Shown here piece after piece: positions 1 through 64,000 of a stretch of 64,000 nucleotides of DNA. Where the stretch lies: positions 1-64,000 of the forward strand of contig WOUP01000005.1 of assembly GCA_009772895.1 (NCBI GenBank), read 5' to 3'. A program made the translations under genes and the position numbers. Source of the DNA: Puniceicoccaceae bacterium 5H (GTDB taxonomy: Bacteria; Verrucomicrobiota; Verrucomicrobiia; Opitutales; Oceanipulchritudinaceae). Each line of letters starts with the position of its first letter. The stretch's first letter is position 1. Under the pieces are notes generated by a model, which did not search any database, was not told the origin of the DNA, and worked only from the letters and a program-made list of their open reading frames with translations.

Positions 1-55
1 CTGGTGGTGGAGCGACGCTGAGCAGCGCTGGCTCAAACCCGAGCCCATGGCCTGA
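1..55 (+). CDS. C-terminal end of an unidentified protein (partial)
   Basis: The open frame beginning at base 2 runs to a TGA at 53-55 and would encode the last residues of a protein ending WLKPEPMA. It is followed 30 bases later by a good intrinsic terminator, which supports it being a real gene end. Too little is present to name a family. Confidence 0.5.
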   Translation, partial: WWWSDAEQRWLKPEPMA

Positions 56-85
56 GCTTTCCCCGAAGACGTTGAAGACCATCCG

Positions 86-120
86 AACCTGCGAATCCCA
101 CGTGTTTCGCAGGTTTTTTT
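86..120 (+). terminator. Rho-independent terminator
   Basis: Arms aacctgcgaa (86-95) and ttcgcaggtt (106-115) form a 10-bp perfect stem with a 10-base loop. The stem runs into seven Ts (114-120). It lies just after the partial gene at the window start. Confidence 0.9.
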
Positions 121-227
121 GGTCAGGGGTACCTCCCCATAGAAACCGTTATGCGCAGGGCGGGCCTTTCGTTGTCGTGATTTTGCGCTAAGGTGCCTCG
201 AACCTCCCGCTCAACACCTCCCCTATC

Positions 228-1073
228 ATGTCTGAATTGCCTGCCAACGGATTGAAAAACCGCAGCCTGAATCTCGCGCTCGTCCAGATGGATTGCGAAC
301 CGGGCCGCGTGCAACATAACGTCGACCGCATGCTGGGCTGTATCGACGAGGCCAGTGCTGCCGGCGCCGACCTCGTGGTGCTGCCCGAGATGGCCGACAC
401 CGGCTACCGCATGGGCGAGATCGTCGCCCACGCCTCCTCCTGGAACGCAAACGGCCCGCTGCAGCAACTCCAGCAAGCCGCGCGCGAAAACACCCTGCAC
501 ATCATCGCCGGCCTCTCCGAGCGCACGGCCGAAGGCGTCTACAATACGCTCGCCGTAATCGACGCACAGGGCGAGCTGGTCGCCAAATACCGCAAGGTGC
601 ACCTTATCACCGCCGATCCGGTCTTCGAGCACCACCACCTGCTGGCGGGGGATCGCTTTCAGGTCTGCAGCCTCGGCGGCTTCACCGTCGGCCTCATGAC
701 GTGCTACGATCTGCGCTTTCCGGAGATGGCGCGCGCGCTGACGCTGGCCGGCGCCGAGCTGATCGTCTGCCCGGCCGCCTTTCCGCTGTTGCGCGGCGCG
801 CATTGGCAAACCCTCGCCCTCGCCCGGGCGATCGAAAACCAGACCTACCTCGCCGCCTGCAACCGCGTAGGCACCGACGGCGGCGTGACCTTCGCCGGTC
901 GCAGCCAGTTGATCGATCCCTACGGCACCATCGTCGCGTCCACGACGGAAGTCGATTCGACCATTATCTACGGCGAAATCCGTCGTGAGCGCGTCGCCGA
1001 AGTGCGCGAACGCCTCCAGTGCCTGCCCGACCGCTGCCCGGACATCTATTCCCGCCCCGTCCAGACGCATTAG
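228..1073 (+). CDS. Carbon-nitrogen hydrolase (nitrilase superfamily)
   Basis: A 281-residue cytoplasmic amidase/nitrilase-fold protein. The catalytic triad of the superfamily is visible: Glu54 in VVLPEM, Lys123 in KYRKVHL and Cys159 in MTCYDLRFPE. The last motif is typical of the aliphatic-amidase/omega-amidase branch (Nit2, NtaA/YafV-like), so the likely reaction is hydrolysis of a small amide to acid and ammonia. The substrate cannot be read from sequence. It stands alone between a terminator upstream and a convergent glycosidase gene downstream. Its TAG stop (1071-1073) lies inside a 15-base direct repeat that recurs at the end of the convergent gene. The start at 228 gives the usual N-terminus just before the first beta strand (NLALVQMDC). 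Confidence 0.9.
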   Translation: MSELPANGLKNRSLNLALVQMDCEPGRVQHNVDRMLGCIDEASAAGADLVVLPEMADTGYRMGEIVAHASSWNANGPLQQLQQAARENTLHIIAGLSERTAEGVYNTLAVIDAQGELVAKYRKVHLITADPVFEHHHLLAGDRFQVCSLGGFTVGLMTCYDLRFPEMARALTLAGAELIVCPAAFPLLRGAHWQTLALARAIENQTYLAACNRVGTDGGVTFAGRSQLIDPYGTIVASTTEVDSTIIYGEIRRERVAEVRERLQCLPDRCPDIYSRPVQTH

Positions 1074-1285
1074 GGCTGCACTTCGGTCCCCATTTTCTGA
1101 ATTAGGAATGTCTCCAGGCCTCCAGCAAGCTGAAGGCTTGCCATAACGTAGCCGGTGGTTGAGCGACGCCATGCGAGCGATACCACCGGTGGATTCAAGG
1201 TCATAGACGCACCTTGAAGAGGTGCCATCGTCGTCGTTTCAGCAGTTGCCCTCCCCAAGTCACCTCTATTTAGGGCTGCACTTCG
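1071..1285. repeat. Intergenic element: 15-bp direct repeats flanking hairpins
   Basis: The 15-mer tagggctgcacttcg occurs at 1071-1085 and again exactly 200 bases later at 1271-1285. Each copy contains the stop codon of the adjacent convergent gene. Read on the minus strand, both copies encode the same gene end (EVQP, stop). Between them are two hairpins: gcaagc/gcttgc (1125-1130, 1136-1141) and ccggtggt/accaccgg (1152-1159, 1182-1189), the second enclosing a repeated gagcga. No protein is convincing here. It looks like an inserted dispersed repeat or a duplication of the glycosidase 3' end. Confidence 0.55.
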
Positions 1286-3186
1286 ACCGCGGTTTCCGTG
1301 CCATCTTGCCGGAGCGGAAATACAGCCCAATCCGACGAACCTAGCCCCTGCACCTCGATACCGCTAGAACGCTCGAACGTGAATCCACTTGCAGGCGGCG
1401 GCTCCCCTTCGCCGGTGTAGGCGATCTGATTGTCGAGGAAGCACAGATCCCCCACTCGCCTGCCTTCGACCAGATTGCCGGAGGGCGTCTCGATCACGTT
1501 GTCGACCACGCGGATATTGCGGTGATAGGGCGCATCGGTGGCGAGCACTGCGGAGGCGATCGGCGCAATACGGAAAACCGGCAGCGTGGGATGGATCATG
1601 CGGAAGCGATTGCCCCGGATCAGGACGTCCTGGACCGCACCCGATTCGAACCAATAGTGGCTGTCGCCCTCCATCAGGATGCACATCAGGCTGGGGTTGA
1701 GGAAGCGGCAGTCTTCGATCCGCACGCGCCCCGCCGTCGTCACCAGCACCGAACGCGCCCGGTTGTTCCGGACCGTGCAGCGCCGCATCACGAGGTCGGC
1801 CTGCCAATCGAGGTTGTCGACGATCCACCCGGGCCCAATCTCCGACGGGAGCGCCTCGCTGAAGTGCAGGATGGCGTAGCTTTCGTTGATCCACTCGACC
1901 CGCTCCACCAGGCGGCTCGCCTCGGCCTGCAACGTAGCCGCCCGGGAAAACTGCAGATGGTCGCCCGCTCCGGCGAAGACGTGTCCCGCTTGCTGGAAGT
2001 GGTTCACCCGGACACCCAACCGATTGTCCGCCAGACGCTCCAGCACCGGCACGTAGACCCCATGCACGTTCACGCCGTCGTCCATCATATTGGCAAAGGT
2101 GCAGTCCTCGAGGCGGATCTCGCCCCCGCAGCCGACAAAGTGCGTCGCATCGGCCGTGGTCGAAATCATGCGCCCACTGCCCGGGCGTGGAACGACCTGC
2201 AACCGCTGCAAAGACAAGTCGCGGCTGCGCTCGGCGATCACGCCCATTCCGCCCGCATGGTGAATCGTCATATCGCGCAGCGTGACGTCCGTGCTGCCCG
2301 TGATGTGCACCGCCGGCGAGAGGCGATTGAGGCCCGTCGCCGGTGTGCGACCGGCGCGCCCTTTGGCCACGTAGACCCAGCCCACCTCCGGCAACCGCTC
2401 GCTCACGCGCGTCAGGCACACTCGATTACCGCCCAGAGCTTCGACCCGGCTGGGCGCATCGGTCAGCGCATCCCAGCGATGGTAGTTCAGCGCGCCGTCC
2501 GGGGCCGTCGAGGCGGGAATCATGGCACCCGTTTCACCGTCGAACCACGCGCCCCACTCCAGGTTGCGCCGCCAGGACGTGCGTTCGTCTCCAGTGCGTT
2601 CGCCGTGATAGAGCGCGCCCGCCTCCACCGTGTAGCCGCCGTCGTCCAACAGCGCCAGCTCGTAGCTGCGATGCTCGGGATCGACCGCCACCACTTTGCC
2701 CTGGATGTGAAACGGCACCGCCCAGTCGATCGTAATGCCTTCGATCGTGAGATCCCGACACCGGTCGATCACCAGCGGCACCATCTGGCCGTGGCAGATC
2801 AGCTCCGTCTGCTGCCCGCGCACGGTCAGCCCCGTAAAGTCCACCAACGGCAGCCCGATCGCCTTGCGCCCGTTGTCATGGTTGCTGATCGCGCGGTATT
2901 GCTCGAAGGCCTGCTCCGGATGCAGCTCATAGCGCCCCGGCGGCAACTGCAGCACATCGGCGCCTTCCGCTCGGCATGCCTCCAGCGCACGCCGCAAGGC
3001 CGGGGTGGCGTCCTCCCCGGCTCGCATCCCGTAGTCTACCGCCTCGAGCGTCCGAGCCGACATGGATGCGGCGCCCAGCAGGCACAGCAGCAGGCCCCAA
3101 AGCCAAAGCCGCTCCCCCCGGACCAACGGGGAGAGCCGACAATGGCTGTTTTTCTGGCAGTTCTCAGTCGTCATTATTGACCACAT
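1270..3186 (-). CDS. GH110 family alpha-1,3-galactosidase (secreted beta-helix)
   Basis: A 638-residue exported protein with a hydrophobic signal segment (about residues 27-43, WLWGLLLCLLGAASMSA) and a right-handed beta-helix. It matches the GH110 alpha-1,3-galactosidase family, which removes terminal alpha-1,3-linked galactose. Visible family features are ITIDWAVPF (about 151-159), ADATHF with Asp346, EDCTF, and MMDDGVNVHG with Asp369-Asp370. The 23-residue spacing from Asp346 to Asp369 matches the catalytic aspartates I recall from characterised GH110 enzymes. It is last of three minus-strand genes and overlaps the stop of the upstream beta-helix gene by 23 bases, so translational coupling is likely. 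A start at the Met four codons later (3174) is equally plausible. The 3' end is partly duplicated 200 bases downstream. Confidence 0.85.
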   Translation of the reverse strand: MWSIMTTENCQKNSHCRLSPLVRGERLWLWGLLLCLLGAASMSARTLEAVDYGMRAGEDATPALRRALEACRAEGADVLQLPPGRYELHPEQAFEQYRAISNHDNGRKAIGLPLVDFTGLTVRGQQTELICHGQMVPLVIDRCRDLTIEGITIDWAVPFHIQGKVVAVDPEHRSYELALLDDGGYTVEAGALYHGERTGDERTSWRRNLEWGAWFDGETGAMIPASTAPDGALNYHRWDALTDAPSRVEALGGNRVCLTRVSERLPEVGWVYVAKGRAGRTPATGLNRLSPAVHITGSTDVTLRDMTIHHAGGMGVIAERSRDLSLQRLQVVPRPGSGRMISTTADATHFVGCGGEIRLEDCTFANMMDDGVNVHGVYVPVLERLADNRLGVRVNHFQQAGHVFAGAGDHLQFSRAATLQAEASRLVERVEWINESYAILHFSEALPSEIGPGWIVDNLDWQADLVMRRCTVRNNRARSVLVTTAGRVRIEDCRFLNPSLMCILMEGDSHYWFESGAVQDVLIRGNRFRMIHPTLPVFRIAPIASAVLATDAPYHRNIRVVDNVIETPSGNLVEGRRVGDLCFLDNQIAYTGEGEPPPASGFTFERSSGIEVQGLGSSDWAVFPLRQDGTETAVEVQP

Positions 3187-5197
3187 TGGTCGAGTCCGTG
3201 ACCTGGAAGGTCGCGTCCACGGCCCGGCTTTCGCCCGAGAAATCGTTGCCGTCGATCAGCACGTCGTCGCTGTGCGCAATGTCGAAGATCACGTTGTCGA
3301 CCGAGGGCACATAGAAGCCGCTGACGGTCGACAGGATCTCGTTGTCGCGCACCTCCACGCCGTTGGCGTTGCCCACCTTGATCGCGTGGTGGCTCCAGTC
3401 ACGGATCGTGTTGTTCTGGATCAACAAATCGCCATGCAGGGCCTCCGCACTGTCCGTGCGGTCGCTCTTGGCGATGCGCAGCGTGATCGAGCCCTGCTCT
3501 GTCGCATTCTTGACGAACGTGCAGCGGTCGAAGGTGTTGTCGACGAGCTGCACGGACTGCGAATAGAGCCCGTTGAACCAGAGGTCGGCTTCGTTCTCGA
3601 AGATCACCCCCGCACTGCCGAGCATGGTGAAGGTGTTGCCCTCCACCACGCCCTCGGTGGCCCGGATGATCGCCCCGTGACGGCGGCCCGGCCCGAAGGT
3701 ATTGTTGCGGATGGCGAAGTTGCGGTTGGAACGGCTGTAGTCGAAGAACTGATCCACCTCGTCGCGCGCGCCGGAAAGGGTCAACGCGCTCTCGTTCAGG
3801 GCCTGATCGAGGTGCAGCTGGTATTGGCCGCCGCCGAGCGACGTCCGCGTGACGACTTCATAGGAACCGAGCACGGTGCCGTTTTGCGGCGAAAACAGCT
3901 CCAGTTGGTCCCCGGTGTAGACGGAGTGGCTACTGTCCTGCTGGATCGTAACCAGGGTCGGGTCGGTGTCGTCGATGTCGACGATCTTGATGCCCTTGAG
4001 GTAGAGCGCCACGATGTCGTCGCCGATACCCTCCACCGTACAATCCTCGACCCACGGGCCGATGCTGTTGGAGCGGCAATGCACGAAATCCGCGTTAGCC
4101 CCCCAGCTGCGACCGCTCGCGATCAGCGAATCGCAGCCCAGCACCTTCACGTCGCGCGACCACATCATCGAGTAGTGCCCGGCCGGCGCCGCATAGTTGG
4201 TGATGTCGGCAAAGGTAACCCCGGTCGCACGGTCGGCGGAAAACAGCGGCTGACAGCCCTCGCGCGCGAAGTGCACGTAGCGGTCGCCGGCGTCGAAATA
4301 CTTGAGGTAGCCCGTGCTCGAAAGCGTGAAGATATACTGGTCAGGGTCTGTCGTAGACTGGCTGACGTCGCTCTGGTCGAAGCTGTAGAGCAGGTAGGCG
4401 CCGTCCTTCAACTTGCCGTCGATGTTGGGATCGAGGATGCAGCCCCAACTGGTCCAGCTGGCCTGCATCTGCGGGTCGTCGAAGGCCGGAGAATTGGCAT
4501 TGACCTCGATCGTGACGGAGCCGGTGCCCGCACTGCTTTTGCTGACCACCGTGCCGGTCGCATAGGGCAGCGGGTCGTAATCGATCACGAAGTCTTCGAT
4601 GAGCACGTTGGTGGTGTCGTCGAGGAAGACGAAGCCCGAGGTGGCCGATTCCATGATGATCTCCGCGCCTTGCCCGTTGATCCACACGTTGTCGGCGTAG
4701 CGCAGGTTGAGCACAAAGTCGTAGGAGGCGCTGGAGGGCGGCTCGAGGTGGTAGGTGCCCGAAGCGAACTCTACGTAGACGGCGCCGCTGCCGAGCGCCG
4801 CGTCGATCGCGCTCTGGATGTCGGCGGCGGTGTCCGAGGTGTCGACGTTGACGACCGTGACGGGCGTGCTGACGGAAAAGCTGCCGCCCGTGGCCCAGCT
4901 ACTCGTGGTCGCAGCGGCATCCACCGCGCGGACTCGCCAATAAAGCGTGCCCGCCGGCAGTCCGACCGGTTGGGCGTAGCGGGAAATGCGCGAGGTCTCG
5001 TCCACCAGCAGGTTGGAGAAATAGGCGTCGTCGGAGACCTGGACTTCGTAGTGGGTCGCGCCGGAACTGTCCGCCCAGCCAAAGGACGGAAAGGGGAAGA
5101 CCGGCGTCAGGCCGCTGTTGACCTCCAAGGAGGTGGGGAGCGAGGGCGCGGCCGCCAGGGAGGCCGCCGGCAAGGCAAGCAAGGGCCAAAGTTTCAT
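3164..5197 (-). CDS. FN3-like plus right-handed beta-helix protein, divergent GH110 relative
   Basis: A 677-residue exported protein with a signal peptide (MKLWPLLALPAASLAAA). An Ig/fibronectin-III-like module (about 20-112, containing YEVQVSDD and LYWRVRAVD) precedes a beta-helix from about residue 120. It is collinear with the adjacent GH110 enzyme: IEDFVIDYDPLPY matches IEGITIDWAVPF, WSRDVKVLG matches ERSRDLSLQ, and Asp370, His373, EDC 384-386 and Asp393-Asp394 keep the same spacing as the GH110 Asp346, His349, EDC 360-362 and Asp369-Asp370. The NVHG that follows the aspartate pair in the neighbour is replaced by IVALY. I infer a distant GH110-like glycosidase acting on the same polymer. 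A lyase or binding role is possible. Confidence 0.7.
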   Translation of the reverse strand: MKLWPLLALPAASLAAAPSLPTSLEVNSGLTPVFPFPSFGWADSSGATHYEVQVSDDAYFSNLLVDETSRISRYAQPVGLPAGTLYWRVRAVDAAATTSSWATGGSFSVSTPVTVVNVDTSDTAADIQSAIDAALGSGAVYVEFASGTYHLEPPSSASYDFVLNLRYADNVWINGQGAEIIMESATSGFVFLDDTTNVLIEDFVIDYDPLPYATGTVVSKSSAGTGSVTIEVNANSPAFDDPQMQASWTSWGCILDPNIDGKLKDGAYLLYSFDQSDVSQSTTDPDQYIFTLSSTGYLKYFDAGDRYVHFAREGCQPLFSADRATGVTFADITNYAAPAGHYSMMWSRDVKVLGCDSLIASGRSWGANADFVHCRSNSIGPWVEDCTVEGIGDDIVALYLKGIKIVDIDDTDPTLVTIQQDSSHSVYTGDQLELFSPQNGTVLGSYEVVTRTSLGGGQYQLHLDQALNESALTLSGARDEVDQFFDYSRSNRNFAIRNNTFGPGRRHGAIIRATEGVVEGNTFTMLGSAGVIFENEADLWFNGLYSQSVQLVDNTFDRCTFVKNATEQGSITLRIAKSDRTDSAEALHGDLLIQNNTIRDWSHHAIKVGNANGVEVRDNEILSTVSGFYVPSVDNVIFDIAHSDDVLIDGNDFSGESRAVDATFQVTDSTNVVNNDD

Positions 5198-5312
5198 GTA
5201 AGGGGTGGGTAGGGGTTTAAGGAGTCGTCCATGCCGAACGGGAGGACACCCACAACCTGAAGCCTAACGCGCCCCAATCGCGAATGCCGTGCCGGTCCAC
5301 AGTTGACCCCGC

Positions 5313-6833
5313 TCACTCCTCCACCCAGCGAAACGGCGGCGCAGGCAGCATCGAAGCGTTGTAGAGATACCCCTCCTGCCAGGGCTGCCAAGCGTAGCGT
5401 ACACTTACAGGCTCTGGAACGCGTTCAGAGGTCACGACCACGCAGTTTCCCGAGATTTGGACCGCAGCATCCGCGGGATGAAAAATGCCGTCGACGCCCG
5501 CCAGTTCGAAGCCCGAAGCCACGTTACCGATTGCCACCAACCCCGCCCCCACGTCCGCGAAACGTAGCCGCAACTGTCCCTGTTTGCGGACCACGGAACG
5601 CAGTTGCGGCCCAGTATCCTGCAAAGGAACCCCATACTGCCGATGCAAGGCCAGCCGTGCCAACCGCTCGCCAACCCTGCGCTTGTGCGTTGGGTGAATG
5701 TTATGATGCTCGCCAAGGTCAATGGCGCAGGCAAGCCCCGCCTGAGGTAGCGTAGCTATGTGGGCCTGCGCCGCCCGGATCGCAACCCAGCCTTCCTGCT
5801 CCACCGGGTTTTCAGGGGCGCGGACGTAGCCGGGCAGCTGCACCGCATAAAACGGCAGGTCGCCTTGACCAAAAGCCTGACGCCAATCCTCCACCATGGC
5901 CACCAGCTGAGCCTCGTAGGGTGCCGCACGTCGCGAATTGCTCTCGCCCTGATACCACAGGATGCCCCGCAACGTCATCGGGATCACCGGATGCAACATG
6001 CCGTTGTAGAGCCCCGAGGGCGTATAGTGGTGCCCGGGACCGAGCGGCGGACGCGGCTTGGCTGAGGCGTCTTGCCCCACAGCCTTTCTTGCCTGCCACT
6101 GGGCGAGGCGTTTCTCGTAGGCTGCTTGTGCCGCCGGGTAGCGCGCCAAGGTTTCCTGCCATTCTTCCGCGACGAAAGCAAATTCTGGATGAGCGGCCAA
6201 TGTCTCCGCACGGGTCCAACCTTCCACCCGCGTACCGCCATGCGTAACGTTGAGAATACCCACTGGCACCCCTGTTTGCGCCTGCACTTGCCTCGCAAAG
6301 TAGTAGCCGACCGCGCTGAACGTGCCCGCGGTCTCGGGACTGCAAACCTGCCAGGTACCCGCAGTGACATCCAGCGGCTCATCGCTCACGCGCCGCGGCA
6401 CCTTCAGCTGTCGGATCAAGGGGTACTGCGCGCTCTCGATTACCGCTTCCGCCCCCGCGATGTGGCTGAGGCCAAACTCCATGTTGGATTGACCAGCGCA
6501 GAGCCACACCTCCCCAACCAGCACGTCGTGCAATTCCAACCGGTTTTCCCCCTCTGCCGTCAGAGGGCGCCCCTCGGCAGAAGCCTTCTGGGCCGGAAGT
6601 TGCAGTTGCCAGCGGCCCGTTGCACCCGCCTGCGTCCGGGCGTGCGAATCCGCGAACGTAACTGTTACCACTTCACCCGGTGCAGCGGAGCCCCAGATGT
6701 TCAATGGCTTGCCCCGCTGAAGCACCATATGATCCTGGAAGGGCGCGCCCAGGCCCACTTCGGCCCGAAGGGAGGCCACAAACACAACGCAGACAGTCGG
6801 TAGAAACAGGGCACAGATACGAAAATACGACAT
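5313..6833 (-). CDS. Sialate O-acetylesterase-like SGNH hydrolase
   Basis: About 506 residues, exported: signal peptide MSYFRICALFLPTVCVVFVASLRA. The nucleophile block is LCAGQSNMEFG (Ser116 counted from this start). The family block GILWYQGESNS and a C-terminal Asp/His block DLGEHHNIHP are also present, so the catalytic set looks complete. This family removes acetyl groups from sialic acids or, in polysaccharide loci, from plant and algal glycans, and the second role fits the glycosidase neighbours better. An upstream ATG at 6860 is in frame, but the later start gives a clean signal peptide. It is first of a three-gene minus-strand set with the two beta-helix genes, and is divergent from the GH97 gene across about 160 bases. 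Confidence 0.85.
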   Translation of the reverse strand: MSYFRICALFLPTVCVVFVASLRAEVGLGAPFQDHMVLQRGKPLNIWGSAAPGEVVTVTFADSHARTQAGATGRWQLQLPAQKASAEGRPLTAEGENRLELHDVLVGEVWLCAGQSNMEFGLSHIAGAEAVIESAQYPLIRQLKVPRRVSDEPLDVTAGTWQVCSPETAGTFSAVGYYFARQVQAQTGVPVGILNVTHGGTRVEGWTRAETLAAHPEFAFVAEEWQETLARYPAAQAAYEKRLAQWQARKAVGQDASAKPRPPLGPGHHYTPSGLYNGMLHPVIPMTLRGILWYQGESNSRRAAPYEAQLVAMVEDWRQAFGQGDLPFYAVQLPGYVRAPENPVEQEGWVAIRAAQAHIATLPQAGLACAIDLGEHHNIHPTHKRRVGERLARLALHRQYGVPLQDTGPQLRSVVRKQGQLRLRFADVGAGLVAIGNVASGFELAGVDGIFHPADAAVQISGNCVVVTSERVPEPVSVRYAWQPWQEGYLYNASMLPAPPFRWVEE

Positions 6834-6993
6834 GGGGTAACAGAGGTTCAGACCATCCATAGGTCAAAGGAGGCAGCGAGCCCAATCGCCTCCAAGTCAA
6901 CAGTACACCGACGCGTGCGTTGCCAACCTTCGCTCGCTCGCCGAGGGTGCACTGACTGGTTTTACTCCGCCACCTCCGACCCCTCTTTCCCCG
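6834..6993. promoter_or_regulatory. Divergent intergenic region between esterase and GH97 genes
   Basis: About 160 bases separate the divergent starts, so promoters for both arms of the sugar locus must lie here. An inverted repeat ggaggc (6869-6874) / gcctcc (6888-6893) is visible and could be an operator. No convincing -35/-10 pair or classical LacI half-site was seen. Confidence 0.35.
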
Positions 6994-8865
6994 ATGATTG
7001 CTGCGTTTTCCCGGCTCATGTTGCCGCTGGCCTTGCTCACCTCTACCGCCCGCGCGGCCGACGACACCGTCTCTTGGCAAAGCCCTGACGGGCGTCTGAC
7101 CGCCACCCTGGAAATCCCCCGCACCGGCACGCCCACCTGGCGACTGGCCGCCGCGGGGCAAGTCGTCCTGCCGACTGCTCCGCTGGGGTTGCGCATCGAC
7201 GGCATTCAGTATGGCCCCGGTTCCACGCTTGAAGCCGTGACGCCCTCCTCAGGTCAGGATGTGGTGGCCCAAAAGGGCGTCGCTCGACCGTCACCCATTA
7301 CCTGGAACGGGCGTAAGCTTGAGCTGGCCGGGCCGGAAGGCCAGTGGTGGACGCTCGAAGCGCGGCTCTTCGACGGCGGCTTTGCCTGGCGCTACATCGT
7401 GGCGGGCGAGGGTGAACGCCAGGTGGAGGGCGAGACCGGTGGCTTTCACCTGCCTGAAGACAGCACGGTATGGCTGGCCGAGCGTCCCAACGACTGGAAG
7501 CTCAAGTCTTACGCAGGCACCTTCATGCGCGTGGATCGGGAGGATCTGCCCGATTTTTCGCCCGTCGGACCCGTGCAAGGACCACCCCTCGTCGCCGAAT
7601 TGCCCAACGGCAGCTATGCGTTGTTCTCCGAAGCCGCCCTGAGCGACTACAGCGGCCTGCGGCTGCGGGCGGAGGCGGATGGGCTGCTTCTGGCGGATGT
7701 GCAGCCGTTTACCACCTCAGGTCCGATCACGAGCCCCTGGCGCGTCGCCCTCTACGCGCGTGATCTAGACGCGCTCGTCAACAATCGCGTGATCCCGGCG
7801 CTAAATCCTGCGCCCGACCCGGAATTGTTCGCCGATACGGACTGGATCCACTACGGCAAGGCGGTCTGGCGCTGGTGGAGTTCAGGCACCGGCACGCCGG
7901 AAGAGGAACGCGCCTACCTCGATTATGCCGCGCGGCTGGGCTTTACCTATGCCCTCGTCGACGACGGCTGGAAGGACTGGGATGAGCCGTGGCAGCGCGT
8001 CGCTGAGCTGGCCGACTACGGGCGCAAACAGGACGTGCGCGTGCTCATCTGGTGCGCTTATGCCGACGTGGCTGATCCAGCGCAGGACTACCGTCAACTG
8101 CGGGACTTCCTCGACCGCGCGGCGCAAGCCGGTTCCGCCGGGGTGAAGCTCGACTTTTTCAACGCGGAGACCAAGGACCGGATCGACTTCGAGCACCGGG
8201 CGTTGGAGGAAGCGGCACGGCGCCAGCTGGTCGTGATCTTCCATGGCCTGCAGAAGCCCAGCGGCGAGGCCCGCACCTATCCCAACGAAGTCACCCGCGA
8301 AGGCATCCGGGGCGCGGAGCTGAACCACATGGCCGAGGGTCCGGTCACGGCCGAGCACAACACCGCCTTGCCCTTCACGCGTTTTGTGGTGGGCGCCGGC
8401 GATTATACCCCGCTGGCCCTGTCTGCCCCCGGCGAAACGACCTGGAGCCATCAGGCGGCGACACTGGTGGCCTTTACCTCACCGGTGCAGGTCCTGGCGG
8501 AAGACCCGCGATTGCTGCTCGAGGATCCCCGCACCGCCCCGGCGCTGCCCTTCATCCGCGAGGTGCCGACGCTCTGGGACGAGACGCGGGTGTTGCCGGG
8601 CAGCGAGATCGGCGAACGCGTCGTCATGGCCCGCCGCGACGGCGCCCAATGGTGGCTGGCCATCCTCAACGACGGCCCGACGGAAATTCGCGACCTCGAC
8701 CTGTCCTTTCTCGGCTCGGGCACCTACACGGCCCAGGTATTGACCAGCCCGGAACCCCACGCCTTTGCCCACGAGACACACAAAGGCGTCGACCAGGGCT
8801 GGCATCCGTGCTTCCGCCTCACCTCAGGCGATGGCGTGCTCATCCGCTTCATCCCGCAACCCTAG
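6994..8865 (+). CDS. GH97 family glycoside hydrolase (alpha-galactosidase-like type)
   Basis: A 623-residue exported enzyme with a signal peptide ending LLTSTARA. It has the GH97 layout: an N-terminal beta-sandwich (to about residue 270), a central TIM barrel and a short C-terminal beta domain. The barrel contains LVDDGWKDW, GVKLDFF (Asp387), IFHGLQKPSG and TYPNEVTREGIRGAE. GH97 includes inverting alpha-glucosidases (SusB type, catalytic Glu) and retaining alpha-galactosidases (BtGH97b type) whose nucleophile is an Asp in a VK-D-F motif. The Asp here points to the retaining, galactosidase-like group. That agrees with the GH110 enzyme across the divergent promoter. The next gene starts four bases after its stop, so the two are co-transcribed. 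Confidence 0.85.
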   Translation: MIAAFSRLMLPLALLTSTARAADDTVSWQSPDGRLTATLEIPRTGTPTWRLAAAGQVVLPTAPLGLRIDGIQYGPGSTLEAVTPSSGQDVVAQKGVARPSPITWNGRKLELAGPEGQWWTLEARLFDGGFAWRYIVAGEGERQVEGETGGFHLPEDSTVWLAERPNDWKLKSYAGTFMRVDREDLPDFSPVGPVQGPPLVAELPNGSYALFSEAALSDYSGLRLRAEADGLLLADVQPFTTSGPITSPWRVALYARDLDALVNNRVIPALNPAPDPELFADTDWIHYGKAVWRWWSSGTGTPEEERAYLDYAARLGFTYALVDDGWKDWDEPWQRVAELADYGRKQDVRVLIWCAYADVADPAQDYRQLRDFLDRAAQAGSAGVKLDFFNAETKDRIDFEHRALEEAARRQLVVIFHGLQKPSGEARTYPNEVTREGIRGAELNHMAEGPVTAEHNTALPFTRFVVGAGDYTPLALSAPGETTWSHQAATLVAFTSPVQVLAEDPRLLLEDPRTAPALPFIREVPTLWDETRVLPGSEIGERVVMARRDGAQWWLAILNDGPTEIRDLDLSFLGSGTYTAQVLTSPEPHAFAHETHKGVDQGWHPCFRLTSGDGVLIRFIPQP

Positions 8866-8869
8866 CCCC

Positions 8870-11443
8870 ATGCGCCTCGCTTCCTGCCTGTTCAGCCTGC
8901 TCTGCATCAGCCCGCTCTGGGCCGCGTCCTATGCGCTCGAAGACAGTGCCTGCCACCTCGAATGGCAAGAGACGCCCGATGGCTGGCGACTCGATGCCAT
9001 TGAGCTGAAAACGGTCGACGGTCCGCTCGCGGTCGCACATCCCAGTGGCGCTCATACGGTGCTGTTCGCACCCGAGGCCCCATCGCAGGCGTCACCTGAT
9101 TTTTACCTGCCGGGGCAGGACACGCCCTTTCCCGACCCGATCTACCGCTACAACGTGCAGAAATGGCACGAAGCCACCACGCCGGTTGCCCTGAACGAGG
9201 CCGGCGAAGCCTGGACCTTTCTGCCGTCCGAGGCCGAGCTGACGCCCGACGGCAGCCTGCGCTTGCACGAATCCGGCCCCCACGCCGAAGTGGAGACGCA
9301 GTGGCGGCTCGATCCATCCTTCCCGGGCGATCTGATCGTGACGCAAACCCTGACCGCGCGGAAGGCCGGCTACTATTCGCTCGCCACGCCGGAGCTATTG
9401 ACCGCAACCGAAGACCAGCTCGCCTGGGCGGTTGTGCCGGGCTACTTCCAGGGGCACCGCTTCAACGACAACCTCGTGCTGTCGCTCGTCTACGGTCACG
9501 GCCTGCCGCGCCGCCCCGTGCTCGCGCGCGAACGCGGCACCTCCACCCTCGCCAGCATTCTCACCCTGCAGAGCGGCCTGACCCTCAGCGTCTCCGCCGC
9601 TCCCGGCACGGCCGCCGACCCGTGGCCCGACGATCATGCCCGCCGCAGCACCTGGCGGCTCGGCCTCTCGCACCTCGACCGGCAGGGCGCGCTTTCGCCC
9701 ACGCTCTACCACCCGGTGCTGGGCGAAGACGGATCGTGGCTCGAAGCGGGCGAATCGACTACCTTTACCGCCCGCTACAGCCTGCGTCGGGACGATTGGT
9801 ATGCGGCGCTGAAACACGTCGCCCGAGACGTCTATCGGGTACCGGACTTCCTCGAGCTGAAGCAGCCGCACACCTCCTTGAGCGAACGCCTCGTGGCCTT
9901 GCACGACTATGTGGTCGACGATGCGACCTCGATGTGGCGCACGGAGACCTTTGAGGGGGTCGAGATCGGCGCCCAGGCCTACTTGGGCGGCGTCGTCGGC
10001 TCGGACAAGGATGCGATGAAGAACTCGGACTATGGCGCGATGTGGATGCTAGCCGCGCTGACGCAAGACCCGCGTTTGACCGAAGACCGCCTGCCCTACG
10101 CCCGCAACTTCAAGCTCGTGCAGCAACAGCAGGCGCCGGGCTTTTTCGAGGGCGCCGCGCGCGGCCAATACTACCTTTCCCAAAGCCGACGCTTCACTGA
10201 GGAGTGGGGCGACTATGTCGAGCCGGTCGGGCTGACCTACTACATGATGCTCGACCTGGGCAACATCCTGCTCTTTTCGCCCGACGATGCCGAACTGCGC
10301 GCACGCCTGCGCCTCGGGGCCGAGCGCCTCCTGGAGTGGCAATACGCGGACGGCCATTGGGAAGTCGCCTACGACCATACAACCCACGCCCCCCGTTTCA
10401 CCGCCACGCCGGACTACCGGCCCACGTTTTACGGGCTGCTCGTTGCCTACCGCATCCTGGTAGATGAGCGCTACCTGCAGGCGGCCGAAAAGGGTGCGCA
10501 CTGGCTGATGCAACATGCCGTGGCCGAGGGGCGCTTTCTGGGAGTGTGCGGCGACAACCGTTTCGCGCCCGACTTCGCCACGGCCCAGATCGCCCAGGCC
10601 CTGCTGGATTTGCACGAACTGACCGGCCAACAGGCCTACCTCGACGCGGCAATCCAGACCGCACGCTTTTACACGACCGCCGTCTTCACCCACCCCCGCG
10701 CCACCACCGCCACCAAGCACGTCAAAGGCACGGCGCAACCCGACTGGGCGATCAACCAGACGGGCTTGAGCTTCGAACACGGCGGTTCCATCGGGTCCGC
10801 CGGCACGGAGGGCCCCATTCTGCTCGCCAGCCACGCAGGCCTTTTCATCCGCATCGCCCAGCTGACGGGCGATCGCTATTTCGCCGAACTCGCCCGGGCC
10901 GCCACGTTGGCCCGCGACGCATTCGTCAACCCCGACACGCAGGTGGCCTCCTACTACTGGAAGGCCATGAATCGCGGCGCCGGACCGTATCCGCACCACG
11001 GCTGGTGGCAAATCGGCTGGATCACCGACTACCTGATCTCCGAAGCCGACTACCGTTCCGCCGGCGCCGTGCACTTCCCGCGCGGCTTCATGACCCCAAA
11101 AGTGGGGCCGCACGCCTGCTACGGCTTCGCTCCCGGTGAGATTGCCGGCGAGCCCGCACAACTGGCGTGGGCAACGCTCGACACGGGCGATGCGGCCGTC
11201 GACTACCTCGTCGCGCACGCCACCGACCTCAGCCGCACGTACCTCGTACTGCTCAACGACGCCGACCAGCCCCGCGAGGCCCGCCTGCGCTTCGAGGCGA
11301 ACCAGCTCGCCCCGCAGCCCGGCATGACGCTGCGCCAGATCGTCCAGCTCGACGCAGCGCGGGAAACGCCAATCCAGAACGCCCAAGTGCGCCTGCCTGC
11401 CTACGGTATCGCGATCCTGGCCCTGGACTTTGACGCGCCCTAA
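8870..11443 (+). CDS. Secreted alpha/alpha-toroid protein, probable glycan-active
   Basis: 857 residues with a signal peptide (MRLASCLFSLLCISPLWA). The N-terminal third is a beta-sandwich. The rest is helical with toroid-type repeats such as GLTYYMMLDLG, YGLLVAYRIL and HAGLFIRIAQLTGD. Trp/Tyr-rich stretches such as GPYPHHGWWQIGW are typical of carbohydrate-binding clefts. I recognise a class seen in verrucomicrobial sugar loci, sometimes labelled glycerophosphoryl diester phosphodiesterase without support, but not a characterised family. The start at 8870 sits four bases after the GH97 stop; an in-frame extension back to 8765 would overlap GH97 and lose the signal peptide. A related-looking protein lies at 16812-19664. 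Confidence 0.7.
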   Translation: MRLASCLFSLLCISPLWAASYALEDSACHLEWQETPDGWRLDAIELKTVDGPLAVAHPSGAHTVLFAPEAPSQASPDFYLPGQDTPFPDPIYRYNVQKWHEATTPVALNEAGEAWTFLPSEAELTPDGSLRLHESGPHAEVETQWRLDPSFPGDLIVTQTLTARKAGYYSLATPELLTATEDQLAWAVVPGYFQGHRFNDNLVLSLVYGHGLPRRPVLARERGTSTLASILTLQSGLTLSVSAAPGTAADPWPDDHARRSTWRLGLSHLDRQGALSPTLYHPVLGEDGSWLEAGESTTFTARYSLRRDDWYAALKHVARDVYRVPDFLELKQPHTSLSERLVALHDYVVDDATSMWRTETFEGVEIGAQAYLGGVVGSDKDAMKNSDYGAMWMLAALTQDPRLTEDRLPYARNFKLVQQQQAPGFFEGAARGQYYLSQSRRFTEEWGDYVEPVGLTYYMMLDLGNILLFSPDDAELRARLRLGAERLLEWQYADGHWEVAYDHTTHAPRFTATPDYRPTFYGLLVAYRILVDERYLQAAEKGAHWLMQHAVAEGRFLGVCGDNRFAPDFATAQIAQALLDLHELTGQQAYLDAAIQTARFYTTAVFTHPRATTATKHVKGTAQPDWAINQTGLSFEHGGSIGSAGTEGPILLASHAGLFIRIAQLTGDRYFAELARAATLARDAFVNPDTQVASYYWKAMNRGAGPYPHHGWWQIGWITDYLISEADYRSAGAVHFPRGFMTPKVGPHACYGFAPGEIAGEPAQLAWATLDTGDAAVDYLVAHATDLSRTYLVLLNDADQPREARLRFEANQLAPQPGMTLRQIVQLDAARETPIQNAQVRLPAYGIAILALDFDAP

Positions 11444-11502
11444 GAGACTTGCCCCAGCGCCCGGCGAGCGTAACAATCGCCCCAACCCCTCTCCCCTGCT
11501 CC

Positions 11503-12612
11503 ATGCCCCGCAGTCCCGTCACCATACGCGACATCGCCCGAGAGGCACGGGTGTCGCCCTCTGCCGTCTCGCTGGCCCTGCGCAACAGCCCCAAGATCTC
11601 CGATCAGCAGCGCGAACGCATTCAGGGCATCGCCCACCGCCTGGGCTACACCAAGGACCCGCACATCACACAGCTGATGGCGCACCTGCGGCAATCGCGC
11701 TCCACGCGCTCGGCGGCCACGCTGGCGGTGCTCATCCCGGAGATCAGCGCCAGCGAGCAACAGAGCTATCTGCCCATCGTAGCCCTGCTCGAGGGACTGC
11801 AGGCCCAAGCTGCGCGTATGGGCTTCGAACTCGACATCTTTCACCTGGCAGACCTGGGCGTCACCCCGGCGCGGCTGCGCAGCATCCTGATCGCGCGCGG
11901 CATCAAGGGCATTATCCTGCTGCCGTTTCGCAGTGGCGTGGGGCGGATCGACTTCGACTTCAGCGGTTTTTGCGCCGCGACCGCTGGCTTCAGCATCATC
12001 GACCCGATGCTCGACCGCGCCTGCCCGAATTACCTGCAGATGATGGACGAGCTGCTGGAGCACCATTGTGCCCTCGGCTACGAACGCATCGGGCTGGTGA
12101 TGACCTACAGCGAGGGCGGGATCGGCCAGAAGCTCTTCACCTCCTCTTTTCTCTTTTTCCAGACCAAGATCGATCCCAGCCAGCACATCCCCATCTTGCC
12201 CAAGAAGGACATTTCGGACGACAACCTGCGCTGCTGGATCGAGACCTATCGCCCGCAATCCATCATCAGCGCGGGCAGTACCTACCAGCGCCTCGTGCGC
12301 CTGGGCTACCGCATCCCGGAGGACTTCGGCTTTGCCAATATCGACCTCTCGGAGCCGCCCGACGACGCCACCGGCGTTAACCACCGCTACCGCTTGATCG
12401 GCAGCGAAACCGTCTCGCTCGTCGCCAGTAACCTGAACCTCAATCAGACCGGCGTGCCGGACAACCCGCGCGTCGTCATGGTCGACTCCCACCGCCGCAA
12501 CGGCTTCAGCCTGCCCTCGCGCGGTGAAAAAGTGCCCGTCACCCTGCGCACCACCGTTTCGGAAAAAATGCCGCGCCAGAAAGCCGTCGCGGCTCCTCTG
12601 GCGCAGTCGTAA
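11503..12612 (+). CDS. LacI family transcriptional regulator
   Basis: 369 residues. The N-terminus is a classical LacI helix-turn-helix (VTIRDIAREARVSPSAVSLALRN) with the hinge region HRLGYTKDP, followed by a periplasmic-binding-protein-like effector domain. LacI proteins repress, or in this phylum sometimes activate, sugar genes in response to a saccharide. Its place directly after the GH97 and toroid genes makes it the likely regulator of this locus. The chosen ATG (11503) puts the HTH at the very N-terminus as usual; an upstream in-frame ATG at 11449 would add residues with no family match. It converges on the symporter gene with a 24-base gap. Confidence 0.9.
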   Translation: MPRSPVTIRDIAREARVSPSAVSLALRNSPKISDQQRERIQGIAHRLGYTKDPHITQLMAHLRQSRSTRSAATLAVLIPEISASEQQSYLPIVALLEGLQAQAARMGFELDIFHLADLGVTPARLRSILIARGIKGIILLPFRSGVGRIDFDFSGFCAATAGFSIIDPMLDRACPNYLQMMDELLEHHCALGYERIGLVMTYSEGGIGQKLFTSSFLFFQTKIDPSQHIPILPKKDISDDNLRCWIETYRPQSIISAGSTYQRLVRLGYRIPEDFGFANIDLSEPPDDATGVNHRYRLIGSETVSLVASNLNLNQTGVPDNPRVVMVDSHRRNGFSLPSRGEKVPVTLRTTVSEKMPRQKAVAAPLAQS

Positions 12613-12636
12613 TCGAGCTGAAGTGTGGGCAGGCCC

Positions 12637-14409
12637 TCAGACGGCAGGCGTCAAAGCGAGCTTACGCTCCAGGCGGCGCACGAAGTAGAAGATCACGCCG
12701 CCGAGCGCGAAGAGCATGCCGGCAAAGACCAGTAGCACGGCCACCTTTTGGGCCACTGTCACCGCCAACCCAGCCATGACGAGCCCCAGGATGACGACCG
12801 CGCCGGCACACAGCTTGGCCGGCAGCATCGAGGCGATCGCAGGTTGCGCGGCGGCCAGTTCGTTCGCCCGGGCGGCATGTTCGCGGATGCGACGAAAGCC
12901 GGGGGCCTCCTGTTGGCTCAACGCTTCCGAAATCGCGAGCACGAGCAGCGCCGTGACCGAGCCGACCACGAGGTCCGTCACCTTCTGGTTGACTTGCACC
13001 AGCGCAGTGATCGGGCGCAACCACGAGAAGTCGAGGAAGCCACCCGCGGACAACCCGAACTTGGCCAGCACGGCGCAGCCACCGCCCACGATCGTCGCGG
13101 TCCAGGCCGTCTTGAGGCTGATCTTGCGGGAAAACAGGCCCCAGATCGTCGGCAGCACCAGGGGCCCGGTCAGCATCGCGGTCAGCGAGATGATATAACC
13201 CGTATAGGTGCCGGCACGCGGGATGATCATCGAGCCGGCAATGATCACCAGGCCGAGCGCGATGGTAAAGACCCGCCCCATCGTCACGAGGCGGCCTTCG
13301 CTCGCCTGCGGGTTGATCAGGTTGCGGTAAAATTCATTCGTGAAAGCCCCGGCGTAGACGTTGAGCTGAGTCGTGACCATACTCGCGGTCGCGCTCGTCA
13401 TCGCGGCCACCATCAGGCCCATCATCCCCACCGGCAGCACTTCCTGGCAGGACATGACGTAGGCGCGTTCGCCCAGCGCATTGATCTCGGCCGGGCTCAG
13501 GCCCTCGGGGATCGGTGAAATCAGCCGGAAGGCCATCGGCGGCAGCATCCAGAAGATCGGGCTGACCAGATACATGATGCCGAACAGGAAGGTGCTTTTG
13601 CGTGCCGATTTTTCGTCCGGCACGCAGAGGAAGCGCTGCACGAAGGTCCAGTCGCCCCCGATCTTGAAGTAGTGCACCACGATCCAGCCCGTGAGGAACC
13701 ACCAGGTGTAATCTTGCGCGACCGGCTGCCAGAAGCCCTGCGGCGCCTGGGCCAACCCTTCGAAGCCGCCCGCCTTGATCAGGATCAGCGGCACCACCAC
13801 GACCACGGACACGCTCAGGATGATGAATTGCAACACGTCCGTCATCAGCACCGCCCAAAGGCCGCCCCCGAAGGTGATCAGGATGATGACCCCGCAGATG
13901 AAAATCGACGTGTAGGTGACCGAAAGGTTGCCCGTCGCGGGGTCGGCCAGCGGGTGGTCGACCCCCAGCGGCACGAGGGTGCAGACGATGATCGACAGCG
14001 CGTAGACCGAGCCGCCCATCGTGAACAAATTGATGAGGCCCTGCAGCCAGGTGTAGAATTGCACGATGGAGTTGCCGAAGCGCAATTGCAGGAACTCCGC
14101 GGCAGAGGACACGCCCTGGCGCTTCCACACACCCGCCAGCGTCCAGCCGACGGCCAGGGCCGCCACCCCGTAGCAGAGGCTGATCGCGACCGCCACGAAG
14201 CCGTAGCGGTAGGCGATGCCGCCCCACACCACGAAGGTGCCGGCGGAGAACATCGTCATGAAGGCCGACAGCCCCGACACCCACCAGGGGGATTCGCCGC
14301 CGGCGGCAAACATCTCCTGCGACGACTTGTTGCGGGAGACAAAGAACCCGCCCATGACCAGCAGGCCGATCACATACAGCAGGATGACGAGGTAATCGGG
14401 GGTACTCAT
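12637..14409 (-). CDS. Sodium:solute symporter (SSS family)
   Basis: 590 residues of an inner-membrane transporter with about 14 hydrophobic segments, beginning with YLVILLYVIGLLVMGGFFVS. The signature GGESPWWVSGLSAFMTMFSAGTFVVWGG is of the SSS (SGLT/PutP) family, which couples Na+ entry to uptake of sugars or other small solutes. The long soluble loop near 520-545 and a final pair of membrane segments resemble sugar-type members. Its ATG overlaps the oxidoreductase stop by four bases (ATGA), showing tight coupling. It is last in the TonB-receptor operon, so the likely cargo is a sugar or uronate released by the locus. Confidence 0.88.
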   Translation of the reverse strand: MSTPDYLVILLYVIGLLVMGGFFVSRNKSSQEMFAAGGESPWWVSGLSAFMTMFSAGTFVVWGGIAYRYGFVAVAISLCYGVAALAVGWTLAGVWKRQGVSSAAEFLQLRFGNSIVQFYTWLQGLINLFTMGGSVYALSIIVCTLVPLGVDHPLADPATGNLSVTYTSIFICGVIILITFGGGLWAVLMTDVLQFIILSVSVVVVVPLILIKAGGFEGLAQAPQGFWQPVAQDYTWWFLTGWIVVHYFKIGGDWTFVQRFLCVPDEKSARKSTFLFGIMYLVSPIFWMLPPMAFRLISPIPEGLSPAEINALGERAYVMSCQEVLPVGMMGLMVAAMTSATASMVTTQLNVYAGAFTNEFYRNLINPQASEGRLVTMGRVFTIALGLVIIAGSMIIPRAGTYTGYIISLTAMLTGPLVLPTIWGLFSRKISLKTAWTATIVGGGCAVLAKFGLSAGGFLDFSWLRPITALVQVNQKVTDLVVGSVTALLVLAISEALSQQEAPGFRRIREHAARANELAAAQPAIASMLPAKLCAGAVVILGLVMAGLAVTVAQKVAVLLVFAGMLFALGGVIFYFVRRLERKLALTPAV

Positions 14410-16772
14410 ACGTGCAGGGCGGGCAGCGGGAGGTGAACGTCGGGACCGTAGCAGCGCACCGCCAAAAGGGAGGCCGGCACGTGCGCGGAGGGGTGCGCCA
14501 GCTTCAGGCGCAAGCAGTCGGTTTTCCAGCCCTTTTCAAAGGCAAGGTGCAACAGCGTCTGGTGATTGCCCGAAACCTGCGCCACGAGGCGGCCTTCGCC
14601 ATCGAGCAGCTCACAATCCCGAACCGCAAAGGGCATGACCTCTTCCGGGTGCCCCATCAGCACCGATTCCATGGCGTGGTCGAAATCCGTATCGAAGGCC
14701 AGCACCACGGAGCCGAGCTCCTGCGGCATATCCCAGCGCATTTCCAGCATCGGCGCGCCGTCCTGCGGATCCGCGATCCAGGCATTCGGTTGCGAAGTCG
14801 GTCGCTCAAAGCCCGAACGCAGCTGCGTCTTGTCGCAGGTAAAGACCGGCTCCGAGAGCGCAAAGGCCAGGTTGTAGCCTTCCGGCCGGCGCCGCGGGGT
14901 CCAGAACTCGAAGCTGTCCACCCCCGAGCCTTCGGGCGCGTCCTGGCGTCCGTTGTTGGACACCCGCTCGTTCACGCCGTTGTAGACCGTCAACAGCCCC
15001 GTGGCGCGCGTTTGCGAAGCCCGCAGCGAGACGCCCGGCTGGGCGAGGAAGCAAACAAACGCGTAGTCGTCGCGCGGCATCGCTTCCTGCCATGGCAGGC
15101 TCACCGCCTGTTCGCCCGGCTGCAGGCGCACCGTCCGGCGCTCGAGCACGCGATCCGGCGTAAAGTGGGCGGCACGGTGTCCCACGCGCAGCTCCACGAC
15201 CAGCTCCGTGGCGGCCTCCGCCTTGGCCTGAAACGTCATGACCGGCAGCTTGCCCTGTTTTGCCGGCAGCATTTGTGCCAGCGATTCATGCAGGGTCTGC
15301 CAGGGGCCGTCGGCCGGGAGCGACTGAATGGCCCAAGCGCTGGAGGTGCTGAAACGCGCCTTGGCCGCGAGGTCGTCCGGGTCTTCCAGGGCCACTTCGG
15401 GGATATGCTGCCCCAGCCGCTGCAGTTGCACACGTAACGGGCGGAAATGCTCCGGTTCGGCCATTGCCGCAGGCGAAATCCCCTGGCGTTGCGCCTCGAC
15501 CACCGCCAACGCGGTCGCCTGGGCCAGATAGCCGCAGGTCGCCATGACGCGGGTCGAACCGAAGGCCGAGTGCGTGGCGCTGACGATGCGCCCGCCCAGC
15601 ACCAGGTTGTCAAAATCGCGCGGCAAGGTGATGCGCAGCGGGATCTGATAGACGCCCTTGGAGTGCCATTGGCTGCAGCCGGGCTTGTTGGAGTAGACGC
15701 CGTCCGCCGGGTGCAGGTCCAGCGCCCAACCCCCGAACGCCACCGCATCGTCGAAGAGGCGCTGCTCCACGATGTCTTGCTGCGTCATCATGTACTGCCC
15801 CTCGAAGCGGCGGCTCTCGCGCTTGCCGGGGATCATGCCGACCCACTCCAGCGTGTGCGTCTCCGACTCCGGGAACTTGCCCGAGTTCTTGATGTAATCC
15901 CAGATGCCGTAGATGACCTTCCACAGCTCCCACTTGATCTGCTCGGACTCGTGTACCGTGTCGAGCCGACCGCCGTATTCGACCCACCAGAGCTTGCACC
16001 CGAATTCCTTCAGATTGATCTTCTGGTAGCGCGGGATCCGATTGATGTCCTTCAGCGCAAAAGAAGGGGCGCGGTATTTGACCGGGCGGCCTGTGTCCTT
16101 GCTGTAAAAATACAGGGAGTGCCCCAGCAGGTAACCGTAGTCTTCGGTCGGCGCGAGGCCCTCGTCAAACTCATCGCGCGGCTCGGCGCCCATGCGGAAG
16201 GCGGCCCCGGCCAGAAACGAAACGACGCCGTCGCCCGAGCAATCCATGAAGTCGCGCCCGCGCAGGACGTAGCGGATCGAGTTTTGCGAACAGAAGGCGA
16301 CCACCGCCGCCAACTCGCGCTCTCCCCGCTTTTCCACCTCGTAGACTACCGTGTTGAGCAACAACTCGATGTTGGGCTCCTGCTGGACCTTGTCGAGCAG
16401 CAGGGCGTCTACCAGGAGCGGGTTGCCTTCGGGGTTGCGGAAGACGTTCTCCACCAACAACTCCCCCATCACGCCGCTCTCACGCGACCACCGGTTGTTG
16501 TTGCCCATGTGGGAGGTGGCGCCGAGCATCCAGAGGCGGACCTCGCTGGAGGCATTGCCCCCGAGCACCGGACGGTCCTGCACCAGCACGACCTTCAACC
16601 CGGCCCGGGCAGCGGTGATGGCGGCACAGGTCCCGGCCACCCCACCCCCGACGATCACCAGATCGCGCTCCAGGGTCTCGGTGCGCAGCTCACGGCCGCG
16701 GGCCTCCAGGGCTTGGCGAGCCAATCGCTCGGAGCCGCCGCCAGGGTTCAACGTAGAAACAAAATCGCTCAT
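14406..16772 (-). CDS. FAD-dependent oxidoreductase with C-terminal beta domain
   Basis: 788 residues. The Rossmann motif DLVIVGGGVAGTCAAITAARAG (Gly42, Gly44, Gly47) is followed by VLGGNASSEVRLWMLGA, the hallmark of the FAD_oxidored family found in planctomycete and verrucomicrobial polysaccharide loci. No clear signal peptide is present. The C-terminal third (from about residue 500) is a beta-rich module that lies outside the FAD fold. Members are presumed to oxidise or dehydrate sugar intermediates, but the reaction is not established. It lies between the large toroid gene (39-base gap) and the symporter (four-base overlap), so it probably handles the imported product. Confidence 0.82.
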   Translation of the reverse strand: MSDFVSTLNPGGGSERLARQALEARGRELRTETLERDLVIVGGGVAGTCAAITAARAGLKVVLVQDRPVLGGNASSEVRLWMLGATSHMGNNNRWSRESGVMGELLVENVFRNPEGNPLLVDALLLDKVQQEPNIELLLNTVVYEVEKRGERELAAVVAFCSQNSIRYVLRGRDFMDCSGDGVVSFLAGAAFRMGAEPRDEFDEGLAPTEDYGYLLGHSLYFYSKDTGRPVKYRAPSFALKDINRIPRYQKINLKEFGCKLWWVEYGGRLDTVHESEQIKWELWKVIYGIWDYIKNSGKFPESETHTLEWVGMIPGKRESRRFEGQYMMTQQDIVEQRLFDDAVAFGGWALDLHPADGVYSNKPGCSQWHSKGVYQIPLRITLPRDFDNLVLGGRIVSATHSAFGSTRVMATCGYLAQATALAVVEAQRQGISPAAMAEPEHFRPLRVQLQRLGQHIPEVALEDPDDLAAKARFSTSSAWAIQSLPADGPWQTLHESLAQMLPAKQGKLPVMTFQAKAEAATELVVELRVGHRAAHFTPDRVLERRTVRLQPGEQAVSLPWQEAMPRDDYAFVCFLAQPGVSLRASQTRATGLLTVYNGVNERVSNNGRQDAPEGSGVDSFEFWTPRRRPEGYNLAFALSEPVFTCDKTQLRSGFERPTSQPNAWIADPQDGAPMLEMRWDMPQELGSVVLAFDTDFDHAMESVLMGHPEEVMPFAVRDCELLDGEGRLVAQVSGNHQTLLHLAFEKGWKTDCLRLKLAHPSAHVPASLLAVRCYGPDVHLPLPALHV

Positions 16773-16811
16773 AAAAAAGACTCGGTTGAGGTGCGCCTGG
16801 CCCGCGTGGGC

Positions 16812-19664
16812 CTAGCGGCGCATCGTCTGGACCTCTCCCTGCACGCGCTCACCGTCCGTCGTCTCCACCGTGAGGCGGAACGTGAAGGCATCGGCGGCAC
16901 CCGGCAGGCGCACGGTCCACTCGTAGGGAAAAGCGTCGTCGGCCAGCGGCTGCCACGCGCCATCCTGCCGGACTTCCAGCGTGGCGCGGGTGACTTTGGC
17001 GTCATCTTGCCGCAGATAGACGTAGGCGGAGGTGCCCGCAGTGCCCCAATCCATGATCATGGCCCGCGCGTCCCCGGTCGGCAGTTCGCGGTAGGCATCC
17101 TGCCAGGCATCCTTTTGACCCAGGGCCAGCACGCTCTGCTGGAAGCCCACCTGCGGGGCCACGCCCTGGACGGACAACGCCACGATGCCGCGCGGCGGGA
17201 CGGTGACCGTCACTGCGCCGTCCTGCAGCTTCTGGCTATCGCCACGCTCGTTGTCGACCCAGGTGCGGATCTTGTAGTCGCGACCCGACTGCAGGCCGAG
17301 GCGCTGCGGATCCAGCTGCACGAGCGTCTGCACCGTTTCGGTCGACTCGTTCATCAGGGCCAGGTAAAAGCGGTTTTCGCCGCGGGCACCGACGTAGTTG
17401 ATCTCAGGCGAATCGACCTGCACCAGCCCGCGCGGCATCCACAACACCGCATCGTCGCGGCCGTAGAAGGTGCCGGGTTGGTGGCCGTAGAACTTCGACT
17501 TGAGGTAGGCATAGCCCTCGATGTACTCGGAGGGGAACGCGATCTGGCCCTCGCTGCGCGCATGGGCGTCGGACACGAGGTAGTCGAGCAGGATCGACAT
17601 CATGGGCCAGATGTGGTTGTAATGGAAAGAGTTGACGCTCAGCTCGTCGTGCTCGCGCAGCGGGTAGTCCGCCTTTTCGTAAACGGTGGTGCGCGCGGTG
17701 TTGATGTGGTAGCCCGGGAAGTTGCGGTAGCGGCCGATCACGGCCCAGCGGGCAATATCGTGCAGGTAGGCGTCACCCGTTTCCGCCGCGATCCGCAGCA
17801 TCCACGGGGCGTAGTTGGCCATGAAGATCGCGCGGTGACCGTTGCTCGTGCCGGAAGACTCCGGCGTCAGCCCCATCGCGGACAAGCGCCAGGCGGGCGC
17901 AAACTCCTCCGGCAGCTCGATCTGCCGGGCGCCCTTGCTGGCAAGATACCAATACATGGGGGCCTTGCCGCCCTCGTTGGTCAGTACCAGCTCGTCCGGC
18001 ACCTTGGGGCTCATGAACGTGAAAAAGGCATAGCGGCGGGCGCCTGCGTGCGCGGCCTCCAGGTAACGCTCATCGCCAGTCGTCTGGTAGAGCTCGAACA
18101 GCTCGATCCAGTTGGGCGTAAACTGGGTCCAGAAAAACTGGCCGCCCGTGAAATGTTCCTGCGGCTGGTCCACCCGCTCGCGGATGTAGATATCGGCATC
18201 GCGTCGGCTGCGAGCGAGGAAGCGGCTGTCTTCGGTCGCGCGATAGAGCATCAGGCTGTTTTCCCAGCTGTCGCCCTTTTGCAGCACATCGAGGTTCAGC
18301 GTGCGGTCGGTGCCGTACATCTGTTCCGCCAGTTCCAGAAACACCGGATTCGCGCGGTGACTGATCTCGTAGAGCGCCACCAGTTCGCTGACCGGTGCGC
18401 TCGGGCCCGTCATGTTGCGCGAGGGGTTCTGGATCTTCTGCTCCGGATCGAGCGAGAAGAGGAACTTCTCCCGCGACAGCAGGTATTCCATGATCGGGTA
18501 CGCCCGCTGGTCGAAAATTTCCTCGTCGTCGAGCACCAACGCCAGGTTCAGCGGATTGAGCGACGACACGTTTTTCACCGCGCCGGGCACATCCGTCGAA
18601 TAGCTGCAGCCCTTCAGATCGAGATTGAAGTGGCTGTATTCGCTCATGCCGTAGTCGACCATGCGGTCGAGGGCTGCGTTGAGGGACCCGAGGGCGTTAT
18701 GCCGTAGATCGCGAAAGCCAAAGTGGGTGCGTGCCACGTATTCGTAGGTGTGCGTGATGTCCTGATCGCGCAGCAACAGGCGCACGCTGAAGCGGTAGGG
18801 TTCACCCGGCTCGCGCCACGACTCGATCCCGCCCAGCAACGGGGCGAACAGATACGGTTGGGCCTCACCCTGTTGATTACGCACGCCCACCCCAAAGCGG
18901 CTGTTGGCCAATACCGGCAGCGGGTCGAACGGGTATTCGCTCGCGTCGGCCAGCACGCCCCAGGTCTGGCCTTCGTCCGTCACGAGGGCCGAGGGGATCG
19001 GGGTCCGAAAGGCGGCTGTGAGATAGCTGACCTCCGGGAAACGCTTCTCCTGCCAAATGAGGGGCTGGGAAATCTCGTCGGCCTCCTCTACCGGACGCGC
19101 CGGCGCCCCGAGGTAGCCAATCGAATAATAACCCGGCTCGCGGGCGTCCCACGTGTAGGTCAGCATCGGCTCGCCCTGCTCGGGCAGCGTCAGCTCAGCC
19201 TGCAGCGTGCCCCAATCCGTCGGCGCAAATTCCCAGACCACCCGATCGCCTTCCTGATGGTGGCTGACCGGTTGCAGGGTCTCGGACTGCCCCGCGTAAA
19301 AGACATCCGCCGTGCGAGACTTGCTGCTGCCGAGCAACACGCGGTCGTCAAAACCGTCGCCCTGCTGGCTCTCCCGGCGCTTGACCTGCTCGAGGGCAGC
19401 GCCTCGGTTGCGCAAGTCGTCGTTTTCCCACGAAAGCAGGTTGTAGGAAACACGGAGGCCACCCGGGCGCAGGGCCATCTTGGGGTCCTCCTCCTGGCGC
19501 AAGACAACGAAATCGAGCGAGAACACCTGCGGGTGACCGCCTTGCGGCTGGACCTCCAGATGCTGGCTATCCTGCACGGACAACCGGAAATCGTCATTCT
19601 TCAGCGTCTGAGCCGTCAGGGCTCCGGCGGCCATCGTCAGGATGGCGATCTGCGTGTACTTCAT
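16812..19664 (-). CDS. Large secreted alpha/alpha-toroid protein of unknown activity
   Basis: 950 residues, exported (MKYTQIAILTMAAGALTA). It has an N-terminal beta-sandwich (about 20-330), a helical toroid region (about 340-720, with repeats such as NWIELFELYQTTGDERYLEAAHAGARRY and WMLRIAAETGDAYLHDIARWA) and two C-terminal beta-sandwich modules. The layout resembles the 857-residue protein at 8870. Toroid domains of this kind occur in glycosidases and polysaccharide lyases, but I see no family-defining catalytic motif. It is second in the operon after the TonB receptor, which argues for periplasmic or surface handling of the imported oligosaccharide. Confidence 0.7.
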   Translation of the reverse strand: MKYTQIAILTMAAGALTAQTLKNDDFRLSVQDSQHLEVQPQGGHPQVFSLDFVVLRQEEDPKMALRPGGLRVSYNLLSWENDDLRNRGAALEQVKRRESQQGDGFDDRVLLGSSKSRTADVFYAGQSETLQPVSHHQEGDRVVWEFAPTDWGTLQAELTLPEQGEPMLTYTWDAREPGYYSIGYLGAPARPVEEADEISQPLIWQEKRFPEVSYLTAAFRTPIPSALVTDEGQTWGVLADASEYPFDPLPVLANSRFGVGVRNQQGEAQPYLFAPLLGGIESWREPGEPYRFSVRLLLRDQDITHTYEYVARTHFGFRDLRHNALGSLNAALDRMVDYGMSEYSHFNLDLKGCSYSTDVPGAVKNVSSLNPLNLALVLDDEEIFDQRAYPIMEYLLSREKFLFSLDPEQKIQNPSRNMTGPSAPVSELVALYEISHRANPVFLELAEQMYGTDRTLNLDVLQKGDSWENSLMLYRATEDSRFLARSRRDADIYIRERVDQPQEHFTGGQFFWTQFTPNWIELFELYQTTGDERYLEAAHAGARRYAFFTFMSPKVPDELVLTNEGGKAPMYWYLASKGARQIELPEEFAPAWRLSAMGLTPESSGTSNGHRAIFMANYAPWMLRIAAETGDAYLHDIARWAVIGRYRNFPGYHINTARTTVYEKADYPLREHDELSVNSFHYNHIWPMMSILLDYLVSDAHARSEGQIAFPSEYIEGYAYLKSKFYGHQPGTFYGRDDAVLWMPRGLVQVDSPEINYVGARGENRFYLALMNESTETVQTLVQLDPQRLGLQSGRDYKIRTWVDNERGDSQKLQDGAVTVTVPPRGIVALSVQGVAPQVGFQQSVLALGQKDAWQDAYRELPTGDARAMIMDWGTAGTSAYVYLRQDDAKVTRATLEVRQDGAWQPLADDAFPYEWTVRLPGAADAFTFRLTVETTDGERVQGEVQTMRR

Positions 19665-19707
19665 GGGAGGGAAATTGCGGTGGATTTTGGAAAGAGCCCG
19701 GAGGGCC

Positions 19708-19748
19708 GGGGCGGCGACAACTCTAACTGTTCCCCGTGCCGCCGCCCC
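19708..19748 (-). terminator. GC-rich hairpin after the TonB receptor gene
   Basis: Arms ggggcggcg (19708-19716) and cgccgcccc (19740-19748) make a 9-bp perfect stem in the 128-base gap between the receptor and toroid genes. There is no strong T run, so it may set mRNA segment boundaries (more receptor than enzyme) rather than fully terminate. Confidence 0.45.
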
Positions 19749-19792
19749 GTGTTCCCCCGGTCGGTGCCTTGACTAACCGTGCTTGTAGACTC

Positions 19793-22150
19793 CTAGAAAC
19801 TGACCGAATAGCTACCGCGGATTTCCAGCGGCGTGCCCTCGCGGCCCGTGACCGTGAACCAGCGTTCGTCGAAGGCGTTTTTCAGGGTCAGGCGCGTCGT
19901 GTGGATGATGTCGTTTTCCGCGCCAGTGCGCCAGGCGTAGCCCACGTAAAAGTCCCACAGGGTGACGGCCGGGCGGATCTCTTCGATGCGGCTGTTGCGC
20001 TCCGTGCCTTCCTGCGAGGGCTGGGTCGGGGCAGTGTAACCGTCTTCGCCGGTAACCTGGGAGGCGACGCCGCCGAAGCGGGCGTAATACTCGTCGGTGT
20101 AGCGAACCGCAGCGCCAAAGTTCATGCCGTGCAGCGGCCCTTCCTTGATGCGGTAGGTGACGGTGGAGCCGACGTTCCACTCCGGTGCGCGCAGCAGCTT
20201 GCGGCCTTCGATCTCCGGCGTATCGGGGGCCTCCTTGGTGTAGGCATCCACATACCCGAGCGCGAAGGTAAACGAGAGGTTCTTCGTCGGGTCGCCGAAG
20301 ATCTCGAGCTCATAGCCTTCGGAACGCTCCTCGGAGAGGCCGAGGTATTCCGGGATGCCTTCCGGATAATTGCCCTCGTCGTCTTCGATAAATTCCGGGT
20401 TCCGGATCGAGATGTTTTCACGGGTGATCTGGAAGGCGGTGGCAGTCCAGTAGATCTTGTCTTCCCAGATCTGACCCTTGAAGCCTGCCTCATAGCCGGT
20501 GCCCTCCACGTTCGGCACGAGCGAACCCGTGCCGCGGTCCAGCGTGGGGGTCGATTCGGTGGCCCATTCAAACGAAGTCGAGTGATTGGCGAACACGATC
20601 AGGTCGTCGCTCAGGATCTTGTAGACCACGCCCATCGAGTAGGTCGTGGCATCCTCGTCTGCCGAAGCCGGGGTGGCCTTGGATTTCGTGTCATCCGCCG
20701 ACGAACTGAACTTCGTGAAGGTCGACGTGCTTTCGTAGCGCAGCGAGCCGTAGCCGATCAGATCGCCCTCCAGCATCGCAAAGCGGTCGCTGACGAGGAA
20801 GCCCGTACGCTCGCGCTCATCCAGGTGGTAGCGGCGCTCACGCGTCAGCAGACTGTAATCGTAGGCCTGAAACTCCGGATCGTAGATATCGAACTTGTTG
20901 TAGTCCGGGAAGTATTCCGAGCGCACCTCAGGCTCCATGCTGAAGTCGCGGCGCTCCTTGTTGCGCCGCAGGTAGTCGACGGATGCGACGAGGCTGTTCT
21001 CGAACCGCTCCCAGCGGTTGCGCAGCACGTAGTCGAGCTGGGCGGAAAAGGCGTCTTCCGGCTGGGTGTGCACGTAGGGCTCGCGCGAGTAAACCGCGTC
21101 GGGATCGTCCACGTAGAACGCACTGGCCCCCGTCGTGAAGCGCCAGTCTTCAAAGGTGCGGTCCCAGTATTGCGCGTTGAACTTCAAGCCCGAGTTATCG
21201 GTCAGCTCCTGCTCAACACGCAGGTCCAGCGTGGTGATCTCGCGGTTCACCTGAGCGTAGGGGCCCTGGTAATTGAAGCCGCTTTCGACCAGTTCCTCGT
21301 TGATGCTGCCGATCACGTTGCCGTAGCTCTGGCCGTCCACCGGACTGACGAAGTCCTTCCAGCGATTCAGATAGCCACCGAAACCGCGGTTCTGGTAGCG
21401 GTCGAGCTGTTCGGCTTCCACCGTAATGGTGGTCTTGTCCGTCGGCTCGTAGGTCCAGGCCGTGCTGAACGCGTAGGTGCGGGTAAAATAGAAGTCCTCG
21501 ACGCCGCGGGTGTTCGTGTATGACGAGTCCACACGGTAGTAAAGATCGTCGCTGACGACCGAAGCCGGGCCGGTGTTGTGCAGCTCGAAGCGCGTGAAGT
21601 CGAAACTGCCATAGATCCCGATCAGCTTGGTGCTGGGGCGGCGGGCGGGCTTCTTGGTCACGTAGTTGATCAGACCGCCCGGGTTGGAGCGGCCAAACAT
21701 CGCGGAGAGCGGCCCCTTGATGATTTCCACCCGGTCGAGGTTCACGACTTCGCCCACGCCGGTGCGCTCGAAGCCGTTGCGGAACGGCAGCGGCACAAAC
21801 CCGCGCAGACGGCTGCCACCGCCACCGCCGCCTTCGATTTCACCCGAAAGCCAACTGGCCACAAACTGGCCCTGCTCATCCGGGTCGAACAGCTGAAAGT
21901 TTTCGATCATCTCCGGCTTCAGCACGGAGACCTGGATCGGAATTTCCGTCAGGGGCGTATTGATGCGCGTGGCACCGATGGACTCGTTGGCCTTGTAAGT
22001 CTGGTCGTTCGCCGAAGTCTGGACCGAGAAGGCTTCGAGGGTGTAGACGTATTCATCGTCGGGCGTATCGTCGCCATAAGACTGGGCAAAAGCCCAGGAG
22101 GCCATGCTCAGGCCAGCCGCAAACAGGCTATATTTAAAGATGTCTGGCAT
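19793..22150 (-). CDS. TonB-dependent outer-membrane receptor
   Basis: 785 residues with a signal peptide (MPDIFKYSLFAAGLSMASWAFA). A plug domain starts near 40 (IGATRINTPLTEIPIQVSVLKPEMIENF) and contains DRVEIIKGPLSAMFGRSNPGGLINYVTKKP, a standard TonB-receptor block. The barrel ends in GSYSVSF, with the terminal aromatic residue needed for outer-membrane assembly. A glycine run (about 107-113) lies in the plug. The sequence looks like the siderophore-receptor branch, but its operon with a toroid protein, FAD oxidoreductase and symporter suggests glycan import. No SusD-like lipoprotein is nearby. It is the first gene of this minus-strand operon. Confidence 0.88.
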   Translation of the reverse strand: MPDIFKYSLFAAGLSMASWAFAQSYGDDTPDDEYVYTLEAFSVQTSANDQTYKANESIGATRINTPLTEIPIQVSVLKPEMIENFQLFDPDEQGQFVASWLSGEIEGGGGGGSRLRGFVPLPFRNGFERTGVGEVVNLDRVEIIKGPLSAMFGRSNPGGLINYVTKKPARRPSTKLIGIYGSFDFTRFELHNTGPASVVSDDLYYRVDSSYTNTRGVEDFYFTRTYAFSTAWTYEPTDKTTITVEAEQLDRYQNRGFGGYLNRWKDFVSPVDGQSYGNVIGSINEELVESGFNYQGPYAQVNREITTLDLRVEQELTDNSGLKFNAQYWDRTFEDWRFTTGASAFYVDDPDAVYSREPYVHTQPEDAFSAQLDYVLRNRWERFENSLVASVDYLRRNKERRDFSMEPEVRSEYFPDYNKFDIYDPEFQAYDYSLLTRERRYHLDERERTGFLVSDRFAMLEGDLIGYGSLRYESTSTFTKFSSSADDTKSKATPASADEDATTYSMGVVYKILSDDLIVFANHSTSFEWATESTPTLDRGTGSLVPNVEGTGYEAGFKGQIWEDKIYWTATAFQITRENISIRNPEFIEDDEGNYPEGIPEYLGLSEERSEGYELEIFGDPTKNLSFTFALGYVDAYTKEAPDTPEIEGRKLLRAPEWNVGSTVTYRIKEGPLHGMNFGAAVRYTDEYYARFGGVASQVTGEDGYTAPTQPSQEGTERNSRIEEIRPAVTLWDFYVGYAWRTGAENDIIHTTRLTLKNAFDERWFTVTGREGTPLEIRGSYSVSF

Positions 22151-22348
22151 TGTCTTGGGGGTATTAAGGAGTTCTTACCTTCTGCGACGGTGATGAGATT
22201 GCCGCCGAGAACTGATCAGGAACACAACAAAAGCTGTTCATGCTGCCGAGCCACCCACCGGTAGACAGTTGACCTCACCACTGGCCCGCGGTCCGACGCT
22301 TTACAATTTCCCCCGGCAAACGCGCCCCGGGCAAGCGTCCTCCCGTCG

Positions 22349-22801
22349 TTGACAAGGCGGCAGCCTTTGGCATCGTCACAGTTCTTGATCCGCACCTGCA
22401 CAGTGCTCTGGCTACTATGCCTGTTCACCTTGAACGCCCTTTTCGGCAGCGCCGGAGGGTTGTTTCTCTGCATGCATGAGGATCGCTCGGCGCACCTGGT
22501 CAACGGCACCGAGACGGCGACCCACTGCGGCGCCCATCACCACGGGCAGCTTTCCATCCCGGCGGTCGAAGGGCTCCCTTCCTGCCTGGATATCGAGCTG
22601 CAGGGCGGTGTGCTGCCGCCGGCGCGAACGGACGACGTTCAACCGGCCTCCCTGCCCACCCTCGTGGCCGAAAACCTGCCGGAGCCGCCCGTGCTGCCGT
22701 TGCCGGAAAGCATGGTGCTGCGCACTGCCGGCCCGCGTGCGCCACCCCACGTCCACGCCTTAAGTGTCCGCATCGCCCGCGTGGTGATCCTGCGGTGCTG
22801 A
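22349..22801 (+). CDS. Small exported Cys/His protein ahead of metal-efflux genes
   Basis: About 150 residues read from a TTG codon; the exact start is uncertain. It has one hydrophobic segment (about 15-35, TVLWLLCLFTLNALFGSAGG) followed by FLCMHEDRSAH, CGAHHHGQL and LPSCLDIEL, a pattern of paired Cys and His that could bind a metal in the periplasm. The C-terminus is proline-rich and ends in VRIARVVILRC. I know no characterised family; similar short proteins precede CzcCBA-type operons in this phylum (recollection, not checked). It lies 97 bases upstream of the TolC gene, with a structured leader between them. Confidence 0.6.
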   Translation: MTRRQPLASSQFLIRTCTVLWLLCLFTLNALFGSAGGLFLCMHEDRSAHLVNGTETATHCGAHHHGQLSIPAVEGLPSCLDIELQGGVLPPARTDDVQPASLPTLVAENLPEPPVLPLPESMVLRTAGPRAPPHVHALSVRIARVVILRC

Positions 22802-22893
22802 GATCCTGATATCCGTTGTCGTCCCGATGTGGCCCGCCGCGTCGGTCTCCGCCCGGAGCTTCCGTGCTCCGCGTGACAACCCGTATCAGGATT
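22802..22893 (+). promoter_or_regulatory. Structured leader between small metal protein and TolC gene
   Basis: Outer arms atcctgata (22803-22811) and tatcaggat (22884-22892) are extended by gttgtc (22815-22820) / gacaac (22875-22880). Inside is a second hairpin cggagc (22854-22859) / gctccg (22866-22871). The outer 3' arm is followed by TTTT and then the TolC start at 22898. It could act as an attenuator or translation control. Confidence 0.45.
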
Positions 22894-22897
22894 TTCC

Positions 22898-24181
22898 ATG
22901 TACCGAACTTTTATTCCACGCACCCTCAGTCGTCTTTTTCTCTGTTCGTGCCTGCTGGGCCTCCCACAACTTCAGGCCCAGAGCGCACCCCCCAACCTCT
23001 CCCGCCCGGTGAGCCTCGAAACGGCGCTCCACTGGGCTCTTGAACGCGACCCAACCCTGCAACGCCTCGAAACCGAAGAGGACGCCGCGGAAGGGCAAAT
23101 CGAGCAGGCCGATGTCCGGCCCAATCCGACGGTCGAAGCCGAAGTCGAAAACATCCTCGGCACGGGGCCCTTCGAGGGCGTCGACGGGGCCGAAATCACT
23201 CTGAGCGTCCGCCAGGTGATCGAAACCGCCGACAAGCGCCAGAAGCGCACGACCCTCGCCCGCCGCGAACGCGCACTCGTCGATTGGGACCGCGAACTGC
23301 GCCGGGCCGAGGTCGAGGCCTCCGTGCGCGCCGCCTTCATCGAGGTGCTGCTCGCCCAACGCACCCTGGAGCTGCGCCAGCAATTGCTCGGCGTGGCACA
23401 GGATAGCGAAGGCGAGACCAGCCGTCTGGTCGAAGCCGCCCGCGCCCCGCAAGTCGAAGCCACCCGCGCCCGCCTGGCCGTGCGGCAACAGCAGTTTGCC
23501 GTGCAACGCGCCCAGCAAGCCCTCACCGCCGCCCGCCAGGGCCTCGCGACCTGGTGGGACGTCGCGTCGCCCCCCGCCTTCGAGGTGACCGGCGAGTTAC
23601 AACTGGAAGCCGAAACGCCCAGCCTGGAACAACTCCAGACCTCGCTGGCGCAAACGGCCGCGATCTCCCGTTACGAGGCCGTGCGCGAAAAGCGCAGTGC
23701 GGCCGTCGAGCTGGAAGAAGCGCGCGCCAGGCCCGACTTCGAGCTCTTCGCCGGCGGCCGCTACACGCGCGACAACGATGGCGATGCCGCGTTTCTGGCC
23801 GGCGTCGCCATGCCCTGGCCGCTCTTCGACCGGAACGAGGGCAACATCCGAACCGCCCGGGCCCGCTTGCGCGCCGTCACCCACGAGCGCGCCGAAACCC
23901 GCCGCACCCTCAGTCAGGCACTCAGCATCGCCTATCAAGAGCTGACCGCTGCGGCCCACGAGGCCCAGACGGTGGAACAGGAGTTGATCCCCGCCGCCCG
24001 CCAGACCCTCTCCGAGACCGAAGAGGGCTATCAACGCGGCCAGTTCACCCAACTCGCAGTGCTCGACAGTCGCGCGGCGCTCTACGAGGTGCAAGAGGCC
24101 TACCTCGATGCCCTCCGCCGCTATGCCCACGCCGAGGCGCGCATCACCGCCCTCACCCGTCCTGCCCAGATCCAACGCTGA
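22898..24181 (+). CDS. TolC-family outer-membrane channel of metal efflux system
   Basis: 427 residues with a signal peptide (about 1-28, ending LPQLQAQS). It has the two-fold repeat of long helices and beta strands typical of the CzcC/CusC family: SLETALHWALERDPTLQRLETE starts the first repeat, and AMPWPLFDRNEGNIRTARARL marks the second. It forms the outer-membrane duct of a tripartite pump with the adaptor at 24196 and the RND protein at 25234. It is 14 bases upstream of the adaptor, so they are one operon. Confidence 0.9.
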   Translation: MYRTFIPRTLSRLFLCSCLLGLPQLQAQSAPPNLSRPVSLETALHWALERDPTLQRLETEEDAAEGQIEQADVRPNPTVEAEVENILGTGPFEGVDGAEITLSVRQVIETADKRQKRTTLARRERALVDWDRELRRAEVEASVRAAFIEVLLAQRTLELRQQLLGVAQDSEGETSRLVEAARAPQVEATRARLAVRQQQFAVQRAQQALTAARQGLATWWDVASPPAFEVTGELQLEAETPSLEQLQTSLAQTAAISRYEAVREKRSAAVELEEARARPDFELFAGGRYTRDNDGDAAFLAGVAMPWPLFDRNEGNIRTARARLRAVTHERAETRRTLSQALSIAYQELTAAAHEAQTVEQELIPAARQTLSETEEGYQRGQFTQLAVLDSRAALYEVQEAYLDALRRYAHAEARITALTRPAQIQR

Positions 24182-24195
24182 AAACGCATCCATCC

Positions 24196-25212
24196 ATGAA
24201 GACCCTTTTTTCCACTTCTATTAACTTCCTCCACCGCCTGCGCCCGGAGATCTGGCTGCTGGCGGCGTGCCTGGCCTATCTGCCCGCAACCGCAGCCGCC
24301 CAGGACCATGAAGATCACGACCATGCCGCCCCTGCGGATGAGCATGGCCCTGCCGACGGGCCCGGCCACGCAGGTCACGAACATGAGCACGAGGAGATCG
24401 TGCAGCTGACCCCTGAGGTCCGCCGCGAGTTCGATATCGGGCTCGGACAAGCCGGCCCCGGTACCCTGCAGGAGCAGGCGGTGCTGCCCGGTGAGATCCA
24501 ATTCAACCAGGAGGCACGGGCCCACGTCACGCCGCGCTACGCGGGCACCGTGCTCGAGATCCGTGCCCGCCTCGGCGACGCCGTTAAAAAAGGTCAGGTG
24601 CTCGCCCGCCTCGAGAGCACGGACACCTTGCGCCCGTTCGACGTCGTCGCGCCCTTCGACGGTACCGTCGTCGATTACAACATCACGTCCGGGCAGACGG
24701 TCGAGGCCGGCACCTCGCTCTTTACCGTCGCCGACCTCTCGACCGTCTGGGCCGACCTGCGCATCTATCAGAGCCAGATGGACCAGATCCGCGCAGACCA
24801 GCACGTCCACATTCGCGGCGCACACGGCCTGTCTGCCGCCGAGGGCACGATCGCCTATCTCGCGCCCACCATCGACGAACACACCCGCACCGGGCTCGCC
24901 CGTGTCATCATCGACAACCCAGAGGGCCGCTGGAAGCCCGGGATGTTCATCAAGGGCCACGTCGAAGCCGATGCACACGCACACGCCATCGTGATCCCAC
25001 GCACCGCGCTGCTGACCTTCGAGGGCCGCACGAGCGTGTTTGTGCAGACGGACGAAGGCTTCGAGCCGCGCCCTGTCACCATCGGCCACAGCGACCCCGA
25101 CGCGGTGGAGATCACCGAAGGGCTCGAAGCGGGCGAAACGATCGTCACGACCCACCCCATCTCCCTCAAGGCCGAGCTGGGCAAAGGCTCCTTTGGCGGG
25201 CACCACCACTAA
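24196..25212 (+). CDS. RND efflux periplasmic adaptor, His-rich N-terminus
   Basis: 338 residues. A signal segment (about 18-35) is followed by a His/Glu/Asp-rich stretch (DHEDHDHAAP and HAGHEHEHEE, about 38-67) that is a likely metal-capture arm. The membrane-fusion fold follows: lipoyl-like halves (AGTVLEIRARLGDAVKKGQV and PFDGTVVDYNITSGQTVEAG), beta-barrel and membrane-proximal domains, ending in GHHH. It is shorter than the adaptor of the second system and lacks a cysteine-based metal domain. The start at 24196 is chosen because the in-frame extension upstream lies inside the TolC gene. Confidence 0.88.
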   Translation: MKTLFSTSINFLHRLRPEIWLLAACLAYLPATAAAQDHEDHDHAAPADEHGPADGPGHAGHEHEHEEIVQLTPEVRREFDIGLGQAGPGTLQEQAVLPGEIQFNQEARAHVTPRYAGTVLEIRARLGDAVKKGQVLARLESTDTLRPFDVVAPFDGTVVDYNITSGQTVEAGTSLFTVADLSTVWADLRIYQSQMDQIRADQHVHIRGAHGLSAAEGTIAYLAPTIDEHTRTGLARVIIDNPEGRWKPGMFIKGHVEADAHAHAIVIPRTALLTFEGRTSVFVQTDEGFEPRPVTIGHSDPDAVEITEGLEAGETIVTTHPISLKAELGKGSFGGHHH

Positions 25213-25233
25213 CGCAGGGAAGGAGTCACAAGC

Positions 25234-28200
25234 ATGTTCAAACGCATAATCGACACCGTCCTGCGCAACCAGCTGATCGTCGTCCTGTTCACGCTCGCCG
25301 TGATCGGCGGCGGCTACTGGGGCTACAAAAAGCTGCCGGTCGACGCGTTCCCCGACGTTTCGCCCGCGCTGGTCCAAGTCTTTACCGTCACCTCGGGCCT
25401 CGGGCCGGAAGAGGTGGAAAAATTCGTCACCTTCCCGGTGGAAGCATCGATGAGCGGCCTGCCCAAGGTCGAGGAGATCCGCTCGGTCTCCAACTTCGGG
25501 CTCTCCGTCGTCAGCATCTATTTCGAGGAAGGCACCGACATCTATTTCGCGCGGCAAGTGGTGGGCGAGCGCCTGTCAGAAGCCCGCGAGGCGATCCCGC
25601 CCGGGTTCGGCGAGCCCGAGATGGGCCCGATTTCGACCGGGCAAGGGCTCGTGCTCTACTACAACCTCATCGACACCACGGGCGAATATTCGCTCGAAGA
25701 GCTGCGCTCGCTCCAGGACTGGGTCGTGAAGTACAACCTGCAAACCGTGCCCGGCGTTACCGAGGTCCTCGGCATCGGCGGCTACGTGAAGCAGTTTCAG
25801 ATCAACGTCGATCCCGACGCCCTGTTGCGCTACAACCTGTCGCTGCACGAGGTGATCGATCGGGTCGAGGCCAACAACCAAAACGTGGGCGGCCAGTTTC
25901 TGGAGCGCAATGGCGAGATGTTCATCGTCCGCTCCGAGGGCCTGGCCCGCGGTCTCGACGACATCCAGCGCATCGTCGTGGCCCACGAAGACGGCACCCC
26001 TGTCTACCTGGAGGACGTGGCCGCGGTCGAGATCGGCGGCGAAATCCGGCAGGGCCTGCAAACCCGTAACGGCGAAGGCGAAGTCGTCTCGGGCATGGTC
26101 GTCAAGCTCTACGGCACGAACTCTTCCACCGTAATCGCCGCCGTCGAGGACAAGCTCGCCGAGCTGCAGGAAGCCCTGCCCGAGGGCGTCGTGATCGACC
26201 CATATTACGAGCAGAAGACGCTGGTCGAATCGTCCGTCAGTACCGTGACGAACGCATTGGTCCAGGGCATCGGGCTGGTTGTCATCATCCTGCTGGTCTT
26301 CATCGGCGGCTTCCGGCCCAGCCTGGTGGTCGCGCTGTCGATCCCGTTCTCGGTGCTCTTCGCCACGCTGGCGATGTATTACTGCGGCATCTCCGCCAAC
26401 CTGATGTCGCTGGGCGGTATTGCCATCGCCATCGGCATGATGGTCGACGGCACCATCGTGATGGTGGAAAACTCCGACCGGCTGCTACGTGCGGCGCCTC
26501 CGGGCGAATCCAAACGCAGCGTCATCGCGCGCGCCTGCGGCGAGGTCGCGCAGCCCATCACGTTCTCCATCCTCATCGTGGTGCTCGTCTTCCTGCCGCT
26601 CTTCACCCTGCACGGGATGGAGGGCAAGATGTTCCGCCCGTTGGCCTACACCGTCGCCCTGGCCATGTTTGGCTCGCTGCTCTACGCGCTGATCGCCGCG
26701 CCGGTCTACGGCTGGCTCTTCATGCCCCGCCCTCACCGTGAGGAAGACGATACCGGCCACACCCGGGAGATCTGGATCGTGCGCCTACTGATCGCCGTTT
26801 ATCGGCCAGTGGTGCGCTTCTTCGTGCGCTTCCGCATTCTGGCGGTGGGCCTTGCGCTGGGACTGCTGGCGCTGGGGGTAGCCGTCTTCCCCCGCCTGGG
26901 TTCGGAGTTCACCCCCCGTTTGATGGAGGGCGATATCATCGCCAACCTCACGATGGCCCCCTCCGTGTCGCTCGAGGAAACCAAGCGCAATTCCATGATC
27001 GCGGAGAAGCGCTTGCTGGAGATTCCCGAGATCGAGCAGACGATCTCCCGCATCGGGCGCGGTGAGGTGGGCGCCCACGCCGACCCGATCAACACCGTGC
27101 ACATGATGGTGGTGCTGCGCCCCGCAGCGGAATGGCGCGACGGCTTCACCCAGGTCGACGTGGAGAACGCGATGCGAGAAAAACTCGCGGGCATGCCCGG
27201 CGTCATGGTCAACATCACCCAGCCGATCCAGCTGACCGTCGACGAACTGGTCGGCGGCTCCAAGGCGCAGCTCTCGATCAAGCTCTTCGGCAAGGACCTC
27301 GATGTGCTGAAGGAAAAGGGAGACGCCATCGCCGCCGTGCTTGGGCAAGTCTCCGGCGCCGCCGACGTCCAGGCCGGGCAGGTCACAGGCTCGCCGCAAA
27401 TCGTCGTGCGCCCCGATCGCGAGGCCATCGCCCGCCACGGCATGAACCTCTCGGAGGTCCAGGAGCTGATCGAGGCCGCCGTGGGCGGTGTCGAGGCCGG
27501 CCAGATCTACGACGGCGTGCAGCGCTTCGACATCTACGTGCGCTATCAGGAGCAGGCGCGCCAAACGATCGACGACTTGCGCCACCTGATCGTACGCAGC
27601 GAAGGCGGCGCGTTGATCCCGCTGGACGAGATTGCGGTGATCGAAGAAGTCGTGGGGCCGCGCTCCATCGTGCGCGAAAACAATCAGCGCTACATCGAGA
27701 TCCAGTCCAACGTCGTCGGGCGCGACATCGGCAGCTTCGTCGAAGAGGCCCAGGACGCGATTGCACAAGACGTCGATCTGCCCACGGGCTACCTCGTCTC
27801 CTGGGGCGGCCAGTTTGAGTTGCAACAGGAGGCCAACGCTCGCCTGGCGCTCGTGGTCCCCGTCACGCTGGTCCTCATCTCGCTGCTGCTCTACCTGAGC
27901 TTCGGTTCGGTCAAGAACACCGCGCTGATCCTGCTCAACATCCCGCTGGCCCTCGTGGGCGGGATCGTCGGGCTCTGGCTGGCCGGAGAAAACCTCTCCG
28001 TGCCCTCCAGCATCGGCTTCATCGCGCTCTTCGGCATCGCACTCGGCAACGGCATGGTCCTCGTCACCTACCTCAACGAGCTCGTGCACGACGGCCGCCC
28101 ATTGGACGAAGCAAGCGTCGAAGGCGCCTGCCTGCGCGTCCGCCCCGTGCTGATGACGGCAGGCACGACGCTGCTCGGGCTCCTGCCCCTGCTGCTCGCC

Positions 28201-28338
28201 ACCGGCACCGGCAGTGAGGTGCAACGCCCGCTCGCAATCGTGGTGATTGGCGGGCTGGTCTCCTCGACCGTGCTGACCTTGCTGGTGATCCCGGCGCTGT
28301 ATCGCTGGTTCGCCCCCCAACCGCCGCAAAACGCGTAA
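25234..28338 (+). CDS. Heavy-metal RND efflux pump (CzcA/CusA family)
   Basis: 1034 residues, the normal length. It has the HME-RND layout of 12 membrane helices and two large periplasmic loops. It begins RIIDTVLRNQLIVVLFTLAVIGGGYWGY and has the fourth-helix block GIAIAIGMMVDGTIVMVEN with a proton-relay Asp and Glu. The block is closer to the CusA-like form than to the CzcA form (DFGxIVDGAV) as I recall them, so I cannot assign divalent or monovalent ions with confidence. The His-rich adaptor favours Zn/Co/Ni. It follows the adaptor by 21 bases and is last before a strong terminator. Confidence 0.9.
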   Translation: MFKRIIDTVLRNQLIVVLFTLAVIGGGYWGYKKLPVDAFPDVSPALVQVFTVTSGLGPEEVEKFVTFPVEASMSGLPKVEEIRSVSNFGLSVVSIYFEEGTDIYFARQVVGERLSEAREAIPPGFGEPEMGPISTGQGLVLYYNLIDTTGEYSLEELRSLQDWVVKYNLQTVPGVTEVLGIGGYVKQFQINVDPDALLRYNLSLHEVIDRVEANNQNVGGQFLERNGEMFIVRSEGLARGLDDIQRIVVAHEDGTPVYLEDVAAVEIGGEIRQGLQTRNGEGEVVSGMVVKLYGTNSSTVIAAVEDKLAELQEALPEGVVIDPYYEQKTLVESSVSTVTNALVQGIGLVVIILLVFIGGFRPSLVVALSIPFSVLFATLAMYYCGISANLMSLGGIAIAIGMMVDGTIVMVENSDRLLRAAPPGESKRSVIARACGEVAQPITFSILIVVLVFLPLFTLHGMEGKMFRPLAYTVALAMFGSLLYALIAAPVYGWLFMPRPHREEDDTGHTREIWIVRLLIAVYRPVVRFFVRFRILAVGLALGLLALGVAVFPRLGSEFTPRLMEGDIIANLTMAPSVSLEETKRNSMIAEKRLLEIPEIEQTISRIGRGEVGAHADPINTVHMMVVLRPAAEWRDGFTQVDVENAMREKLAGMPGVMVNITQPIQLTVDELVGGSKAQLSIKLFGKDLDVLKEKGDAIAAVLGQVSGAADVQAGQVTGSPQIVVRPDREAIARHGMNLSEVQELIEAAVGGVEAGQIYDGVQRFDIYVRYQEQARQTIDDLRHLIVRSEGGALIPLDEIAVIEEVVGPRSIVRENNQRYIEIQSNVVGRDIGSFVEEAQDAIAQDVDLPTGYLVSWGGQFELQQEANARLALVVPVTLVLISLLLYLSFGSVKNTALILLNIPLALVGGIVGLWLAGENLSVPSSIGFIALFGIALGNGMVLVTYLNELVHDGRPLDEASVEGACLRVRPVLMTAGTTLLGLLPLLLATGTGSEVQRPLAIVVIGGLVSSTVLTLLVIPALYRWFAPQPPQNA

Positions 28339-28370
28339 GCCCATATAGCCTCACCTACCCCCTTCAAGCA

Positions 28371-28402
28371 GGAGAGCGTCCCACCGGCGCTCTCCTTTTT
28401 TT
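28371..28402 (+). terminator. Rho-independent terminator of first metal-efflux operon
   Basis: Arms ggagagcg (28371-28378) and cgctctcc (28388-28395) form an 8-bp stem with a 9-base loop, followed by seven Ts (28396-28402). Confidence 0.92.
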
Positions 28403-28404
28403 GG

Positions 28405-28840
28405 CAGGTGAACGAACGCCGCTTGCAGGGCGCGATGACAGAAGAAGACCTTGGCCATCTGCCACCACCATGCACTTAGTTCCTTTACCCCGTTTGGTTT
28501 TGCGACGGCGTCGCCCCCTTTTTCGCCAGAAAGAAGCTCGCATCCACGAAGGCCTCCTCCCAGTCGACCAAGCCCTGCGTATCTAGTTCCTGCAGAAAGG
28601 CTTCCCAAATCGTTTCCCACACCTCCAGCTCTTCCCAGTCGCGCAGTCGCCGCCAACAAGTCGACGCGCTGGGAAGCTCCCTGGGCAGATCGCGCCAGCG
28701 AGCGCCCGTCTTCAAGACCCAGGGATGCCTTCCAGTACCTCCCGGTCGTTGCAGCGCGGCTGCCCCGTGTTCGCTGGCGGCACGTGCTTGCTGATTTTAT
28801 CCCATTGATCGTCCGTGATAAAGCGATTCAAATGGCTCAC
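28405..28840 (-). pseudogene. Decayed IS5-family transposase fragment
   Basis: Reading minus from a GTG at 28840 gives SHLNRFITDDQWDKIS and a typical IS5/DUF4096 N-terminus. A one-base deletion near 28715 then shifts frame into TGARWRDLPRELPSASTCWR and VDWEEAFVDASFF. A further shift near 28520 reaches GGDAVAK, and another is needed for KGTKCMVVADGQG. The later DDE catalytic half is absent. The fragment abuts the efflux-operon terminator and lies 13 bases from the end of the YadA-like gene. It cannot encode a working transposase. Confidence 0.85.
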
Positions 28841-28852
28841 GCCTCAGCCATT

Positions 28853-30412
28853 TTAACGATCCACATTGCTGTACAAGCTAAATAGTTGAGTTTTGAAACC
28901 GATTCTAGCTGTTCCTCGAATTACAAAGGGCACGATTTTTCCAACCTGGTCCGTTGACCACATCGGAGACTTCACACTAGAAGCAGCAAACGCCTCTGGC
29001 ACACTAACAGAGCCATCAGGTGCTATCCACAGACGGCGCTTGTTCGCGGTCTGATCGTATATCTCAAATGAGCCATTATGAAATATTAATGAATTTCTAG
29101 GATCGCCATCGCTCCCGTCATTGAAATAAAATTCCAGTTTTTGACTTCCTTTTGAGATCTCCAGCGGCCTATCGAGGCCGGAGTCCACCACAAGTGCGCC
29201 ATCCAGGTTAATGATATTATTATTCGTCACACCAAGCAAATCCTGCAAATTCGAAACAGAACTATCGAGGCTTTCGATACTTGCATTATCAGACTGGCCT
29301 AGCTGGTATGAACCGTCGTCATAAATCACAAAAGCGTCCTTGCGTTCATCACTAGATCCCGATCCAACTACAAATATCGGCTTGCGCTCATCACCCTGCC
29401 CTGATGTCCCAGCCAGATTAAACTGACCAAAGGCAACCGCGCCTGCATCCGCATAGCCTGCTTCGAGCCTAACATTGTTGCCGCCGACCAACGTCATCTC
29501 CGGGCCAGCTAATACGTTTTTGCCGAAGGCCGCAGCATAGGTGCCGCCCGCGATGGCGGTATGCCCCACTGCGATGCCACCATTATCCTCGGTTGAACTG
29601 CCATTTCCCGCTTCAATCCCCCGGGCCGCCCACAAGTCTCCATCATCCTGAGTCAGGGCGCTGCCGTTCATTCCGATCGGCATATACAGTCGGTGCGGTG
29701 CGATTCCAGAAGAGGTGTTCTTCAGCAGGATGGTTGAGACTACGGGCACGGGGTTTAAGGCGTCTTGCGGGAGGGTGAATTGTTCTTGGGTTGCCTCCAG
29801 ACCGTTGCCCCCCTTGATTCCCGGGATACCGACCAAGACATAGCCGAATGTATAGAGGTCAAACAGCCCATCTCTGCTCATATCACCCGTATTTCCGTCC
29901 GAACGATAGAGTTCTAGCGCCTCCCGTGTCGCTCCCATATCCACGAGTTTGCTGATCAACGCATCGCTGAGTGTATACTGGCCCCCGCCTCTATTTCCCA
30001 GCTGAGCATCTCGTCGACTAAGAACGATATGCAGGTAGCGCTGATCGTAATATTGCTCAATGCTGGCAAGCAGATCAGCGGGACTATCCTGAATCGAAAC
30101 AGGATACGCGTCAGAGGTCTCCGAGTCGGGGTCTACCGGTTGCAAAACAACATCCCCGGTTGACCGATCGATAATCACATGCATCCACCCCCAAACATTC
30201 AACATTGAGGGATCGGCATCATTGACATCAAGAAAGTCGCCATTGTAGGTGAGGGAAGGCTCTGTCGCGACCCAAGGACTATTGTCGGCCACGTACCCCC
30301 CTACTGCAACCAAGGGGTGTGCTGCGATATTCGAGTCGAAAACCTCAGCAGAGCCAACAGAAGTCAAAAATCCTACGCTCAAGCAGGTCAGCCAGCAAAA
30401 TGGTAGTTTCAT
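28853..30412 (-). CDS. Exported protein with YadA-head-like repeats
   Basis: 519 residues with a signal peptide (MKLPFCWLTCLSVGFLTSVGSA). The middle has alternating Ala/Gly turns (GGIAVGHTAIAGGTYAAAFG, then AGAVAFGQFNLAG, about 290-365) resembling the left-handed beta-roll of trimeric-autotransporter heads. A predicted coiled stretch (SIESLDSSVSNLQDLLG) and tail-fibre-like IYDDGS and WIAPDGSVSVPEAF segments follow. No YadA anchor domain is present, so it is not a complete autotransporter. The N-terminal 250 residues are unrecognised. Its DNA is more A+T-rich than its neighbours, and the C-terminus stops next to the IS remnant, so it may have been altered by the insertion. It is probably paired with the upstream coiled-coil gene (20-base gap). 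Confidence 0.6.
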   Translation of the reverse strand: MKLPFCWLTCLSVGFLTSVGSAEVFDSNIAAHPLVAVGGYVADNSPWVATEPSLTYNGDFLDVNDADPSMLNVWGWMHVIIDRSTGDVVLQPVDPDSETSDAYPVSIQDSPADLLASIEQYYDQRYLHIVLSRRDAQLGNRGGGQYTLSDALISKLVDMGATREALELYRSDGNTGDMSRDGLFDLYTFGYVLVGIPGIKGGNGLEATQEQFTLPQDALNPVPVVSTILLKNTSSGIAPHRLYMPIGMNGSALTQDDGDLWAARGIEAGNGSSTEDNGGIAVGHTAIAGGTYAAAFGKNVLAGPEMTLVGGNNVRLEAGYADAGAVAFGQFNLAGTSGQGDERKPIFVVGSGSSDERKDAFVIYDDGSYQLGQSDNASIESLDSSVSNLQDLLGVTNNNIINLDGALVVDSGLDRPLEISKGSQKLEFYFNDGSDGDPRNSLIFHNGSFEIYDQTANKRRLWIAPDGSVSVPEAFAASSVKSPMWSTDQVGKIVPFVIRGTARIGFKTQLFSLYSNVDR

Positions 30413-30432
30413 TCAAGGTATCAGTTCAGGTT

Positions 30433-30912
30433 TCAGTTAGCTTGCTCCAAACGGATCAATTGCTCCGCCATTTCCTTGTAAGCCTCTTGCAACTCGGCAG
30501 CCCCCTCGGAGGCCAACTCAATCGATTCCGCCCGAAGCTGCTTTGCCCGGTAGGCGTACACCCGCTTCAAGGCGTCCAGCTTGCCCTGCTCTGCTTCGAT
30601 TAGCACGTATTCTTCAAAATTTTGGCGCATGAAAGCCGCCTGCATCACAGTCAACTCCTCATAGCTCGCATCCGGTTCGCTCGAGAGATAGGCCTGTAGG
30701 GCCGCATTCAGCCCCTTACGACGTGCGGCCAATGCCGTCTCTCTTGTGTTAACCTCCTGGCGCAATTCTGAAAGATAGTTTTCAACGGCGATAGTGTTAG
30801 ACTCCTGTGTATCAACGGCTCCAGACGAATCTTGAGCATGCAAAGGATAAGCCCCGAACATAAGGCCAGCTACTAGACCGGCAAAGCAAACGCATTTAGG
30901 TTTTTGGTCCAT
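30433..30912 (-). CDS. Exported coiled-coil protein of unknown function
   Basis: 159 residues from the chosen start (MDQKPKCVCFAGLVAG); the hydrophobic segment and AHA-like cleavage context (YPLHAQD) indicate export. The rest is almost all helix, rich in Glu, Ala, Leu and Arg (LSELRQEVNTRETALAARRK, EEYVLIEAEQGKLDALKRVY). An in-frame codon at 30960 would lengthen the N-terminus but weaken the signal peptide. It is 20 bases upstream of the YadA-like gene and likely co-transcribed, so a periplasmic chaperone or assembly partner for that protein is possible but not shown. Confidence 0.6.
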   Translation of the reverse strand: MDQKPKCVCFAGLVAGLMFGAYPLHAQDSSGAVDTQESNTIAVENYLSELRQEVNTRETALAARRKGLNAALQAYLSSEPDASYEELTVMQAAFMRQNFEEYVLIEAEQGKLDALKRVYAYRAKQLRAESIELASEGAAELQEAYKEMAEQLIRLEQAN

Positions 30913-31134
30913 GCTAAGATTTAGACCGTTTTGCTTAGGCAAGGTCAAGATCCTGACCAAAAAAGATTCAAAGATGGCAACGAGAGCTAACCGCTTTCAC
31001 CACCAAAGGCTCCCCCTAATGTCTGATTCGTGACGGCCTGCCAATAAATGTGGTCAGCTTCCCAATGGCGCGCAGCGGAGAGAGGTCTTCATGGTCTAAA
31101 GACAGGATGACGACCGCGGCCACAGGTGCGGCAC

Positions 31135-31803
31135 TCATGGACGTAGCCGGGGTTGAGGCGTCACAAGCGGTTGGGGTAAAGCGAGGCGGGCCACCACGCG
31201 GTCAACTTCGGCCTCGGCTCGCTCGAATGAGCGGCGGGCGCGGCCGTCCTGATATTCGTCGTACCCCGCGCGGATATAGCTGAGGTCGTGCAGGCCGATA
31301 AACGCCAGAATCGTTCGCAAGTGCGGCTCGAGGTGGTTGAGGTGCGCCAGTTCCCCGCCCGGCAAGATCGCGCCATCGCCGACCGAGATCAGCGCCACCA
31401 CCGGTTTGTCTTCCAACAAGGGCTGATAAGGAATCTCCTGGGTCGGATCGAAGGCAAACGTGCGCCCTACCCTTACTATCTGGTCGAAGTAGGCCTTGAG
31501 CTGCGCCGGCAGGCCGAAGTTATACATGGGCGCCGCGATCACCACCACATCGGCCGCTTCGAGTTCGGCAATCAGTTCTTCGCTCAGTGCCAACGGGCCT
31601 TCTGCCGCGGGCGTATCTGCGACAAAGGCGGCTGCGATCCACGCTTCGTTAACCGCGGGAGGCGGTATCAGCCCCACGTCACGAATCGTAACGGCAGCGT
31701 CTGGATGATTGACTCGCCAGCGCTGGATAAAGCAATCGGCGAGTTGGCGAGTAATGGAGCGCGTAACGCGTCCGCTGGATTGAATGACGAGCAAGTTTTT
31801 CAT
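31135..31803 (-). CDS. azoR: FMN-dependent NADH-azoreductase (flavodoxin-fold)
   Basis: 222 residues of the AzoR/NAD(P)H quinone reductase family: N-terminal LLVIQSSGRVTRSITRQLAD (phosphate-binding loop for FMN) and VVIAAPMYNFGLPAQLKAYFDQIVRVGRTF, the family's best marker. It reduces azo dyes and quinones with two electrons in the cytoplasm, which protects against electrophiles. It follows the HxlR gene by 74 bases. The gap contains palindromes that are a candidate operator. The ATG at 31803 puts the first beta strand at the N-terminus; an upstream in-frame start adds seven residues only. Confidence 0.9.
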   Translation of the reverse strand: MKNLLVIQSSGRVTRSITRQLADCFIQRWRVNHPDAAVTIRDVGLIPPPAVNEAWIAAAFVADTPAAEGPLALSEELIAELEAADVVVIAAPMYNFGLPAQLKAYFDQIVRVGRTFAFDPTQEIPYQPLLEDKPVVALISVGDGAILPGGELAHLNHLEPHLRTILAFIGLHDLSYIRAGYDEYQDGRARRSFERAEAEVDRVVARLALPQPLVTPQPRLRP

Positions 31804-31851
31804 CGTGCCGCCATCTTGCCACAAAGCGGCGCAACGTGCTTCATCTCAAAA

Positions 31852-31883
31852 TCGTGAGTCGCTCACACAAATGTGAGTCACGA
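31852..31883. promoter_or_regulatory. Candidate HxlR operator upstream of azoreductase
   Basis: Outer arms tcgtga (31852-31857) and tcacga (31878-31883) enclose gtgagtcgctcac (5-bp arms) and part of gtgagtcac. The block spans the end of the HxlR gene and the start of the gap before azoR, where autoregulation or control of azoR would occur. Confidence 0.4.
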
Positions 31884-32273
31884 CAAATGCTCTCCGCTAC
31901 CCCGCATGCACTCGGCCGCCCGGGCGACGCCCTGCCGCTTCAGATAGCCGATACCCCACTTTTCCAACTCTGCCATCACACCCGAAAGCTGCCCGCCCTC
32001 CGGCGTCAGCTCGTATTCCACCCGCACCGGTACCTCGGGATAAACCGTGCGCTTGACCACGCCGTCGGCTTCGAGCTGGCGCAACTGTACGGTCAGCGCC
32101 TGAGCCGTCACGCCCGACAGCTCTGCCTGCAAGTCGCTAAAACGCTGCACCCCCTGGCTCAACTCCCAGAGGATCAGCGGTTTCCACCGCCCGCGGATCA
32201 CATCCAGCGTCGCCTTTACCGCACACTGCTCCCGCAGCGGATCGATCTTTTGACTGTAGTCAGTGGAGGCCAT
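31878..32273 (-). CDS. HxlR family winged-helix regulator
   Basis: 131 residues with the HxlR signature: a Cys in the N-terminal arm (REQCAVKATLDVIRGRWKPLILWELSQG) and FSDLQAELSGVTAQALTVQLRQLEADGVVKRTVYPEVPVRVEYELTPEG. HxlR proteins such as YodB and QorR sense quinones, diamide or aldehydes through that Cys and control reductases of the AzoR type. The adjacent azoreductase is thus its likely target. It begins only 15 bases after the sigma-factor stop, so it may also be read as part of the ECF42 operon. Confidence 0.9.
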   Translation of the reverse strand: MASTDYSQKIDPLREQCAVKATLDVIRGRWKPLILWELSQGVQRFSDLQAELSGVTAQALTVQLRQLEADGVVKRTVYPEVPVRVEYELTPEGGQLSGVMAELEKWGIGYLKRQGVARAAECMRGSGEHLS

Positions 32274-32288
32274 GTGGGAATCTATAAT

Positions 32289-33614
32289 CTACCCTTCGCT
32301 CTGGTCGAGTTCGCGGAGCTGTTGACGCAGGAAGGCTTGTTCGGTCGGGAGCGTGGTGAGGCGAAGGGCTTCGCGCAGATGGTCGGCGGCCACATCGAAG
32401 CGTTCCAGGCGGACAGCAAAATCGCCCATCACGGCGTAGAGCAACGGGTAAGACGCCAGTTCGTGGCGGTGGATCAGCATTTCCACCGCTTCCATCCCCG
32501 CCGCGGGACCATGCACCTGCCCCACCGCCACGGCCCGGTTGAGGGCATAGATGGGCGAATCGTGGTGCGCCAGCAACTGATCATAGAGACACAGGATGCG
32601 GGCCCAATCCGTGGAGGCGTAATCAGCCGCCGTGCAGTGGCATGCCGCGATGCCCGCCTGCAGGTGGTAATCGCTCGCCTCTTGGCCGACCGCCGCCAGC
32701 GCGAGCTGCGCCAGCCCCTCCGCGATGCGGTTGTAGTCCCAGCGCGCGCGGTCCTGATCCCGCAGGCGCACCAGCTGCCCCTGTGCATCCACCCGGGCGG
32801 GCCGACGGGCCTCGTTGAAGAGCATGAGCGCGAGCAGCGCATGGGCGGCGGGCTGCCCCATCGCCGGGTGGTCGGCCACCAGTCGCGCCAGGCGGATTGC
32901 CTCGGCACAGATCTCCTCCTTGATCAAGCGCTCCCCGCTCGTCGCCCGGTAGCCTTCGTTGAACAACAGATAGAGCACCTTCAGCACCCCCGCGAGCCGC
33001 TCCGCCAGCTCCGGCCCGGCCGGGATCTCAAAGGGGATGCGCTCGTCGCGGATCTTCTGGCGTGCCCGCGTCAAGCGCTTGGCCATGGCCGGCTCGGAGC
33101 ACAAAAAGGCCGCCGCAATTTCCTCCGTGCTGAAGCCGCCGAGGGTCTTCAGGGCCAGCGCCACCTGTGCCTCTTCCGGCAGTGCCGGGTGACAACACGC
33201 AAACACCAGCCGCAGGCGCGCGTCGCGGAGCTCCGCCTCGAACTGCGGGTCGCGGGCATCCAGCTCGGTCAGCTGTTGCTCGACGTTGGTCACGATCTGC
33301 GGCTGCTTGATGCGGAAGGTTTTCTCCCGCCGAATCACGTCCAGCGCCAACCGCCGCGCGGTCTGGAACAGCCAGGCGGCAGGCTCGTCGGGCAAGCCTT
33401 GAAAGGGCCACACCTGCAACGCCCGCATCAACGCCTCCTGCACGACGTCTTCAGCCAATTGCAGGCGCTCCAGACCGAAGATGCCCGTGAGCATCGAAAT
33501 CAGGCGGCCCGCTTCCTGCCGGAAAAGGTGCTCGGCTACGCGCGGCACATCGTCCGCCCGCACCGGTTGGCCGTCGGGGAACGAGACGACGGAATCAGGC
33601 GGGTGTGACGGCAT
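32289..33614 (-). CDS. ECF42-type sigma factor with C-terminal helical extension
   Basis: 441 residues, twice the length of a usual ECF sigma. Region 2 is visible (about 30-100, LQLAEDVVQEALMRALQVWPFQ and AWLFQTARRLALDVIRR) and region 4 follows (about 130-190, LGGFSTEEIAAAFLCSEPAMAKRLTRARQKIRD). Residues 200-441 form a TPR-like helical domain (LFNEGY, NRAVAVGQVHG). This layout with DGPF proteins as neighbours defines the ECF42 group, in which the extension is thought to control activity in place of an anti-sigma factor. The gene overlaps the DGPF gene upstream by 20 bases. Target promoters cannot be read. Confidence 0.88.
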   Translation of the reverse strand: MPSHPPDSVVSFPDGQPVRADDVPRVAEHLFRQEAGRLISMLTGIFGLERLQLAEDVVQEALMRALQVWPFQGLPDEPAAWLFQTARRLALDVIRREKTFRIKQPQIVTNVEQQLTELDARDPQFEAELRDARLRLVFACCHPALPEEAQVALALKTLGGFSTEEIAAAFLCSEPAMAKRLTRARQKIRDERIPFEIPAGPELAERLAGVLKVLYLLFNEGYRATSGERLIKEEICAEAIRLARLVADHPAMGQPAAHALLALMLFNEARRPARVDAQGQLVRLRDQDRARWDYNRIAEGLAQLALAAVGQEASDYHLQAGIAACHCTAADYASTDWARILCLYDQLLAHHDSPIYALNRAVAVGQVHGPAAGMEAVEMLIHRHELASYPLLYAVMGDFAVRLERFDVAADHLREALRLTTLPTEQAFLRQQLRELDQSEG

Positions 33615-34011
33615 GGCGGCGCATGCGCATGTAGACGGGGCAGGACTCCGCCACTTCGCGCACTTCGACTTTCAGGCCATAACGGACGACGGGCATCGTG
33701 CGGGCGATCGCCACCGCCTCGTCCATGCTCGCGACGTCCAACACAATGAAGCCGCCCACGGCCTCCTTGGATTCGGCGAAAGGCCCGTCGGTGACGGTCT
33801 GGCTGCCCTCGCGGCGGATGACGATGCGCTGCTCGGTAAGCGGATGGCCGCCCTTCAGCTTGCCCTCCTGCTCCAGGTTGTCGAACCACCGGTGGATATC
33901 GTCGATCAGCCGCTGCGCCTCTTCGGGCGGGCATTGGGCGTCCCAGTCCATACGGTGAAACAGCAGCATGTAGCCTTCGCAACGGGCGGGATGCGCAAGG
34001 GGATCTTCCAT
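33595..34011 (-). CDS. DGPF/YCII-domain protein 1
   Basis: About 138 residues of the YCII-related fold with the marker TDGPFAESKEAVGGFIVLDV and YMLLFHRMDWD at the N-terminus. DGPF proteins accompany ECF42 sigma factors, and their function is not established. An upstream ATG at 34038 would add nine residues and overlap the previous gene's stop by eight bases; the later ATG is preferred because the fold begins soon after it. It ends inside the start of the sigma gene. Confidence 0.88.
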   Translation of the reverse strand: MEDPLAHPARCEGYMLLFHRMDWDAQCPPEEAQRLIDDIHRWFDNLEQEGKLKGGHPLTEQRIVIRREGSQTVTDGPFAESKEAVGGFIVLDVASMDEAVAIARTMPVVRYGLKVEVREVAESCPVYMRMRRHAVTPA

Positions 34012-34030
34012 GGTGAGATGAGGTGGAAGG

Positions 34031-34441
34031 TTAAGCATGAGCCGCCAGCTGCTGTAGCCGGCCGAGCTCGAGTGAAGTGGGTGAGATCTGGCGGATCTCG
34101 AGCGTCATGCCGTAATCGAGGTGCGGGGCTTCGCGCGCCAGGGCAGCAGCGGCCTCCATGCTCTCGACATCGAGCCGGATGTAGCCCGCGATGGCTTCCT
34201 TGGATTCGGCGAAGGGGCCGTCCACCACAGGCTCCGCGCCCGATTGCGAGATCACCTTGCCGGGCACGTAGAGCGGGTTGCCGCCCTTCATGATGCCCTT
34301 GGCGGTCAGTTCATCGAACCAGCCGAAGATCCGCTCCAGCGCGATCTGCAGTTCCTCCGGCGAGCGGGCGTTGTCCCACGCGTTGTTGCGGATAAACAGG
34401 AGGTAATCGCCGTCGTTCGACGGAGGAGTGAAGTCTGCCAT
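34031..34441 (-). CDS. DGPF/YCII-domain protein 2
   Basis: 136 residues beginning MADFTPPSNDGDYLLFIRNNAWD, with VDGPFAESKEAIAGYIRLDVES. It is a paralogue of the protein encoded directly downstream and shares its layout. The chosen ATG places the first beta strand near the N-terminus; a frame extension to 34549 would overlap the DoxX gene and shows no homologous sequence. The two paralogues could form a heterodimer, as YCII folds commonly dimerise (inference). Confidence 0.88.
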   Translation of the reverse strand: MADFTPPSNDGDYLLFIRNNAWDNARSPEELQIALERIFGWFDELTAKGIMKGGNPLYVPGKVISQSGAEPVVDGPFAESKEAIAGYIRLDVESMEAAAALAREAPHLDYGMTLEIRQISPTSLELGRLQQLAAHA

Positions 34442-34511
34442 GAGTGCCTGCGGTTGATGGGTCCACCGGTATGACGCACGAACGCACGCGCAAAGGACAC
34501 CGGGCCTGTTT

Positions 34512-34901
34512 TTATTTCGTCGCGCTCGTGCCCACCAGTCGCCGTGCATGGGTGCACAACAGGAAGAGGGCGAGCACCACGATGGCGATCAGGATCGGAT
34601 CAACCAATCCTGCGCCGCCCATGATGAAGACATGGAAGGCCAGGATGTTGACGATGATCGGCCCCAGGATCAGCAAACCAAGGAAGCGCGTGACGGGGAT
34701 CATGACCAGGATGCCGCCGACCAGTTCGCAGGCCTTGATGAAATCGAAGTATCCGCTAGGCGCCATCGCGCCGTAGAACATAGAGGCAGGCGAACCCTCG
34801 GGCGGGGGCTCGGGCGACATCAGGTTGAAAAAATAGATCAGGGAAAAGGCGACGAACATCAGGCCGAGCAGGACGGCCGCAATTTGCGGGAGGTATTTCA
34901 T
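34512..34901 (-). CDS. DoxX-like four-helix membrane protein
   Basis: 129 residues with four hydrophobic helices (IAAVLLGLMFVAFSLIYFFN, FIKACELVGGILVMIPVTRF, ILGPIIVNILAFHVFIMG, ILIAIVVLALFLLC). The intramembrane polar residues of the DoxX/DoxD family are visible in KACELVGG. DoxX proteins are linked to quinone or thiol redox systems in other bacteria. Its place in the ECF42 set and near the azoreductase suggests a redox role, which is inference. Confidence 0.82.
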   Translation of the reverse strand: MKYLPQIAAVLLGLMFVAFSLIYFFNLMSPEPPPEGSPASMFYGAMAPSGYFDFIKACELVGGILVMIPVTRFLGLLILGPIIVNILAFHVFIMGGAGLVDPILIAIVVLALFLLCTHARRLVGTSATK

Positions 34902-35049
34902 GAGAGTCAGGGGGGATGGAGGGACGACAATAGACCGGCGGCGAACGCCTACGGAGTTAGTTGGAGCTTAGGCGACGCTGGGCGCGGAGACAAGTATTGA
35001 CTCACGAACGTCAGGCAATACGGCTGCGCAACAGTCTCTATTTTAGGCA

Positions 35050-35073
35050 TTGGCCGTTATTAATAACGGCCAA
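35050..35073. promoter_or_regulatory. 24-bp perfect palindrome downstream of DUF1428 gene
   Basis: The half-site ttggccgttatt (35050-35061) is followed at once by its exact reverse complement (35062-35073), with no spacer. It begins five bases after the DUF1428 stop, in the 176-base gap before the DoxX gene. No T run follows on either strand, so an operator or an RNA hairpin boundary is more likely than an intrinsic terminator. Confidence 0.6.
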
Positions 35074-35077
35074 ACCT

Positions 35078-35485
35078 TTACGCGTCTACGATCACCTGAA
35101 AGCCGCCGTAGCTCATGCGGGCACAATCAAACGACATCGGTTCCTGCATCAACTCCTGCATGCGCGGGTCTTCCATCACTTTGGCGTTCACCGCATCCCG
35201 GTGCGCGCGAGATCGGTAGACAATCCACGAAAAGACGACCGTCTCGCCTTTCTGGGTCTGGGCCAGGTGGGGGAACGGCCGCTGATCCTTTACCTCCAGA
35301 TCCTCGCCCACGCACTCGCGAAACTCCAGCGCACCGTGGTCACGCCAGATCTTGCCGGCAGCCGCGGCAATGCGGCGGTAAGCTTCGATCTTGTCCCGCG
35401 GCACCGGAATGACGAAGCCGTCGACGTAGGGAAGTTGGGTGGCGCCTTCGGTCGGCGTCGGGGAGAGCGGATGAGAATGTGCCAT
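35078..35485 (-). CDS. DUF1428 family protein (YbaA-like)
   Basis: 135 residues. The YbaA/DUF1428 marks are YVDGFVIPVPRDKIEAYRRIAAAAGKIWRDHGALEFRECVGED and SWIVYRSRAHRDAVNAKVMEDPRM; the fold is a dimeric ferredoxin-like barrel related to YCII. Function is unknown. It heads the minus-strand set of small redox and DGPF genes and shares the general fold class with the two DGPF proteins. It is separated from the efflux operon by a hairpin at 35522-35549. Confidence 0.88.
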   Translation of the reverse strand: MAHSHPLSPTPTEGATQLPYVDGFVIPVPRDKIEAYRRIAAAAGKIWRDHGALEFRECVGEDLEVKDQRPFPHLAQTQKGETVVFSWIVYRSRAHRDAVNAKVMEDPRMQELMQEPMSFDCARMSYGGFQVIVDA

Positions 35486-35521
35486 GAGATGATTCCAGGT
35501 TTGGGTTCATCTCTACAACGA

Positions 35522-35549
35522 ACGGGCTGCCCCCGAAAGGACAGCCCGT
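35522..35549 (-). terminator. Hairpin after second metal-efflux operon
   Basis: Arms acgggctg (35522-35529) and cagcccgt (35542-35549) form an 8-bp stem 26 bases past the CusA-like stop on the minus strand. The following T content is weak, so termination may be partial. Confidence 0.5.
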
Positions 35550-35574
35550 CGTCAATTTCACGCGATTCCGTTCG

Positions 35575-38500
35575 TTAGCGTCGTATGCGCAGCTCCTTGA
35601 GCATGCAGTAGAGCACCGGCACGACGAAGATGGTGATGGTCGCCAGCAACATGCCCCCAAAGGTCGGGATCGCCATCGGCACCATGATGTCCGAACCGCG
35701 CCCGGTAGAGGTCAGCACCGGCAGGAGCGCGAGGATCGTCGTCGCGATGGTCATCATCGCGGGGCGCACGCGCTTGCTGGCCGCCTCGACCACGCGGTCG
35801 TGCAGCTGGGCTCGGTTATCCGGCGGGGCTTCCGCGAAGCGCTGCTCGAGGTAGGTCGCCATCAGCACGCCGTCGTCGGTCGCGATGCCGAAGAGCGCCA
35901 GGAAGCCCACCCACACCGCAACGCTGAGGTTGACGGTGCCGATCTGGAACAACTCCCGCAGGTTGTGCCCAAACAGGCCGAAATCGAGAAACCAGGGCTG
36001 CCCGTAGAGCCAGACGAGGATGAACCCGCCCGCCCAGGCATAGGCGATGCCCGTGAAGACCATCAGCGTGACCGTCACCTTGCGGAACTGGAAGTAGAGG
36101 ATGAGGAAGATCGCCAGCAGCGAGATCGGCAGCACGATGCGCAGACGCTTGGCTGCGCGGATCTGATTCTCGTAGCTGCCGGTGAACGCGTAATTGATGC
36201 CGGCGGGGATCGTCAGCTCCCCGGAGTCGATCTTGTCCTGCAGGTAGTCCTGGGCCTGCTCGACCACCTCCACTTCGGCCCACCCGGCGCGCTTGTCGAA
36301 GATCACATAGCCGACGAGGAAGGTATTCTCGCTCTTGATCACCTGCGGGCCGCGCCGGTAGTCGATCGACGCCAACTCCTTGAGCGGGATCTGCGTGCCG
36401 TCCGGCGCCGCGACGAGCGTGTTTTCGATCGCCTCGATCGAATCGCGACGCTCGCGCTGATAGCGCACGCGCACCGGGTAGCGCTCGCGACCCTCGACCG
36501 TGTTGGTGATGGGCTTGCCGCCGATGGCGACCTCGATCACGTCCTGCACCGCCTGGATCTGCAGCCCGTAGCGCGCAATGGCCGCCCGGTCGATATCGAT
36601 CTCGAGGTAGGGCTTGCCCACGATGCGGTCGGCCAGCACCGTCTCGCCCCGGATCGACGGCACATCCTGCAGGAGTTGCTCGATCTCGAGGGTCACCTGT
36701 TCGATCGTCTCGAGGTCGGGACCGTAGACCTTGAGCCCCATCGGCGCCCGCATACCGCTTTGCAGCATCACCAGGCGGGCCGCGATGGGCTGCAGCTTGG
36801 GCGCCGAGGTCACGCCCGGCACCTGGGCGGCGGCAACGATCTCATCCCAGATGTCGTCCGGGCTCTGGATCTTGTCCCGCCACTGGCGGAAAGGCCGCCC
36901 GTCCGGGTCGGGGATCAGGTTGCCCTCCACATCGCGGCGGAACGCGTCCGCCTCGTCGTCGTAGGCAAAAGTCAGGATATGGCCGTCCTCGCCCGTCTTG
37001 TATTCGGACTTGTAGTTGATGATCGTCTCGATCATCGAGACCGGCGCGGGGTCGAGCGGGCTTTCCACCCGTCCGAGCTTGCCCACGGCCAGCTCCACCT
37101 CCGGGATGGCGTTGATCGCCATGTCCTGCTTCTCGAGCACATCCATCACCTCGCCAATCGACGCGTGCGGCATCGTGGTGGGCATGTAGAGGAACGAGCC
37201 TTCGTCCAGCTCCGGCATGAACTCCTCGCCCAGACCCGGCAGCAGATGCGCCATCGCGGTGTAAGGCGGCGTGCTCTTGATCGGCGACGGCAGCCAGCCG
37301 AAGAGCGTGCCCCACCCCAGCCAGGCGGTCACCCCAAAGAGCACCACCATCCCGCTGAGGCCGAGGAAGAGGTATTTGACCCGTAGGACCACCCGCAGGA
37401 TGCGCGGATAGAGCCAGATGAAGGCCAGCATGGGCAGCAACAGCCCGGCCACCGCGAGCAACACAAAGAGTAGGTTGCTCAGCGGCAATTCCGGCCCCAG
37501 CGGACGCCAGGCGCCCGCCAGGATCACCGCCACGACCAGCGCGACGATGACGTTGAAGCTCAGCACCACCCAGCGTTGCCACCGCTCTGGCACGCGGTTG
37601 GCAAAGCAGTTGTAGAGGCCCACGCCCAGCATCAGCAGCCCGAGCAGCCAGGGGAAGGCCGGCCACGCCAGCGGCAACACGATACCCAGGGCGGCGATGC
37701 CACCCCAGAGGCCGTAGCGGCTCCAGCGCGCCTTGAGCTTGCCCGCCAGCAGCCAGTGCGCGAGCGGCGGAATGATGATCAGCGCGACGAGGATCGAGCC
37801 GATGAGCGCAAAGGTCTTGGTGTAGGCCAACGGGCGGAACAGCTTGCCCTCGGCTGCCTGCATGAAGAACACGGGCAGGAAGCTGATCACGGTCGTGAGC
37901 ACGGCGGTCAACACCGCGCCGCCGACCTCCGAACAGGCCCGGTGCACCAGCTCCAGCCGATTTTCATCCGGGTCGGCTCGGTCGAGGTGCTTGAGGATGT
38001 TCTCCGTCATCACGATGCCCATGTCGACGATGGTGCCGATGGCGATCGCAATGCCTGAAAGCGCGACCACGTTGGCATCGACACCGAAGACCGACATGCC
38101 GATGAAGGCGAACAGCACGGCCAGCGGCAGCACGCCGGAGATCAGCAGGGCGCTGCGCAAGTGCAGGACCATCAGCACCACGACGATGATCGTGATGAGG
38201 ATCTCCAGCGAAACCGCTTCCTGCAGCGTGCCCAGCGTCTCATGGATCAAGCCCGAGCGATCGTAGAAGGGCACGATCGTAACCTGACTGACGGTGCCGT
38301 CTTCCAGCGTCTTCTTGGGCAAGCCAGGCCCGATTTGCGCGATGCGCTCCGTCACCCGGTCGATGACGGCCAGCGGGTTTTCACCGTAGCGCGTCACCAC
38401 CACGCCGCCAACGGCATCCGCCCCGGCCTTGTCCAAGGCGCCACGCCGCAGAGCGGGGCCAAATTCGATTTCCGCTACCTGATCGAGCGTGATCGGCACG

Positions 38501-39336
38501 TTGTCCCGTTGCGTCACGACGGTCTGACGCAGGTCGTCGAGCTGCTCGATGAAGCCCAACCCGCGGATCACGTATTCGACCCGGTTGATCTCGATCGTGC
38601 GCGCGCCGACGTCCAGATTGCTGCCGCGCACCGCCTGGAAGACCTGCCCCAGCGTGATGTCGTAGGTCCGCAGCGCATCCGGGTCGACGTCGATCTGGTA
38701 TTCCTTCACGTAGCCGCCGATGGAGGCCACTTCGGCCACGCCCTCGGCCCCCTGCAGCGCGTAACGCACATACCAGTCCTGCACGGAGCGCAACTCCTGC
38801 GGGTCCCAGCCCTCGGTGGGGTTGCCCTGCGGGTCGCGGCCCTCCAGCGTGTACCAGTAGACCTGCCCCAGTGCGGTGGCATCGGGCCCCAGCTGCGGCG
38901 AGACGCCCTCCGGCAGCGTGCCCGAAGGCAGGCTGTTGAGCTTCTCCAGGATGCGGCTGCGCGCCCAGTAAAAGTCGGCGCTTTCCTTGAAAATGATGTA
39001 GATCGACGAAAAGCCGAACATTGAGTAGCTGCGCACCGTCTTGACCTCCGGCAGACCGAGCAGCGCGGTCGTCAGCGGATAGGTGATCTGGTCCTCGATG
39101 TCCTGCGGCGAGCGGCCCATCCACTCGGTGAAGACGATCTGCTGATTTTCCCCGATGTCGGGGATGGCATCGACGGGCACCGGATCGCGCGGCAGGCCCT
39201 CGAGATCCCAGTCGAAGGGCGCGACCATCACGCCCCAGAGGATCAGGGCCGCCGTCAACAGCAGCACCACGAGCTTGTTTTGCAGGCAGAAGCGGATCAA
39301 CGCCGCCACCGGCCCCTTGGGAGATTCTGCAGCCAT
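35575..39336 (-). CDS. CusA-like heavy-metal RND pump, long form
   Basis: 1253 residues, about 200 more than a standard HME-RND pump. Fourth-helix block GIAIAIGTIVDMGIVMTEN resembles CusA (monovalent Cu/Ag) more than CzcA. Methionines in PVSMIETIINYK and ARLVMLQSGMRAPMG align with substrate-relay Met residues of E. coli CusA as I recall it. The extra length lies in the middle (about residues 540-700), where several added hydrophobic segments (GIAALGIVLPLAWPAFPWLL, NVIVALVVAVILAGAW, LLFVLLAVAGLLLPML) precede the usual helix and second periplasmic loop. The ATG at 39336 is four bases after the adaptor stop; in-frame codons further up lie in the adaptor gene. Confidence 0.9.
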   Translation of the reverse strand: MAAESPKGPVAALIRFCLQNKLVVLLLTAALILWGVMVAPFDWDLEGLPRDPVPVDAIPDIGENQQIVFTEWMGRSPQDIEDQITYPLTTALLGLPEVKTVRSYSMFGFSSIYIIFKESADFYWARSRILEKLNSLPSGTLPEGVSPQLGPDATALGQVYWYTLEGRDPQGNPTEGWDPQELRSVQDWYVRYALQGAEGVAEVASIGGYVKEYQIDVDPDALRTYDITLGQVFQAVRGSNLDVGARTIEINRVEYVIRGLGFIEQLDDLRQTVVTQRDNVPITLDQVAEIEFGPALRRGALDKAGADAVGGVVVTRYGENPLAVIDRVTERIAQIGPGLPKKTLEDGTVSQVTIVPFYDRSGLIHETLGTLQEAVSLEILITIIVVVLMVLHLRSALLISGVLPLAVLFAFIGMSVFGVDANVVALSGIAIAIGTIVDMGIVMTENILKHLDRADPDENRLELVHRACSEVGGAVLTAVLTTVISFLPVFFMQAAEGKLFRPLAYTKTFALIGSILVALIIIPPLAHWLLAGKLKARWSRYGLWGGIAALGIVLPLAWPAFPWLLGLLMLGVGLYNCFANRVPERWQRWVVLSFNVIVALVVAVILAGAWRPLGPELPLSNLLFVLLAVAGLLLPMLAFIWLYPRILRVVLRVKYLFLGLSGMVVLFGVTAWLGWGTLFGWLPSPIKSTPPYTAMAHLLPGLGEEFMPELDEGSFLYMPTTMPHASIGEVMDVLEKQDMAINAIPEVELAVGKLGRVESPLDPAPVSMIETIINYKSEYKTGEDGHILTFAYDDEADAFRRDVEGNLIPDPDGRPFRQWRDKIQSPDDIWDEIVAAAQVPGVTSAPKLQPIAARLVMLQSGMRAPMGLKVYGPDLETIEQVTLEIEQLLQDVPSIRGETVLADRIVGKPYLEIDIDRAAIARYGLQIQAVQDVIEVAIGGKPITNTVEGRERYPVRVRYQRERRDSIEAIENTLVAAPDGTQIPLKELASIDYRRGPQVIKSENTFLVGYVIFDKRAGWAEVEVVEQAQDYLQDKIDSGELTIPAGINYAFTGSYENQIRAAKRLRIVLPISLLAIFLILYFQFRKVTVTLMVFTGIAYAWAGGFILVWLYGQPWFLDFGLFGHNLRELFQIGTVNLSVAVWVGFLALFGIATDDGVLMATYLEQRFAEAPPDNRAQLHDRVVEAASKRVRPAMMTIATTILALLPVLTSTGRGSDIMVPMAIPTFGGMLLATITIFVVPVLYCMLKELRIRR

Positions 39337-39340
39337 GGTG

Positions 39341-41185
39341 CTACTCCGCCTCCGTCGGCTCGCTGAGGTTGGCACGCACTTCGCCGCAGGTCAGCATCAT
39401 GGCCCCGTAATAGGGGTTGCGCAGCTCATCGGTCGGCTGCAGCCAGTCGGCGCCTTCGCCACCCGCCGCCATGGGGCAGTGCATCAGGAAGAGGTCTCCC
39501 GACACCGCACCCTTCTGCGCTCGCATCGCCGCAATAAAGCTGTTGGAAAGCGTGATGAAGTGCGGCTCACGCAGCCCGGCCAGGTCCTTGGCCGCCAGCA
39601 TCTGGTGGATCAGGTCCGGCACCGGCCCTTCGTGCCCCGTCGTCTGCATCATGTGCTGCAGCGCCTTCTGGGCCGCTTCGAAATCGTCGCCTGCCAGCGC
39701 CTGTTGCAAGGCAAAATAATCGGGCAGCAAGGCGATTGCCTGGTCCACGGCGAGTTGCGGCGCATTCCCGCTCGCCGCCTGGTCCTCACTGGGCTGCATC
39801 ATGCTCGGCTTGGCCTGGATCTGCAGCGCGCTGTCGATTTTGAAGGCGCCGTTGGTTACCACCCGGTCCCCCTCTGCGAGGCCCGACTCGACCACAAAGA
39901 CGTCACCCGCCCGGGGGCCGAGCACGATCTCGCGGCCCTCATATGTCGGGTTTTCCGTGTTGGCGCGCTCGAGGTAGACGACGGCCCGCTTGCCGGTGCG
40001 CAACACGGCCGAAGTCGGCACCACCAGCGGCGCTTCCCCCTCCGGCTTCGAGACGTAACCCAGCGACTCCGCCGGCACGAGGTCCATGCCGCAGATGTCG
40101 CACTGGCCGGGGTGGTCCTTCACAATCTCCGGGTGCATCGGGCTGATCCACTTGCCCGCGAGGTCCGGCGCATAAACGCCTCCACCGGGCGCCACCTTGG
40201 CCTGCACGGTGCCGCGGGCAAACATGCCGGGCTTCAGCCGCCCATCCGCATTAGGCACCTCGACCCGCACGGCAACCGTGCGCGTCTGCTGGTTCACCTC
40301 GGGCTGAATGAACGTGATCTGCCCCGTAAAGACCTTGCCCGGATGCGCCTCCACCGTGAACTCGACTTCCTGGCCGTAGCGCAGCCACGCGAGGTCGGAC
40401 TCGTAGGCATCGAGCATCAGCCACAACTGGTCGAGATCGGCGATGGAAAAGAGCGACTGGCCCGTCGTCAGGTAGTCCCCCTCCTTCACGTTCTTGCGCA
40501 CCACGACACCGCTGATCGGGGCCGCCAGCTCGAAGTTGTCCGACGCCTCCCCTTTTTCGATGATCGCGTCGATCTGCCCGGGCAGCAGATCCCAGCGACG
40601 CAGCTTGTCGCGCGCCGCCTGGGCGATGACGCCATCCGGATCGGCGCGGTGCGCGGTCAGCAACTCACGTTGCGCTGCCAGCAGCTCCGGGCTGTAGACG
40701 ACCGCGAGGTGGTCGCCCTGCTCCACCGGGATGCCCTCGTAATTCACAAACAGCTGCTCGATCCGCGCGGGAAATCGAGCCGTGAGCGAGCGCATGCGCG
40801 TCTCGTCGTAGGTCAGCTTGCCCACCAGGTCGACCTGGACCGTGGGGTAATCCCGGCGCACGGGCGTCGTCTGGATGTCGGCCAGTGCCCGAGCGGCCTC
40901 GCTCATGCTCATCGCCCGCGGTCCCGGATCGCCCGCATTACCCTCTTCGAGCGGGATCAGATCCATGCCGCAAATCGGGCAATCGCCTGGCTCGTTCTGG
41001 CGGATCTGCGGGTGCATGGAGCAGGTCCAGATCGTTTCTTTCTCCGGCGCGGCGGCCGCGTTCGCGGAAGCGGCGCTATGGCTGTGGTCGTGCTCTTGCG
41101 GCGCCATGCAGCGCCCCAGGCCCAGACCGATGCCGAGCGTGATCAAGCCGATCGCGCCGGTGCGTAAAATCATTTTCCAGTTCAT
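39341..41185 (-). CDS. CusB-like adaptor with two heavy-metal-binding motifs and DUF3347
   Basis: 614 residues. One N-terminal membrane segment (ILRTGAIGLITLGIGLGLG) is followed by HDHSHS and a first metal domain, CSMHPQIRQNEPGDCPICG. The adaptor core with lipoyl halves follows. A second such domain (SPMHPEIVKDHPGQCDICG, about residue 345-365) is inserted in the C-terminal half. A DUF3347 domain ends the protein (LFLMHCPMA and NPYYGAMMLTCGEV). These Cys/Met/His sites are characteristic of Cu(I)/Ag(I) handling. Its start overlaps the TolC-gene stop by four bases. Confidence 0.9.
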   Translation of the reverse strand: MNWKMILRTGAIGLITLGIGLGLGRCMAPQEHDHSHSAASANAAAAPEKETIWTCSMHPQIRQNEPGDCPICGMDLIPLEEGNAGDPGPRAMSMSEAARALADIQTTPVRRDYPTVQVDLVGKLTYDETRMRSLTARFPARIEQLFVNYEGIPVEQGDHLAVVYSPELLAAQRELLTAHRADPDGVIAQAARDKLRRWDLLPGQIDAIIEKGEASDNFELAAPISGVVVRKNVKEGDYLTTGQSLFSIADLDQLWLMLDAYESDLAWLRYGQEVEFTVEAHPGKVFTGQITFIQPEVNQQTRTVAVRVEVPNADGRLKPGMFARGTVQAKVAPGGGVYAPDLAGKWISPMHPEIVKDHPGQCDICGMDLVPAESLGYVSKPEGEAPLVVPTSAVLRTGKRAVVYLERANTENPTYEGREIVLGPRAGDVFVVESGLAEGDRVVTNGAFKIDSALQIQAKPSMMQPSEDQAASGNAPQLAVDQAIALLPDYFALQQALAGDDFEAAQKALQHMMQTTGHEGPVPDLIHQMLAAKDLAGLREPHFITLSNSFIAAMRAQKGAVSGDLFLMHCPMAAGGEGADWLQPTDELRNPYYGAMMLTCGEVRANLSEPTEAE

Positions 41186-42498
41186 TCGTCGTGGGTGACG
41201 GAAAGGGTTCCGAGTAAAGGTTGGTTGGTCAGGGCTTGCAGGGTCAGCCGTTGCTGCCAGGCGTCGGCAGCGGCGCGCCAGTAGAGCAATTGCAGCTCGA
41301 GCAAAGAGCGCTCGCTGTCGATCAGCTCCAGAATGCTCCGGCGGCCGCCTTCGTAGTTCGCGCGGCTGTTATCCACCGCCTGTTGGGCGAGCCCAAGCAA
41401 GTCGGTGCCGTAGAGGTCCAGGCGCCGCTGGGCGTCTCGCAGACGGGCGAGGCTCGAGGCCACATCCGCGCGCAAGCCGTTCAAACGATCCTGGTAAAGC
41501 TGCTCCGCGGCTCGTTGGCGGGACGCGGCTTCAGCGGCCGCCGCACGCGGGCGGTCGCGCCAGACGGGGAGATTGAGAGAAACCGTAACGCCCCAGGCGT
41601 CCTTGCCCGGGTCGGGCGCCATCGCCGCCGAGACGCCCGAATCGCCGATCTGCAGGTAATTGAGGCCCAGCATCAGGTCGGGATAACCCTCCAACCGCGC
41701 CAACTCCTGCCCGGCCTCGGCCGCCTCGATCCGGCTTTGCAGCATCGCCAGCTCCGGATTGGCGGACTCCAGCGACGCCGTCAGCGCCTGACCGTCCAGC
41801 GATGCCGTCTCCGGCGCCTGCCAATCCGGCAAGGTCAAGGCCGCACCGTCCGGCAAGGCCAACAGGGCACGCAATTGGGCCGCCTCCGTCTCGCGTTGCT
41901 GCCGCAACGAGGCCAGGCGGTCACCCACCCGGCCCGTCTCGACGCGCAGGCGTAGCAGCGGGTTGACGTCGTCGCCCCCCCGCACACGCTCCTCGACGAC
42001 CGGCATCAGCTGATCGAGCAGGTCCAGATTCTCCTGGGTCAATTCGATCGCGCGTCCCGTGTAAGCGTATTCGTAGTAGGCCACCGCCACTTGACGCGCC
42101 AACTGCAGCTGCCGATGTTGCCACGCGGCGAGCAAGGCCTGCGCTTCCGCCGATGCCTGCTGCTCTTTCGCATCGAGCTTGCCAAACCAGGGCATACGCT
42201 GGCTCAGCATGATCGCCTGCTCCTGCGGGCCGTTGCGCGTCTGCACCGACTCCACGAACTGCGTCACCTGCAGCGTCGGGTCGGGCAGCGAACGCACCTG
42301 CGGGATGCGGTGTCGAGCGGCCTCGTATTGCGAGCGCGCCGCCTGCAGGCTCGGGTTTTCGGCCAGCGCCCGCTGCAGGTAATCCTCCAGCCCGCTCCCG
42401 CTCAAGACGGGCGATTGGGCCGCGGCTCCCGCCGTCAGGCACAAGGCACTCAGGCCGCCCAGCGAGCGTCTGATCCGGTTCAACATTTTCCCCATCAT
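41182..42498 (-). CDS. TolC-family outer-membrane channel (CusC/CnrC-like)
   Basis: 438 residues with a signal peptide (about 1-28, ending LTAGAAAQ). Two-fold TolC repeats are present: GLEDYLQRALAENPSLQAARSQYEAARHRIPQV in the first half, with SLNLPVWRDRPRAAAAEAASRQ starting the second. It forms the outer-membrane duct of the second efflux system. It follows the sigma gene by 49 bases, matching the cnrH-cnrC junction of the Cupriavidus cnr operon. Confidence 0.9.
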   Translation of the reverse strand: MMGKMLNRIRRSLGGLSALCLTAGAAAQSPVLSGSGLEDYLQRALAENPSLQAARSQYEAARHRIPQVRSLPDPTLQVTQFVESVQTRNGPQEQAIMLSQRMPWFGKLDAKEQQASAEAQALLAAWQHRQLQLARQVAVAYYEYAYTGRAIELTQENLDLLDQLMPVVEERVRGGDDVNPLLRLRVETGRVGDRLASLRQQRETEAAQLRALLALPDGAALTLPDWQAPETASLDGQALTASLESANPELAMLQSRIEAAEAGQELARLEGYPDLMLGLNYLQIGDSGVSAAMAPDPGKDAWGVTVSLNLPVWRDRPRAAAAEAASRQRAAEQLYQDRLNGLRADVASSLARLRDAQRRLDLYGTDLLGLAQQAVDNSRANYEGGRRSILELIDSERSLLELQLLYWRAAADAWQQRLTLQALTNQPLLGTLSVTHDE

Positions 42499-42547
42499 GT
42501 GATACCTCTTGCTACGGGTTCAGCCGCCCGCATCCCTCAGAAAAAGT

Positions 42548-43105
42548 TCAGTTGGCCGCCAATGTGTCGCGCAAAAACTGGCGTGCCCGATAGATCCGCG
42601 TCTCCACGGTCTTGCGCGACGTCTTCAATACCTCGGCGCATTCGTCCTGACTGCGCTCCTCCAGAACGCAGAAGACGAAGGGAAACTTGAGCTTGTGCGG
42701 CAGGCGCTCGATCGCGGCCTCCACCGCCTCCAGCTGCTCCCGTTGCTCGGCCAGCGCGACGCCGCGCGGGCGCGGATCCGCCAAGGTGTCCTGCGGGGCA
42801 TCCTCGGGCTCCAGGTCGATGGACTGCGTCTGGCGATCCTTGCGACGCCGGCGCAGCGTGTCGCGACACAGATTGGCCGCGATGGCAAAGATCCAGGTGC
42901 TCACCTTGCCGCGCGGGCGAAACTGGGCGGCCTTGAAGTAGACGCGCACAAAAGTCTCCTCCGCCACATCCTCGGCCTCATGCGCGAGGTGCAGGTAGCG
43001 CCAGGCCAGACGATACACCGGTTGGCGGTATCGCTCGATCAAGGTATTCAGGGCCTCTCCCTCTCCCCGCTGCAAGCGCTGGAGCACTGCCAAGTCGTCG
43101 TCCAT
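42548..43105 (-). CDS. ECF sigma factor, CnrH-like position
   Basis: 185 residues with a complete region 2 (AEDVAEETFVRVYFKAAQF, STWIFAIAANLCRDTLRRR) and region 4 (IERLPHKLKFPFVFCVLEERSQDECAEVLKTSRKTVETRIYRARQFL). Length and place, directly after a CnrX-type sensor, mark it as the sigma factor that activates the efflux operon. In Cupriavidus, CnrH is held by CnrY until CnrX binds Ni or Co. The same logic is inferred here. The gap to the sensor gene is ten bases. Confidence 0.9.
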   Translation of the reverse strand: MDDDLAVLQRLQRGEGEALNTLIERYRQPVYRLAWRYLHLAHEAEDVAEETFVRVYFKAAQFRPRGKVSTWIFAIAANLCRDTLRRRRKDRQTQSIDLEPEDAPQDTLADPRPRGVALAEQREQLEAVEAAIERLPHKLKFPFVFCVLEERSQDECAEVLKTSRKTVETRIYRARQFLRDTLAAN

Positions 43106-43115
43106 CCCGGGGCGC

Positions 43116-43607
43116 CTACTCGGGCTGGCTCAGGGCCTCGACGGCCAGATCGCGCAGGCGCTGCTGCTTCTCGGGCGGCAACACGCTCAGCATCTGGTAA
43201 TAATGTTCGATCGCCAGCTGCTGCAGTTCACCATGCACCGCGTGCAGGGCGTGCACCGCATGCGTGACCTCTGGAGTATAGCTGTCGTTGGCGCGGATCA
43301 ACTCCGCCAGCTCGGCCATGCGCTGGTCGAACTCCGTCTCCAGCTCGCGGCGACGCTGGCGGTAGTCCGCCTCGAATACATCGATGCGGGCGGCCTCCTC
43401 GTCGGTCAGGCCCAACTCGTCGTGCAGCCAGCGGTGCCCGTGCGGTTGATCGTGCTTCCACTGCGGACGCTCCATCATCTGGTGCATGGCCAGCGACGCG
43501 AGGTCGGCGGTCAGGTAACCGATCCCGACGCACGCCAACACCAGCAACAGCAGGAAGCCGCCGATACGCCAGCGCGAAGGTCTTTGGGCCTTGGGCGGAT
43601 GGCTCAT
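43116..43607 (-). CDS. Periplasmic heavy-metal sensor, CnrX-like
   Basis: 163 residues: short cytoplasmic end, one membrane anchor (about 15-35, IGGFLLLLVLACVGIGYLTA), then a helical periplasmic hairpin. The CnrX metal ligands appear at identical spacing: His58 and His62 (HRWLH), Glu79, His135 and Met139 (HYYQM), equal to CnrX His42, His46, Glu63, His119 and Met123 in offsets 4, 17, 56 and 4. I recall those CnrX positions from the literature and have not checked them. The ligand set supports Co/Ni-type sensing. It overlaps the anti-sigma gene by four bases. Confidence 0.88.
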   Translation of the reverse strand: MSHPPKAQRPSRWRIGGFLLLLVLACVGIGYLTADLASLAMHQMMERPQWKHDQPHGHRWLHDELGLTDEEAARIDVFEADYRQRRRELETEFDQRMAELAELIRANDSYTPEVTHAVHALHAVHGELQQLAIEHYYQMLSVLPPEKQQRLRDLAVEALSQPE

Positions 43608-43930
43608 GGTTGGGGACTGTCGAGGTGCACGTATTGGGTGGACGTCAAAGCCTCAAAGCCAAGGGCCTGGCTCAGTTCCGCTCGACGGTCCGGCGTCTGG
43701 GTCACGACGGTGGCGGCCGTCAGAGCCGCGCTCAAGGCCATCGCAGCCGCCAGGGCCGAGAACGCCAGGGCCGGGCGCGGCAACAAAGCTTCCCACCACG
43801 CCGTGGCCGGGTTGCCCGCTTCCGCCTGCCGGATGTTGCGCCACACCCGGTCTTCGAGGTTGCTGGGAGCGCTCGGCAACGGCTGGCGGCGCAGCTGCTC
43901 GATATTTCGCTCCAGATCGTCTTGGTGCAT
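43604..43930 (-). CDS. Probable membrane anti-sigma factor, CnrY-like
   Basis: 108 residues: a cytoplasmic N-terminal segment of about 45 residues (MHQDDLERNIEQLRRQPLPS), one membrane helix (ALAFSALAAAMALSAALTAATVV) and a short periplasmic tail. Size and topology fit CnrY, whose N-terminal segment wraps the sigma factor, but sequence identity is too low to be sure by eye. It is first in the operon, in the same place as cnrY. The ATG at 43930 is chosen over one 36 bases upstream since it puts the charged anti-sigma segment first. Confidence 0.7.
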   Translation of the reverse strand: MHQDDLERNIEQLRRQPLPSAPSNLEDRVWRNIRQAEAGNPATAWWEALLPRPALAFSALAAAMALSAALTAATVVTQTPDRRAELSQALGFEALTSTQYVHLDSPQP

Positions 43931-44325
43931 ACCCGATTTAACGCCACAAGCCACGGCATCCCTCAAACAAAATAAACGGCCTCCCCCACATGCAGTTTGC
44001 AGCCCGCAGAGAAACCTTCAGGCCGCTTCCCCGAGGCTTGGCCCCAAAAAAGACGTAAAAGTGGCGTACTAGATCATCAGCTACCCCTGCCAACCCGGCG
44101 ATACCCCTCAACTCGGCTGGTTAAGGAAGAAGACAACGGCCCTAAACTGCAGGATAAAGAAAGGCCACGTGAGTGCAGCCTGCAAAGATTTGCGCACCCT
44201 CGCTTTTGTGGGCGCCGTCGGGACCACGCATCTGCAAGCTGCAGGATTCCAGATAATTACAGATTTTTAACAGACGGCGAAATGGGCGCGTAGACATCTT
44301 CCGGCAAGCCCTGCGCTTAAGGGGC
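43931..44325. other. Intergenic region between divergent cnr-like operon and acyltransferase
   Basis: About 395 bases without a credible gene. It must hold the divergent promoters for the metal-efflux operon and the acyltransferase gene. I see no clear ECF promoter pair, terminator or RNA gene. Several short frames here have no family match or coding signature. Confidence 0.5.
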
Positions 44326-45444
44326 GTGGCTACCACCGCAGAACCCCGTTCAGATCGCAACTTCGTCTCTCTAGAGCCGGTCGCGCCGTTTCCCCAGCAG
44401 CAGCAAAGCCGCTGGTGGTACATCGATTTGCTGCGGATCTTCGGCGTGCTTGGCGTGGTGTTGGTGCACGTTTGCTCCCGCTACCAGCATTACCTCGACG
44501 ACACCGCCGGCATGGAATTCTGGAGCGTCAATTTTCTCAACTCGATCTGCCGCGGTGCCACGGCTCTCTTCATCATGGTCAGCGGGGCGATGCTCCTGCG
44601 CCACCGCCCCAACCAAAGCGTCGAGGGCTTTTATCGGCGGCGCTTCCGGCGCATCGGCATTCCAGTCGCCTTCTGGACGGTCGTCTATCTGGGATTGCGC
44701 TGGATTGCAGGGCACCATGGCAGCCACGAACCGGTAAACTATTACGCCGAGCAGGTGGCCGCCGGCACGCCTTTCTGGCACCTGCACTTTGTCTACATCA
44801 TCGCGGGCCTGTATTTTTTTACCCCTTATCTGCGCCGGGCCATCGATGCACTCGGCAACCAAACGAGTCTGGTGCTCGGGATCAGCTGCCTGGCCCTTGC
44901 CTCCGCCAACCTGCTGCTCGACTACTACCTCTATGGCGGGCTCGAAGAAACCGCCCTCAGCCGTTTCGTGCCCTACATCGGCTTCTATATTCTTGGTTAC
45001 GTATTGCTGGGGCCCTCCCATCTCGAGCGCTACAAGTGGCCAGCCCTGGCGATTTTCATCACCGGCTTTGTGGTCACGGCCCTGGGCAACGGTTGGCGGC
45101 AGCCGATCCTGGACAAGGAGTCGATCTACTACCAATACCTCTTTCCGAGTATCGCGCTGAAGATCGTGGCCCTGTTTATCCTCATCCGCGTCTTCTGCGG
45201 CTCGCTACGCTACCCAACCGGGGCGCCGGGGAAGCTGAGCCAGCAGCTCGCGGCGGCTTCCCTGGGCGTTTATCTGATTCACCCTCTTTTCCTCGAGGCT
45301 TTCGAGCGGGCAGGTCTCAACCCGGCCGAAGTGCCGCCCGCCCTGGGCATTCCGGCGCTGACCTTCATGACCTTTACCCTGAGCGTCGTCGCCACCCTCG
45401 GTTGCAAGCGTCTGCCCTACCTGCGCGGAGTTGTCGGCGGCTGA
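44326..45444 (+). CDS. Acyltransferase 3 family membrane protein
   Basis: 372 residues with about ten membrane helices. The N-terminal motif WWYIDLLRIFGVLGVVLVHVCSRY carries the R..G...V..H catalytic arrangement of the acyltransferase-3 family (OafA, NodX, WecH), including the conserved His. The RRRFRRIGIPVAFW block also fits. Such proteins O-acylate surface polysaccharides or peptidoglycan from the cytoplasmic membrane. The start is GTG. No neighbouring polysaccharide gene points to a substrate. The stop lies ten bases from the convergent MocR gene. Confidence 0.88.
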   Translation: MATTAEPRSDRNFVSLEPVAPFPQQQQSRWWYIDLLRIFGVLGVVLVHVCSRYQHYLDDTAGMEFWSVNFLNSICRGATALFIMVSGAMLLRHRPNQSVEGFYRRRFRRIGIPVAFWTVVYLGLRWIAGHHGSHEPVNYYAEQVAAGTPFWHLHFVYIIAGLYFFTPYLRRAIDALGNQTSLVLGISCLALASANLLLDYYLYGGLEETALSRFVPYIGFYILGYVLLGPSHLERYKWPALAIFITGFVVTALGNGWRQPILDKESIYYQYLFPSIALKIVALFILIRVFCGSLRYPTGAPGKLSQQLAAASLGVYLIHPLFLEAFERAGLNPAEVPPALGIPALTFMTFTLSVVATLGCKRLPYLRGVVGG

Positions 45445-45454
45445 CCGCATTCCG

Positions 45455-46927
45455 TTACAGCCGCTCCAGCACGCGGGCCAAAGCGATCGCCCCGCGCTTC
45501 AACTCCGGCGGGTGGGCGGCGGCGAAACCCAGCAACAGGCCCTGCCGCGCCCGCTCCGGCGCCCGAAAAGCCTCCGAGATCGGCATCGCCTCCACGGTGT
45601 GCGCTTGCAGGGCCTCCGCCACCTCACTATCTCGCACGCCCTCTGGCAGCCAGGCGGCGACCTGCAATCCCGCCCGCGCGGTCTCCAGGCGTAGGCGGTC
45701 GCCCCAGTAGGTCTGGGCCAGCTCCTGCAGGCAGCTCCGGCGGCTCGCGTACAGCTCGCGCATCTTGCGCAGGTGCCGCTCGAAATCCCCCTCTGCAATG
45801 AACTCGGCCAAGACCGCTTGCTCGATCACCGGAGCAAAGCGATCGACCACCACCCGCTGGGCCAGCAGAGGCTCCACCAACGGCGGCGGCACCACCAGAC
45901 AGCCGAGCCGGATGCTCGGAAACAGCAGCTTGGTCAGACTCAAGGCATAGAGCACGCCGCCGCTGGCATCGAGGCTCTGCAAGCTCGCGATAGGGCGGCC
46001 GTCGAAGCGGTATTCGCCATCGTAATCGTCCTCAAAAATCCAGAAACCGGCTTCGCGCGACCACTCCAGCAGGCGCAAGCGGCGCTCCAACGGCATCATG
46101 ACACCCGTTGGCGATTGGTGCGCGGGTGTGACGTAGCACAGGGCCGGCTGCGGACAGATCTCGCGTCCTCCCGCCACGTTGAGCCCATCGTCATCCACCG
46201 GCACGCTGCAGACGTCCATGCCGGCGCCGCGAAAGGCCGGCAACACCCCCACGTAGGCCGGGTCTTCCACCACGGCTCGCGCCCCGCGCCGGGCCAGGAC
46301 CCGTGCCACCAGATCCAGCGCTTGCTGGGTCCCCGCCGTGATGAAAATTTGATCGGGCTCGGCCTGCACCCCACGGGCCCGGGCGAGGTAGTCTGCCAGC
46401 GCCTCCCGCAGCGGTCGCCAACCGCGCGAATCGATCCGGGCTAGATGCTGGGTAGACAGTCGACGCAAGACGCGGCTCGTAATCCGCACCCAGCGCTCCA
46501 TTGGAAAGGCGTCCACCGCCGGCAGGTTAGCCACAAAGGCGCGTTGCACATTGATCGCCGGCGCGGTGGGAAAGAGGTGCGCGAGCGGCGTCGGCACATA
46601 ACGAGGCACGGTCGTCGATCCGTTTTTCGTGGGCGGAGTCCGCGGGCTCTCCGCTCCCTGCGGCAGGCGCGGCGAGACGATGCTGCCGGAGCCCACCTTA
46701 CTCTCGATGTAGCCCTCCAGCACCAATTGCTCGTAGACGGCCACCACGGTGCCGCGCGCCATCCCATACTGACGCGCCAGGCTACGGCTCGAAGGCAGCC
46801 GGGCCCCCGGCCTCAGCCGCCCGTCGAGGATGCGGTCGCGCAACTGCCGGTGCAGCCAGCGGTGCCAGGTTTCTCCCGCCTGGGGCAGCGGGAGGGCGAG
46901 ATCTTGCAGGGGGGCTTGTCGCGGCAT
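45455..46927 (-). CDS. MocR-type GntR/aminotransferase regulator
   Basis: 490 residues. An N-terminal GntR winged helix (about 20-80, LHRQLRDRILDGRLRPGARLPSSRSLARQYGMARGTVVAVYEQL) is joined by a linker to an aminotransferase-fold domain with the PLP-lysine block ALSLTKLLFPSIRLGCLV and the TPAHQSPTG motif. MocR proteins sense PLP or an amino compound. An earlier in-frame TTG would lie inside the operator-like repeat, so the ATG at 46927 is used. It is divergent from an AhpD-like gene 74 bases away, its most likely target. Confidence 0.9.
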   Translation of the reverse strand: MPRQAPLQDLALPLPQAGETWHRWLHRQLRDRILDGRLRPGARLPSSRSLARQYGMARGTVVAVYEQLVLEGYIESKVGSGSIVSPRLPQGAESPRTPPTKNGSTTVPRYVPTPLAHLFPTAPAINVQRAFVANLPAVDAFPMERWVRITSRVLRRLSTQHLARIDSRGWRPLREALADYLARARGVQAEPDQIFITAGTQQALDLVARVLARRGARAVVEDPAYVGVLPAFRGAGMDVCSVPVDDDGLNVAGGREICPQPALCYVTPAHQSPTGVMMPLERRLRLLEWSREAGFWIFEDDYDGEYRFDGRPIASLQSLDASGGVLYALSLTKLLFPSIRLGCLVVPPPLVEPLLAQRVVVDRFAPVIEQAVLAEFIAEGDFERHLRKMRELYASRRSCLQELAQTYWGDRLRLETARAGLQVAAWLPEGVRDSEVAEALQAHTVEAMPISEAFRAPERARQGLLLGFAAAHPPELKRGAIALARVLERL

Positions 46928-46937
46928 CGGCTTAAGC

Positions 46938-46966
46938 GGTCCAATCAAAAACAGCGTAAATGGACC
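46938..46966. promoter_or_regulatory. Candidate MocR operator
   Basis: Inverted half-sites ggtcca (46938-46943) and tggacc (46961-46966), 17 bases apart, lie in the 74-base divergent gap. The sequence tatagaat at 46989-46996 could be the -10 of the plus-strand gene, with only a weak -35, which would fit an activator. Confidence 0.5.
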
Positions 46967-47001
46967 TACAGCCTAAACCACTATCGGTATAGAATCCAAG
47001 C

Positions 47002-47445
47002 ATGGAACCTCGATTGGATTACTACCCGTACGCGGAAGCCGCTCTAAAAGCCCAAATGAACCTCGAAGGCTATCTGCGGCGCAGCAGCCTGAGCCATGAA
47101 CTGCTTGAGTTGGTCAAGCTGCGTGTCTCCCAGATCAACGGTTGCGCGTTCTGCGTGCACATGCACATCGGCGAGCTGCGCCAGGACAACGTCGAGCCCC
47201 ACAAGATCGACCTCGTGGCCGCCTGGCACGAAAGCCCCTGCTTCTCCGAACGCGAACGCGCGGCCTTTGCCTGGGCCGAAGCAGTGACGCGCGTCGCCGA
47301 TACGCGTGTGCCGGACGACGTTTACGCCGAAGCGCGTCGCCACTTCAGTGAGGCGGAGCTGGTCGACCTCACCTGGAACGTGTGCTCGATCAACACCTGG
47401 AACCGCCTCAGCGTCTCGTTCCGACGCATGCCGCAGCTGGATTGA
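47002..47445 (+). CDS. AhpD-like carboxymuconolactone decarboxylase family protein
   Basis: 147 residues of the alkylhydroperoxidase D-like fold. The active-site block INGCAFCVHMHIGELR holds the CxxC pair (Cys48, Cys51) and His55, with a preceding helix SSLSHELLELVKLRVS. Members reduce peroxides with a thiol partner, or decarboxylate in the CMD branch; the CxxC supports peroxidase activity. It is monocistronic, controlled from the divergent gap shared with the MocR gene, and ends at a bidirectional terminator. Confidence 0.92.
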   Translation: MEPRLDYYPYAEAALKAQMNLEGYLRRSSLSHELLELVKLRVSQINGCAFCVHMHIGELRQDNVEPHKIDLVAAWHESPCFSERERAAFAWAEAVTRVADTRVPDDVYAEARRHFSEAELVDLTWNVCSINTWNRLSVSFRRMPQLD

Positions 47446-47456
47446 GCTATCCACAA

Positions 47457-47489
47457 AAAAGCCCGGGGCTTTCGGGCCTCCCGGGCTTT
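47457..47489. terminator. Bidirectional terminator
   Basis: Stem gcccggg (47461-47467) / cccgggc (47480-47486), flanked by AAAA on the left and TTT on the right, between two convergent genes. Confidence 0.85.
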
Positions 47490-47497
47490 GTCCAAAG

Positions 47498-49228
47498 CTA
47501 TTCGGAGCGGATCTTGCAGCTCTGGCTGGCGTGCCGCTGCTTGAAGGTCAGCTCGGCCACCGATGACTTGTCGAGATGGCCCAAACCGATCTCGGTCAGC
47601 TTCTCGTACTGCATGCGGGTAGCGGCCGCCAAGGGCAGGCTGAGGCCGTTCTGCAGGGCCAGCTGCAGCGCGATGCCGCTATCCTTGGCCGCGTGCGCCG
47701 CGGAGAAGAACGTCTCGTGGTCCCGCGCGATCATGTCGTCACCATCGGTCTCGAGCACGCGGCTGTTGGCGCCGGTGCTGCCAAAGATCTTCTTCACCAT
47801 CTGCAGGTCCAGCCCCAACGCTTCGGCCAATCCCAGGCCTTCGGCCAGACCGGCGGTGTTGATGTTCATCACCATGTTGACCAGGGCCTTGACCATGGCC
47901 GCCGTGCCAGCCGGACCAGTATAATAGAGCGAGCTGCTCATATCCGTCAGCAACGGACGCACATTGGAGAAGATCTCCTGCTCGCCGCCGACCATCAGAA
48001 ACAGCGTACCGTTGCGGGCCTGCGGGATGCTCGAGGCCATCGGCGCCTCCAGGCTGAACGCACCGACGCCCTTGGCCGCCAGCTCCACCTCCTGGTGAAT
48101 CGAGGGGGTGACGGTCGCGCAGTTGAGGAAGGTCTTGCCCGCCGCACCCTGCAGCAGGTTGTCGTCGTCGCCGAAAAAGATCGTGCGCATGGCGGCGTCG
48201 TTCGTCACCACCGTCAGGATCAGATCGCAGGCTGCAGTTACATCACTCAGCTTCTCGACGGCCTGCGTATCCAGCTCGGCCGCGAGATTCTGAGCGGCAT
48301 CGCGGTTGACGTCGTAGAGCGCGTTGACGCAGTAACCGCAATCAAACTGAAGGTGCCGGGCGATATTGGCGCCCATGCGCCCCACCCCGACCAGGCCGAT
48401 GCGCAGCTTGTCGCGATCGATCCCGGCCACGGGAACGCTCGTCATGCCTGCCTGCTGCTGCAACCAGGCCGCCACCACCGCCGTCATGTCGTCCTGGGCG
48501 GCATCGCTGAACATATGATCGCCGCCCTCGACGCGGTGCCAGGCCTTGGAGCACGACAGCGCTTCGTAAAACGCCCGGCCCTCGCGAATCGGCACCACAT
48601 CGTCCTCCGTCCCGTGTACGACCAGCGTCGGACAGTGGACATCGGCGGCATGCGGCAAGGTGCTGCGAATATGGGTCAGGTCATCGACGAAGGCCTGACT
48701 GAGCGGAAACGCCGGCTCGTCCCACATCACATCGCGCCCCGGCTTGAGATCGCCAAACTCTTCCGTCACAAAGCGCTTGGTCTCCACCATGCCCGCCAGC
48801 GAGACGAAGCCGCGGATGCGTCGGTCGCGACCAATCGTGAGCGTGCCGACCGCGCCGCCCATGCTGTGGCCGACGTAGTACAGCTTGCGGTCCGCGTATT
48901 GGTCGATCACCGCCCGCAGGTCGTTGACTTCCTTGGTAATGGTCGCCTCGCGATAATCGCCTTCGGATTCGCCGTTGCCGGCAAAGGAAAAACGCAGCAC
49001 GTCAAACCCCGCGGCGGAGAGTCGCTCGGCCAGCGCCTGCGCCCACGGGCGGTCCTTGTTGGCCGTCACACCATGACCGATGAGCACCAGCGGCGCCTCG
49101 TGGTCCGCCGGACCCGCCGCGCCGTGCCAGGCGGCGTCCAGCCGTTCGTCTGCTGCATTCTTGAGATTCGAGAGTGTCTTGTATGCTACCACCTTACCAT
49201 AGGGAGAACACAGATCAGGCCATTTCAC
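47498..49228 (-). CDS. Fusion: alpha/beta hydrolase with 3-hydroxyisobutyrate-dehydrogenase-like domain
   Basis: 576 residues in one uninterrupted frame. Residues 1-265 are an alpha/beta hydrolase: nucleophile elbow YVGHSMGGAVG, oxyanion loop LIGHG, acid in VVHGTEDDVVP and final GGDHMF. From about 280 a beta-hydroxyacid dehydrogenase begins (LRIGLVGVGRMGANIARHL). It continues with EAPMASSIPQARNGTLFLMVGG and the catalytic Lys in TAAMVKALVNMVMNINTAGLAEG. Both domains look complete. A natural path would hydrolyse an ester or thioester and oxidise the released hydroxyacid with NAD(P). A short linker (QQQAGMTSVPVAG) joins them. The Met in that linker could be a start for a separate protein, but the frame is continuous. 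Confidence 0.85.
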   Translation of the reverse strand: MKWPDLCSPYGKVVAYKTLSNLKNAADERLDAAWHGAAGPADHEAPLVLIGHGVTANKDRPWAQALAERLSAAGFDVLRFSFAGNGESEGDYREATITKEVNDLRAVIDQYADRKLYYVGHSMGGAVGTLTIGRDRRIRGFVSLAGMVETKRFVTEEFGDLKPGRDVMWDEPAFPLSQAFVDDLTHIRSTLPHAADVHCPTLVVHGTEDDVVPIREGRAFYEALSCSKAWHRVEGGDHMFSDAAQDDMTAVVAAWLQQQAGMTSVPVAGIDRDKLRIGLVGVGRMGANIARHLQFDCGYCVNALYDVNRDAAQNLAAELDTQAVEKLSDVTAACDLILTVVTNDAAMRTIFFGDDDNLLQGAAGKTFLNCATVTPSIHQEVELAAKGVGAFSLEAPMASSIPQARNGTLFLMVGGEQEIFSNVRPLLTDMSSSLYYTGPAGTAAMVKALVNMVMNINTAGLAEGLGLAEALGLDLQMVKKIFGSTGANSRVLETDGDDMIARDHETFFSAAHAAKDSGIALQLALQNGLSLPLAAATRMQYEKLTEIGLGHLDKSSVAELTFKQRHASQSCKIRSE

Positions 49229-49253
49229 AAGCAGGCGAACCGATCCGATCGCA

Positions 49254-49287
49254 CAAAAAAAGCACCTCCGACCAAAGCCGAAGGTGC
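49254..49287 (-). terminator. Rho-independent terminator of the LamG gene
   Basis: On the minus strand, gcacct / aggtgc arms (49282-49287 and 49262-49267) are followed by a run of seven Ts (complement of 49255-49261). Confidence 0.85.
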
Positions 49288-49332
49288 GCGATGAAAAACT
49301 GAACCAGTCGGTTCCTGAGACAGAGGAAGCGT

Positions 49333-50385
49333 CTAGTCGAAGATGTCGAAGACGGACATGTCTTCGAGGTTGGTGAAGGTGCGGGGGTTGTCCGTGCCCA
49401 CATGGTACTCGAGGTCATCATCCAGCGTGTAGCTGTAGATGCGCGGGTAGGCCGTGCGGCTGAAGACGATCCAGCGCAGCTTCTGGTCATAGGCGGTGTA
49501 GACTTCGTCGTCCGGGCGCAGGGTCAGGTAGGCGAAGTTCAGCCAGCCGTGCTCCTGGTGGTAAACATCCGGGAAGGCCGAGATGTCGATGTTACCGTAG
49601 AAGGGCAGGTTGTGGTAGCCACCGCCGATGTCCACGAGGCCCGGGAAGAAGAAGAACGGATAGTCTTCTTCGTAGATGTCGGCCACTTCGCTGTCGCTCA
49701 GCACGCGGTTATAGAGGCGGATCTCGTCGATCAGGCCTTCGTAGCCGCGGTAGAGCTGCGGGTTGTTGCCGATGGAGGCACGATAGGAGTAACCGATCGG
49801 ATTGCCCGCGGCCGGAGCCGGGATGTGATCGAGGATCCGGGGTTCCGGCTCACCGTTCACGTAGAAGATCGGATCGTTGGCCAGGGAGCTGCGGTCGTAG
49901 GAAACGCCCACATGCATCCAAGCGTCAGCATAATTGTAAGGCAGCACGATACGCCATTTGGCGCGGGCCTGACCACCCGTCACCTTGTAATCCTGCTCGA
50001 AAACGAGGTCTACCTTGTATTCGTCGAAGGAGACGAAGAAGCGGTAGCCGTTGGTTTCGAGGATACGCGGATTTTGCGGGACGGAGGGGTCGGCGGACTT
50101 CACCCAGGCGGTGATCGTGATCTGCGGCGAATCGGTGGAGGTCCAGATGGCGCCGTCATTGGCGTCATAGGTCTCCAGCGCGCCGTACTTCATGCCATTC
50201 GCGACCTGAGCTGCACCACCGACCAGCATGGCGTCGTGTCCGTTGCCCGTATCATCGACCGCAGTCGTCGAACCGGTATCATCGAACATCCAGTGCGCCA
50301 ACAAGCCGGCCGTCGGAGCGGCTGCTTGAACAGCAAAAGGGGCGAGCAAGGAGCCCACCGCTAAGATTAGGCAGTTGAGTTTCAT
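49333..50385 (-). CDS. Exported LamG/concanavalin-A-like domain protein
   Basis: 350 residues with a signal peptide (MKLNCLILAVGSLLAPFAVQA). Residues about 28-240 are a LamG-type jelly roll: GLLAHWMFDD, ITAWVKSADPS, AWMHVGVSYDR, YEGLIDEIRLYNRVLSDSEVADIYE. These modules bind carbohydrate or protein at the cell surface. The last 110 residues, rich in Tyr, Phe and Asp, are unrecognised. No sorting signal is seen at the C-terminus. It is a single gene between the hydrolase fusion and an A+T-rich gap. Confidence 0.8.
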   Translation of the reverse strand: MKLNCLILAVGSLLAPFAVQAAAPTAGLLAHWMFDDTGSTTAVDDTGNGHDAMLVGGAAQVANGMKYGALETYDANDGAIWTSTDSPQITITAWVKSADPSVPQNPRILETNGYRFFVSFDEYKVDLVFEQDYKVTGGQARAKWRIVLPYNYADAWMHVGVSYDRSSLANDPIFYVNGEPEPRILDHIPAPAAGNPIGYSYRASIGNNPQLYRGYEGLIDEIRLYNRVLSDSEVADIYEEDYPFFFFPGLVDIGGGYHNLPFYGNIDISAFPDVYHQEHGWLNFAYLTLRPDDEVYTAYDQKLRWIVFSRTAYPRIYSYTLDDDLEYHVGTDNPRTFTNLEDMSVFDIFD

Positions 50386-51235
50386 TTAGGAACGAGTTGA
50401 GTGTGACTTAGGGGGTAATACCCCTGCATCATCATTATCAATTTACGTACCACTTGAACCACGGAATCCCGCCAATAGCCGCCAAGATAGCAACATCAAC
50501 CAGTTTCACGAGATTAAGGAAAACCTTTTACGCGAGTTTAACGGTTGAGCTTACGCCAGAATTTCAAAATGAAATGGCATTTTGCCGATCCTAAGCACAA
50601 CTTGCACGACATCGGCCCCTGTTTTTCATTTATGACCGATTTTATGGACATAAAGAGTAAAAACGGCCGTTTATGGCGTGCACTATGCCTTCTAGCTCCC
50701 TGCTCCACTTCCGGAACAGTTCAAAGCGACACGCACTTCAATTGCACCATAGATGCAACCACCCAACCCAAACACGGGAAGTATTCCCATTCACGAACCT
50801 GCCGACATGCGAGTATTTATACTTATACATAACCTACTGATACAAATGGCGGCTAAAGCACCATAGGTTTAATGCACGAAATTCATTTCAAACCCCCTCG
50901 ATTTAATGCGTAACGCACGGCGTTTCATATTAAGCGCTCATCGATTCCGGCTTTTTGCCCGAATTAACAGGCGCCTCTAGTGCTTTTCGTGACAAACCAG
51001 CCACCCAAGGGAAGCGGGCCAACCGGGTCAGGTATTTCTCCCAAATGCACCCTCGAACAGCCCCCTCCAACCATAACGCGTTTAAAAACATGTAATAAAG
51101 AATGCCCCATCTACCAAAGATGGCATTTCGCAAGGCCTGGCCGCCTCCACCGAATTCCACGCAGTCGGGTTGCGCCCCTTCCCGGGTTGGAACAGTTTCT
51201 CCCTCACCTCCCGCTGAAGAAGCCTATTTTCGCTC
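50386..51235. other. Long A+T-richer region without a supported gene
   Basis: About 850 bases. An agggg/cccct hairpin (about 50410-50425) lies in the leader of the LamG gene. Short frames on both strands (for example 50545-50832 plus and 50930-51160 minus) have no recognisable motif or neighbour logic. No RNA gene or clear repeat is seen. The composition differs from the flanks. Confidence 0.45.
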
Positions 51236-51589
51236 ATGAAGCCCTACGCCTACACGGTTCTCCTGCTTTGCTGCAGCAACATGTTCATGCTCTACGCGTG
51301 GTATGGACATCTGAAGAACCTGGCGGACCGGCCCTGGCTCGTAGCCGCCTTGATCAGCTGGAGCATCGCCCTCTTCGAATACCTGCTGCAGGTACCGGCC
51401 AACCGGATCGGCCACGAGACCATGAATCTGGGCCAGCTGAAAATCCTGCAGGAGGTGATCTCGCTGACCATGTTCGTACCGTTCACCCTGCTCATCATGC
51501 GCGAGCGGCTCTCGTGGGACTATTTGTGGGCCGCCTGCTGCATCGCCGGCGCCGTCTTTTTCATTTTCCGCCGCGACATGGGGCTTTGA
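51236..51589 (+). CDS. DUF486 small membrane protein (DMT-like)
   Basis: 117 residues with four hydrophobic helices (YTVLLLCCSNMFMLYAWYGH, LVAALISWSIALFEYLLQ, VISLTMFVPFTLLIMRERL, LWAACCIAGAVFFIFRR). The conserved DUF486 block SWSIALFEYLLQVPANRIG and LKILQEVISL is present. The family resembles half a drug/metabolite transporter and probably works as a dimer. Its cargo is unknown. It ends 51 bases before the oxidoreductase gene. Confidence 0.88.
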   Translation: MKPYAYTVLLLCCSNMFMLYAWYGHLKNLADRPWLVAALISWSIALFEYLLQVPANRIGHETMNLGQLKILQEVISLTMFVPFTLLIMRERLSWDYLWAACCIAGAVFFIFRRDMGL

Positions 51590-51640
51590 ACTGCCCGAAA
51601 GGGATTGGCAGACGCAAAAGCGTCGGGCTAGGCTCGCCTC

Positions 51641-52627
51641 ATGAAGTCTGTCCACTGGGCCATCGTCGGAACCGGCGAGATCGCGGGAGAGTTCGTGCAA
51701 GCCTTGCAGAGCATGCCAGACGAAGCTACCCGCTACGTAATCGTTTCCCGCAATCGCGAGCGCGCCGAGGCCTTTGCCCGCGAACACGGCTTTGCCCGGG
51801 GCGAATCCGACCTGGGGCGCGTATTGGAAGACGACGCGCTCGATGCCGTCTACGTGGCAACGCCCCACCCTGCCCATTTCGGCATCGCCAAGCAATGCCT
51901 GGAAGCTGGCAAGGCAGTGCTCTGCGAAAAACCGGTGACGCTCAATGCCAAACAGGCGCGTGAACTGGTCGACACCGCCCGCGAGCACCGCACCCTCTTC
52001 ATGGAAGCCATGAAGACACCTTTTCAGCCGGCGATCCGGCGCATGCTCGAGATCGTGCAATCCGGCATCATCGGACCGGTCCGACACCTCGAGGCCAACT
52101 TCTGCTTTCATGGCGGCAACGACCCTTCCAGCCGCTGGCTCAACCCCGAGCTCGGCGGCGGCGCGCTGCTCGATGTCGGCATCTATCCGCTCAGCCTCGC
52201 CTACGTGCTGTTGGGCAAGCCCCTGCACCTGCACCACCACGCCCACCTCGGTTCGACCGGCGTCGACGAGCGCAACGCCCTACTGCTGACCTACGGCAAC
52301 GGCGCCAGCGCGAGCCTTACCAGCGGTGTACGTGGCGGCGACGACATGAGCATCCGCGTGGCCTGTGCCGACGGGCAAATCGAGCTGCTCGACCTCGTCC
52401 GCTGGGATCCGCAGAAGCTGCGCTGGCGGCGCTACCACGAAGACTGGCAGGAGGAATCGCACCCCACCGCTGCGCACCCCCTGACCTACGAAGCCCGTGA
52501 AGTCCACCGCTGCCTGGCCGAAGGCAAGGCGGAAAGCGAAACCGTACCGTTGGTGCAGACCTTGACCGTGATGGAGCAGATGGATGCCATCCGCCAGGCG
52601 TGGGGCCTCGTTTATCCCAACGAATAA
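51641..52627 (+). CDS. Gfo/Idh/MocA family oxidoreductase
   Basis: 328 residues: N-terminal Rossmann fold (HWAIVGTGEIAGEFVQALQS), the family's CEKPVTLNAKQARELVD block with the catalytic-region Lys, and the C-terminal sheet beginning GPVRHLEANFCFHGG. It resembles dimeric dihydrodiol or xylose/1,5-anhydro-fructose dehydrogenases, which oxidise cyclic polyols with NAD(P). Its exact substrate is unclear. The stop abuts the stop of the convergent glycosyltransferase gene with no spacer. Confidence 0.9.
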   Translation: MKSVHWAIVGTGEIAGEFVQALQSMPDEATRYVIVSRNRERAEAFAREHGFARGESDLGRVLEDDALDAVYVATPHPAHFGIAKQCLEAGKAVLCEKPVTLNAKQARELVDTAREHRTLFMEAMKTPFQPAIRRMLEIVQSGIIGPVRHLEANFCFHGGNDPSSRWLNPELGGGALLDVGIYPLSLAYVLLGKPLHLHHHAHLGSTGVDERNALLLTYGNGASASLTSGVRGGDDMSIRVACADGQIELLDLVRWDPQKLRWRRYHEDWQEESHPTAAHPLTYEAREVHRCLAEGKAESETVPLVQTLTVMEQMDAIRQAWGLVYPNE

Positions 52628-53788
52628 CTACCCGCGCGCCGCTGCTTCCATCACGCGCACGAGCAGCTTCTCGTTGCGGCGGATATCGAACTCCGCCTCC
52701 AGCAACGCACGACAGGCCGCGCCCATCTGCGCCCGCTGCTCCGGCGTCTTTTCCAGCAGGGCCGCCATGCCGCGCGCCAGTGGCGCCGATTCACCTGTTG
52801 GGACAACGTAGCCGTGCAGGTCATCCACAAAACCGCGCGGGCGCCCCACGCAGTCGGTCATCACGGTCGGCAGACGAGACCCCAGCGCTTCCAGCACCGC
52901 GAGCGGAAAGCCCTCCCAGAGCGCCGAATGGACATAGCCGTCGCTGGCCTGCAGCAGCGAGGAAACGTCGTCTCGCCAACCAAGCAATTGCACGCTATCG
53001 CGCACATCCAAGTCGTCCACCATCTGCTTGAGCTCAGCCGCATAGGCTTCCTCCTCCGGTACGCCCACGCCGGCACCGCCAATCATGAGTAGCCGCGCAT
53101 GAGGGAAGCGGCGCACGAGGTCGGCCCAGGCCGGCAGGAGGTATTTCTGACCTTTTTGCTCCCCCAGGCGACCCACGCAGCTGAAGACGAAGTGTTGCGG
53201 CTCCAGCCCCAGTTCACCGCGCAACTGCTCCCGGCGCTGCGCATCTGGGGCAGGCAAGGCACTGGGGTCGATCGCATTATGCACGCATACCACCGCGCCG
53301 GGGCGAACGCCGAAGCGCCGCAAGGTTTCCGCCTCCGTCGCCGGAGACGAAGCCACCGCCAGCTGCGAGCAGCAGCGCATCGTCAGCCCATAGAGCGCGC
53401 CTTTGATCCGCCCCGCCCGACCGGGCCCGAAGTTACGCAGATTCTGCACCTGGGGCTCGTAGGGCACCCCTGCCAGCCAGGCCGCCCAACCCGAAGTCTT
53501 CACGTCTCCCTGGTTCATGCTGCTGACGACATCGATGCCGCGGCGGCGGATAAAAGCCGCGATACGCCAGACCAGCAGCGGGTTGGCCGTGGTGAGAAAG
53601 TTGCCGAAGTGGTGGACCTCGAAACCGTCTTCGCGCAGGCGATGCACGATGGAATCCCCGGTCGCGGGCGGAGGTTGCGCGACACAAATCACTTCGTGCC
53701 CGGCCTCGCGCAAGGCGCGCACATAGCGGAACCCCATGCGGCTGGCCCCGGTAAAATCACTGATCGCAAAGGTAAAGAGCACTTTCAT
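52628..53788 (-). CDS. Glycosyltransferase family 4-type
   Basis: 386 residues of a GT-B fold. The N-terminal half begins KVLFTFAISDFTGASRMGFRYVRALREAGHEV; the C-terminal half has FSCVGRLGEQKGQKYLLPAW, QLLGWRDDVSSLLQASDGYVHSALWEGFPLAVLEALGSRLP, which is the GT4 donor-site E-x7-E region. It transfers a sugar from a nucleotide donor to a surface glycan or lipid. The start at 53788 is chosen as it begins the first beta strand; 40 further codons upstream overlap the RNase R leader and show no fold. Confidence 0.9.
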   Translation of the reverse strand: MKVLFTFAISDFTGASRMGFRYVRALREAGHEVICVAQPPPATGDSIVHRLREDGFEVHHFGNFLTTANPLLVWRIAAFIRRRGIDVVSSMNQGDVKTSGWAAWLAGVPYEPQVQNLRNFGPGRAGRIKGALYGLTMRCCSQLAVASSPATEAETLRRFGVRPGAVVCVHNAIDPSALPAPDAQRREQLRGELGLEPQHFVFSCVGRLGEQKGQKYLLPAWADLVRRFPHARLLMIGGAGVGVPEEEAYAAELKQMVDDLDVRDSVQLLGWRDDVSSLLQASDGYVHSALWEGFPLAVLEALGSRLPTVMTDCVGRPRGFVDDLHGYVVPTGESAPLARGMAALLEKTPEQRAQMGAACRALLEAEFDIRRNEKLLVRVMEAAARG

Positions 53789-53897
53789 GACGCAAGCGGG
53801 AGAGAGACGCGCCGACCATGGCCCGCCGCCCAGAAGCGCGCAAGCCCGTAGTGTCGAAGTGCTTGATGGATTGCTTAAGCCGCCAACCCCGTCTACT

Positions 53898-56207
53898 ATG
53901 CTCTTCATGCTCTATCTGCCTCGCCTGCTCGAACAACTGAAGCGCAAGGATTACATCCCTCAAACCACTGACCGGCTGGCGGAAGTGCTCAACATCCCTG
54001 AAGAGGAGTATGCCGAGTTTCGCAGCGAAGTGAATCGCCACCTGCGGCAGGGCACCCTCGTCAAGCTGAAGAAGAACCGCATCTGCCTGCCGCGCGACGC
54101 CGATCTTGTGACCGGCACCATCCGCTTCCGCCAAAGCGGCTCCGCCATCATGCTGCGCGATCCCGACAGCGACGGCAAGCAACTGCCGCCCCTGCAGATC
54201 CGCGCCGAGGACACTTCGGTGGCCCTGCATGGCGACCGTGTCGTCGCCCGCCTGAATCATCGCAAGCCGCGCCGCAAGGTCCACCGCACCAAGCGCGGCG
54301 GCGCCGTCTCCGTCACGGAACCGGAAGAAGAAAGCGGGCGCGTGATCCGCATCCTCGAGCGCTCTCACCCTACGATCACCGGCACCCTGCGCCAGAGCCG
54401 TCGCTTCTGGTTCGTCATTCCCGACGAGCCCCGCATCGTGCACGACATTCTGGTGCCCGACCCCAAGGAAAGCGGCCTCGACCCCGTCCCGCAAATCGAC
54501 GACAAGGTAGTCGTACGCCTGGCCGAATGGGAAAAGGCTCACCTCTCGCCCGAGGGCGAAGTGATCGAAGTCCTCGGCAAAAGCCACACGCCCGGCGCAG
54601 AATACAAAGCCCTGCTGCATCAGTACGGCCTCAATCCGGAATTCCCGGACGAGGTGATGCGCGAAATCCGCAACTTGCCCGAAAAGGTGACCCAGCAGCA
54701 GTTGCAGGAGCGCCTCGACCTGCGCGACGAATTTGTCTTCACCATCGACCCGCAGGACGCCAAGGACTTCGACGACGCCCTGAGCGTGGAACAGGACGAT
54801 GAGGGCAACCTGACCATTGGGGTGCACATCGCCGACGTGAGCGCTTACGTAAAGCCGGGCACGGCCCTCGATACCGAGGCGCGCAACCGCGGCAACAGCA
54901 CTTACCTCGTCGGGCGCGTCATCCCGATGCTGCCGCATGCGCTCTCCAACGGCATTTGCTCGCTGGTCGAAGGCGAAGACCGCCTGACCAAGAGCGTCTT
55001 CCTCAAATACTCCCCGCGCGGCAAGCTGCTCGACACCACTTTTGCCAACACCGTCATCTTCTCGCGCAAGCGCCTGACCTATGAGCAGGCCTACGCGCTG
55101 ATGTTTGAGGACGATCTGGCCAAGATCCGCAACCTGCCCCGCCCACCCGCGCACCAGACAGGCAGCACCGGGCGCGCGCTCGACAGCCTGACTGACGACG
55201 AACTGGGCCAGATCAAGACCAAGCTGCAGCAGCTCTGGGGCGTCGCCAAGCGGCTGCGCCAAAAGCGCATGCGCACCGGCAGCCTCGACCTCGACATGCC
55301 GGAGTCCAAGATCTACGTCGACCCGGACGGTTGGGCCGACAAGATCGTGAAGATCGAGCACGACGAGAGTCACCAGCTGATCGAGGAGTTCATGCTGGCG
55401 GCCAACGAAGGCGTGGCCAAGATCATGAACAAGCGCAACATCCCGCTGATCCACCGCGTGCACGACAAACCCGACGCGGAAAAGCTGGATGAGTTGAGCG
55501 AGTATATGGAGACGGTCGGCATCTCCGCCGGCGACCTCACGGTCAAAAAGAACGTGCTCAAACTGCTGCAACAGATCAAGAATCACCCGCAGAGCTACCT
55601 GTTGCGCGTCCAGTTGCTGCGCAGCCTGAAACAGGCTCAGTATCGCGCCAGCCCGGACGGGCACTACGGCCTGGGCAAGAAGGACTACACCCACTTCACC
55701 TCGCCCATTCGACGCTACAGCGACTTGATCGTGCACCGCATCTTCGACCTCTACCTCGCCCGCAGCGGCGAGGATACGGCCCGCAAGAAGGCCGAGCAGG
55801 AGCTGCCGGTCTACAAGCCCGAGCACCTGGCCCAGATCGCCCAGCACCTCTCGCTGACGGAGCAAAACAGCACGGAGGCCGAGCGTGAGTCCAACAAGAT
55901 CAAGCTGCTCGAGTTCTTCGAGCGCCAGCTCATCCAGCCCAAGCGACAGACCTTCCCCGCCATCATCACCGACATCCGCAACCACGGCATGTTCATTGAG
56001 CTGGTGGACTCGATGGCCTTCGGCCTCATCCCCACCAGTTCGCTCACGGACGACCTCTACTCCGTCAGCCGCGATCAGGATGCGCTCGTCGGTCGCCGCA
56101 CCAAGCGCAAGTTCAAGCTCGGTCAGCGCATCGACGTCGTCACCTATCAGGTCGATCGCTTCAAGCGCCAGATCGACTTCGCCGTCGCCGGCATGCCGAC
56201 AAACTAG
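53898..56207 (+). CDS. rnr: Ribonuclease R (RNB family 3'-5' exoribonuclease)
   Basis: 769 residues. An N-terminal winged-helix and cold-shock domains precede the RNB catalytic domain (about 265-600), whose metal site is FTIDPQDAKDFDDALSVE with four Asp. TSPIRRYSDLIVHR is the classic RNB block, and a C-terminal S1 domain follows (PAIITDIRNHGMFIEL). RNase R degrades structured RNA and helps in rRNA quality control and stress. A long basic C-terminal tail as in E. coli is absent. Two ATGs nine bases apart (53898, 53907) could start the protein. It is divergent from the glycosyltransferase. Confidence 0.92.
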   Translation: MLFMLYLPRLLEQLKRKDYIPQTTDRLAEVLNIPEEEYAEFRSEVNRHLRQGTLVKLKKNRICLPRDADLVTGTIRFRQSGSAIMLRDPDSDGKQLPPLQIRAEDTSVALHGDRVVARLNHRKPRRKVHRTKRGGAVSVTEPEEESGRVIRILERSHPTITGTLRQSRRFWFVIPDEPRIVHDILVPDPKESGLDPVPQIDDKVVVRLAEWEKAHLSPEGEVIEVLGKSHTPGAEYKALLHQYGLNPEFPDEVMREIRNLPEKVTQQQLQERLDLRDEFVFTIDPQDAKDFDDALSVEQDDEGNLTIGVHIADVSAYVKPGTALDTEARNRGNSTYLVGRVIPMLPHALSNGICSLVEGEDRLTKSVFLKYSPRGKLLDTTFANTVIFSRKRLTYEQAYALMFEDDLAKIRNLPRPPAHQTGSTGRALDSLTDDELGQIKTKLQQLWGVAKRLRQKRMRTGSLDLDMPESKIYVDPDGWADKIVKIEHDESHQLIEEFMLAANEGVAKIMNKRNIPLIHRVHDKPDAEKLDELSEYMETVGISAGDLTVKKNVLKLLQQIKNHPQSYLLRVQLLRSLKQAQYRASPDGHYGLGKKDYTHFTSPIRRYSDLIVHRIFDLYLARSGEDTARKKAEQELPVYKPEHLAQIAQHLSLTEQNSTEAERESNKIKLLEFFERQLIQPKRQTFPAIITDIRNHGMFIELVDSMAFGLIPTSSLTDDLYSVSRDQDALVGRRTKRKFKLGQRIDVVTYQVDRFKRQIDFAVAGMPTN

Positions 56208-56366
56208 GCTCGCATCGTCGTGTCCTTTGAGCGAGGGGGCGCTCGCCGCAGATGGCAGGCTGCAAGGCCTTGCGGCGGCAGCCCTCCTCATCAGGGACTT
56301 AGCGCACTGGCACAGGCCATGCGATTGGGTTGGGTAGAGATAAACCTCACCAACCTGATTATTCCC

Positions 56367-56930
56367 ATGGACTACAATCTGAATGGCAAAAAGGTGGCCT
56401 GCATGGTCGCCGACGGATTTGAACAGAGCGAACTCGAAAGCCCGGTAAAGGCACTGCGCGACGCCGGGGCCACCGTCGAAATCGTATCGCCCAACCACGA
56501 CAAGGTCCGCGGTTGGGCACACGACCACTGGGACAAGGAACTGCCGGTGGACGTAGCGATCGACGATGCCGCCCCCAGCGATTACGACGCCCTGCTGCTG
56601 CCCGGCGGCGTGATCAACCCGGACACGTTGCGCACCAACCACCGAGCCGTCGCCTTTGCCCGCCAGTTTTTCCGCACGCACAAGCCGGTCGCGGCCATTT
56701 GCCACGGCCCGCAGACGCTGATCAACGCGGAAGTCGTCAGCGGTCGCAAGATGACGAGCTATCCTTCGATCAAGCAGGACCTCATCAACGCCGGCGCCAA
56801 TTGGGTCGACGAAGAGGTCGTGGTGGATCAGGGCTTCGTCACCAGCCGCAGCCCGGCCGACCTCGAGGCCTTCAACCGCAAGCTCGTCGAAGAGGTTGCC
56901 GAGGGCAAACACGCTCACCAGCACGCATAA
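56367..56930 (+). CDS. DJ-1/PfpI family protein
   Basis: 187 residues of the class I amidotransferase-like fold. The nucleophile elbow AICHGPQTL carries Cys112 and His113. Glu19 in DGFEQSELESP is the conserved acid that tunes the Cys, and LLPGGVINPD is the family's glycine loop. Members such as YhbO are reported to repair glycated proteins or act as chaperones or proteases. It starts 159 bases after RNase R, with a short GC hairpin between, and the PRC-barrel gene follows after two bases. Confidence 0.92.
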   Translation: MDYNLNGKKVACMVADGFEQSELESPVKALRDAGATVEIVSPNHDKVRGWAHDHWDKELPVDVAIDDAAPSDYDALLLPGGVINPDTLRTNHRAVAFARQFFRTHKPVAAICHGPQTLINAEVVSGRKMTSYPSIKQDLINAGANWVDEEVVVDQGFVTSRSPADLEAFNRKLVEEVAEGKHAHQHA

Positions 56931-56932
56931 TC

Positions 56933-57565
56933 ATGGCACGCCGCCTGAGTGAACTGGTGGACTTCAAGGTGGGTCGCAGCGCCGGCGAAGCATTGCCCCT
57001 GATCGACTTCCTGATCGACGAACATACACGAGACATCCGATACCTCGTGGTCGACGCCGGGAAGTGGATGCCGCAGCGCAAGGTTCTGATCGCGCCGGAC
57101 GCGATCGAAGGGGTGCGCGAAGACGAAAAGCTGCTGCAGACCTCTCTATCGCGCGACGATCTGGAAAACGGCCCCCGTTTGGACGCTGATTCGCCCCTCT
57201 CCCGCAGCGATGAGGAAAAACTCGTGAGCTATTACCAGTGGCCCATGTACTGGCAAGCGGTCGACGGTCGCGCCGTCTCCTCCCAGCCTGCGGAAACGGA
57301 GCAAGGCCTGGAGAATCGCGAGCAAGCAGCCCGCGTTGAGATGGAGGACGAGAGCGAGCGGGCGCCGTTGCGCTCCTACACCGAGATCAAGCACTACCGC
57401 CTCAAGAAACAGGGCAGCGCCTCGGGCGAACTGCAAGATGTGCTCGTGAACGACCACTGGCGCGTCAGCGGTCTCGAAGCGCAATTGCAGGGCCAGGCAC
57501 AGGTCCTTTCCGGTGATCAGCTGGCCCATATCTCGTGGGACTCCCAGGTGATCGAGGTAGCCTGA
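56933..57565 (+). CDS. PRC-barrel domain protein
   Basis: 210 residues with a PRC-barrel at the N-terminus (LSELVDFKVG, DFLIDEHTRDIRYLVVDAGKWMPQRKVLIAPDAI) and a second, weaker copy at the C-terminus (HYRLKKQGSASGELQDVLV, SWDSQVIEVA). The intervening segment is charged. The ATG lies two bases after the PfpI stop, so they are one operon. Stand-alone PRC-barrel proteins of this type are found with general-stress genes, and their role is not established. A strong terminator follows. Confidence 0.88.
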   Translation: MARRLSELVDFKVGRSAGEALPLIDFLIDEHTRDIRYLVVDAGKWMPQRKVLIAPDAIEGVREDEKLLQTSLSRDDLENGPRLDADSPLSRSDEEKLVSYYQWPMYWQAVDGRAVSSQPAETEQGLENREQAARVEMEDESERAPLRSYTEIKHYRLKKQGSASGELQDVLVNDHWRVSGLEAQLQGQAQVLSGDQLAHISWDSQVIEVA

Positions 57566-57590
57566 AGCACCCCGCCCCTTTAAAATAGCG

Positions 57591-57627
57591 AGAGCGACCG
57601 CGGAATCCCGTCCGGTCGCTCTTTTTA
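57591..57627 (+). terminator. Rho-independent terminator after PRC-barrel gene
   Basis: A 9-bp stem agagcgacc (57591-57599) / ggtcgctct (57614-57622) is followed by four more Ts. Confidence 0.9.
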
Positions 57628-57661
57628 CGTACTTGGCTAATCCTCTGCTTGGGCTCTCGGT

Positions 57662-57919
57662 CTAGAGGGTCATGCGCCGCTTGATGTCCGCCAGGCGCTG
57701 TTCGGCTTCCTCCCAGTTGCTGCGTGCGAGGCTCGGTTGCTCATGCAGAAACCGTATTGCGCGTTGCCAGGCGGCTTCGGCCCGACCGAGTTCTTCGGTC
57801 AGCTCCTGACGCGCCTCATCGCCAAGGCGGCCCATTTTCTCGCGAATGTTGCGGGTTTCGCGCGTAAAGGACTCCTTGCGCGCCTCTAGTTGTGTTTCGA
57901 GCGGTGTTTCAATAGCCAT
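57662..57919 (-). CDS. Small charged coiled-coil protein
   Basis: 85 residues, about half Glu, Arg, Ala and Leu (FTRETRNIREKMGRLGDEARQELTEELGRAEAAWQ), predicted fully helical with no membrane segment. I do not recognise a family. It may be a stress-linked small protein given its neighbours (PfpI, PRC-barrel, dodecin, Dps), but nothing in the sequence proves it. It is a single gene, convergent on the PRC-barrel terminator. Confidence 0.65.
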   Translation of the reverse strand: MAIETPLETQLEARKESFTRETRNIREKMGRLGDEARQELTEELGRAEAAWQRAIRFLHEQPSLARSNWEEAEQRLADIKRRMTL

Positions 57920-58255
57920 GTTTGTTCAAAGGGTGAAATACCCTTGGGATATGCCATTCTCGTGCCTAATCGACGGGCAAAGGTGATCGTGCCACCTGCG
58001 GGCCTTTCTGGCATTCCGTTTGGCCCGGATGGCATGCGCACTGCGCATACAGCTGCAGCCTGCACCTTCGATTTTGCAAGATTGGGGCAATTTGCATATC
58101 TTTTACGATTCCCAAACGGTGCAGGAACAGAGGTTTTCCACCGCATTCCGCCTACTAAATGGCCATGACATCGCCATTTTTGCCGGACGCGCCAGACATA
58201 CCGCTCCGCGTAAGTAAAAAAACCGTCGAGAAAAAACATCTTGGCACTGGAAATG
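57920..58255. other. Intergenic gap with no supported gene
   Basis: About 335 bases that precede both the coiled-coil gene (minus) and the short helical gene (plus). The frames here overlap each other on both strands with no family features. No promoter box or RNA was convincing. Confidence 0.4.
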
Positions 58256-58630
58256 ATTAGAAGATGGGCGATGCCAGCCACCCGACGCCATCAAGAGCCC
58301 GACGGGCAGTCCACCCGCCGCAGAGGTCAGAACGATGATCAGGCGGACTTCTGCTCTGCCTGCGAGCATGCTGCCATGCTGCTCCACTATCGGGAACTGA
58401 TTGAAAAGGCCGCCGGTACCGCCGGGATCGGCAAGCTGGCAGTCTATGCGGAGCGGCAACGCCGCAGCATGGGTCAAGCGTTGACGATGATCAGCGTCTC
58501 CAAGGGCAAGGCTCTCGAAGAGGCCTGGGGCCTTTGGCAAGACACCGCTGATGAAGCGCACCAGCAGATCTCTCTGCTCGCCCACTACATGGGCCACCCC
58601 CACGCCACCCACGAACTTTCCTATGGATAA
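58256..58630 (+). CDS. Short helical protein of unknown function, upstream of dodecin
   Basis: About 124 residues from an ATG at 58256; a later start at 58376 (84 residues) is possible. The C-terminal 85 residues are helical (LLHYRELIEKAAGTAGIGKLAVYAERQRRSM, LEEAWGLWQDTADEAHQQISLLAHYMG). The N-terminal 40 are basic and low in structure, with CSAC. I do not recognise a family. Its stop overlaps the start of the dodecin gene by eight bases, which favours it being a real coupled gene. Confidence 0.45.
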   Translation: MRRWAMPATRRHQEPDGQSTRRRGQNDDQADFCSACEHAAMLLHYRELIEKAAGTAGIGKLAVYAERQRRSMGQALTMISVSKGKALEEAWGLWQDTADEAHQQISLLAHYMGHPHATHELSYG

Positions 58631-58862
58631 TCACGTTTACAAGACGATCGAACTCACTGGAACCTCCTCCAAATCCATGGAGGATGCCGTGCAGTCCGCG
58701 ATCCGTCGAGCCAGCGAAACGATCGAAAATCTCTGCTGGTTCCAGGTCGTCGACACCCGCGGTAACATCAAGGACGGCAGCGTCCACCATTGGCAGATCG
58801 TCCTGAAAGTCGGTTTTTTGCTCAGTGACACAGCGCAGGATAAGGAAGCCCGGGTCAGATAA
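58623..58862 (+). CDS. Dodecin family flavin-binding protein
   Basis: 79 residues: NHVYKTIELTGTSSKSMEDAVQSAIRRASETIENLCWFQVVDTRG and HHWQIVLKVGFLL are the dodecin signature. The Trp in CWFQV stacks the flavin in characterised dodecins. Twelve subunits form a hollow sphere that stores or buffers FMN or lumichrome and in some bacteria CoA. The start is fixed by the family's short N-terminus. A GC hairpin follows. Confidence 0.93.
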   Translation: MDNHVYKTIELTGTSSKSMEDAVQSAIRRASETIENLCWFQVVDTRGNIKDGSVHHWQIVLKVGFLLSDTAQDKEARVR

Positions 58863-58915
58863 TCGGCGAAGGACCGAGCCCGGGTCAATCAGCAGCGACA
58901 TAGACTAGATCAAGG

Positions 58916-58953
58916 GGCCCCGCTCAGTTCGCTGGGCGGGGCCTGCTTCTTCT
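58916..58953 (+). terminator. Terminator after dodecin
   Basis: Arms ggccccgc (58916-58923) and gcggggcc (58936-58943) make an 8-bp stem, followed by a T-rich stretch (tgcttcttct). Confidence 0.75.
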
Positions 58954-59088
58954 ACAGCCGGCGCAGGCCGCCCCGCGGCCGCCTTTCCCATCACAGATAC
59001 AGATCACCTGATAGATAGAGACAGCTCAGCAAGTCGCCAGGATTAGAGTCCCGCGACCCATCCAGACCCTAACACGGTGCCATGACGA

Positions 59089-59172
59089 AAGCCCACACTG
59101 GAAAGTCTCCAGTGTGGGCTTCATCTATATTGCTGACACTCTCTTCTCGTTTCTCTGCTTCTCGTTTCTCTG
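59089..59172. repeat. 14-bp hairpin and adjacent 15-bp tandem duplication
   Basis: Arms aagcccacactgga (59089-59102) and tccagtgtgggctt (59108-59121) form a long stem with loop aagtc. It has no following T run on either strand. Then cttctcgtttctctg is repeated in tandem (59143-59157, 59158-59172). Both lie in the gap downstream of dodecin and of the convergent small membrane gene. Confidence 0.7.
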
Positions 59173-59236
59173 TAGTTGCTTTGGAGCGCTTCCCTCTGTC
59201 TCGCATTAGCGTCCAAAGCCCTAAAGTCCTCCGGGC

Positions 59237-59491
59237 TCAGGAGAACGACTGCGGGTGTTGCCGCGTCACATCATCCTTGCCCATGTCCTTCATCCGCCGC
59301 CCTTCGCGCTCACGCTTGAAGGAAGCGTAGATCAGCAGAAAGACCATACCGCCGAGCAGGCCCTTCCCGTAGAGCGGGATGCCCTCGACCGGTTGGAAAA
59401 AGGCGAAAATCACGGAAGGAACGATAAAGATCCAGGCACCCCAGAAGGAGATCCGCTCCAATCGCTTGGGTTTGTCCATGGAAGCATTCAT
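59237..59491 (-). CDS. Small two-helix membrane protein
   Basis: About 84 residues from an ATG at 59491 (another at 59479). It has two hydrophobic segments (ISFWGAWIFIVPSVIFAFF and GLLGGMVFLLIYASF) and a basic C-terminal tail. No family is recognised. It is divergent from dps and shares the gap that holds several palindromes. Confidence 0.55.
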   Translation of the reverse strand: MNASMDKPKRLERISFWGAWIFIVPSVIFAFFQPVEGIPLYGKGLLGGMVFLLIYASFKREREGRRMKDMGKDDVTRQHPQSFS

Positions 59492-59672
59492 GTAAGCAAT
59501 ATTAGCCCACCGCAGGCCAATTTGATCTTTTTTTAACGACAGGCTGAATGTCAGCAACTTACGTATTCCCCGCAATTCACCATCTGCTTCAGGTGGTTAA
59601 GTTGCAGGACATTTTCACACCAGATCCGGCACTCAGCAAGGTAGGCAAAGTGCGCTGCGTGGACCTATCAAA

Positions 59673-59803
59673 TTGCATTATGCAACTAATAGCCAGTTGC
59701 AAAATGCAAGTATCCCGATAGAATACAAGAGAGGTAAGACTGTTTTACCTTAATCATCAATAATTTGCGGATTACAACCTCTACGGGTACAGAAATTTCT
59801 GTA
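59673..59803 (+). promoter_or_regulatory. dps promoter with multiple palindromic sites
   Basis: Two copies of ttgca-N3-tgcaa occur 24 bases apart (59673-59685 and 59697-59709). A promoter candidate, ttgcaa (59697-59702) with tagaat (59719-59724), has a 16-base spacer and overlaps the second copy. Downstream are aggtaa (59732-59737) / ttacct (59745-59750) and a perfect 16-bp palindrome tacagaaatttctgta (59788-59803), eleven bases before the dps start. Confidence 0.65.
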
Positions 59804-59814
59804 TCACTCGCAAC

Positions 59815-60357
59815 ATGCAAAGCACGCACCTGCTCAACGCACCGGATAAACTAGAAGAAAACCCGATCGCCTTGCCCAAGAAAACGGCAAGCGCCCTTGC
59901 CACTCGCTTGGACGTGCTGGTGAGTTCGCTCTTTGTGCAATTTCACCTCGTGCAAAAACACCATTGGCTGGTGGAAGGCCCGCAATGGCACGATCTGCAC
60001 CTCTATCTGGAGGAAAGCTACAAGCAGATCCACGAGGACCTCGACGCCATCGCCGAGCGCCTGACCGTGCTGGGGGGCATCCCCACCAGCGGCCCGGCCG
60101 CCCAACAGGAAAAGGCGGTGACTCAGGTCGAAGCGGAAGGCTACTTCCGCATCCGCGACGGCCTGGAGCTCGAGTTGACCAACGAACAGGCACTCATCCG
60201 CTATACCCGCGAAACCATCGAGGAGGCGGACAAGATGGGCGACTACGGCACCAACCACCTGCTCAAAGGCATGCTTTTCAAGATGGAAGATCGGGCTCAC
60301 CACCTCGACCACTACATCAGCAACGACTCATTGGAGGATGGGCGCAAGCAAGGCTAA
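59815..60357 (+). CDS. dps: Dps family ferritin-like DNA-protection protein
   Basis: 180 residues of a four-helix Dps/ferritin-like fold. The ferroxidase region KHHWLVEGPQWHDLHLYLEESYKQIHEDLDAIAERLTVLGGIP carries the His, Asp and Glu ligands shared between two subunits (His50, Trp51, His62, Glu81 region). Dodecamers oxidise iron with peroxide, storing iron and protecting DNA. The N-terminal tail is short and not strongly basic, so DNA binding is unsure. The upstream gap has several palindromes and a promoter. A structured GC-rich region follows. Confidence 0.92.
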   Translation: MQSTHLLNAPDKLEENPIALPKKTASALATRLDVLVSSLFVQFHLVQKHHWLVEGPQWHDLHLYLEESYKQIHEDLDAIAERLTVLGGIPTSGPAAQQEKAVTQVEAEGYFRIRDGLELELTNEQALIRYTRETIEEADKMGDYGTNHLLKGMLFKMEDRAHHLDHYISNDSLEDGRKQG

Positions 60358-60378
60358 AGTCCAACCCCGCCGCGGCAG

Positions 60379-60480
60379 GCGGTTTGCGGCGTGGCGCCTC
60401 CAGGCGCCCGTTGCCGCCCGACTGCGTCGGTGGCCTCAGCCATCCAGGCTGACCACTCCGGCGGCGACTGGAAATGCCGC
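60379..60480 (+). repeat. GC-rich multi-hairpin intergenic region
   Basis: ggcgcc (60393-60398) / ggcgcc (60403-60408) and tcagcc (60436-60441) / ggctga (60447-60452) extended by gtgg (60430-60433) / ccac (60453-60456). It lies between dps and the two-component genes. Without a T run it looks more like a REP-type element or mRNA-end structure than a simple terminator. Confidence 0.5.
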
Positions 60481-60583
60481 CCCTCGGCGCCCCACTCTCT
60501 AGATGCTCTTTTCTCTACGCAGCGTCCAGCAATCCGCTGGTCGCGCGTTTTTTACTCTCTCTCTGCTACTTCTCTAATTGGCT

Positions 60584-61924
60584 ATGCACATCCTTATCGT
60601 CGACGACGAGCGTAACATCCTGCGCACCACTTCCCTCGCCCTCAACGGTATGGGTCACAAGACCGAAGTGGCTGAAAATGGCCGCCAAGCCATGCGTGCC
60701 GTACGCGGGCACAAGCTCGACGCTGTCTTCCTCGACCTCCGCCTGGGCCATGAAAACGGCCTCGACGTCCTCGACCAGATCGTGGCGGAGGACGAAGGCC
60801 TGCCCGTCATCGTCTTTACCGCCTACTCCACGATCGAGTCGGCCGTAGACGCGATGCGCCGCGGTGCCTACGACTACATTTCCAAACCCTTCATCCCGGA
60901 GCAGATCCGGCAGATGCTGCAGAAGCTGGAGAACAACCGGCGCCTGCAAAACAAGGTGACCGCTCTGGAATCCCAGCTGGCGGAAGACAACCCGGCCATC
61001 GACCTCACCTCCAACGAGGAGAGCATGCGCAAGGCCTACGACATTTCCTTCCGCGCGGCCAGTTCCGAGGCGTCCATCCTCCTGCTCGGCCCCAGCGGCA
61101 CCGGCAAAAGCGTCCTGGCCCGCAACATCCACTCCCGCAGCCAGCGCAAGGAGCAGCCCTTCGTCACGATCAACTGCCCCAGCCTGAGTAAGGAACTGCT
61201 CGAGAGTGAGCTCTTCGGTCACGTCAAGGGGGCCTTTACCGGCGCCACGGGCGAGACCTGGGGCAAGGTGACGGCGGCCGACGGCGGCACGCTGTTTCTG
61301 GACGAAATCGGTGAGATGCCGCTCGAAATCCAGCCCAAGCTGCTGCGCCTGCTGCAAGACCGCGAATACGAACGCGTGGGCGAGACGAAGACCCGCACGG
61401 CCGACATCCGCCTGATTGCGGCCACCAATCGCGACCTCGCCCAGTGCGTGCGCGAAGGCACCTTCCGCGAAGACCTTTATTACCGTCTCAACGTCATTTC
61501 GATCGACCTGCCGGCGCTCAACCACCGCCCGGGCGACATCCTCCCCCTCGCCGAAAAGTATCTCGACTTTTTCCGCCAGCGCATGGGCAAGCCCGACACG
61601 CGCTTTGCCGAAGAGACGCGCAAGGCCTTTATCGACTACGAATGGCCGGGCAACCTGCGCGAACTGCGCAACGTGATCGAGCGCTCCGTCATTCTCGCCG
61701 CAGGCGAGGAGATCACCCTCGACGACTTGCCGGAAGACTTCCACGAGCGCGAGGAGAGCGCCATTCGCCCGGGCTACGAAGTAACGTTAGACGAACTGGA
61801 ACAGGAACACATCCGCCGTATTCTCGCCAAAGCCGACAGCCTGGAAGAAGCGGCACGTATTCTAGGTATCGATACTGCTACGCTCTACCGAAAACGTAAG
61901 CGCATGGGTCTGCTGTCGAAGTGA
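60584..61924 (+). CDS. Sigma-54-dependent response regulator (NtrC family)
   Basis: 446 residues. Receiver domain (phosphate-accepting Asp51 in VFLDLRLG, acidic pair Asp7-Asp8, Lys101 in SKPF), AAA+ domain with GPSGTGKS (169-176), GAFTGA (216-221, the loop that contacts sigma-54) and [10 protein letters not shown] Walker B. A Fis-type helix-turn-helix ends the protein ([22 protein letters not shown]). It needs phosphorylation by the next gene's kinase to open sigma-54 promoters. A TTG at 60578 adds two residues; the ATG is chosen as it starts the first beta strand. The kinase start overlaps its stop by four bases. Confidence 0.93.
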
Positions 61925-63765
61925 CAAAGCTGCGAACCAAGCTCCATTTCGCCTTCCTGCCATTGATCATCTTGATGGCAGCCGTGGGCATCTATGCGAT
62001 CTTGCTCACGTACTACCTCGTCTCGACCGTCGAGCAGCTCGAGTACGAGGACATCCGTAGCACCAATGCCGTCAGTGAACTGATCACGGCGGTCAACCGA
62101 ACCAATGCCGGCGTCAACCTCATCTTCAACGGCTATCGGGATGAGGGGGCCGCTGTCATCGAGCGCAACCGCGACATCATCGAGCAACAGCTCGACAAGC
62201 AGCAGGCCAGCGCCACCGACAATGAAGCCAAGGCTCTGACCGAAGAGCTCGCAGAGGCTGTGCGGACTCATGTGAATCTGGTCGAGATGATCCTCGATCC
62301 AGACGAAAGCATTCCCGACAGCTACACCTTGCGCCGAGAAGAATCCGCCCAGCAAATCTCCGAGCTGGGCGGGGCGATCATCGAGCGCAACAACGCCTCG
62401 ATCGCCAACACGTTCAACGCCTTCGAGATCCGGACCGAAACCTTCATCTGGATCACCATCATCGCGATCTTTGCCGCGCTGCTGCTGGCACTTCTGCTCA
62501 GTTACCGCATCAGTGACCGCCTCGTCCACCCGATCGAAGAATTTACGGAAAAAGCGGAACTGATTGGCCAGGGTGATTTCGAGACCCGCGTCTCCTATCA
62601 TTCCAACGACGAGATCGGGCGCCTCGCCCAGTCCTTCAACCACATGCTCGACCGGTTGCGAGCCTACCGCAGGCTTCTCAATGCCGAGATCACCCAGACG
62701 CGCATGACGCTCGAGACCATCGTCAAGAACCTGCCGGTCGCCTTTTTCTTTTACGATCAAGACGCTCAGCTCATCATCACCAACGACGCGGCCGACCACC
62801 TGCAAAACGCCCCCGAATGGAAGAACGGCATGCCCGAAGAGGTCAACGCCCTCCAGCGGCAAGTGCAGGAGAGCCACAAACTCTATGCCCCGGATCAGCT
62901 CGACGACGCGCTGATTCTGCACGTGCACAACGAGGAGCGCTTCTTCCTGCCCACCGTCTTTTTCGTCGAAGGCGACCGCTCCAAAAGCGGGGTCGTCATG
63001 ATGCTGCAAGACGTCACCAAGCTGCGGCTGACCAGCGACCTGAAAAACGACCTGGTCGCGATCGTGAGCCACGAGCTGAAGACGCCGCTGACCAGTGCGC
63101 GCCTCTCCCTCTACATGCTCTCGGAAGAGCAGTTCGGCGACCTCAACGACGTGCAGCGCGAACTGGTTGCCACCGCCAAGGACGACCTCGACCGGCAACT
63201 GAAGACGATCCAGAGCCTGCTGAGCCTCAGCAAGATCGAGTCCGGTTCGTCGCGGCTGGAGCGCCAGACCTTCCACCCCTGCGACCTGCTCGAAAACTCC
63301 GCCCGGGAGACGCGGCAAGCCGTGGAGGAAGCCCACTTGGAACTGCAGATCGAAGCGGCCGAAACCTTGCCGGATATCGAGGGCGATCCCTTCCGCCTGC
63401 AACTGGTGCTCACCAACTTCATTTCCAACGCGATCAAGGTTTCTCCCGAAGGCACCAGCATCGTGCTGCGGGCAGCGCAACAGGACGAGGAGGTCCGCTT
63501 CTCCGTGATCGATCACGGGCCCGGCATCGCTCCGGAATACCGCTCGCGCGTCTTCAACAAGTTTTTCCGCATCCCCGAGCAACAGACCAAAGGGGCCGGG
63601 CTCGGCCTCAGCATCGCACGCGAAATCGCCCTTGCCCACAACGGGGAGGTCGGTTGCGAGAGCGAGATCGGCAAGGGCAGCGAATTTTTCATGATCCTGC
63701 CGCTGCGCTGGGACGCCCACTCCGACGCGCGAGCCCAGATGTCGACCCCCGCCCCGCAAAAATAG
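61921..63765 (+). CDS. Sensor histidine kinase (HAMP, PAS-like, HisKA, HATPase)
   Basis: 614 residues. Membrane helices at about 10-33 and 174-195 flank a 140-residue periplasmic helical domain (NAVSELITAVNRTNAGVNLIFN) of the KinB/4-helix type. HAMP follows (LVHPIEEFTEKAELIGQGDFETRV), then a PAS-like region (about 265-365) and HisKA with His384 in IVSHELKTPLTSARL. The ATPase boxes are NFISNAIKVSP, DHGPGI, FFRIPEQQTKGAGLGL. It autophosphorylates and passes phosphate to the upstream sigma-54 regulator. The start is GTG, four-base overlap. The signal it senses is not evident. Confidence 0.92.
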   Translation: MTKLRTKLHFAFLPLIILMAAVGIYAILLTYYLVSTVEQLEYEDIRSTNAVSELITAVNRTNAGVNLIFNGYRDEGAAVIERNRDIIEQQLDKQQASATDNEAKALTEELAEAVRTHVNLVEMILDPDESIPDSYTLRREESAQQISELGGAIIERNNASIANTFNAFEIRTETFIWITIIAIFAALLLALLLSYRISDRLVHPIEEFTEKAELIGQGDFETRVSYHSNDEIGRLAQSFNHMLDRLRAYRRLLNAEITQTRMTLETIVKNLPVAFFFYDQDAQLIITNDAADHLQNAPEWKNGMPEEVNALQRQVQESHKLYAPDQLDDALILHVHNEERFFLPTVFFVEGDRSKSGVVMMLQDVTKLRLTSDLKNDLVAIVSHELKTPLTSARLSLYMLSEEQFGDLNDVQRELVATAKDDLDRQLKTIQSLLSLSKIESGSSRLERQTFHPCDLLENSARETRQAVEEAHLELQIEAAETLPDIEGDPFRLQLVLTNFISNAIKVSPEGTSIVLRAAQQDEEVRFSVIDHGPGIAPEYRSRVFNKFFRIPEQQTKGAGLGLSIAREIALAHNGEVGCESEIGKGSEFFMILPLRWDAHSDARAQMSTPAPQK

Positions 63766-63795
63766 CACGACCGGCGGCAGCAGCCACGGCTTTTT

Positions 63796-63816
63796 GCACG
63801 AACTACATGTCGTGCG
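63796..63816 (+). terminator. Weak hairpin after the kinase gene
   Basis: Arms gcacga and tcgtgc form a 6-bp stem around actacatg, after a TTTTT run. It has no T tract on its 3' side, so termination is doubtful. Confidence 0.3.
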
Positions 63817-63882
63817 AAACCGCATCACTCTGACATTTCAGTAGATACAAACTAGGCAAGCCTCCTGCTTAAAGAGAGCACA

Positions 63883-64000
63883 ATGCCATCTTCGTCTCCT
63901 GACAATCGACCGCCCGGCGTCCTGATGATCCAGATCGACGCCCTCGCCCGCCATCAGCTACAGCGGGCGCTTCGCCGTGGTCGCATGCCTTTTCTCCGCC
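63883..64000 (+). CDS. N-terminus of an alkaline-phosphatase-superfamily protein (partial)
   Basis: The first 39 residues, cut by the window end. PPGVLMIQIDALARHQLQRAL and GRMPFLR resemble the start of type I phosphodiesterase/nucleotide pyrophosphatase proteins, where the Asp in IDxL is a zinc ligand and RGRMPFL precedes the nucleophile strand. Its exact branch cannot be told from this piece. It starts 117 bases after the kinase stop. Confidence 0.75.
   Translation, partial: MPSSSPDNRPPGVLMIQIDALARHQLQRALRRGRMPFLR

Follow-up and report, generated by a model that had tools for sequence, protein, structure and literature searches.

Gene content of the locus

Within the window, the whole 64,000-nucleotide stretch of DNA that was analysed, three genes follow one another on the minus strand in the order CE20-type acetylesterase, protein B and protein A, with the esterase gene 115 nucleotides upstream of that for protein B (Table 1). 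Protein A probably starts at its second ATG, at 3174 (MTTENCQ...), inside the end of the gene for protein B, and the overlap of the two genes is kept in a sister species of the same genus (G001; ATGACTGA), in which the orthologue of protein B is 68% identical and that of protein A 64-65%. A codon comparison with this species gave a dN/dS of about 0.26 for protein B and 0.28 for protein A, rough values with synonymous sites near saturation, and hence both are conserved as proteins and under purifying selection. A 716-residue open frame runs antisense across the whole of the gene for protein B and is likely a by-product of codon composition.

Table 1. Features of the locus, with positions in the window unless another locus is named
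Feature	Position	Strand	Basis
Protein A, GH110 alpha-1,3-galactosidase, 638 aa	1270..3186	-	PF23764, PDB 9beh, tree
A: codons of catalytic Asp346 (base), Asp369 (acid), Asp370 (base)	2077..2151	-	alignment with PdGH110B Asp321/344/345
Antisense open frame, 716 aa	3062-5212	+	
Protein B, GH110-like clade-B enzyme, 677 aa	3164..5197	-	PDB matches to GH110, orthologue
B: beta-helix catalytic module, residues 112-677	3167..4864	-	VIA vs 9beh
B: Arg505 (= PdArg451, +1), His507 (replaces PdArg453)	within 3572..3685	-	alignment
B: Glu534 (= PdGlu480), Trp540 (= PdTrp486 platform), Asn542 (replaces PdGlu488)	within 3572..3685	-	alignment
B: codons of Asp370 (base), Asp393 (acid), Asp394 (base), Ala397 (replaces PdAsn348)	4007..4090	-	alignment
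B: FN3/Ig-like N-terminal domain, about residues 37-111	4865..5089	-	model strands, weak profile matches
SASA/CE20-type acetylesterase	5313..6860	-	PF03629; best PDB 9h4u, carbohydrate esterase FI8, 2.3e-90
GH97, nearest to retaining alpha-galactosidases	6994..8865	+	PF10566; PDB 3a24, 5e1q
892-aa ORF, weakly GH127/GH88-like	8765..11443	+	Pfam, below cut-off
LacI-type regulator	11449..12612	+	PF00356
SSF sodium:solute symporter	12637..14409	-	PF00474
FAD-dependent oxidoreductase	14406-16772		PF12831
950-aa protein	16812-19664		
TonB-dependent receptor, siderophore type	19793-22150		
RND efflux operon	22898-28338		
RND efflux operon, CusAB-like	35575-41185		
GH110-like clade beside clade-B genes, locus L032 (also L038, L062)	11950-13722, 13740-15419, 3016-5085	+, -, +	
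GH110-like clade beside clade-B genes, locus L036	7477-9264, 15610-17433	+, -	

The CE20-type esterase, the GH97 enzyme, the LacI-type regulator and the SSF symporter suggest an acetylated, galactose-containing glycan. In the sister species, proteins B and A adjoin each other without the CE20-type enzyme, GH97, the regulator or the symporter, and the pairing of B with A is therefore firmer than the wider pathway; from the same arrangement, the CE20-type and GH97 enzymes may lie outside the pathway of A and B. The 892-residue frame probably has a later start than the one called. Neither this protein nor the 950-residue protein matched a PDB entry or a Pfam family over cut-off, and without a PDB match they gave no help as pointers to the identity of the glycan. 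The oxidoreductase gene overlaps that of the SSF symporter and adjoins the carbohydrate genes. The TonB-dependent receptor, which stands beside the carbohydrate locus, is of the siderophore type and was on that account not counted as glycan uptake. Two RND efflux operons are also present, the second with a heavy-metal binding domain. No sulfatase was found on the window's contig, and the whole genome holds three.

A GH110 enzyme and a remote homologue outside the family

Protein A is a standard GH110. Pfam family PF23764 (GLAA-B beta-barrel II) matches it at 56.2 bits against a cut-off of 28, its best matches are PdGH110A, PdGH110B and AmGH110A, with the crystallised PdGH110A (9beh) at E = 1.4e-80, and in the tree it falls inside the GH110 clade together with the same three enzymes (UFBoot 100), all of which bears out its original assignment. 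By alignment it equals PdGH110B at all 13 of the active-site positions checked, and it retains the catalytic triad and the -1 subsite (Asn102, Arg288, Asp346, Asp369, Asp370, Asn373, Arg476, Arg478, Glu506, Trp512 and Glu514). Here Asn102, Arg288, Asn373, Arg478, Glu506, Trp512 and Glu514 correspond to Asn85, Arg265, Asn348, Arg453, Glu480, Trp486 and Glu488 of PdGH110B, in which Asp344 is the acid and Asp321 and Asp345 are bases (PMC7939477). The pocket of PdGH110A has room for galactose-6-sulfate through its Arg460, and that of PdGH110B is closed off by Glu480 (PMC12549532). Given that position 506 of protein A is a glutamate, as in PdGH110B, an enzyme for desulfated galactose, where PdGH110A has Arg460, protein A is an ordinary GH110 that should accept galactose lacking a 6-sulfate. 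With this glutamate in place of Arg460 and no sulfatase on the contig, a role in lambda-carrageenan breakdown was rated unlikely, and the carrageenan or sialylated substrates that had been put forward find no support.

Protein B is similar to protein A by BLASTP at E = 4e-6 to 6e-5 (485 residues, 22% identity), and to the solved GH110s it is about 14-19% identical. Searched alone against the PDB it found GH110 chains as the only credible matches (2e-9), a profile of five clade-B members reached GH110 at 2.6e-14, and comparing the B and GH110 clades by HHalign gave a probability of 100 (E = 2.9e-41, 501 columns); the likeness of A and B, with its conserved catalytic spacing, is thus not due to chance. 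The Pfam GLAA-B models matched neither protein B nor any of the five closest clade-B proteins, and Pfam and NCBIfam returned only generic beta-helix names for protein B.

The AlphaFold2 model of protein B (mean pLDDT 78.8, pTM 0.80, with the active-site blocks 361-400 at 85-92) returned GH110 chains at all of ranks 1 to 15 in Foldseek (best 3.9e-29), followed by GH28 at 3e-10, and VIA aligned it with 9beh over 535 residues at 2.3 Å (Z 42.0), a GH110 fold. The alignment behind this model contained GH110 rows, which could bias the fold, and a control prediction based on clade-B rows alone (pLDDT 72, pTM 0.72) again ranked the same 15 chains at the top. A beta-helix with two barrel domains, as in GH110, is accordingly present at the level of the predicted fold. 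At the N terminus, a Sec signal peptide recognised by eye (MKLWPLLALPAASLAAA) precedes predicted beta-sandwich strands at about residues 38-109, which together with weak profile matches to Ig_Rha78A_N, FN3 and the N-terminal domain of oligo-alginate lyase weakly support the FN3-like domain originally proposed. Together these sequence and model comparisons indicate that protein B is a genuine, though remote, homologue of GH110.

In a tree of 61 sequences, protein B and its orthologues form one clade, whose eight core members have UFBoot 100 and which lies within a 35-sequence group without GH110 (support 97). A second tree, of 36 rows under a site-mixture model, recovered GH110 as one clade (100/99) and B as another (92/97), and a single clade of GH110 plus B was rejected, with a log-likelihood 78 lower (AU p = 1.0e-5). 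Several other uncharacterised clades fall between the two. Long branches make fine placement uncertain. Because the AU test rejects their union, protein B is placed by these trees outside GH110 sensu stricto, and not on a branch of that family as the original prediction had held.

Clade B was found in a few percent of the genomes sampled. Its carriers are relatives of the window's organism within one order, among them Cerasicoccus arenae (placed by NCBI in the order Puniceicoccales), as well as Chthoniobacter flavus and other Verrucomicrobiota. A pattern-based scan of genome contigs, with a strict pattern that may miss others, gave three clade-B matches, all in Verrucomicrobiota, and no relative was found in viral contigs. 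In the window's genome the A/B pair accounts for the single GH110 and the single clade-B gene, and in 5 of the 9 genomes with both kinds a GH110 gene lies ≤10 kb from a clade-B gene, where by our own estimate the random expectation is roughly 0.06. Verrucomicrobiota also carry more uncharacterised GH110-like beta-helix clades with the D...DD triad intact, and a genome often has several of them (loci L007, L008, L022-L031, L047-L068 and others). A further one, on the GH110 side of the tree, adjoins clade-B genes in Cerasicoccaceae-type loci; its members retain Asp321 and Asp345 but not Arg451, have Met or Trp at the position of the acid Asp344, and may be either pseudo-enzymes or enzymes with a changed mechanism. 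The literature searched yielded nothing on GH110-like clades from Puniceicoccales/Opitutales.

Active site and -1 pocket of protein B

Protein B has Asp370, His373, EDC at 384-386, Asp393-Asp394, SRD347 and IDY205, to set beside Asp346, His349, EDC at 360-362, Asp369-Asp370, SRD321 and IDW153 of protein A, which also has NVHG from 373, a motif absent from protein B. Coordinates, lengths and every residue quoted in the original prediction were correct, and among its marker blocks D-x2-H and DD proved invariant in the orthologues of protein B; EDC (to EGC or QDC) and SRD (to SSD or SSG) vary and are incidental. By alignment, the acid Asp393 equals Asp344 of PdGH110B and the bases Asp370 and Asp394 equal Asp321 and Asp345, with a triad spacing identical to that of GH110 (23/24 residues), and the 2.3 Å match of the whole fold suggests that the three aspartates cluster in one site. 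Alignment and predicted fold also give protein B the clan GH-N layout of a beta-helix with adjacent acid and base aspartates and a second base aspartate one coil earlier.

We mapped the pocket by placing PdGH110B residues on an alignment of 15 clade-B, 12 GH110 and 48 other-clade sequences. Asp321, His324, Asp344, Asp345 and Arg451 are kept in all 15 clade-B proteins, and Trp486 is kept in 14 of them, the other having Tyr. The residues that contact the galactose hydroxyls and ring oxygen in the -1 subsite of PdGH110B are Asn85, Arg265, Asn348, Arg453 and Glu488 (PMC7939477), of which Asn348, Arg453 and Glu488 are invariant in 12 of 12 GH110s. In every clade-B protein Asn348 has become Ala and Glu488 Asn, and Asp482 has become Glu; 14 of the 15 have Tyr, Phe or His at the Arg453 position (His in protein B itself), no residue matches Asn85, and Arg265 is not conserved. 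Arg312 of protein B, two residues from the Arg265 position and invariant among close relatives, may stand in for it. The missing NVHG, whose Asn is the -1 residue Asn348, forms part of a larger difference, with Asn85, Arg265, Arg453 and Glu488 changed too. Given that the other clades mostly keep Asn348 (31/48) and Glu488 (35/48), the clade-B states look derived. The 480 position is Arg in 6 of the 15 clade-B proteins and Glu534 in protein B. On this alignment, clade B has retained the catalytic engine and replaced the grip on the sugar.

Proposed function and alternatives

On sequence and model, we consider it fairly probable that protein B acts alongside a GH110 as an inverting exo-alpha-glycosidase whose -1 pocket has been remodelled. 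Both A and B would be secreted, probably periplasmic, exo-acting glycosidases, with A removing terminal, non-sulfated alpha-linked galactose with inversion. Protein B would share this chemistry and the right-handed beta-helix: Asp393 would protonate the glycosidic oxygen and Asp370 and/or Asp394 would activate a water molecule under C1, with Trp540 as the hydrophobic floor of the -1 site and Arg505 in +1. Because the -1 pocket is rebuilt, the terminal sugar accepted is most likely other than plain galactose, and the changed sugar of the original prediction is the most economical reading of these alterations; the loss of the residues that hold the C4 and C6 hydroxyls would favour a sugar that differs there, whether 6-deoxy, a pentose, uronic or substituted. 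As a counterpoint, the Glu480 and Trp486 positions are kept in protein B, which might bind a galactoside differently. Protein B would trim one residue of an acetylated, galactose-containing glycan also attacked by A, the CE20-type esterase and GH97; activity, inversion, sugar and shared glycan are here what we infer. Since the overlapping pair is kept in the sister species, joint action of A and B on one glycan is likely, and this and the gene context support the shared polymer first proposed.

The main rival, which we regard as unlikely, is that protein B is still an alpha-galactosidase, whose galactose carries a substituent (acetyl, methyl or sulfate) or is linked in another way, with pocket changes that fit the substituent. 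A single -1 change between PdGH110A and PdGH110B switches acceptance of galactose-6-sulfate (PMC12549532), the arginine at the 480 position in six clade-B proteins resembles PdGH110A, and a CE20-type esterase adjoins protein B. However, the -1 subsites of PdGH110A and PdGH110B are otherwise nearly identical, whereas five -1 positions and not one are changed in clade B, and protein B has Glu534 rather than Arg. That protein B is a non-catalytic, carbohydrate-binding pseudo-enzyme seems very improbable: decay does occur in the superfamily, as indicated by the related group of the same loci, in which Met or Trp has replaced the general acid Asp344, but the three aspartates, the histidine and the +1 arginine are invariant in clade B across Verrucomicrobiota families, and dN/dS for protein B is low enough to argue against it.

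Least probable of all is an unrelated mechanism, with protein B acting as a beta-helix lyase, epimerase or transferase. Although the wider fold is common to the AlgE epimerases and the RbmB lyase (VIA Z 33 to 36), these match over only about 320 residues, all 15 GH110 chains rank far higher in Foldseek, and the hydrolase Asp triad is invariant. For the mannuronan C5-epimerases AlgE4 and AlgE6 the likeness lies in the parallel beta-helix core (Z about 36, 320 residues), in a shorter alignment, and their chemistry and catalytic residues differ from those of protein B. The clan GH-N type families GH28, GH49 and GH87 share with protein B a beta-helix and the same acid/base arrangement of aspartates (PMC7939477), and GH28 and GH87 rank next after GH110 in Foldseek, far more weakly (E 3e-10 versus 4e-29).

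Returning to the inverting exo-glycosidase that we favour, among the GH110 alpha-1,3-galactosidases (PdGH110B 7JW4, PdGH110A 9BEH, AmGH110A 8PVS, PpaGal 9I4F, AgaBb 8YK1) protein A is a full member. Protein B resembles them in predicted whole fold, in the spacing of its Asp triad, in the Trp platform and in the +1 Arg451, and differs in lying outside their clade, in lacking a GLAA-B Pfam match, in its N-terminal FN3/Ig-like domain and in the replacement of Asn85, Arg265, Asn348, Arg453 and Glu488. Whether clade B is a new clan GH-N-type GH family, with the GH110 engine, a -1 sugar that is not galactose and translational coupling to a GH110, strikes us as evenly balanced. Clade B is a new clade of a known kind of enzyme and not a categorically new system. 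GH110 enzymes are used in blood group B conversion and carrageenan breakdown, and their -1 pocket has been described as remarkably conserved; clade B, with the engine, the Trp floor and the +1 arginine kept and the sugar contacts swapped, would show which positions set specificity and gives proteins with which to test them. In the tree, GH110 is one among several clades of a larger superfamily, common in Verrucomicrobiota and for the most part uncharacterised.
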